IMG/VR virus record: IMGVR_UViG_3300020430_000991
Span: 1 to 22,087 of that record
Strand: one strand, 5' to 3'
From: a virus
Length of the DNA stretch: 22,087 nt
The notes below the pieces were generated by a model. That model did no database searches, had not been told where the DNA came from, and was given only the letters and a program-made list of their open reading frames with translations. The translations under genes and the position numbers were made by a program. Positions 1-22,087 of this stretch are shown one piece after another. Every line of letters begins with the position of its first letter. Position 1 is the first letter of the stretch.

Positions 1-653
1 AATCAGGATTGTTCATTACAAAGAAAAGATATGCTGTACTGATATATGACCTGGAAGGACATAGAACAGATGGAGGTGACGAGCCAGGCAAAGTAAAAGC
101 AATGGGTTTAGACTTAAAAAGATCAGACACTCCGTTGTTTGTGCAAAACTTTTTAAGTGAACTATTATTAATGGTCTTAACAGGAAAAACAGAGAAAGAA
201 GTTCTTGAACGTATTGCTGTATTCAGACAAGAATTTAAAAAACTTCCTGGATGGCAAAAAGCATCACCTAAACGTGCAAACAATATTGGCGAGTATGCTA
301 AAAAAGAAGCAAGGCTGGGTAAAGCAAATATGCCAGGACACGTGAGAGCAAGTCTTAATTGGAACAATCTAAAAAAGATGAATTCAGACAAACACTCAAT
401 GGAAATTGTAGATGGTATGAAAGTTATGGTGTGTAAATTGAAAAAGAATCCTTTAGACTATACATCAGTTGCATATCCTGTTGATCAACTACGTATTCCA
501 ATATGGTTTAAAGAATTGCCTTTTGATGATGACAGCATGGAAAAAACACTAATTGATAGCAAATTAGGAAACTTACTTGGTGTATTGAAATGGGATATTT
601 CAAGCACTGAAACAAAAAATACATTTAATACATTATTTGACTTTGGAGAATAG
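1..653 (+). CDS. 43: Family B DNA polymerase, T4 gp43 type, C-terminal fragment (5' end outside window)
   Basis: Replicative DNA polymerase of the T4 type; only about the last 216 residues are inside the window. The first complete codon in frame is at position 3 and translation is open from the edge, so the TTG at 9 is not a start. The segment KKRYAVLIYDLEG near the start matches the KKRY-containing palm/thumb segment of T4 gp43. It is followed by a thumb region with the recognisable MGLDLKRSDTP stretch. The protein ends FNTLFDFGE, like the C-terminal clamp-binding tail of T4 gp43, which fits the sliding clamp gene two genes downstream. The stop codon abuts the ATG of the dexA-like gene. The catalytic Asp residues and the exonuclease domain would lie upstream and cannot be judged. 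Confidence 0.9.
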   Translation, partial: SGLFITKKRYAVLIYDLEGHRTDGGDEPGKVKAMGLDLKRSDTPLFVQNFLSELLLMVLTGKTEKEVLERIAVFRQEFKKLPGWQKASPKRANNIGEYAKKEARLGKANMPGHVRASLNWNNLKKMNSDKHSMEIVDGMKVMVCKLKKNPLDYTSVAYPVDQLRIPIWFKELPFDDDSMEKTLIDSKLGNLLGVLKWDISSTETKNTFNTLFDFGE

Positions 654-1193
654 ATGAGTACACACGCAATGATAGATTTAGAAACTTTAAGCACTCGCCC
701 AGATGCTACTGTGATTACTATTGGTGCTATCAAATTTGATCCATATAATGATAGTGAACCCCATAGTGGATTGTACCTAAGACTTAACGTAGATGAACAA
801 GGTGAATTGGGCAGACACGTAGATGATGGTACAATGGAATGGTGGGGTAAGCAAAAGAAAGAAATACAAGATGAAGCATTTGGTGATCATCAAAGAACAG
901 GTGTTATGGACGCAATTAAACAACTTAACAAATTTAGTGTAGGAGTTGATGAGTTTTGGTGCCAAGGTCCTTTGTTCGATTATGCAATATTGCAACACTT
1001 GTATAAGCAGATGGAAACACCTGTGCCTTGGAACTATTGGCAAATTAGAGATTCTAGAACAGTATTCAATATGATGCCACAAGATCCAAGAAAAAATATG
1101 CAAACCGATTTACACAATGCTTTGGCAGATTGTTATTATCAAGCCAAGTGTCTACAAAAAGTGTATAAACATTTTGGAGTCAAACAGAAATGA
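654..1193 (+). CDS. dexA: DexA-like 3'-5' exonuclease (DEDDh)
   Basis: A 179-residue DEDDh 3'-5' exonuclease, similar to T4 exonuclease A and the Rv2179c-like exoribonucleases. The visible catalytic set is D8 and E10 (MIDLET), D109 (GPLFDYAIL), H154 and D159 (HNALADCYY). This is the full two-metal-ion site of the family, and the length is close to that of small DnaQ-fold enzymes. The start ATG directly follows the polymerase stop with no gap, so translation is probably coupled. In T4 such an enzyme is thought to degrade DNA from 3' ends. The DnaQ fold also includes oligoribonucleases, so RNA cannot be excluded as the substrate. The position after the polymerase supports a role in nucleic-acid metabolism. 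Confidence 0.8.
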   Translation: MSTHAMIDLETLSTRPDATVITIGAIKFDPYNDSEPHSGLYLRLNVDEQGELGRHVDDGTMEWWGKQKKEIQDEAFGDHQRTGVMDAIKQLNKFSVGVDEFWCQGPLFDYAILQHLYKQMETPVPWNYWQIRDSRTVFNMMPQDPRKNMQTDLHNALADCYYQAKCLQKVYKHFGVKQK

Positions 1194-1196
1194 TGC

Positions 1197-1225
1197 TTGA
1201 CATTTACCAAAAACCTAAATATAAT
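1197..1225 (+). promoter_or_regulatory. Consensus sigma70-type promoter for the sliding clamp, overlapping a late-type motif
   Basis: TTGACA at 1197-1202 and TATAAT at 1220-1225 are separated by exactly 17 bases, a perfect match to the bacterial housekeeping promoter. It starts four bases after the dexA stop and precedes a strong Shine-Dalgarno (AAGAGGAG) and the clamp ATG at 1246. The -10 overlaps CTAAATA (1215-1221), which resembles T4-like late promoter cores, so dual early/late use is possible. Confidence 0.8.
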
Positions 1226-1245
1226 AAACCTAAGAGGAGAAAAAT

Positions 1246-1974
1246 ATGAAAGACGTGTTACAAGATATAGTTGCTCATACACATTCATTGGGATTTTTAA
1301 GTCTAGTAAAAATTACTAATGAGGAGCAAACAAAAATAGAAAGTATGGCAGAAGATAGAAGTGTTATCTTAAATGCAAATACAAATTCTAAAGTAAATGA
1401 ATTTGATGGTGTGTTTGGAATGCCTAACTTGGACAAACTTGCTTTACATTTAAAATGTCCAGAGTATCAGAAAGATGCAAAACTTAATGTAGTGACAGCA
1501 GAAAGAAATGGCAAAACTGTGCCAACACACATACACTTTGAAAATGCAGGTGGTGATTTTAAAAATGATTACAGATTTATGAGTACTGAGATCATTAATG
1601 AAAAACTTAAATCTGTAAAATTTAAAGGCACTGCATGGGAAGTTGAATTTGAGCCTTCAGTAGCAAGTATTCAAAGATTTAAATTACAGGCGGCGGCACA
1701 CACAGAAGAAACTGTGTTTACTGTTAAAACTGAAAATGGCAATCTTGTGTTTTATTATGGTGATGCAAACACTCACGCAGGATCGTTTATTTTCCAAGGT
1801 GGAGTAAACAAAGATTTACAAAATGCTTGGAGTTGGCCGATTCAACAAGTTATGAGCATTTTGAATTTAGATGGCAAAATTACAATGGCTATTTCAGATG
1901 CAGGAGCAATGCAAATCACCGTAGACAGTGGTATAGCACAATACAATTATATTTTACCTGCACAAACAAAATAA
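1246..1974 (+). CDS. 45: DNA polymerase sliding clamp, T4 gp45 type
   Basis: A 242-residue processivity clamp, the trimeric ring that tethers the polymerase and, in T4, also activates late transcription. Recognition rests on clamp-like strands in both halves. The N-terminal domain has FDGVFGMPNLDKLALHL followed by KLNVV. The C-terminal domain ends with a WPIQQVMSIL helix, then GKITMAISDAGAMQITVD and IAQYNYILPA, the typical last strands of gp45/PCNA folds. The length is near T4 gp45 (228 residues). The ATG at 1246 has an AAGAGGAG ribosome site and its own consensus promoter. In T4, gene 45 precedes 44, 62, regA and 43; here it follows 43 and dexA, so the order is rearranged. No clamp-loader genes are in the window. 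Confidence 0.82.
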   Translation: MKDVLQDIVAHTHSLGFLSLVKITNEEQTKIESMAEDRSVILNANTNSKVNEFDGVFGMPNLDKLALHLKCPEYQKDAKLNVVTAERNGKTVPTHIHFENAGGDFKNDYRFMSTEIINEKLKSVKFKGTAWEVEFEPSVASIQRFKLQAAAHTEETVFTVKTENGNLVFYYGDANTHAGSFIFQGGVNKDLQNAWSWPIQQVMSILNLDGKITMAISDAGAMQITVDSGIAQYNYILPAQTK

Positions 1975-1993
1975 GTCATTGAGTAGGCAAGAT

Positions 1994-3472
1994 ATGGATA
2001 ACGTTATACCAACAGACAACCTAAGTAATAAGCAGAAAGATTATGCAACATTTCTTCCTGCTATGAGCAGTTTCTTTGCTAGGGATTTGGGTAAAGAAAA
2101 GCATGAAAAAGATTATATTCTTTCTTCAAGGGTACCACCAGGATTCGAACATGGAGTACAAGGACTCAATTATATGAGTTCCAAAGATTCATATTTTTAT
2201 TACAAATGGCATTTGTATTCGGCGGGTCACGCAGATTTAAACATGAATAAGTTTAGTGTGCGTGATGACATCATTAGAAATAGAGATAGAAATGATAATT
2301 GGGTACTAGGCGACTCTGGTGGTTTTCAGATAGGTAAAGGTGTTTGGGAAGGAGATTGGAAAGATCCTAATTGTCCTAAGGCTAAAAAGAAACGTGAACA
2401 AGTGTTGGCATTTATGGATGGCAACATGGATTATGGAATGATACTAGATATTCCTGCTTGGGTATCACGTTCTCCTCAAGGTGCCGCGGCAAGTAAGATT
2501 AATTCATATCAAGAAGCAGTGAATGGCACAAAAATAAACAATGATTACTTTATGAAAAATAGGAATGGTAATTGTAAATTTTTAAATGTGCTTCAAGGCG
2601 AAAACTTTCAACAAGCAGATGATTGGTATTCGCAAATGAAAGACTACTGTGATCCAAAGAAATATCCTAGTACGCATTTTAATGGTTGGGCAATGGGTGG
2701 ACAGAATATGTGTGATGTACACTTGGCGTTAAAACGGTTAGTTGCATTAAGATTTGATGGGCTACTTGAAAAAGGTGTGCATGACGTCATGCACTTTTTA
2801 GGAACAAGCAAATTAGAATGGGCAGTACTATTAACTGATATTCAAAGAGCAGTGAGAAAGTATCACAATGAAAATTTTATGATTACTTTTGATTGTGCAA
2901 GTCCTTTCCTAGCAAGTGCTAATGGTCAAATTTATACTGATATTGAAATTGAAGACAAAAAGAAATGGACTTATAGAATGCAACCAAGTGCAGACAATAA
3001 AGCATATGCAACTGATACTAGACCTTTCAGAGATGCAGTGCTTGATTATAAAATTTTTGATACATTTAAAGACAGTCCAGTAAGTGCTAGATGGCAAATG
3101 AAAGATATCACTTGTTATAAACCTGGTGACTTAAACAAAATGGGGAATGAAGGAAAAACTTCTTGGGACAGTTTCAGTTATACATTACAAATGGCACACA
3201 ATGTATGGATGCATATCACAGCAGTACAAGAAGCAAACAGAATGTATGACACAAAAATTAATCCTAAAATGTTAGTACAAGAACAATTTGATAGAGTTGC
3301 ATTTAAGGACGTTGTAAATGCCGTATTTGCAACAAGCAGTAGAGACGAAGCAAACGCAGTTATAGAAGAGTATTCAAGATTTTGGATGTCTATAATTGGC
3401 ACAAGAGGAGCAACAGGTAAAAAGACTGTAAATGCTTCTACACAGTTTGGAAACTTATTCGAGGAGGTATAA
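1994..3472 (+). CDS. dpdA: DpdA-like DNA 7-deazaguanine transglycosylase (TGT-related)
   Basis: A tRNA-guanine-transglycosylase-like enzyme of the DpdA type, predicted to exchange guanine in DNA for a 7-deazaguanine base. Landmarks follow TGT order (numbered from the ATG at 1994): LGDSGGFQIG with D107 as base-binding/acid residue, MILDIP near 150-153, NVLQGE at 198-203, GWAMGG at 231-236, MHFLGTSKL at 266-274, and ITFDCASP with D300 at the nucleophile position. The C-terminal CxCxxC zinc cluster of true TGTs is not seen, which favours DpdA over a tRNA enzyme. A TTG at 1979 would add five residues, but it has no ribosome site; AGTAGG lies six bases before the ATG at 1994. FolE and QueE further along supply the precursor pathway. 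An 18-bp palindrome sits inside the gene at 2777-2794. Confidence 0.8.
   Translation: MDNVIPTDNLSNKQKDYATFLPAMSSFFARDLGKEKHEKDYILSSRVPPGFEHGVQGLNYMSSKDSYFYYKWHLYSAGHADLNMNKFSVRDDIIRNRDRNDNWVLGDSGGFQIGKGVWEGDWKDPNCPKAKKKREQVLAFMDGNMDYGMILDIPAWVSRSPQGAAASKINSYQEAVNGTKINNDYFMKNRNGNCKFLNVLQGENFQQADDWYSQMKDYCDPKKYPSTHFNGWAMGGQNMCDVHLALKRLVALRFDGLLEKGVHDVMHFLGTSKLEWAVLLTDIQRAVRKYHNENFMITFDCASPFLASANGQIYTDIEIEDKKKWTYRMQPSADNKAYATDTRPFRDAVLDYKIFDTFKDSPVSARWQMKDITCYKPGDLNKMGNEGKTSWDSFSYTLQMAHNVWMHITAVQEANRMYDTKINPKMLVQEQFDRVAFKDVVNAVFATSSRDEANAVIEEYSRFWMSIIGTRGATGKKTVNASTQFGNLFEEV
2777..2799 (+). repeat. Perfect 18-bp palindrome plus T5 run inside dpdA (terminator-like)
   Basis: GTGCATGACGTCATGCAC at 2777-2794 is a perfect palindrome. 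As RNA it can form a 7-bp stem with an ACGT tetraloop. It is followed directly by TTTTT (2795-2799) and preceded by a run of A. This has the shape of an intrinsic terminator, but it lies in the middle of an intact reading frame. Confidence 0.55.
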
Positions 3473-3473
3473 A

Positions 3474-3677
3474 ATGGCAAAGAAAATAAGAAGTAAAAAG
3501 ATAAAGGCAGTGCAAAAAGAATACGATTGGTATAAAAAGAAAGTGGACCAAATGGAAGAGGAACGCACATATGATAGAAGTTGGGACTCTAAACACATTC
3601 TCGTTAAATTTAAAAAAATTAAGTTGGCTTTAAAAACACAACTAGACTCTATGAAAAGGAGCATATTAGGTAGATGA
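3474..3677 (+). CDS. Small basic, helical protein of unknown function
   Basis: A 67-residue protein rich in Lys and Arg (starts MAKKIRSKK), with heptad-like spacing of hydrophobic residues through the middle that suggests a short coiled coil or helical hairpin. The ATG at 3474 has an excellent GAGGAGG site at 3461-3467, inside the end of dpdA; an upstream in-frame start would have none. Its stop overlaps the next start as ATGA (3674-3677), so it sits in a coupled operon between dpdA and the oxidoreductase. I do not recognise a family. The high positive charge would allow nucleic-acid binding, but this is inference only. Confidence 0.7.
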   Translation: MAKKIRSKKIKAVQKEYDWYKKKVDQMEEERTYDRSWDSKHILVKFKKIKLALKTQLDSMKRSILGR

Positions 3678-4564
3678 AGACTTTAATAGTTGGATTAGGC
3701 TTTGGACAATTATACAAGAAAATTTATGAATCGATGGGTGCAGAAATAATCACTGTTGATTCAGAGCAATCAACCAATCCTAATTTTGTAGAATTAACAA
3801 CAGCGATAGAGGCCCATCCAGAGTTTGACACAGCACACATCTGTACTCCAAACAAAACACACTTTGCGTTGGCAAAAAAATTATCGGGCCATGCAAAGAT
3901 AGTATTTGTTGAAAAGCCAGGTGTTAAAAGTGTTGCTCAATGGACAGCATTAACACATGACAAACAAACAAAATACGTGATGACTAAAAATAATCAATAC
4001 AGAGACAACATTGGAGAGATGGCTAATTTAGGACAAAAGATGTCTAGTATAGATTTAAATTGGAAAAATAAAAATAGAATTCCTAGTCCGGGCACTTGGT
4101 TTACAAATAAAGATTTAGCATTTGGTGGTGTGTCAAGAGACCTGTTGCCACATATGTTATCTTTATTATTTGTCTTGGCTCCAAATGATTATGAATCATA
4201 CAATATAATAGATAAAAAAATTGAACAAAGATACAGACTAGAAGATTGCACAGACACAGACTATGGCAAAGTCAAAGAAGATGGCGTGTATGATGTCGAT
4301 GACAGTGCGTATTTAAAGTTAGTAGGACCTAACAATATCATTAAAGTCAACACTGCTTGGCGTACTGATGAAGAAGATGATATTGCAGTGCATATGTACA
4401 AAGGTGATATAAAATTTAGATCATTTTCTTTAGGACTATGTCCAGAAGAAGCATACAAAAAAATGATTGATAACCATGTTAAAAACCTAAATAATGAGGA
4501 GTTTTGGAAAGAACAAAACAAACAAGATTTGTTTATACACAAAATATTAGAAAATGCAATCTAG
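3674..4564 (+). CDS. Gfo/Idh/MocA-family NAD(P)-dependent oxidoreductase
   Basis: A 296-residue oxidoreductase. The N-terminal Rossmann motif is VGLGFG (residues 6-11), then CTPNKTH (57-63) and the family signature EKP (80-82) with its Lys. In the second domain GGVSRDLLPH (151-160) places D156 and H160 where the family keeps its catalytic Asp and His. These enzymes oxidise or reduce sugars, inositols or UDP-amino sugars using a bound nicotinamide cofactor. It is slightly short for the family (usually 330-370 residues) but has both domains. The gene overlaps its neighbours on both sides by a few bases, so it is in one operon with dpdA and the MDR dehydrogenase. The substrate is unknown; a modified sugar for a surface glycan or for DNA are both possible. 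Confidence 0.8.
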   Translation: MKTLIVGLGFGQLYKKIYESMGAEIITVDSEQSTNPNFVELTTAIEAHPEFDTAHICTPNKTHFALAKKLSGHAKIVFVEKPGVKSVAQWTALTHDKQTKYVMTKNNQYRDNIGEMANLGQKMSSIDLNWKNKNRIPSPGTWFTNKDLAFGGVSRDLLPHMLSLLFVLAPNDYESYNIIDKKIEQRYRLEDCTDTDYGKVKEDGVYDVDDSAYLKLVGPNNIIKVNTAWRTDEEDDIAVHMYKGDIKFRSFSLGLCPEEAYKKMIDNHVKNLNNEEFWKEQNKQDLFIHKILENAI

Positions 4565-5453
4565 AATATTATACACAGAAGGCAAAGGTCATTTTACAGA
4601 AGGCACTATTGAAATCAGTGACTTGGCTCCTAATGAGATTAGGGTAGCGAGTAAAAAGACTGGTGTGTGCAGAAGTGATATAGATATGATGAATGGAAAT
4701 TTTGGACCATTGCCTTTGAATATGCAAGGTCATGAAGGTTTAGGAGAAGTGGCAGACGTTGGCGCAAAAGTAAATGATGTAAAGGTAGGTGACTTTGTTG
4801 CCACAAGAGGTGAGCCTGCATACGCAGATTTTTACAATGCAAAAGATGGAACATATGTAAAAGTTCCTAGTTTAGATCCAAAGTATATTGTTGAGCCAGT
4901 TGCTTGTGGTTTAAATGTTGTAATGCAAGAAGAAACACAATTTGAAACACGTAATAATAAAAATGCAAAATTGTGTATTATTGGCAGTGGATTCTTAGCA
5001 TGGGTAGTATATCAATACTTGAATGCAAACTATTTTTTTAAAATTGATGTAATTGGTAAAAGCAACAAACAACTTTGGGGAGACAAGTTAAAAGACAAAT
5101 TTGATAGTGACTATGACATTGTGATTGATTTGAATACACGTGACGAAGTATTTAAAATGGATTTGTTAAAGCCACAAGGACTGATTGTTCTTGGTGCTGA
5201 AAAGACAAACAGCATCACAACAAACTTTGACAAACTGCTTTGGAATGCAGTGACAGTGATATTCCCAAGTCCAAGACAAAAAGACTTCAAACGTTGTATG
5301 CAGACAGCAGTAAAAATGATTGAATCTGGACAATTAAATGTTGACAATTTTTGGACAAAAGGTTACAATAGAGATAAAGAATGGCAATCTGCTTTTACAG
5401 AAGGTAACAAAAGACTGCCAGGATACAGTAGAGGTTATATAGAATGGTGTTAG
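4554..5453 (+). CDS. Zinc-type medium-chain dehydrogenase/reductase (alcohol/polyol dehydrogenase-like)
   Basis: A 299-residue MDR protein. The catalytic-zinc residues of the family are visible: C39 in GVCRSDI, H60-E61 in QGHEGLGEV, and E114/C118 in VEPVACGL. The Rossmann nucleotide-binding turn is IIGSGFLA (142-149). The four-cysteine structural-zinc lobe of classical alcohol dehydrogenases is absent, and the protein is 40-50 residues shorter than usual, so this is a trimmed version. It starts inside the end of the Gfo/Idh/MocA gene (11-base overlap) and ends inside the next gene. The two dehydrogenases are therefore very likely co-expressed and may act in successive steps on one sugar. The exact substrate cannot be read from sequence. 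Confidence 0.8.
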   Translation: MQSRILYTEGKGHFTEGTIEISDLAPNEIRVASKKTGVCRSDIDMMNGNFGPLPLNMQGHEGLGEVADVGAKVNDVKVGDFVATRGEPAYADFYNAKDGTYVKVPSLDPKYIVEPVACGLNVVMQEETQFETRNNKNAKLCIIGSGFLAWVVYQYLNANYFFKIDVIGKSNKQLWGDKLKDKFDSDYDIVIDLNTRDEVFKMDLLKPQGLIVLGAEKTNSITTNFDKLLWNAVTVIFPSPRQKDFKRCMQTAVKMIESGQLNVDNFWTKGYNRDKEWQSAFTEGNKRLPGYSRGYIEWC

Positions 5454-5971
5454 ATACGCAAAAAAGAAAGCAAGTAACTTATTTTACAGGGACTGAGATA
5501 GAAAATACTTGTATGAAAGGTGCTCAAACTTTATTTGTAGTAGGTGTGAGACCTGTTGAAGAAATAGAAATGTTGGCAAACAATAATAATGCAAAACATA
5601 TTTACTTTGGCACTAGTCAAAGTTTTACTCCTGAAACAGATGAGGAAATGCAAAGTTGGACAGTGATGTTAAGAGACCTATTGGACAGAGATTTCCATGT
5701 AACTTTGGACTTTGGAATAGAATATATTGAAAAAGTTACAGCCACAGGTTTAATGAAATATGAAAAATTTGTGCCTATGATCAGTGCCAAAATACCAAAC
5801 ATTTACAAACTTAATAAAAATACAACTTTAAAAATTGATGACATCACTTGGGGATTAACAAATTCAGGAGTTTGGAGTAAAAACTTAAAAGAAATTACAA
5901 ATGATATGCACTACACTGATTGGGAAGAATATGTGGGTGATACTGTGATTGACGTTGACAACGATGAATAA
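5444..5971 (+). CDS. Conserved phage protein of unknown function (175 aa)
   Basis: A soluble protein of 175 residues in the dpdA-linked operon; its ATG overlaps the end of the MDR gene, and GAGG lies about nine bases upstream. Visible elements are an N-terminal strand (TLFVVGV), a HIYFGTSQSF segment, a helix with MLRDLLDRDF, then HVTLDF, a FVPMISAKIP segment and TLKIDDITWG near the C-terminus, ending in a very acidic tail (DTVIDVDNDE). The alternating strand/helix pattern suggests an alpha/beta fold. I recall similar unannotated proteins in T4-like cyanophages, but cannot verify this. No catalytic motif is obvious. The gene end contains the -35 of the next promoter. Confidence 0.75.
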   Translation: MVLDTQKRKQVTYFTGTEIENTCMKGAQTLFVVGVRPVEEIEMLANNNNAKHIYFGTSQSFTPETDEEMQSWTVMLRDLLDRDFHVTLDFGIEYIEKVTATGLMKYEKFVPMISAKIPNIYKLNKNTTLKIDDITWGLTNSGVWSKNLKEITNDMHYTDWEEYVGDTVIDVDNDE

Positions 5972-5983
5972 AATTGTTATAAT
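5955..5983 (+). promoter_or_regulatory. Consensus sigma70-type promoter at the start of the QueD-like gene
   Basis: TTGACA (5955-5960) and TATAAT (5978-5983) are separated by exactly 17 bases, overlapping the 3' end of the previous gene. The predicted transcription start (about 5990) falls on the ATG at 5989-5991, so the message would have almost no leader. An adjacent TTGACG (5949-5954) is probably not used because its spacing would be 23. Confidence 0.75.
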
Positions 5984-5988
5984 AAGAT

Positions 5989-6369
5989 ATGAAAAATAAA
6001 AAAAACATTTGGGTAACATTTAGAAAAGAAGGCATCCACAAATATCCTGCGGCGTTAGATGATCCAAAACTAGCGACTGGCGACGAGTATGATGTTTCGT
6101 TTTTAGGCTATCCTCACAGACATATTTTTCATTTCAAAGTTGGTATAGAGGTATTTCATGATGATAGAGAAATAGAATTTATACAATTTAAAAGATGGCT
6201 AGAAAAATTGTACGCAGAAAAGACTTTACAATTAGACTACAAATCTTGTGAAATGATCAGCGATGATTTATTTGCTGAAATATCTAAAAAATATCCTAAT
6301 AGAGATGTTGAAATAGATGTAAGTGAAGATGGTGAAAATGGAAGTCATGCTGTCTATTATAAGGAGTAA
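5989..6369 (+). CDS. T-fold protein resembling QueD/6-pyruvoyl-tetrahydropterin synthase
   Basis: A 126-residue protein whose predicted strand-strand-helix-helix-strand-strand order matches the T-fold (tunnelling fold) of QueD, FolE and QueF. H17 sits near the first strand and H43/H45 (PHRHIFHF) begin the second, like the three zinc His of QueD. The helix EFIQFKRWLEKLY is followed by QLDY, where QueD has LDH, then a second helix. SEDGENG around E113 lies where QueD has its pterin-binding Glu. The catalytic Cys before HxH is absent and the His of LDH is Tyr, so the chemistry may differ. I recall very similar hypothetical proteins in cyanophages. If it does the QueD step, it would link FolE to QueE in this phage. 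A consensus promoter precedes it directly. Confidence 0.5.
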   Translation: MKNKKNIWVTFRKEGIHKYPAALDDPKLATGDEYDVSFLGYPHRHIFHFKVGIEVFHDDREIEFIQFKRWLEKLYAEKTLQLDYKSCEMISDDLFAEISKKYPNRDVEIDVSEDGENGSHAVYYKE

Positions 6370-6373
6370 AACA

Positions 6374-6544
6374 ATGATGACTTTGTTCTTAGGAACAATA
6401 GCATTTATATTTTTGGTCATATTCGCTCTGTTTATGCCAATGCCTGGTTTGTATGGCGGTGATGAATTCATAAGCGATATGGCATTAATGGCGGCTGGAC
6501 TCTTTGGCGGGTTAGCAATGATAGGATATTTTGAGGACAAATAA
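6374..6544 (+). CDS. Small two-helix membrane protein
   Basis: A 56-residue protein beginning at the ATG at 6374, with AAGGAG at 6361-6366 before it; in-frame upstream starts have no such site. It has a hydrophobic N-terminal helix (about residues 3-21, many Phe, Leu and Ile), a short polar loop with GLYGGDEF, and a second Ala/Gly-rich hydrophobic helix (about 34-52), ending FEDK. This predicts two membrane spans. The position between a cytosolic T-fold protein and a glycosyltransferase gives no clear clue to function. No holin-specific signature can be claimed. Confidence 0.65.
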   Translation: MMTLFLGTIAFIFLVIFALFMPMPGLYGGDEFISDMALMAAGLFGGLAMIGYFEDK

Positions 6545-6545
6545 A

Positions 6546-7616
6546 ATGACAATATACATAGTTGATCTTGAAGCAGTAGATACAAGGTATACAAAAGAAT
6601 GGAAAAAATATCTTCCTCTACAACTTAAAAGACACACTAATTCGAAAGTTGAAGTAATAAGTGGTGGCAATACTCCACAAGCAACAACTCCTGGTGCATT
6701 TTTAAACTTTGGTGGTACTAATGTTTACAAAGCAAAACAGATGCAACAGATTGGAGAGATGTTTTGCAATGGCAAGATTAAGGATGGGGATTACTTCCTA
6801 TACACTGATGCATGGAATCCTACAGTATTACAATTACGTTATATGGCAGAATTATTGAAAATAAAAATACGTATCGGTGGCTTATGGCACGCCGGCAGTT
6901 ATGATCCACAAGATTTCTTAGGTAGACTGATTGGTGACAAACCTTGGGTAAGAAATGCAGAGAGATCAATGTTTGAAACATATGATAATAATTTTTTTGC
7001 ATCTGATTTTCATATTAATATGTTTGTAGATACATTTAAAGAGTTTGGCAATTATGTGGGTCTTACAACTGACAAAACAAAAGTAAGACGTGTAGGTTGG
7101 CCTATGGAATATCTTGAAGGGTCGATGTCAGCATACAAAGGCATGGATAAAAAGGATATCATTTTATTTCCACACAGAATTGCTCCTGAAAAACAACCAG
7201 ATATATTTTATGATTTGAAAGACGCTTTACCACAGTATGAATTTATTGTGTGCCAAGAAAAAGAATTAAGCAAAAATGAATATCATAATTTGTTGGGTGA
7301 AGCAAAAATGGTATTCAGTGCAAATTTACAGGAAACATTAGGTATTAGTTGGTATGAAGGTTGTTTAGTTGACACAATGCCTTTGATTCCAGACAGATTA
7401 AGTTACACTGAAATGGCTATTAATGAATTCAAATATCCTAGCGAATGGACACAAGATTTTACATCTTATAAAAAACATAAAAAACAACTTATGGATAAAA
7501 TTGATTTTATGATGCAAAATTACAAAAAAATTATTCCGCAGATTTGGAAACAAAAACAACAATTACAGGAAAAATACTTTTCAGGTAAACAACTATATGG
7601 AGATATAAATGGCTAA
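6546..7616 (+). CDS. GT-B fold glycosyltransferase (GT4-like)
   Basis: A 356-residue glycosyltransferase. The C-terminal half shows the retaining GT-B pattern: ILFPHRIAPEKQPDIF (about 206-221) followed by the E-x7-E signature ETLGISWYE (E263, E271), the usual nucleotide-sugar binding site of GT4-like enzymes. The N-terminal half, with GDYFLYTDAW (81-90) and GGLWHAGS (111-118), would form the acceptor domain. The ATG at 6546 follows GAGG at 6533-6536; a TTG at 6531 would lack one. Its last bases overlap the clpP-like gene. Phage glycosyltransferases can modify DNA, virion or host surface. The linkage to DpdA and two sugar-type dehydrogenases makes DNA or glycan decoration plausible, but the acceptor is unknown. 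Confidence 0.75.
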   Translation: MTIYIVDLEAVDTRYTKEWKKYLPLQLKRHTNSKVEVISGGNTPQATTPGAFLNFGGTNVYKAKQMQQIGEMFCNGKIKDGDYFLYTDAWNPTVLQLRYMAELLKIKIRIGGLWHAGSYDPQDFLGRLIGDKPWVRNAERSMFETYDNNFFASDFHINMFVDTFKEFGNYVGLTTDKTKVRRVGWPMEYLEGSMSAYKGMDKKDIILFPHRIAPEKQPDIFYDLKDALPQYEFIVCQEKELSKNEYHNLLGEAKMVFSANLQETLGISWYEGCLVDTMPLIPDRLSYTEMAINEFKYPSEWTQDFTSYKKHKKQLMDKIDFMMQNYKKIIPQIWKQKQQLQEKYFSGKQLYGDING

Positions 7617-8172
7617 AAAGGGCGGAGGACCTAACGCACCAGTAAACAATCTAGCAAACAATGGTGTGTATGTATTAATGGACGAAATAACTATGCAATC
7701 TTGTGCAGACTGCTTAAAATGGATTATGAATCAGAATTTAGCAGAAACACGATTGCCGCAATTAACAATAATAATTAATTCACCAGGCGGTGATGTTCAT
7801 GCCGCGTTTGCTCTGATTGATACAATGAAAGCAAGTACTATTCCAATTAAAACTGTTGGACTAGGACTTATTGCTTCTTGTGGATTCTTAATTTTTATTG
7901 CAGGTAAAAAAGGTTCAAGAATACTTACTCCAAACACTTCTATACTGTCACATCAATACAGTTGGGGGAGTGCAGGTAAAGAACATGAATTGTATGCAAG
8001 AGTAAAAGAGTTTGAATTGAGTACACAAAGAATGATTGAACACTATAAAAAATGCATCGGAATGAGTGAAAAACAAATAAGAGAAATTTTGTTACCACCA
8101 CAAGATGTTTGGTTGTCTGCAAAAGAAGCCAGAAAACTTAAAATTTGTGATAAAATCGAAGAGTTGTACTAA
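7609..8172 (+). CDS. clpP: ClpP-like serine protease
   Basis: A 187-residue member of the ClpP/crotonase-fold protease family. The catalytic Ser-His-Asp set is visible: S90 in GLIASCGFL, H115 in ILSHQYS, and D166 in PPQDVWLSA, which also matches the ClpP segment before its last helix. The oxyanion-region motif INSPGGDVHAAF (56-67) is typical. The length is near ClpP (about 195-205), without an obvious propeptide. No Clp ATPase is in the window, so it could borrow the host ClpX/ClpA/ClpC or act alone. In some phages ClpP-like proteins serve as prohead proteases, but no head genes are nearby. It overlaps the glycosyltransferase gene by eight bases. Confidence 0.82.
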   Translation: MAKKGGGPNAPVNNLANNGVYVLMDEITMQSCADCLKWIMNQNLAETRLPQLTIIINSPGGDVHAAFALIDTMKASTIPIKTVGLGLIASCGFLIFIAGKKGSRILTPNTSILSHQYSWGSAGKEHELYARVKEFELSTQRMIEHYKKCIGMSEKQIREILLPPQDVWLSAKEARKLKICDKIEELY

Positions 8173-8186
8173 TGCGGGAGGACTTG

Positions 8187-8567
8187 ATGGTTCAGCAACA
8201 GGTTGCAAATACTTGGCAACACATGGTGGGTGTCATCTGTCTGAATCAAACTAATCGCAAACAAGTCAAAGCAGTATTGCCCAAACTGTTCAAAAAATGG
8301 GCAACGCACACAGAACTTCTCAGTTCTGCAACTATTTCTAAATTGGAGAAAATGCTCCAGCCATTAGGAATGCAAAAAGTGAAAGCAGAAAGAATATACA
8401 GAATGAGTGAACAATTTGATAATTGGGACGGCAATGATGCCACTGAACTATATGGTATAGGAAAATATGGTTCAGATAGTTACAGATTGTTTTATAAAAA
8501 CGAGGTACCAAGCAATGTTGGTGACCACGAACTTAAAAGATATATCAAAGAGGAGTTTTATAAATGA
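8187..8567 (+). CDS. HhH-GPD DNA glycosylase, MBD4/EndoIII-like
   Basis: A 126-residue base-excision glycosylase. VGVICLNQTN (14-23) corresponds to the substrate-pocket helix of EndoIII/MBD4, and LQPLGMQKVKAERI (58-70) precedes the helix-hairpin-helix. ELYGIGKYGSDSYR (87-100) closely matches the MBD4 hairpin, and the following VGDHEL supplies D113 at the catalytic Asp position. There is no C-terminal iron-sulfur cysteine cluster, again like MBD4. MBD4-type enzymes remove T or U mispaired with G, so the substrate here may be U, T or a modified base. The ATG at 8187 is preferred because GGGAGG lies at 8176-8181; the ATG at 8172 has no site. The gene is about 20 residues shorter than the MBD4 catalytic domain. 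Confidence 0.75.
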   Translation: MVQQQVANTWQHMVGVICLNQTNRKQVKAVLPKLFKKWATHTELLSSATISKLEKMLQPLGMQKVKAERIYRMSEQFDNWDGNDATELYGIGKYGSDSYRLFYKNEVPSNVGDHELKRYIKEEFYK

Positions 8568-8920
8568 CTAAAAAAGATAATGATCATCCTAATATCACTT
8601 ATTCCACAACTGGTGAGTTAGTTGATAGTGGCTGGGCTCCTGCACCAGAAAATTTCAAGTATAGTTTTGATACAGAAGGTAACCAATTAGAATTTAATGA
8701 CATGATGGTGCAAGATGCAGGCAAAGGATTTGAAAACATGAAATTTGAAGATTTCAATGAAACTATTCCATTTGAAAACAGTGTGCCTAGTTTACAAAAG
8801 ATTAATAAAGTTTGCGAGGTATATCCATCATTAAAAATTGCTTATGAAAAATTTAAAAATGTTTGGAGATTATGTTATGAAGATTACCGTGCTAATAATA
8901 AGGATGAGGAGATTTGGTAA
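8564..8920 (+). CDS. Hypothetical acidic protein (118 aa)
   Basis: A soluble acidic protein of 118 residues with no motif I recognise. It starts with a polar, probably disordered segment (MTKKDNDHPN), contains a GWAPAPENFKYSF stretch and a repeated acidic-aromatic pattern (KFEDFNETIPFEN), and ends with a helical region rich in Tyr, Lys and Trp. It overlaps the glycosylase gene by ATGA, with AGGAG about eight bases before the start. Its stop overlaps the next small gene. The position suggests co-translation with the glycosylase, but no function can be assigned. Confidence 0.65.
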   Translation: MTKKDNDHPNITYSTTGELVDSGWAPAPENFKYSFDTEGNQLEFNDMMVQDAGKGFENMKFEDFNETIPFENSVPSLQKINKVCEVYPSLKIAYEKFKNVWRLCYEDYRANNKDEEIW

Positions 8921-9090
8921 TGATTGAAGTACTTAAACACATAGATGACGTGAAAAAGATTCGCAAATTGCTTTTGCAAGGAAAAACTGATCAGGCTGTA
9001 AAAGAGTGTGATGTTGTTATTGCTTACAAACAGCAAGAAGTCGAAGAGTTTGAAAAATGGGCAGAAAAAGAAAGTAAGCAAGAGGTGTAA
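8920..9090 (+). CDS. Small helical protein (56 aa)
   Basis: An open frame of 56 codons that exactly fills the gap between two genes. Its ATG overlaps the previous stop (TAATG) and its own stop overlaps the next ATG (TAATG). GAGGAG at 8906-8911 gives a good ribosome site. The protein, starting MIEVLKHIDDVKKIRK, is rich in Lys, Glu and Leu, with heptad-like spacing and a Trp near the end, and is probably a helical hairpin or short coiled coil. The tight packing and ribosome site argue that it is a real gene. No family is recognised. Confidence 0.7.
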   Translation: MIEVLKHIDDVKKIRKLLLQGKTDQAVKECDVVIAYKQQEVEEFEKWAEKESKQEV

Positions 9091-9542
9091 TGTCAGACAA
9101 ACAATATTTTACTATGATTCAAGTGCGTAATGCATTAAATCAAATTGCAGATCGCATGGCGGAGGATCAGTGGAAACCAAATGTAATAATGGGAATTAAT
9201 CGTGGAGGATGTATTCCAGGAGTTTATCTTAGTCATAAATTAGGCATACCACATGAAGCATTAGATGTTAGATTAAGAGATCATAAAGCAAAACCTGATT
9301 TACGCAATTTAGAAAAAGCATATGCGTTTCAGAAAAAAATATTGATAATTGATGATATTAACGATACAGGAGAAACTTTTCTTTTTATCAAAAATAATTT
9401 TGGTGGAGAAGATAGAGTTAAAACTGCCTGTCTAATTCATAATGCACCAAGTAAGTTTGACAAATTAGATTATTGGTGTTACACTATAGATAAAAACGTT
9501 CACCCAACTTGGGTGGTGTTTCCTTGGGAAGAATGGCAATAG
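9090..9542 (+). CDS. Type I phosphoribosyltransferase (xanthine/hypoxanthine PRT-like)
   Basis: A 150-residue PRTase. The PRPP-binding loop ILIIDDINDTGETF lies at 84-97, with the two Asp and the DTGET signature. VIMGINRGGCIPGVYLSHKLG (about 32-52) is the first-strand and PPi-loop region of xanthine/hypoxanthine-type enzymes, and the C-terminus has TWVVFPWEEW, as in xanthine-guanine PRTs. Such enzymes convert a free purine base plus PRPP to the nucleotide. In a phage with a 7-deazaguanine pathway a deazapurine base could be the substrate, but this is speculation. The ATG overlaps the previous stop, and the HIT-like gene starts inside its last codons. Confidence 0.8.
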   Translation: MSDKQYFTMIQVRNALNQIADRMAEDQWKPNVIMGINRGGCIPGVYLSHKLGIPHEALDVRLRDHKAKPDLRNLEKAYAFQKKILIIDDINDTGETFLFIKNNFGGEDRVKTACLIHNAPSKFDKLDYWCYTIDKNVHPTWVVFPWEEWQ

Positions 9543-9919
9543 AACTTAAACCAGATACACTTGCATTGGCAAAACAAGAAGGTAGAGCACCTTGGACTGA
9601 CGTTGTGCATGAATTTAAAGATTGCATTTGGTATAATGACGGATATCCTGTAACAGAAGGACACAGTTTAATTGTGCCGCGAGAAGCATCACAACAAAAT
9701 TTATTAAGATGCTTTGATTTAGCATTAAAAATTGCAAATGATAATGTGCAACGTGGAATTATTACAGGTTATAATATTGGATTAAATATGGGAGAGTCTG
9801 CAGGACAAACTTGTATGTACCCACACGTGCATTTGATTCCAAGAAAAGATGGTGACTGCGAAGACCCAGTAGGCGGTGTAAGAAACGTTATCCCTGGAAA
9901 AGGCAATTACAAGAAATGA
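9533..9919 (+). CDS. HIT-family nucleotide hydrolase/transferase-like protein
   Basis: A 128-residue HIT (histidine triad) protein. The N-terminal half shows GYPVTEGHSLIVPRE, a typical HIT strand-helix junction. The active-site segment is GQTCMYPHVHLIPRKDGD (91-108). HIT proteins normally have H-x-H-x-H here; the middle (nucleophile) and last His are H98 and H100, but the first position is Tyr (Y96). A helix with ALKIANDNVQ precedes it. The ATG at 9533 lies inside the PRT gene and was chosen over a longer TTG form at 9509 that has no ribosome site. HIT enzymes cleave nucleoside phosphoramidates or dinucleoside polyphosphates. Coupling with the PRT gene suggests nucleotide metabolism. Confidence 0.8.
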   Translation: MAIELKPDTLALAKQEGRAPWTDVVHEFKDCIWYNDGYPVTEGHSLIVPREASQQNLLRCFDLALKIANDNVQRGIITGYNIGLNMGESAGQTCMYPHVHLIPRKDGDCEDPVGGVRNVIPGKGNYKK

Positions 9920-9993
9920 AAATAGGAATTGGTGCTTTAATAACTGCAATAATGGCATTTGTTGCCTGGTTAATGAGAAAATTTAAAAAATGA
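9916..9993 (+). CDS. 25-residue single-span membrane microprotein
   Basis: A 25-codon frame linking two genes. Its ATG overlaps the HIT stop (ATGA) and its stop overlaps the next ATG (ATGA). It encodes MKIGIGALITAI followed by more hydrophobic residues and a basic end (RKFKK), i.e. one predicted membrane helix with a positive cytosolic tail. There is no clear Shine-Dalgarno, so it would depend on coupled translation. The double ATGA overlap and the clean transmembrane profile make it a credible gene, though it could be chance. Confidence 0.5.
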   Translation: MKIGIGALITAIMAFVAWLMRKFKK

Positions 9994-10808
9994 GTAGGAC
10001 TTTGTTTATAGGAGATAGTCATACAGTTGGCTATCAGACAGTAGCCGGTAAAGTAGGCCCTGGCAGTTATTCGTTTTGGAATTCAAACAACTATTGTGAA
10101 ATATATCAAACACTTACAAACAAACCAGTTGTGATATATGCACAACCAGGTTCAACAAATACTTTGTATACCACTTGGTTAAAAAATATGTTTGAAAAGT
10201 TTGATGATATTACAGAAGTGTACATATGTTTGGCTCCTTTGAATAGAATGGTCATCAGTTTCGATCCGAAACTAGAAAATGAAGCAGTAGGAGTTGATCA
10301 CTTTACTGTTGAACATCAAGAAAGCACACAGTCTGTAAGAAAATTTAGTGACCAAGCGATTGCAGGAGATACTGTTCAAATATTAACAAAGCCAACTGGC
10401 AATGATTATCAAAACAGTCTAGGGTTAGAATTTAATCCTGAAAAAGGTTTAATCAAACCTGACTTAAGAAAAGATCCCTGGATGAGCATTAAACTTTACA
10501 ATGAGTGTAACACAACAATAGAGAAAAAAGAATTTTTACTTAACTTATATGCATGGGATAACATTTGTGCAGATAACAATGCAAAACTGTTTGTGTTTAA
10601 TTTTAGAAGCAGGGGAGTATGGCCTAGTAGAACAGATTATTTTGGTAAAATGAAAGTGCTGAAAAGAGCAGAAATGAGTGTAGAAGATTATCTTCAAAGC
10701 CTAAATATACAAGCAAAAGATTACTTTTTAGAAGACAATGAACATTTTAATTTTGATTATCATACGGCAGTTGCGGAGAAATACATACCATGGCTAAAAA
10801 ATTCATAG
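9990..10808 (+). CDS. SGNH/GDSL-type hydrolase (first of two in tandem)
   Basis: A 272-residue protein with the block I motif FIGDSHT at the N-terminus (nucleophile S10) and a C-terminal D-x-x-H (D249, H252, in EDNEHFNFDYH) followed by an amphipathic helix, the usual SGNH catalytic ends. A central segment VYICLAPLNR (about 77-86) may contain the block III region. There is no signal peptide or membrane helix, so it is probably cytosolic or virion-associated. SGNH enzymes remove acyl groups from sugars, lipids or peptides. It overlaps the next SGNH gene by 19 bases; the two share only the end motifs, so they are diverged paralogues or independent acquisitions. Confidence 0.75.
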   Translation: MSRTLFIGDSHTVGYQTVAGKVGPGSYSFWNSNNYCEIYQTLTNKPVVIYAQPGSTNTLYTTWLKNMFEKFDDITEVYICLAPLNRMVISFDPKLENEAVGVDHFTVEHQESTQSVRKFSDQAIAGDTVQILTKPTGNDYQNSLGLEFNPEKGLIKPDLRKDPWMSIKLYNECNTTIEKKEFLLNLYAWDNICADNNAKLFVFNFRSRGVWPSRTDYFGKMKVLKRAEMSVEDYLQSLNIQAKDYFLEDNEHFNFDYHTAVAEKYIPWLKNS

Positions 10809-11401
10809 CATTGTTAGGTGATAGTTTCGCGGCTGAATATAATGCTGGCTCTCCTGGCTGGGTAGATATATTGGCTGAGGAACATTCAGTTAATAATGTA
10901 GCAGAAGCAGGAGTTGGTGAATATAAAATTCTTAGACAATTACGCAACATAGAAAGCACCAATCCTAATTGGAAGGATTTATATGAATGTGTTATAGTTG
11001 CACATACCAGCCCATTTAGAGTTCACACACCAAAACATCCTTTGCATAAAAAAGGATTACACAAAAACTGTGATTTAATTTACAGTGATTTAGAAAACAG
11101 GTTTGATTGGTTTAATGAAAGTTTATCCACTGCCAAAAATTGGTTTGTACATCATTATGAGGATGAATATCAAATAGGAATCTACAAATTGGTAAGAGAA
11201 GAAATTAAAAGAATAATTGGTGACATACCATATCTAGCAATAGATCATTTTGGTTTGAGTGCCAATATTGCAACCGAAACACACAAACTTGACTTTAGCA
11301 ATTTTTGGTTACTGAATAGAGGCAATGTAAATCACTATACGGTAGAAGGAAACCAAATTGTAGCAAAAGCAGTCATTGACAAAATACAACAAATTTGTTA
11401 A
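10790..11401 (+). CDS. SGNH/GDSL-type hydrolase-like protein (second of two in tandem)
   Basis: A 203-residue protein beginning with ALLGDSFAAEY (nucleophile S12) and ending with NVNHYTVEGNQIVA, the block V region in which H182 would be catalytic. The Asp usually found three residues before that His is Asn (N179), so the triad may be incomplete or use another acid. A conserved GVGEYKILRQL region (about 41-51) may form block II. No signal peptide is seen. It begins inside the first SGNH gene, preceded by GGAGA. The pair may act as a complex or on successive acyl groups. The promoter for the folE operon lies in its last 26 bases. Confidence 0.7.
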   Translation: MAKKFIALLGDSFAAEYNAGSPGWVDILAEEHSVNNVAEAGVGEYKILRQLRNIESTNPNWKDLYECVIVAHTSPFRVHTPKHPLHKKGLHKNCDLIYSDLENRFDWFNESLSTAKNWFVHHYEDEYQIGIYKLVREEIKRIIGDIPYLAIDHFGLSANIATETHKLDFSNFWLLNRGNVNHYTVEGNQIVAKAVIDKIQQIC

Positions 11402-11404
11402 TAT
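11376..11404 (+). promoter_or_regulatory. Promoter for the folE-queE operon
   Basis: TTGACA (11376-11381) is followed after 17 bases by TAATAT (11399-11404), with an upstream TG (11396-11397) giving an extended -10 (TGTTAATAT). It sits in the 3' end of the SGNH gene. A strong AGGAGG (11412-11417) then serves the gene at 11425. The -10 is only a 4/6 match; TATAAC at 11402-11407 is an alternative, but its spacing is 20. Confidence 0.6.
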
Positions 11405-11424
11405 AACAATTAGGAGGAAAAACA

Positions 11425-11640
11425 ATGGCAAGTAGACAAATGATATATGACGCTCTGAAACAACACGCAGAAGGTCAGATTGCAAAGCATAAGACTAATG
11501 TAGAAATCTACATGGAAAAAGCAGTCGGCGTAGGCGAACATACTGATATCCTTGAAAGTATTGGCAAAGAGATCAATCATATAGGCAAGTATGTAGAGCA
11601 GATTGAAGTTTTAGAAAAAATTATTAAAAAGGCGGAGTAA
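11425..11640 (+). CDS. Small helical protein, conserved-type phage hypothetical (71 aa)
   Basis: A 71-residue protein starting MASRQMIYDALKQHAEGQ, mainly helical, with a central VGVGEHTDILESIG turn and a coiled-coil-like second helix rich in Ile, Glu and Lys. AGGAGG at 11412-11417 is seven bases before the ATG. Its stop overlaps the folE ATG (TAATG), so it is first in the folE operon. I recall near-identical small proteins in T4-like cyanophages but cannot check. Two helices joined by a Gly turn suggest a helical hairpin, perhaps dimeric. No function is known to me. Confidence 0.75.
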   Translation: MASRQMIYDALKQHAEGQIAKHKTNVEIYMEKAVGVGEHTDILESIGKEINHIGKYVEQIEVLEKIIKKAE

Positions 11641-12314
11641 TGAAAATATCCGAAAAGATAAAGCAAAGGCTGAAAGAGGCTGGGATAAGATATCATAGCA
11701 ATGACAATATTGCTGATTACATAAAAGAAGGCGAACTAAAAGAACTACAAAATGAAGTTGCGGAATCATTTGCAGGGGTGCTAGACTCTCTTGTGATTGA
11801 TACAGACAACGATCACAATACACATGACACAGCAAGACGTGTTGCTAAGATGTATGTGAATGAAGTGTTTAGTGGAAGATTTGTTCAACCACCGAAAGTT
11901 ACTGCTTTCCCGAATATGGGATATAAGAGTTTATATACAAGTGGTCCAATATCAATTAGATCAACTTGTGCCCACCATTTTCAGAACATTGTTGGTAAAT
12001 GTTGGGTAGGTATCGTGCCTAACGGAGAAGTAATTGGATTATCTAAGTTTAATAGAATAGTGCATCATATCGCTGAACGTCCTCAGATACAAGAAGAAAT
12101 GACAACACAAATTGCTGAAGCACTTAAAAAATATGCAAAGACTGAAAACATTGCTGTTCTTGTAAAAGCAGAACATCATTGCATGACACACAGAGGCGTA
12201 AAAGAACATCAGTCAGATATGACGACAGCAATCATGCTTGGTGCATTTGATACTCATGCGCCATTGAAAAAAGAGTTTTATGATATTTGTTTGAGTATGA
12301 AAGGACATGGTTAA
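11640..12314 (+). CDS. folE: GTP cyclohydrolase I (FolE)
   Basis: A 224-residue enzyme, the same length as bacterial FolE. It opens GTP to dihydroneopterin triphosphate, the first step of folate and of 7-deazaguanine synthesis. The core is well preserved: SIRSTCAHHF with zinc ligand C110 and H112/H113, VIGLSKFNRIV (131-141), a QIQEEMTTQIAEAL helix (149-162), and HHCMTHRGV with C181 as the other zinc Cys. The usual CEHH is CAHH here (A111), a small change at a position normally Glu. An N-terminal helical extension precedes the core. Translation is coupled to the small gene before it. With QueE and DpdA in the same phage, its product most likely feeds deazaguanine rather than folate. Confidence 0.92.
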   Translation: MKISEKIKQRLKEAGIRYHSNDNIADYIKEGELKELQNEVAESFAGVLDSLVIDTDNDHNTHDTARRVAKMYVNEVFSGRFVQPPKVTAFPNMGYKSLYTSGPISIRSTCAHHFQNIVGKCWVGIVPNGEVIGLSKFNRIVHHIAERPQIQEEMTTQIAEALKKYAKTENIAVLVKAEHHCMTHRGVKEHQSDMTTAIMLGAFDTHAPLKKEFYDICLSMKGHG

Positions 12315-12315
12315 G

Positions 12316-12423
12316 ATGAGGAAAAAGTTTGAAAAATACTTTGGCGAAGGCACAGCATATGACTTAGACTATGGCAAACTTTTAATTATAGGTTTGTTGA
12401 TCTATATTGCCTTTGTTAAGTAA
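12316..12423 (+). CDS. 35-residue membrane microprotein between folE and queE
   Basis: A 35-codon frame starting two bases after the folE stop and ending one base before the queE ATG. It encodes a polar, basic N-terminus (MRKKFEKYFGEG), then one hydrophobic helix (LLIIGLLIYIAFV), predicting a single membrane span near the C-terminus. GGACATGG in the end of folE is a weak ribosome site. It fills the space exactly, which supports a real gene. Without it the gap would be an unusual 110 bases in this compact region. Confidence 0.55.
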   Translation: MRKKFEKYFGEGTAYDLDYGKLLIIGLLIYIAFVK

Positions 12424-12424
12424 G

Positions 12425-13327
12425 ATGCAAGTTGAAGAAAAAAAATATTATTATTCCGAGATATTTCACAGTATACAGGGTGAAGGAGAATACACAGGCG
12501 TTCCAACAGCATGGATAAGATTCTTTCTATGTAATTTGCAGTGTAATGGATTTGGACAAATAGATCCAACGGATCCTAGCACATATGAATTGCCCTTTGA
12601 AAACTTTGATGTGTCCAGTGTAAAGAAAGTAGAAGACTTGCCTGTATGGGATAAAGGTTGTGATTCTAGTTACACGTGGGCCAAGAAGTTTAAAGGATTA
12701 ATGGGACACGAAACTCCTTCTGTGTTAGCAGACAAAATAGTAGATGCTATAAAGACTGACTCTAATCCAGATGGATTATTTTTACATCCTGGTTCGAAAC
12801 AGTATCAACATCTATGTTTTACAGGTGGCGAACCTTTAATGGCAACTGGACAATTGGCTAGTATGGGAATATACAATGCACTCAAAAAAAAAAATAATTT
12901 GCCTAAGTCTATGACATTTGAAACAAATGGCACACAAAAATTAAGAGAACCATTCAAACAATGGATCAAAGATATTCCAGAAGAGATATTCTTTAGTGTA
13001 AGTCCAAAATTATTTACTGTGTCAGGTGAAAAACCTGAAAAAGCAATTAAGCCTGAAAATGTTGCTGAATACACAGAATGTTCTGATAGAGGACAACTAA
13101 AATTTGTTGTTGGTGCCAAAGATAAAGAATGGGATGAAATGGAAATGACAGTTGAAAAATTTAGGAATGCTGGTGTGCAATGGCCCGTTTGGATAATGCC
13201 CACAGGTGCCAGAGAAGAAGAACAAGTGGCAACTGCTGGTCAGGTGGCTGAAAGAGCATTCAAAAAAGGATATAATGTGGCGGCAAGAGTTCATGTTTAT
13301 CTATTTGGTAATGCAATCGGAACATAA
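12425..13327 (+). CDS. queE: 7-carboxy-7-deazaguanine synthase (QueE), radical SAM, with insertion in the cysteine motif
   Basis: A 300-residue radical SAM enzyme that converts 6-carboxytetrahydropterin to 7-carboxy-7-deazaguanine. The QueE N-terminus YYSEIFHSIQGEGEYTGVP is clear. CNLQC (C36, C40) corresponds to the first two cluster cysteines. The third appears only at C79 in GCDSSYTW, where ordinary QueE has CxxCDTxYTW directly. The motif is thus CX3CX38C. Later landmarks are FTGGEPL (132-138), FETNGT (165-170), a SVSPK strand (about 190) and QLKFVV. A TTG start at 12407 was rejected in favour of the ATG at 12425, because it lies inside the microprotein frame and lacks a ribosome site. The inserted segment makes the protein about 80 residues longer than minimal QueE. 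Confidence 0.85.
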   Translation: MQVEEKKYYYSEIFHSIQGEGEYTGVPTAWIRFFLCNLQCNGFGQIDPTDPSTYELPFENFDVSSVKKVEDLPVWDKGCDSSYTWAKKFKGLMGHETPSVLADKIVDAIKTDSNPDGLFLHPGSKQYQHLCFTGGEPLMATGQLASMGIYNALKKKNNLPKSMTFETNGTQKLREPFKQWIKDIPEEIFFSVSPKLFTVSGEKPEKAIKPENVAEYTECSDRGQLKFVVGAKDKEWDEMEMTVEKFRNAGVQWPVWIMPTGAREEEQVATAGQVAERAFKKGYNVAARVHVYLFGNAIGT

Positions 13328-13330
13328 CGG

Positions 13331-13359
13331 TAGACTAATTGAAAAAAATAAGGTATAAT
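13331..13359 (+). promoter_or_regulatory. Probable sigma70-type promoter after queE
   Basis: TATAAT at 13354-13359 is perfect; 17 bases upstream lies TAGACT (13331-13336), a 4/6 match to the -35. The 52-base gap between queE and the next gene also holds a strong CGGAGG ribosome site (13367-13372), giving a leader of about 14 bases. Confidence 0.55.
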
Positions 13360-13379
13360 AATAGTTCGGAGGTAAAGAA

Positions 13380-13760
13380 ATGGATATAATCAAAAAAGTC
13401 AAAGATGCTTTGGTCAAAAAGAAAGATGTAAAATCTGAAACAAAAGATCCTAAAATGGAAGCACTTATGGCGGAAAAAGCAAAAGCAACAAAAGAAAACA
13501 AGCCTTGGGTCGCAGTGTTGAACACGCACATTAATAAAGACAATATTAAAAATGGTTTCTTTGAACTTGATTGGAACAATGAATTTATTGAACAATTAGT
13601 TGATGCAGGTTATAAAGGTGAAAGCAATGAACAGATAGTTGATGCTTGGTTTAAAACTATTGCTAGAAATATACTTGCAGAGCAAGGTCAAGATCCAAAC
13701 AGAGGTGCAGGATATATTAACACAAAAAATTTAAGTGACGATAAGTCAGAAATTAGTTAA
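13380..13760 (+). CDS. Conserved-type phage hypothetical protein (126 aa)
   Basis: A 126-residue protein in two parts. A highly charged Lys/Glu-rich N-terminal helix (about 1-38, starting MDIIKKVKDALVKKK) is followed by a compact domain with KPWVAVLNTHINKDNIKNGF (about 41-60) and ELDWNNEFIEQLVDAGYKG (about 61-79), then a helix containing Trp and Arg. The second part is the kind of segment I recall from many T4-like cyanophage hypothetical proteins, but I cannot verify it. CGGAGG precedes the ATG by seven bases and a promoter lies directly upstream, so this gene starts a new operon. No enzymatic motif is seen. Confidence 0.75.
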   Translation: MDIIKKVKDALVKKKDVKSETKDPKMEALMAEKAKATKENKPWVAVLNTHINKDNIKNGFFELDWNNEFIEQLVDAGYKGESNEQIVDAWFKTIARNILAEQGQDPNRGAGYINTKNLSDDKSEIS

Positions 13761-13769
13761 GGAGAAACA

Positions 13770-14021
13770 ATGTCAAAAGATGATATAGAAAAACAATCAG
13801 AGCATGGTAGAGATTCTCATGATCATGATTTAACTTATGAAAACGAACACAGCACTGATTTGAGTCCTATGGTTAGAATATCTATTAGAGAATATGATGC
13901 ATTGAGAGACGAGGCTAAAGACGCTGGCAAATATATCACTGATCCTAGCCTGATTAGTATAATAGATAAAATCGAGGAATTAACAAGAGCATTAAGAAAG
14001 CATATTGTTAGAAAATATTAA
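13770..14021 (+). CDS. Small His/Asp-rich protein with C-terminal helix (83 aa)
   Basis: An 83-residue protein. The first 30 residues are very polar and rich in His, Asp and Glu (for example SHDHDLTYENEH) and look disordered or metal-binding. The rest forms helices, including SIREYDALRDEAKDA and IIDKIEELTRALRKHI, with a basic end. AAGGAG lies about seven bases before the ATG. It follows the preceding gene by nine bases and is probably in the same operon. I do not recognise a family; the helical half could be a coiled-coil dimer. Confidence 0.65.
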   Translation: MSKDDIEKQSEHGRDSHDHDLTYENEHSTDLSPMVRISIREYDALRDEAKDAGKYITDPSLISIIDKIEELTRALRKHIVRKY

Positions 14022-14022
14022 T

Positions 14023-14682
14023 ATGTTACAAATCCACAAAAGTATGCATCCATTGACTGAGTTCGCTCCTGTATGGAATTTTCCATTATGGTTTGATCAA
14101 TTTGGAAACAAAGAAGAACTTGGTATAATGAGGCAGTGGATAATAGATAATGAAAAAAGTATTATTGATTCCAACAAACACAAATCAAAAGATGATGGCG
14201 GTACTGGTTTGGGTCAAAATAGTCTTACTGCACAATACAATAGTTTTAATTTATTTAAATTAACGCAAGACGTGAATGTGTTTAAAAATATGTTCAATTG
14301 GTTACAAGAGTCATATACAAATTTTATGAATGAATATAAAACACAACCAAGGAAGTGTATAATGTTTTGTTGGGCAAACATAGTTAGAAAAGGACAACCT
14401 ATTACTATACACAATCACGGTGCAAAACATTTTTCGTATTTGAGTGGCAATTTGCATTTTGAGGACTATGCAACACAGACTGTATATCATAATCCTGTAA
14501 ATCCAAGAATGGTATATGAAACAAAGAATGTTGCTGGAGGACTTACATTATTTCCAAGTTACATATTTCATCAAGCAGATGAACACAAAGTAGACAATGT
14601 GAGAGTCAGCATGGCTTTTGACTTATTTGATACAAATTTTTATGAAGGGGATCGCACAAACGCAGTGGAGTTTAACGCATGA
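14023..14682 (+). CDS. Putative 2OG-Fe(II) oxygenase (2OG-FeII_Oxy_5-like)
   Basis: A 219-residue protein with the jelly-roll oxygenase pattern seen in many marine T4-like phages. The motif ITIHNHGAKHFSYLSGNLHFED (about 127-148) gives the H-x-H pair H130/H132, which may bind iron, and the SG turn of the family. GGLTLFPSYIFHQ (172-184) holds the distal H183, and VRVSMAFDL (193-201) provides R194 for 2-oxoglutarate. W118 lies in the FCWANIV strand before the motif. The ATG at 14023 follows the previous stop closely and has only a weak ribosome site; a TTG at 14005 was rejected. Substrates of this phage family are mostly unknown; DNA, protein or small molecules are possible. Confidence 0.75.
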   Translation: MLQIHKSMHPLTEFAPVWNFPLWFDQFGNKEELGIMRQWIIDNEKSIIDSNKHKSKDDGGTGLGQNSLTAQYNSFNLFKLTQDVNVFKNMFNWLQESYTNFMNEYKTQPRKCIMFCWANIVRKGQPITIHNHGAKHFSYLSGNLHFEDYATQTVYHNPVNPRMVYETKNVAGGLTLFPSYIFHQADEHKVDNVRVSMAFDLFDTNFYEGDRTNAVEFNA

Positions 14683-15665
14683 CATATATTCTAGTAGATA
14701 CTGCTAATACATTTTTTAGAGCAAGGCACGTCATTCGTGGAGATCTAAATGAAAAAATTGGAATGGCTTTACATATAACTTTTAATTCAATACGTAAGGT
14801 ATGGAGAGATTTTGACGGTAGTCATGTTGTATTTTGTTTAGAAGGTAGAAGTTGGCGTAAGGATCATTATGCACCTTACAAAAGAAATAGAGCAGATGCA
14901 AGAGCAGTAAGAACAGAAACTGAGGTGGAAGAGGACGAAGTATTCTGGGAAACATTTGATAGTTTTAGAGACTTTATTGATCAAAAAACTAATTGCACGG
15001 TATTGAGACATGAACAATTAGAAGCAGATGATTTAATTGCTGGTTGGATAAAAGCACATCCTAATGATAATCATGTGATAGTTTCTACTGATGGAGACTT
15101 TGCACAATTAATTGCACCTAATGTAAAACAATTTAATGGCATTCAGGACGTTACAACTACACATGAAGGTTACTTTGATGACAAAGGAAAACGTGTTATA
15201 GATAAGAAAACAAAAGAAGAAAAGCCTGCTCCTAATCCGCAGTGGTTATTATTTGAAAAATGCATGAGAGGTGACAGTTCAGACAATGTGTTTTCTGCAT
15301 ATCCTGGAGTAAGAACAAAAGGTACAAAAAAGAAAGTTGGTTTACAAGAAGCCTTTGCAGATAGAGAAACAAAGGGATATAATTGGAATAATTTGATGTT
15401 GCAAAGATGGGTAGATCATGAAGGCAATGAACACAGAGTATTAGATGATTACAATAGAAATGTACAACTATGTGATTTGTCTGCACAACCTGATAATATA
15501 AAACAAATTATTAATGACACAGTTTCTAGTGCGTCTAAAAAAGAAATAGAACAAGTAGGTTTAAAATTAATTAAATTTTGTGCAAAATGGGATATGCAAA
15601 GAATTGCTGATTCACCTGAATCATATGCAGAGCCTTTGAATGCACGATACAAAAAAGGAGAATAA
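14679..15665 (+). CDS. rnh: T4 RNase H-type 5'-3' nuclease (FEN/PIN family)
   Basis: A 328-residue flap/5' nuclease of the T4 RNase H family, which removes RNA primers from lagging-strand fragments. The acidic metal-binding residues are placed as in FEN enzymes: D7 (YILVDTANTF), E115 and D117/D118 (EADDLIAGW), D138 and D140 (STDGDFAQLI), D199 and D202 (CMRGDSSDNV). After these, SAYPGVRTKGTKKK forms the helix-three-turn region that binds duplex DNA. The length is close to T4 RNase H (305). It overlaps the oxygenase gene by ATGA. With the polymerase and clamp elsewhere in the window it completes part of a T4-type lagging-strand system. Confidence 0.88.
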   Translation: MTYILVDTANTFFRARHVIRGDLNEKIGMALHITFNSIRKVWRDFDGSHVVFCLEGRSWRKDHYAPYKRNRADARAVRTETEVEEDEVFWETFDSFRDFIDQKTNCTVLRHEQLEADDLIAGWIKAHPNDNHVIVSTDGDFAQLIAPNVKQFNGIQDVTTTHEGYFDDKGKRVIDKKTKEEKPAPNPQWLLFEKCMRGDSSDNVFSAYPGVRTKGTKKKVGLQEAFADRETKGYNWNNLMLQRWVDHEGNEHRVLDDYNRNVQLCDLSAQPDNIKQIINDTVSSASKKEIEQVGLKLIKFCAKWDMQRIADSPESYAEPLNARYKKGE

Positions 15666-15666
15666 A

Positions 15667-16167
15667 ATGGTTACAAAGTATTTTGCTAAACCAATATTAG
15701 ATGGTCGTTTTTGGATTTTAGAAGAAGACGGCAGAAAACTTGGAACTATATGTAAACAAGAAGACAGGAGATATATGTTTAGTTGTGACACAGGCACAAT
15801 GATATTCGACAATCAAAGACAACTACAACAAAAATTTAATGGCAGTTGGATGTGGGGCTCTACATTGGAGCAAACTGTTGATACTACAAAAATTGTTAAA
15901 GAAGTCAATGTTTATGATTATCCAAGTAAGTTTAAAGCATTTAATCAAATTTTTGACGTACAAAAGAAACTACCTTTGTTTACTAAAAGTAAAAAATCTA
16001 AAAGTTTGTATTGTGCAGGTTATTACATTATTAAATTTGAAAAAGGCTGGGTTAGAAGTTTTTGTCCTAAAATGCTTACATTGGATAGATACCCATTCAA
16101 AGGTCCTTTTAGAACACAGTTAGAGATGAAACAGGAGTTAGCCAATGCAAACAAAAATGCCCATTAA
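15667..16167 (+). CDS. Conserved-type phage hypothetical protein (166 aa)
   Basis: A basic 166-residue protein. An N-terminal beta-rich part (KYFAKPILDGRFWILEEDG, then KLGTICKQ) leads into a region with NGSWMWGSTL and a Lys-rich linker. The C-terminal part has AGYYIIKFEKGWVRSFCPK followed by TLDRYPFKGPF. It looks like one compact beta-rich domain. AAGGAG lies six bases before the ATG at 15667, directly after the RNase H stop; a longer start at 15640 inside RNase H has no site. I recall proteins of this type in T4-like cyanophages, always unannotated. Location after RNase H hints at replication but is weak evidence. Confidence 0.7.
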   Translation: MVTKYFAKPILDGRFWILEEDGRKLGTICKQEDRRYMFSCDTGTMIFDNQRQLQQKFNGSWMWGSTLEQTVDTTKIVKEVNVYDYPSKFKAFNQIFDVQKKLPLFTKSKKSKSLYCAGYYIIKFEKGWVRSFCPKMLTLDRYPFKGPFRTQLEMKQELANANKNAH

Positions 16168-16378
16168 TACAGCATCCATAGAAAGACTGCTCCAGCAGAT
16201 TAAAAATGCTGATCAGTCACAGCAAAAACAGGTCACCTTGGATATTGCAAGTGCTAAAGAGGTCTCCTATGCACTTGGCACATTGCTGGCAAGACTGGCT
16301 GGGGACTATGAGTCAATAATCGCAAAAGGTGATTCAGACCAACAAATAGAAGTGAAAGTGGACGGCGGAAGTCTGTAA
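16145..16378 (+). CDS. Small conserved-type phage protein (77 aa)
   Basis: A 77-residue protein whose central part, NTASIERLLQQIKNA followed by TLDIASAKEVSYALGTLLARL, predicts two helices joined by a strand. AGGAG at 16133-16137 precedes the ATG at 16145 by seven bases; the ATG at 16157 is a less well supported alternative. It overlaps the previous gene by 23 bases. The C-terminus, EVKVDGGSL, is polar. I recall similar small proteins in cyanophages but no function. Confidence 0.7.
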   Translation: MQTKMPINTASIERLLQQIKNADQSQQKQVTLDIASAKEVSYALGTLLARLAGDYESIIAKGDSDQQIEVKVDGGSL

Positions 16379-16412
16379 TCCATTAACTACTAATAATATA
16401 CATCAAAAATTG

Positions 16413-16419
16413 CTAAATA
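16413..16419 (+). promoter_or_regulatory. T4-late-type promoter motif (CTAAATA)
   Basis: CTAAATA lies in the 50-base AT-rich gap between two genes, ten bases before the ATG at 16429. It resembles the T4 late -10 core TATAAATA and the shorter form reported for T4-like marine phages. There is no Shine-Dalgarno between it and the ATG. No good -35 is present, as expected for a late promoter. The rest of the gap holds only AT-rich sequence. Confidence 0.4.
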
Positions 16420-16428
16420 TAGTATATT

Positions 16429-16719
16429 ATGAGTAGACCTAAACCCACGATACTATTAGAAAACGTCAATAAAAGCGACTACAAATCTGAGCAAGTTTTG
16501 GCGGCGGAAGCCATCTGGGCAGTTTTCTATAAAAAGAAACCCTTCAATTTGAAGTCATCTAATTTATTGAACAATTATCCAGGACCAAAATATAAAAAAG
16601 TCTCATTTTCAAATCCTGGACACGCATTCAATCTAGCGAAAAAATTGAACACTATGTTCAACACTGAAGAATTCACGGTGGTCAAATTGACCCAGGGTGA
16701 AACTGTCAGTGAAAAATGA
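16429..16719 (+). CDS. Conserved-type phage hypothetical protein (96 aa)
   Basis: A basic 96-residue protein. It begins MSRPKPTILLENVN, then has a region with QVLAAEAIWAVFYKKKPFNL and a conserved-looking YPGPKYKKVSFSNPGHAFNLA segment, followed by a Lys/Thr-rich end. The pattern is one alpha/beta domain. From memory it matches a protein widespread in T4-like cyanophages, so it is probably a real core-type gene, but its function is unknown to me. Only weak ribosome-site similarity precedes the ATG, so initiation may be leaderless from the late motif just upstream. Confidence 0.7.
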   Translation: MSRPKPTILLENVNKSDYKSEQVLAAEAIWAVFYKKKPFNLKSSNLLNNYPGPKYKKVSFSNPGHAFNLAKKLNTMFNTEEFTVVKLTQGETVSEK

Positions 16720-17099
16720 TATCCAAAGAAGCCTACACTAAAATATTCTTAAAACAAGCAAATATTTCTATTGGCGAAAATACAATGAAAGAGTATATGC
16801 CTGTTTGGTGGAAAAATACAAGACGTTCAGGCGGACTAAGATTAACGGAAGCAGGTTTTGAATTTATTACAGAAAAATTAGAAATAAAAGTTTACGAAGT
16901 TCCATTTCCTATGGAATTCAAACTTACCACACAGGTTATAATATTTTTAGACAAGTATATTAATTGTCCATACTTTCTTGCAGAAGATGGAATTATTGTT
17001 GCAAATGAAAGAAAAGCAATGGAATTAATGTTATTTTCTGGAGATATTAGAAAATACGGTCTTAATAAAGCCATTTCTAGGCTAGAATCAGCAGAATAG
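16716..17099 (+). CDS. Hypothetical protein with predicted DNA- or protein-binding helices (127 aa)
   Basis: A 127-residue protein. An N-terminal helical part contains KIFLKQANISIGENTMKEY. The middle has WWKNTRRSGGLRLTEAGFEF, which resembles the start of a small winged or helix-turn-helix domain (LTEAGF), then a strand-rich part with FKLTTQVIIFLDKY. The last segment is helical with many charged residues. It overlaps the previous gene by ATGA. A winged-helix reading is only a guess, since no confident recognition helix can be marked. Confidence 0.65.
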   Translation: MISKEAYTKIFLKQANISIGENTMKEYMPVWWKNTRRSGGLRLTEAGFEFITEKLEIKVYEVPFPMEFKLTTQVIIFLDKYINCPYFLAEDGIIVANERKAMELMLFSGDIRKYGLNKAISRLESAE

Positions 17100-17121
17100 T
17101 TATCCACAGGGTAAATTACCC
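17100..17121 (+). promoter_or_regulatory. Perfect DnaA-box sequence and adjacent 13-bp palindrome
   Basis: TTATCCACA at 17100-17108 is identical to the strong E. coli DnaA box. It abuts GGGTAAATTACCC (17109-17121), a perfect palindrome around one central base that could be an operator. Both lie at the start of the longest intergenic region of the window (17100-17222). Confidence 0.5.
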
Positions 17122-17130
17122 GCATAAACC

Positions 17131-17167
17131 TTGACTTTTTTAATGCATATTTCAGGTTGACTTTTTT
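17131..17167 (+). repeat. Direct repeat TTGACTTTTTT, two copies 26 bp apart
   Basis: TTGACTTTTTT occurs at 17131-17141 and 17157-17167. The second copy is also the -35 of a promoter; the first has no matching -10 at the right distance. The spacing (26) is not an exact number of helical turns. Confidence 0.7.
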
Positions 17168-17185
17168 GGTACTTGAATATATTAT
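17157..17185 (+). promoter_or_regulatory. Promoter for the MoxR-type ATPase gene
   Basis: TTGACT (17157-17162, 5/6) and TATTAT (17180-17185, 5/6) are separated by 17 bases in an AT-rich setting. The start would be near 17192, leaving a leader of about 30 bases with AGGAG (17209-17213) nine bases before the ATG at 17223. Confidence 0.65.
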
Positions 17186-17222
17186 TAAACTATACAACAA
17201 GTTAATATAGGAGTACAAACAA

Positions 17223-18323
17223 ATGCCAAAAGCACAAGAAACATTAGGTACTAGACAAGTTAGCCCAAACAAGGCAAAGGCTAGTATCCTACACGCACTT
17301 AAGATTAAGAGACCAATATTTTTATGGGGAGGCCCTGGTATTGGTAAATCAGAAATTATACACCAAATTGGAGATAACATGGATGCTCATGTTATTGATA
17401 TAAGGTTAAGTTTATGGGAACCAACAGATATTAAAGGTATTCCATATTTCAATTCTAAAGAGAACACTATGGATTGGGCTCAACCTTCAGAACTTCCAGA
17501 TCAGAAACTTGCGAAGAAACATAAATGTATTATTTTATTTTTAGATGAAATGAATTCCGCGGCACCTAGTGTACAGGCGGCGGCATATCAATTAATTCTA
17601 AATAGAAAAGTTGGTACATACAGCCTACCTGACAATGTTGTTATAATTGCGGCAGGTAACAGAGAGGCAGATAAAGGTGTTACTTATAGAATGCCTGCTC
17701 CGTTGGCAAATAGATTCATTCACTTGGAGATGAAAGTTGAATTTGATGACTGGTTTGAATGGGCAGTCGACAAAAGCATCCATAAAGATGTTTTAGGATA
17801 TTTGACTTTCAGTAAAAAGGACCTATATGACTTTGATCCAAAGTCGCCAAGTCGTTCTTTTGCAACTCCGAGATCCTGGTCATTTGTTAGTCAATTACTA
17901 GCAGATGAATTGGACGAAAGCACAACTACTGACATGGTTAGTGGTGCAGTGGGCGAGGGACTTGCAGTTAAGTTCATGGCTCATAGAAAAGTGGCAAGTA
18001 AGTTGCCTAACCCATCTGAGATTTTAGATGGTAAAATTGATACTTTGAAATCTAAGGAAATTAGTGCTATGTACTCACTTACGGTTTCATTGTGTTATGA
18101 ACTCAAAGATGCTTGTGATAAAAAAGATAAGAAATTTGACGACAAGGTCAATAAGTTTCTTAGATTTATGATGGACAACTTTGATACCGAACTTGTTGTA
18201 ATGGGTATTAAACTTGCTCTAACGCAGTATCAATTACCTATTGATCCTGATAAGGTCAAGTGTTTTGATGAGTTCCACGAAAAGTATGGCAAATATGTCA
18301 CTGCCGCTCAATCAATCAAATAA
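17223..18323 (+). CDS. MoxR-type AAA+ ATPase
   Basis: A 366-residue AAA+ ATPase. Walker A is GGPGIGKS (36-43), Walker B is IILFLDEMN (103-111), sensor 1 is AAGNREAD (N146), and an arginine-finger region is APLANRF (159-165, R164). ATPRSW and a helical C-terminal part follow, as in MoxR/RavA proteins. MoxR ATPases work with VWA-domain partners as chaperone-like machines that assemble or activate other complexes; the next gene encodes such a partner. The gene has its own promoter and a hairpin at its 3' end, so it is a separate transcription unit. Length and order match MoxR proteins. The client is unknown. Confidence 0.88.
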   Translation: MPKAQETLGTRQVSPNKAKASILHALKIKRPIFLWGGPGIGKSEIIHQIGDNMDAHVIDIRLSLWEPTDIKGIPYFNSKENTMDWAQPSELPDQKLAKKHKCIILFLDEMNSAAPSVQAAAYQLILNRKVGTYSLPDNVVIIAAGNREADKGVTYRMPAPLANRFIHLEMKVEFDDWFEWAVDKSIHKDVLGYLTFSKKDLYDFDPKSPSRSFATPRSWSFVSQLLADELDESTTTDMVSGAVGEGLAVKFMAHRKVASKLPNPSEILDGKIDTLKSKEISAMYSLTVSLCYELKDACDKKDKKFDDKVNKFLRFMMDNFDTELVVMGIKLALTQYQLPIDPDKVKCFDEFHEKYGKYVTAAQSIK

Positions 18324-18360
18324 AAGTGCTGACAATAGGGCACTTTTATCGGTGCCCTAT
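18321..18360 (+). terminator. Two overlapping, mutually exclusive hairpins after the ATPase gene
   Basis: TAAAAGTGC (18321-18329) pairs with GCACTTTTA (18340-18348), and ATAGGGCAC (18335-18343) pairs with GTGCCCTAT (18352-18360); both are perfect 9-bp stems sharing 18340-18343. The first contains the stop codon and ends in a T-rich arm, so it may be a weak terminator; the second would prevent it forming. Confidence 0.55.
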
Positions 18361-18372
18361 ACCAAAAACAGG

Positions 18373-18401
18373 TTGACTATAATACCAAAAAATTGTATAA
18401 T
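18373..18401 (+). promoter_or_regulatory. Sigma70-type promoter for the VWA-metallopeptidase gene
   Basis: TTGACT (18373-18378) and TATAAT (18396-18401) are separated by 17 bases, 5/6 and 6/6 matches. A second TATAAT follows at 18401-18406. The start would fall on or just after the ATG at 18407, so initiation may be leaderless or use the ATG at 18410 or 18419. Confidence 0.75.
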
Positions 18402-18406
18402 ATAAT

Positions 18407-19657
18407 ATGATGGACACAATGGAAAAAACAAAGATTACACCAGAAGAATACAAAAGACTAAAAGCAGAAGTAATAGACAAGATAGTGGTTGCAAGAGTTG
18501 GTTTACTTTTAAGACATCCATTTTTTGGCAACATGGCAACAAGATTGCAGATACAAGAATGTGATGAATGGTGTCCTACTGCGGCAACTGATGGAAGAAA
18601 CTTATTTTACAATGTTGACTTCTTTAGCAAACTATCCAATAAAGAAATAGAATTCGTAATTGCACATGAAATACTTCATTGTGTATTTGACCACATGACA
18701 AGACGTGAAGATAGGGATCCACAACTTCATAATATTGCTTGTGATTATATTGTAAACAATACATTAGTTAGAGACAACATCGGCGATAAGCCTAAAGACA
18801 TACAAATTTTCCAAGACTTCAAATATGATGGCTGGACTTCAGAAGCAGTGTATGATGATATCTACAAAAAAGGTAAAGAGAAAATGAAGCAACTTGGAAA
18901 ACTTTTAGATGAACACATTGACTGGGAAAAAGATAACACTCCTGGCGGTGGTGACAAGAAAGATAAAGATGGCAAAGGCAAACAACAACCTACATATTCT
19001 AAAGAAGAACTAGAAAAAATTAAAGATGAAATTAAAGATTCAATGTTACAGGCGGCACAAACTGCTGGAGCAGGAAATTTGCCTAAAGAAGTCGAAAGAG
19101 TTATTAAACAATTTACAGAGCCTAAAATGAATTGGAGAGAAGTGCTACAAACACAAATACAAAGTGTAATAAAAAATGATTACACATTTACTAGACCAAG
19201 TAGAAAAGCATGGCACACAGGAGCAATATTACCAGGCACAAAAAATGATGAAACAATAGATGTGTGTGTTGCAATAGACACTTCAGGATCTATTAGAGAT
19301 GAACAAGTAAAAGTATTTTTAGGAGAAATACAAAACATTATGTCGCAGTATGCAGATTACAATATTAAGATTTGGTGCTTTGATACTGAAGTACACAATG
19401 AACAAGATTATACTCCACATGATGACAGTTTAGAAAATTACAAGATTGCTGGAGGTGGCGGTACAGATTTTATGGCTAATTGGGAATACATGAAAGAACA
19501 TGGCATAGAGCCTAAAAAGTTTATTATGTTTACTGATGGTTATACTTGGGACTCTTGGGGAGATCCTGAATACTGTGACACAGTTTTTGTTGTGCATGAA
19601 CATCACGATAAAAATTTAGAAGCACCTTTTGGAGTCACAGTAAGATATGATGAATAA
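18407..19657 (+). CDS. Metallopeptidase-VWA protein, partner of the MoxR ATPase (DUF2201-like)
   Basis: A 416-residue two-domain protein. The N-terminal domain has FVIAHEILHCVFDHM (84-97) with the HExxH zinc motif (H87, E88, H91), and D113 in HNIACDYIVNN as likely third ligand. A Lys/Asp/Gly-rich linker (about 175-200) follows. The C-terminal VWA domain has VCVAIDTSGSIRDE with the MIDAS D291-x-S-x-S295 and GGGGTDF plus FTDGYTW further on. This is the DUF2201 architecture that pairs with MoxR ATPases in bacteria. The true start may be any of three in-frame ATGs (18407, 18410, 18419); none has a good ribosome site. Function is probably to process or remodel a client protein with the ATPase. Confidence 0.85.
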   Translation: MMDTMEKTKITPEEYKRLKAEVIDKIVVARVGLLLRHPFFGNMATRLQIQECDEWCPTAATDGRNLFYNVDFFSKLSNKEIEFVIAHEILHCVFDHMTRREDRDPQLHNIACDYIVNNTLVRDNIGDKPKDIQIFQDFKYDGWTSEAVYDDIYKKGKEKMKQLGKLLDEHIDWEKDNTPGGGDKKDKDGKGKQQPTYSKEELEKIKDEIKDSMLQAAQTAGAGNLPKEVERVIKQFTEPKMNWREVLQTQIQSVIKNDYTFTRPSRKAWHTGAILPGTKNDETIDVCVAIDTSGSIRDEQVKVFLGEIQNIMSQYADYNIKIWCFDTEVHNEQDYTPHDDSLENYKIAGGGGTDFMANWEYMKEHGIEPKKFIMFTDGYTWDSWGDPEYCDTVFVVHEHHDKNLEAPFGVTVRYDE

Positions 19658-19941
19658 TGCTACACAAAACAAACACACCTAATCCACTTAATTTTTTTAA
19701 CGTAAGACGTTTTAAAAAGAAACCAAAAAATCTACGATGCGAAAGATACAACTTTGAATCAGATGAACTGGGAGAAAGAGTTGTAAACTGGATTGACGAA
19801 AATTTAAAAAGTAGATATTATTTTGGTAGACATCTTGTTTTAGATAACGATTCCAAATTCCAATATGTTTTTTTGGTAGGATTTGAATCTAGCAAAGAAA
19901 TGTCCATATTCAATTTGAGCTGTCCATTTATTAATCAATAG
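19657..19941 (+). CDS. Hypothetical basic protein (94 aa)
   Basis: A 94-residue protein whose ATG overlaps the previous stop (TAATG). The N-terminus is basic (NVRRFKKKPKNLRCERYNF), followed by GERVVNWIDENLKSRYYF and a strand-rich end with YVFLVGFE. The length and charge suggest a small nucleic-acid- or protein-binding domain. No family is recognised. It may be translated with the VWA protein, but it could also belong to a separate module. Confidence 0.6.
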   Translation: MLHKTNTPNPLNFFNVRRFKKKPKNLRCERYNFESDELGERVVNWIDENLKSRYYFGRHLVLDNDSKFQYVFLVGFESSKEMSIFNLSCPFINQ

Positions 19942-19951
19942 TAAATATTTC

Positions 19952-19960
19952 TGTTATAAC
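19952..19960 (+). promoter_or_regulatory. Possible extended -10 promoter upstream of the 19993 gene
   Basis: TGTTATAAC (19952-19960) has the TGn plus TATAAC form of an extended -10; a recognisable -35 is absent. GTAAATA (19941-19947) nearby is a weak late-type alternative. Either could start transcription for the genes from 19993 onward. Confidence 0.3.
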
Positions 19961-19992
19961 AAAGTCTAAATTAAAGAAGGAGACATATCGAT

Positions 19993-20292
19993 ATGACAGA
20001 TAAAACAAAAAGTGCTCCACAACCAGCACAGGCAACTGCACCAGCAGGTACTCAAGCACCCGCGGCAGATTTGACTGTACAGGATTTGGGAGTAATTAGA
20101 TCAATTATTGATGTGGCGTCAACTAGAGGTGCGTTCAAGGCAAATGAAATGCAGGCTGTTGGAGCAACTTACAATAAACTAGAAGCATTTTTAAAAATTG
20201 TTGAAGCACAACAAAAAGATGCGGCTGGTAAAAAAACTGAAACTGGATCTGTGAACACAATCAAAGATGCAGGTACATCGGAGAAAAAATAA
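19993..20292 (+). CDS. Ala/Pro-rich N-terminus plus small helical domain, conserved-type phage protein (99 aa)
   Basis: A 99-residue protein. Residues 1-26 are low complexity (Ala, Pro, Gln, Thr), then the folded part runs DLTVQDLGVIRSIIDVAS (about 26-43), followed by GAFKANEMQAVGATYNKLEAFL (about 46-67), two helices. The end is polar and probably disordered. AAGAAGGAG lies about ten bases before the ATG. From memory the folded part is common to many T4-like marine phages. It overlaps the next gene (TAATG). It may be a structural or assembly protein, because it is in the block before a tail-fibre gene. Confidence 0.7.
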   Translation: MTDKTKSAPQPAQATAPAGTQAPAADLTVQDLGVIRSIIDVASTRGAFKANEMQAVGATYNKLEAFLKIVEAQQKDAAGKKTETGSVNTIKDAGTSEKK

Positions 20293-20858
20293 TGGCCGAC
20301 ACAAAACACGTAGGTAGAATCAAAGGCAGTAACGAAAAAGTTGCGGTGGTCTACCGAACTATTCCAGGAGACAGTAAATCTGCTCTTGTAATAAGAACTG
20401 CAAAACTAGAAGAAGGAGATCATGACGGTTTAATGAGAATAATTGAATCTAATGAAGCACAAACTTCTAACGAATTGTATCAAGCATTAGAAAGAAGTCC
20501 GTTACCATCGGGCGAAAATGCTTTGCCTAAATTTTTCAAAAACGGAAATTTAGAAAAGATTTCAACTTCAGAAGTTGAGATGGTACAAAATCCTCAGTCT
20601 ATTGTTCAATTAAGTGATTTGAACAGAATGATTGCTGATCAAAAAGGCGTATCAGTAGACGATTTGGCTGTCAAAGCCGACGCCGCTGAAGCGATATCTG
20701 TGAACACTGCTGAAGGTGTAAAGCCTCAAGACAGCAAGGTATTAACAGATGAACAGATTGCATCACGTATGAGAAGCGATGCAGATAGACTGTACAAGGA
20801 AGCCGCTAAATTAAGGAAGGAAGCGGAAGACCTTTCCCCAACTAAGAAAAAGTCTTAA
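20292..20858 (+). CDS. Conserved-type phage hypothetical protein (188 aa)
   Basis: A 188-residue protein. The N-terminal half is beta-rich (VAVVYRTIPGDSKSALVIRT, residues about 18-37) and continues through GLMRIIESNEAQTSNELYQAL. The C-terminal third is helical and charged (ASRMRSDADRLYKEAAKLRKEA), with a Lys-rich end. The pattern suggests a small globular domain plus a coiled coil. It is the middle of a three-gene group and overlaps the gene before it. Similar proteins are in T4-like marine phages from memory. A virion role is plausible but unproven. Confidence 0.7.
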   Translation: MADTKHVGRIKGSNEKVAVVYRTIPGDSKSALVIRTAKLEEGDHDGLMRIIESNEAQTSNELYQALERSPLPSGENALPKFFKNGNLEKISTSEVEMVQNPQSIVQLSDLNRMIADQKGVSVDDLAVKADAAEAISVNTAEGVKPQDSKVLTDEQIASRMRSDADRLYKEAAKLRKEAEDLSPTKKKS

Positions 20859-20861
20859 ATT

Positions 20862-21197
20862 GTGGAAACTGTCGCTGTGGTACGTTTTAGTAAAGGCAAG
20901 TTGCCTAAACAGGTAGTCAATGAATGGCCCGAAATTTTCGGAGATGTAGAAGTTTCGGCTATACCTGTTCAATATCTCAAAAGCATTAACGTAACATTTA
21001 AAGATGGCAAGAAATGGGAGGTGCGTATGAAACCCAACAAGAAGAACGTTTCTGCCAAAGAATTAGAGGCTACCATCAATGAAATGTTCATTCACTACAA
21101 AGACGCTATAAAAACCGTGGATTTTAGGCTGGATGTAAGCAAGGTTAAAGCAGATATTAGTACTAGAACCAAGAAGTTTATTAAGAAGAACAAATAA
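20862..21197 (+). CDS. Conserved-type phage hypothetical protein (111 aa), GTG start
   Basis: A 111-residue protein starting at GTG 20862, four bases after the previous stop; no ATG lies nearby in frame. METVAVVRFSKGKLPKQVV leads into a strand-helix domain with SINVTFKDGKKWEVRM and ATINEMFIHYKDAI, and a Lys-rich C-terminal end. Size and order suggest a partner of the two genes before it. No function is known to me. The late-type motifs for the following gene overlap its stop codon. Confidence 0.7.
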   Translation: METVAVVRFSKGKLPKQVVNEWPEIFGDVEVSAIPVQYLKSINVTFKDGKKWEVRMKPNKKNVSAKELEATINEMFIHYKDAIKTVDFRLDVSKVKADISTRTKKFIKKNK

Positions 21198-21210
21198 ATA
21201 CAGATAAATA
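21193..21210 (+). promoter_or_regulatory. T4-late-type promoter motifs before the tail-fibre-like gene
   Basis: AATAAATA (21193-21200) and GATAAATA (21203-21210), 10 bases apart, resemble the T4 late -10 (TATAAATA). The second is well placed to give a start near 21217, just before AGGAG (21219-21223) and the ATG at 21233. A late structural gene follows, as expected. Confidence 0.55.
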
Positions 21211-21232
21211 AACATACTAGGAGCATATCTAA

Positions 21233-22087
21233 ATGGCATTACAGTTAAGAAGAGGAACTAACGCAGAACGAGGAGCAATAACACCTGCATTGGGTGAACT
21301 CGTTTACGTAACAGATTACAGCACGGCGGGAGTTGCACCTCTTTTTATAGGTGACGGAGTAACTGTTGGCGGTAATCCAGTTGGTGCTTCTGCATTAAGT
21401 TTCACAGGAATAGCAGGTAATGTAACACCTGATCAAGACAGCACTAGAGATTTAGGAACTACTGGTGATAGATGGGCAAATGCTTTTATTGATGATATCA
21501 CAGTAACCAATACAGTCACAGGTAATGTAACAGGTGATTTAAATGGTAACGTAACAGGTAATGTGACTGGTAACGTAACAGGAACAGTAACAGGTTCAAC
21601 TGTAGGTCACGTGGTTGGTTCAGTGTTCGGAGACGATTCAACACAAATAATTGATGGTGACAATAAAAATATTTCAAACATTAACAATATAAACTTCAAC
21701 ACAGGTCCTGGAACAGGTCTAAATGAAGTTTATCAAATCAATGTAGATAGTGCTAGTAACCAAGTAAGAATTGGTCACAGCCAGGATGATGAATTTGGTA
21801 GATTAACTTTTACCAGAGTTAAAGCAGTTGGCACAATACCAGTAAACGAATCTGTTGGTAGAGTGCTTTGGACAAAAACTGAAAATAACGCCGACACAAA
21901 TTTTGGTGTAATAACTTGTAGCCAAAACCAAATGGTATTATCTGTGGACGATGGCGTACATGGATTTTCAAAAGTATTAAGAGTACATAAATCAGGTAAA
22001 GTAGACGTAAATGGTGATTTAAATGTAGAACCAGCGGCTGAGTTCAGTGTAAACGGTATTGCTTTACTAACACCACAAACTGGTGCT
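21233..22087 (+). CDS. Tail-fibre-like virion protein, N-terminal part (3' end outside window)
   Basis: An open frame from the ATG at 21233 (AGGAG nine bases upstream) to the window edge, 285 codons so far. It starts MALQLRRGTNAERGAITP and continues GELVYVTDY, a beginning typical of phage fibre and appendage proteins that attach to the baseplate or neck. A LFIGDGVTVGG segment follows, then a tandem repeat of the four-residue unit NVTG (about residues 95-120), then beta-rich sequence with VDVNGDLNVEPAAEF near the edge, like a fibre shaft. No trimerisation or receptor-binding end is seen because it is truncated. It is behind a late-type promoter. Confidence 0.75.
   Translation, partial: MALQLRRGTNAERGAITPALGELVYVTDYSTAGVAPLFIGDGVTVGGNPVGASALSFTGIAGNVTPDQDSTRDLGTTGDRWANAFIDDITVTNTVTGNVTGDLNGNVTGNVTGNVTGTVTGSTVGHVVGSVFGDDSTQIIDGDNKNISNINNINFNTGPGTGLNEVYQINVDSASNQVRIGHSQDDEFGRLTFTRVKAVGTIPVNESVGRVLWTKTENNADTNFGVITCSQNQMVLSVDDGVHGFSKVLRVHKSGKVDVNGDLNVEPAAEFSVNGIALLTPQTGA
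21499..21600 (+). repeat. Degenerate 12-bp tandem repeat encoding NVTG units
   Basis: Units of the form GGTAAYGTAACA repeat about six to eight times, some with point changes, encoding repeated NVTG/TVTG tetrapeptides. Such short repeats in fibre genes allow slippage and length change. Confidence 0.75.

Follow-up and report, generated by a model that had tools for sequence, protein, structure and literature searches.

Bacterial MoxR-VWA pairs such as RavA-ViaA and NorQ-NorD act on host enzymes as clients, and their VWA partners are not known to carry the DUF2201_N domain; what they have in common with the pair described here is the MoxR fold. The latter pair is encoded in the virus record IMGVR_UViG_3300020430_000991, which was analysed over its full length of 22,087 bases (hereafter, the window). 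The combination of a MoxR ATPase with a vWA-metallopeptidase is already known, from coliphage N4 (gp24/gp25) and from jumbo phages (PMC7824862, in the portion of text available). Group 2.2 jumbo phages (Atu_ph07, ASV44729.1/ASV44728.2; same source) have the same two proteins as the window, with the same domain order and in adjacent genes, and the Atu_ph07 MoxR is 41% identical to that of the window, but HQILH replaces HExxH and the peptidase site is probably dead. In N4, both proteins are likewise encoded in the same order and on the same strand, with a gap of 167 nt, and carry all the residues checked in the window pair; N4 differs in that it is a podovirus, that the genes are middle genes, and that the sequence is distant (28% for gp25). 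According to the sections of PMC4193335 at hand, N4 gp24 and gp25 are middle transcripts and belong to a core of 14 genes common to 25 N4-like phages, in which they have no known function. The archaeal virus ATV also has a MoxR-VWA pair, p618/p892, there with the interaction shown, but described as lacking a peptidase domain (PMC7824862, same portion). The interaction between the two ATV proteins is strong, and p618, which is among the major components of the virion, has its ATPase activity increased by p892 (PMC4124505, excerpted text). MoxR-vWA ternary conflict systems have a third component (VMAP, iSTAND, or another) beside the pair (PMC7159879), and MoxR and von Willebrand are mentioned in the accessible text of a paper on Bacillus phage 0305phi8-36 (PMC2147016). 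What is added here is the carriage of the pair on plasmids, an unvarying MIDAS as opposed to a losable HExxH, and the assignment of this MoxR, by gene order and mass, to a protein detected in virions of phage phAPEC6.

The virus from which the window stems is marine and infects bacteria. In longer records from close relatives, T4-type gp23 was found in five of 10 and gp20 in five of six, so that the source is a T4-like phage; the tail sheath family PF04984 was found in 0/10 records of the clade and was unusable as a landmark. In this clade, the MoxR/VWA pair is followed by four small genes and then by the tail-fibre-like gene (Table 1). The 127-aa protein encoded upstream of MoxR had no match in the phage collection.

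Table 1. Features of the MoxR-VWA locus (positions refer to the window).
Feature	Position	Strand	Basis or remark
Two small genes (96 and 127 aa), directly upstream of MoxR	16429..17099	+	Counterparts in loci L043, L052, L073
sigma70-like promoter match 5' of MoxR, TTGACT-17-TATTAT, 10/12	17157..17185	+	Recurs in 77/77 loci
MoxR-type AAA+ ATPase, 366 aa, N4 gp24 family, PHROG 1297	17223..18323	+	ORF, Pfam, PHROG, Foldseek
Walker A region, residues 36-43, K42	17328..17351	+	K42 conserved
Walker B D108-E109	17544..17549	+	Unvarying in all phage rows covering the position
Asparagine N146, presumably sensor-1	17658..17660	+	Residue conservation
Intergenic hairpin 3' of MoxR, no T run after	18335..18360	+	-17.1 kcal/mol, 60-nt stretch folded
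sigma70-like promoter match 5' of VWA, TTGACT-17-TATAAT, 11/12	18373..18401	+	Recurs in 67/77 loci
DUF2201 protein, 416 aa, N-terminal zincin-like and C-terminal VWA, N4 gp25 family, PHROG 1314	18407..19657	+	ORF, Pfam, PHROG, VWA fold
HEILH (HExxH), residues 87-91	18665..18679	+	Conservation
H96, near-invariant candidate metal-binding residue	18692..18694	+	Conservation
D113, near-invariant candidate metal-binding residue	18743..18745	+	Conservation
MIDAS DTSGS, residues 291-295 (D291-S293-S295)	19277..19291	+	Unvarying in covering rows
MIDAS T353	19463..19465	+	Conservation
MIDAS D377	19535..19537	+	Conservation
NATAAATA late-type motifs 5' of tail-fibre-like gene	21193 and 21203	+	Motif search
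Tail-fibre-like repeat protein, runs past window end	21233..22087	+	Putative role, from sequence

A preliminary description had placed a MoxR ATPase next to a protein with peptidase-like and VWA domains, and this arrangement was confirmed by the open reading frames, Pfam, and PHROG. For the 366-aa protein, Pfam returned AAA_3 (1.5e-8), AAA (2.7e-8), and AAA_5 (1.2e-4), and PHROG 1297 matched at 2.7e-100; an NCBIfam search returned no family. The AAA+ core has Walker A K42, Walker B D108/E109, N146, R164, and R217 (the motif names, here and for the VWA protein, are those that we take to apply). K42 is present in 18/18 diverse, 77/77 close, and 18/18 far rows covering that position, and Walker B reads D-D in four of eight bacterial MoxR copies. 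When the MoxR model (pLDDT 83.5) was compared by Foldseek, NorQ and CbbQ were the top matches; the closest solved fold, NorQ (8.9e-9), was solved together with its VWA partner NorD.

In the 416-aa protein, residues 29-268 matched DUF2201_N (2.3e-43; 149.2 bits vs a cut-off of 23.2), followed by the VWA-like DUF2201 at residues 286-412 (4.6e-21; 75.6 bits vs 26.4), and PHROG 1314 matched at 1.7e-119. This PHROG labels the VWA-peptidase "HNH endonuclease," as do 23 of 60 spread rows of the phage matches; the profile search had no HNH family among its five Pfam matches up to E 0.01. The VWA fold was found by structure comparison, in which most rows span residues 254-416 only, and the sequence match to MJ1213 was weak (0.03). 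The MIDAS is intact in every covering row of the close, far, and diverse sets and in 8/8 bacterial copies, whereas HExxH, kept in 80/80 close relatives, is broken in two of 18 diverse phages (Atu_ph07 and phage RM378) and in one of eight bacterial copies (on a Variovorax plasmid); a need for the peptidase part is not supported by this. The preliminary description had reported the active-site residues as present; those checked here (Walker A and B, N146, R164, R217, HEILH, and the MIDAS) were all found in the window and, regarding their possible loss in close relatives, are kept in all covering rows of the 80. Judged from the sequences, the pair is thus probably functional, as had been proposed.

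The two genes are also linked. Among 50,697 phage records, 811 matched MoxR and 783 the VWA protein (E 1e-5), N4-like phages included, and both genes occurred together in 80/80 close loci, 18/18 diverse phages, and 19/19 further loci, all of which had been located via one of the two genes or picked by name. Across 18 distant phages, the distances of the MoxR and VWA proteins correlate with r=0.876, calculated without species-tree correction, and none of 2000 permutations reached that value.

Each gene had been credited with its own promoter, and candidate promoter sequences recur in close relatives: sigma70-like matches of at least 10/12 lie upstream of MoxR in 77/77 loci and upstream of VWA in 67/77, these relatives not being independent samples (three of the 80 close loci, in which MoxR is truncated at its start, were excluded). 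Among distinct intergenic sequences, 27 of 32 have the VWA match at that threshold. A generic promoter scan of positions 3000-22087 gave 69 sites vs a shuffle mean of 77.2, that is, no excess. With 5 nt between the last base of the -10 hexamer of the VWA promoter match (18401) and the ATG, the transcript would have little or no leader. The element CAGGTTGACT, common to both promoters, is at chance level (two matches with at most one mismatch in the window; 27/100 shuffles had as many or more). The late-type motif NATAAATA was found within 100 nt of the tail-fibre-like gene in 52/52 cases, and within that distance of neither MoxR nor VWA (0/78 each). It does occur 798-943 nt upstream of MoxR in 64/77 clade loci (the 13 without it include the window), so that late read-through into the pair is possible, and early-only expression is weakened as an explanation. 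In most relatives, a late-promoter-like motif precedes the first of the two small upstream genes; the window has a degenerate GCTAAATA at 16412. The function of NATAAATA as a late promoter is itself putative here, since the positive control gave 0/5 for gp23 and 0/5 for gp20 within 100 nt upstream. In 5/5 records, the 3' end of gp20 does carry one NATAAATA-type site.

That the pair is a phage-specific machine is not supported: in a search of 72,556 plasmid records, 107 matched the VWA protein and 125 MoxR, of which 17 and 18, respectively, were typed as conjugative. No phage structural genes were annotated within 7-8 kb in seven plasmid contexts, in which many genes are hypothetical. In both trees, which carry no support values, plasmid and phage copies interleave, and the bacterial copies fall into more than one clade. 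A scan of genome contigs matched at least 588 stretches, with one bacterial locus among the matches listed, and DUF2201_N is present in two of 14 control genomes. On Burkholderiales plasmids, MoxR and VWA are accompanied by a DUF3150-like gene, which matches six loci (L093, L121, L123, L124, L125, and L129) and, in the phage collection, three records of 65,014 bases each with equal scores. It had no match in the window or its relatives, and other genes located between MoxR and VWA, in SCTP-2, phage G, phi30-3, LUZ7, and SonariX did not match it at E 1. Open-access literature searches returned no report of the pair on plasmids and no match for DUF3150; the text seen of PMC2642839, on plasmid transcriptomes, mentions MoxR and VWA.

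What the pair acts on can be read in several ways. We favor, at a probability of roughly 0.4, a MoxR chaperone and VWA co-chaperone acting on a client other than the virion; assembly or maturation of the virion, in which the pair would act as chaperone for head or tail components and structural proteins would be trimmed by the zincin domain, is nearly level with it. The latter was proposed for group 2.2 jumbo phages (PMC7824862, portion as above) and is in line with ATV, in which the pair serves the virion tail (PMC4124505, as excerpted). Further, the virion list of phAPEC6 includes gp265c, an ATPase of 49.52 kDa (six peptides, 19%), which is this MoxR by order and mass and matches 121Q gene 563 (49.51 kDa), and one peptide of the MoxR homologue DC4_00011 was detected in DC4 virions. 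However, the phAPEC6 list also contains thymidylate synthase and is therefore not restricted to structural proteins; gp264, which by gene order is the VWA partner, is absent from the text of that paper; and, according to the DC4 authors, co-packaged proteins need confirmation. The printed virion-protein list of LIT1 has neither protein of the pair (PMC3715699, in the part available), and virions of the T4-like cyanophage S-CREM1, which has a MoxR gene, apparently lack MoxR, because the 14 virion proteins comprise four structural ones and 10 of no known function (PMC9964418, available sections); the S-CREM1 MoxR may be outside this pair. ORF053 and ORF054 are not named in the main text of the RaK2 paper, and, though this carries little weight, the text of the CBB paper (PMC5259590) does not include "MoxR" or "ATPase." Gene position argues both ways: the pair comes after head and tail genes in 121Q and RaK2, four virion proteins of roseophage RPP1 are encoded close to the gp24/gp25 homologues (PMC4193335, sections at hand), and the clade has the tail-fibre-like gene downstream and mostly a late-type motif ahead, but in the linear records G001-G005 the pair lies 69-87 kb away from gp23 and gp20, and the middle expression in N4 and the more than 100 plasmid records matching each gene also count against virion assembly.

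A non-virion client is instead consistent with the domains and the NorQ fold, the linkage and correlated distances, and a MIDAS that is intact in every covering row whereas HExxH is lost in some copies. It would also agree with plasmid carriage away from annotated structural genes, with the interleaved trees, with sigma70-like promoter matches close to the genes in place of late-type motifs, with N4 middle expression, and with the LIT1 and, apparently, S-CREM1 virions. The phAPEC6 and DC4 detections, the ATV precedent, the gene positions in 121Q, RaK2, and RPP1, and the possible late read-through count against it, and the client may not be the same for the plasmid copies. That the pair dismantles or cuts a host complex attacking incoming phages and plasmids is unlikely: its presence in lytic phages and plasmids alike and the early-type promoter matches would suit such counter-defence or host takeover, but membership in the N4-like core points to a housekeeping requirement, and PADLOC, whose library lists defence rather than counter-defence, had no model for the VWA protein and gave weak AAA-part matches for MoxR (best 5.3e-6). 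A defence label for the pair likewise found no PADLOC support.

On the favored reading, a MoxR hexamer would spend ATP to remodel a client delivered by the MIDAS site of the VWA protein, the zincin-like half of which would bind this client and, in most members, probably clip it. Coupling of ATPase and MIDAS would then be the obligatory core and the peptidase an optional part. As the module is common to phages and large plasmids, the client would most likely be not the virion alone but a non-structural complex met by both, either host-made or the element's own nucleic-acid machinery, and would, in this phage, be handled from early or middle infection. It is doubtful whether MoxR and zincin-VWA, joined in one branch by a third, DUF3150-like protein, form a general mobile-element module that lytic phages and large conjugative plasmids exchange and that, for both, disables or repurposes one and the same host (or replication) complex, the jumbo-phage virion association being secondary. 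Plasmid carriage allows the published virion-assembly idea to be tested against a wider role: found on plasmids as well as in phages, the pair may have a function beyond particle assembly.

Among 50,697 phage records searched with tblastn (E 1e-5), the MoxR ATPase matched 811 (243 at 80% coverage) and its neighbor, the VWA protein, 783 (630 at 80% coverage). Counts per host genus were nearly equal for most genera (MoxR/VWA: Escherichia 186/187, Pseudomonas 112/112, Klebsiella 70/70), whereas those for Vibrio phages were 114 versus 98. MoxR was followed by VWA on the same strand in every one of 80 close viral loci (identity about 69% or higher), with aligned-end coordinates 84–196 apart. The pair was present in the window and all of 17 diverse phage records (18/18), separated by at most 4.4 kb; in the vequintavirus WalterGehring, the two genes lie on opposite strands. 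A further 19 viral loci all contained both genes; judged by name or length, two of them are 121Q and RaK2 a second time, and several are near-identical. Because the loci were picked via one gene or by name, these figures describe linkage, not carriage. The MoxR and VWA distance matrices (18 phages; kinship ignored) correlated at 0.876, a value reached in none of 2,000 permutations. In LUZ7 and SonariX, a second AAA ATPase (PHROG 5534) lies directly upstream of MoxR, preceded in SonariX by a Band_7 protein.

Positions of the features, in the window unless a compared locus (L-number) is named
Feature	Position	Strand	Basis
MoxR-type AAA+ ATPase, 366 aa	17223-18323	+	ORF, Pfam; PHROG 1297 (ATPase)
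416-aa protein (VWA): DUF2201_N putative metallopeptidase, then DUF2201 VWA-like	18407-19657	+	ORF, Pfam; PHROG 1314
Tail-fibre-like repeat protein	21233 to window end		presumed role
DUF3150-like protein	L123:6058-6987, L124:6067-6984, L125:6089-6949, L129:7076-8002, L093:3951-4823, L121:1-960
Second AAA ATPase	L092:3507-4349, L098:4962-5717		PHROG 5534
Band_7 protein	L098:4048-4884
DpdA-like	1979-3472		by eye
GTP cyclohydrolase (FolE)-like	11640-12314		by eye
QueE-like	12407-13327		by eye
HIT-like	9509-9919		by eye
ClpP-like	7609-8172		by eye
Tryptophan-halogenase family gene	L073:15503-16663		PHROG 2928, 8e-87

The pair is of a kind already described. In all phage rows covering them, the Walker A lysine, Walker B D/E, N146, R164, and R217 of the ATPase were invariant, as were the MIDAS residues D, S, S, T, and D (117 rows). 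Of the peptidase residues, H91 and H96 occurred in 117 of 117 phage rows and H87, E88, and D113 in 116 each. The HExxH site reads EEIIH in RM378 and HQILH in Atu_ph07, the example used in the published description of the pair. Among eight bacterial copies, one from Variovorax lacks H87 and E88, and Walker B is D-D in four from Burkholderiales. From this residue pattern and the HExxH exceptions, the fixed core appears to consist of the ATPase and MIDAS, with the peptidase as an optional part. The top structural matches of the AlphaFold model of MoxR (pLDDT 83.5) were NorQ and CbbQ. The model of the VWA-peptidase (pLDDT 75.0) contains a VWA fold (5a8j, 9.5e-5; fold matches with Z up to 12.8 and rmsd 2.7 across 150 residues), and its HExxH region matched the sequence of MJ1213 weakly (0.03). 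PHROG 1314 carries the label HNH endonuclease; no HNH family was among the Pfam hits of the 416-aa protein. The metallopeptidase-VWA protein was called HNH endonuclease, matching this label, in 23 of 60 spread rows. As the likeliest mechanism, MoxR would use ATP to remodel a client docked via the MIDAS of the VWA domain, with the zincin part being optional.

Of 72,556 plasmid records, VWA matched 107 and MoxR 125, including at least one resembling a phage genome: E. coli CP057073 (137,565 bases), judged by its size and the range of the match, looks like that of a vequintavirus. Genus counts were similar (VWA/MoxR: Burkholderia 13/13, Paraburkholderia 8/8, Cupriavidus 8/8, Synechocystis 5/5, Rhodococcus 28/30). 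Both genes were present in seven of seven plasmid contexts and one Aurantimonas contig; they overlap by 4 bases in pSYSA (with toxin-antitoxin-like genes upstream), pREL1, and a Streptomyces plasmid. In four Burkholderiales plasmids, a protein of 286–309 aa is encoded between MoxR and VWA, and one of three scanned matched DUF3150 weakly (0.0011, below the cut-off). These DUF3150-like proteins share homology with each other and with one encoded by Planktothrix phage Pra-JY27. They match 41 plasmid records, and their counts equal those of the pair in five genera (Burkholderia 13, Paraburkholderia 8, Cupriavidus 8, Caballeronia 4, Variovorax 4). Possibly, MoxR, DUF2201, and the DUF3150-like protein form a three-part system. 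In trees of 36 taxa (splits without support values), phage and bacterial copies of both MoxR and VWA were interleaved. A DUF3150-like protein with MoxR and DUF2201 was also seen in the Aurantimonas contig and three equal-length cyanobacterial phage records.

Among longer records of close relatives, T4-type gp23 was found in 5 of 10 and gp20 in 5 of 6, which points to a large T4-like phage as the source of the window; in the five with these genes (linear records G001–G005), the pair lies 69–87 kb from gp23 and gp20. All 77 close loci considered have sigma70-like hexamers ahead of MoxR, and 67 of the 77 have them ahead of VWA; the count omits three of 80 in which the MoxR start is cut off. A T4 late-type motif, NATAAATA (a presumed late promoter), was present in all 52 loci where the tail-fibre-like gene was found, at most 100 nt upstream of that gene, and at this distance upstream of neither MoxR (0/78) nor VWA (0/78). 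The entire window contains only two sites (21193 and 21203), both ahead of the tail-fibre-like gene; simulated sequence averaged 7.8 sites per strand. In 64 of 77 loci, a late-type motif lies 798–943 nt upstream of MoxR, ahead of a 96-aa gene two places upstream, so that late read-through into MoxR, contrary to early-only expression, is possible. As a control, NATAAATA was sought within 100 nt upstream of gp23 and gp20, and found in 0 of 10. At the gp20 3′ end, it was seen in five of five clade records (gp20 regions, L135–L139), possibly as a late promoter for the head genes after gp20.

A client outside the virion is tentatively preferred (probability about 0.4), because the pair is carried on plasmids and its coliphage N4 homologues, gp24/gp25, are given as middle transcripts (PMC4193335, from work cited there, seen in excerpt); counter-defence or takeover, a special case judged separately, appears unlikely. 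That the pair serves virion assembly, as proposed in a jumbo-phage paper (PMC7824862), is only slightly less probable and draws on virion data, taken from excerpts of the papers cited, and on ATV, in which the major virion component p618 binds the VWA protein p892 (PMC4124505). The phAPEC6 virion list contains gp265c, an ATPase of 49.52 kDa (6 peptides, 19% coverage; PMC7247149). In 121Q, assigned to the same species (PMC7247149), gene 563 is the MoxR homologue (computed mass 49.51 kDa), and masses of neighboring genes also agree with the list (566, 25.03 vs 25.02; 560, 35.95 vs 35.96; 568, thymidylate synthase, 35.51 in both); gene order and masses thus suggest that gp265c is the MoxR of the pair. 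For gp268c (51.12), no equal mass occurred among 18 computed 121Q genes (551 to 568). The thymidylate synthase indicates that the list is not purely structural, and no mention of gp264, the partner of gp265c, was found in the available phAPEC6 text (PMC7247149). DC4_00011, for which similarity to a transcription factor of PBS1 is listed, was detected by one peptide, a finding the authors want confirmed (PMC10638138); PBS1 213 is the MoxR homologue. In roseophage RPP1, four virion genes lie close to the gp24/gp25 homologues (PMC4193335). As far as excerpted, the printed LIT1 virion list holds no homologue of the pair (PMC3715699), the MoxR of S-CREM1 is apparently not among its 14 virion proteins (PMC9964418), and ORF053 and ORF054 are not named in the RaK2 main text (PMC3622015).

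The first gene of the window, a virus record of 22,087 bases, encodes a C-terminal portion of a DNA polymerase. Its DpdA-, FolE-, and QueE-like genes suggest, by resemblance, 7-deazaguanine modification of DNA or RNA. In a relative (L073), the tryptophan-halogenase family gene lies downstream of the tail-fibre-like gene. The HIT-like and ClpP-like proteins are encoded upstream of the pair, and a ClpP-like protein near a chaperone pair could bear on turnover of the client.
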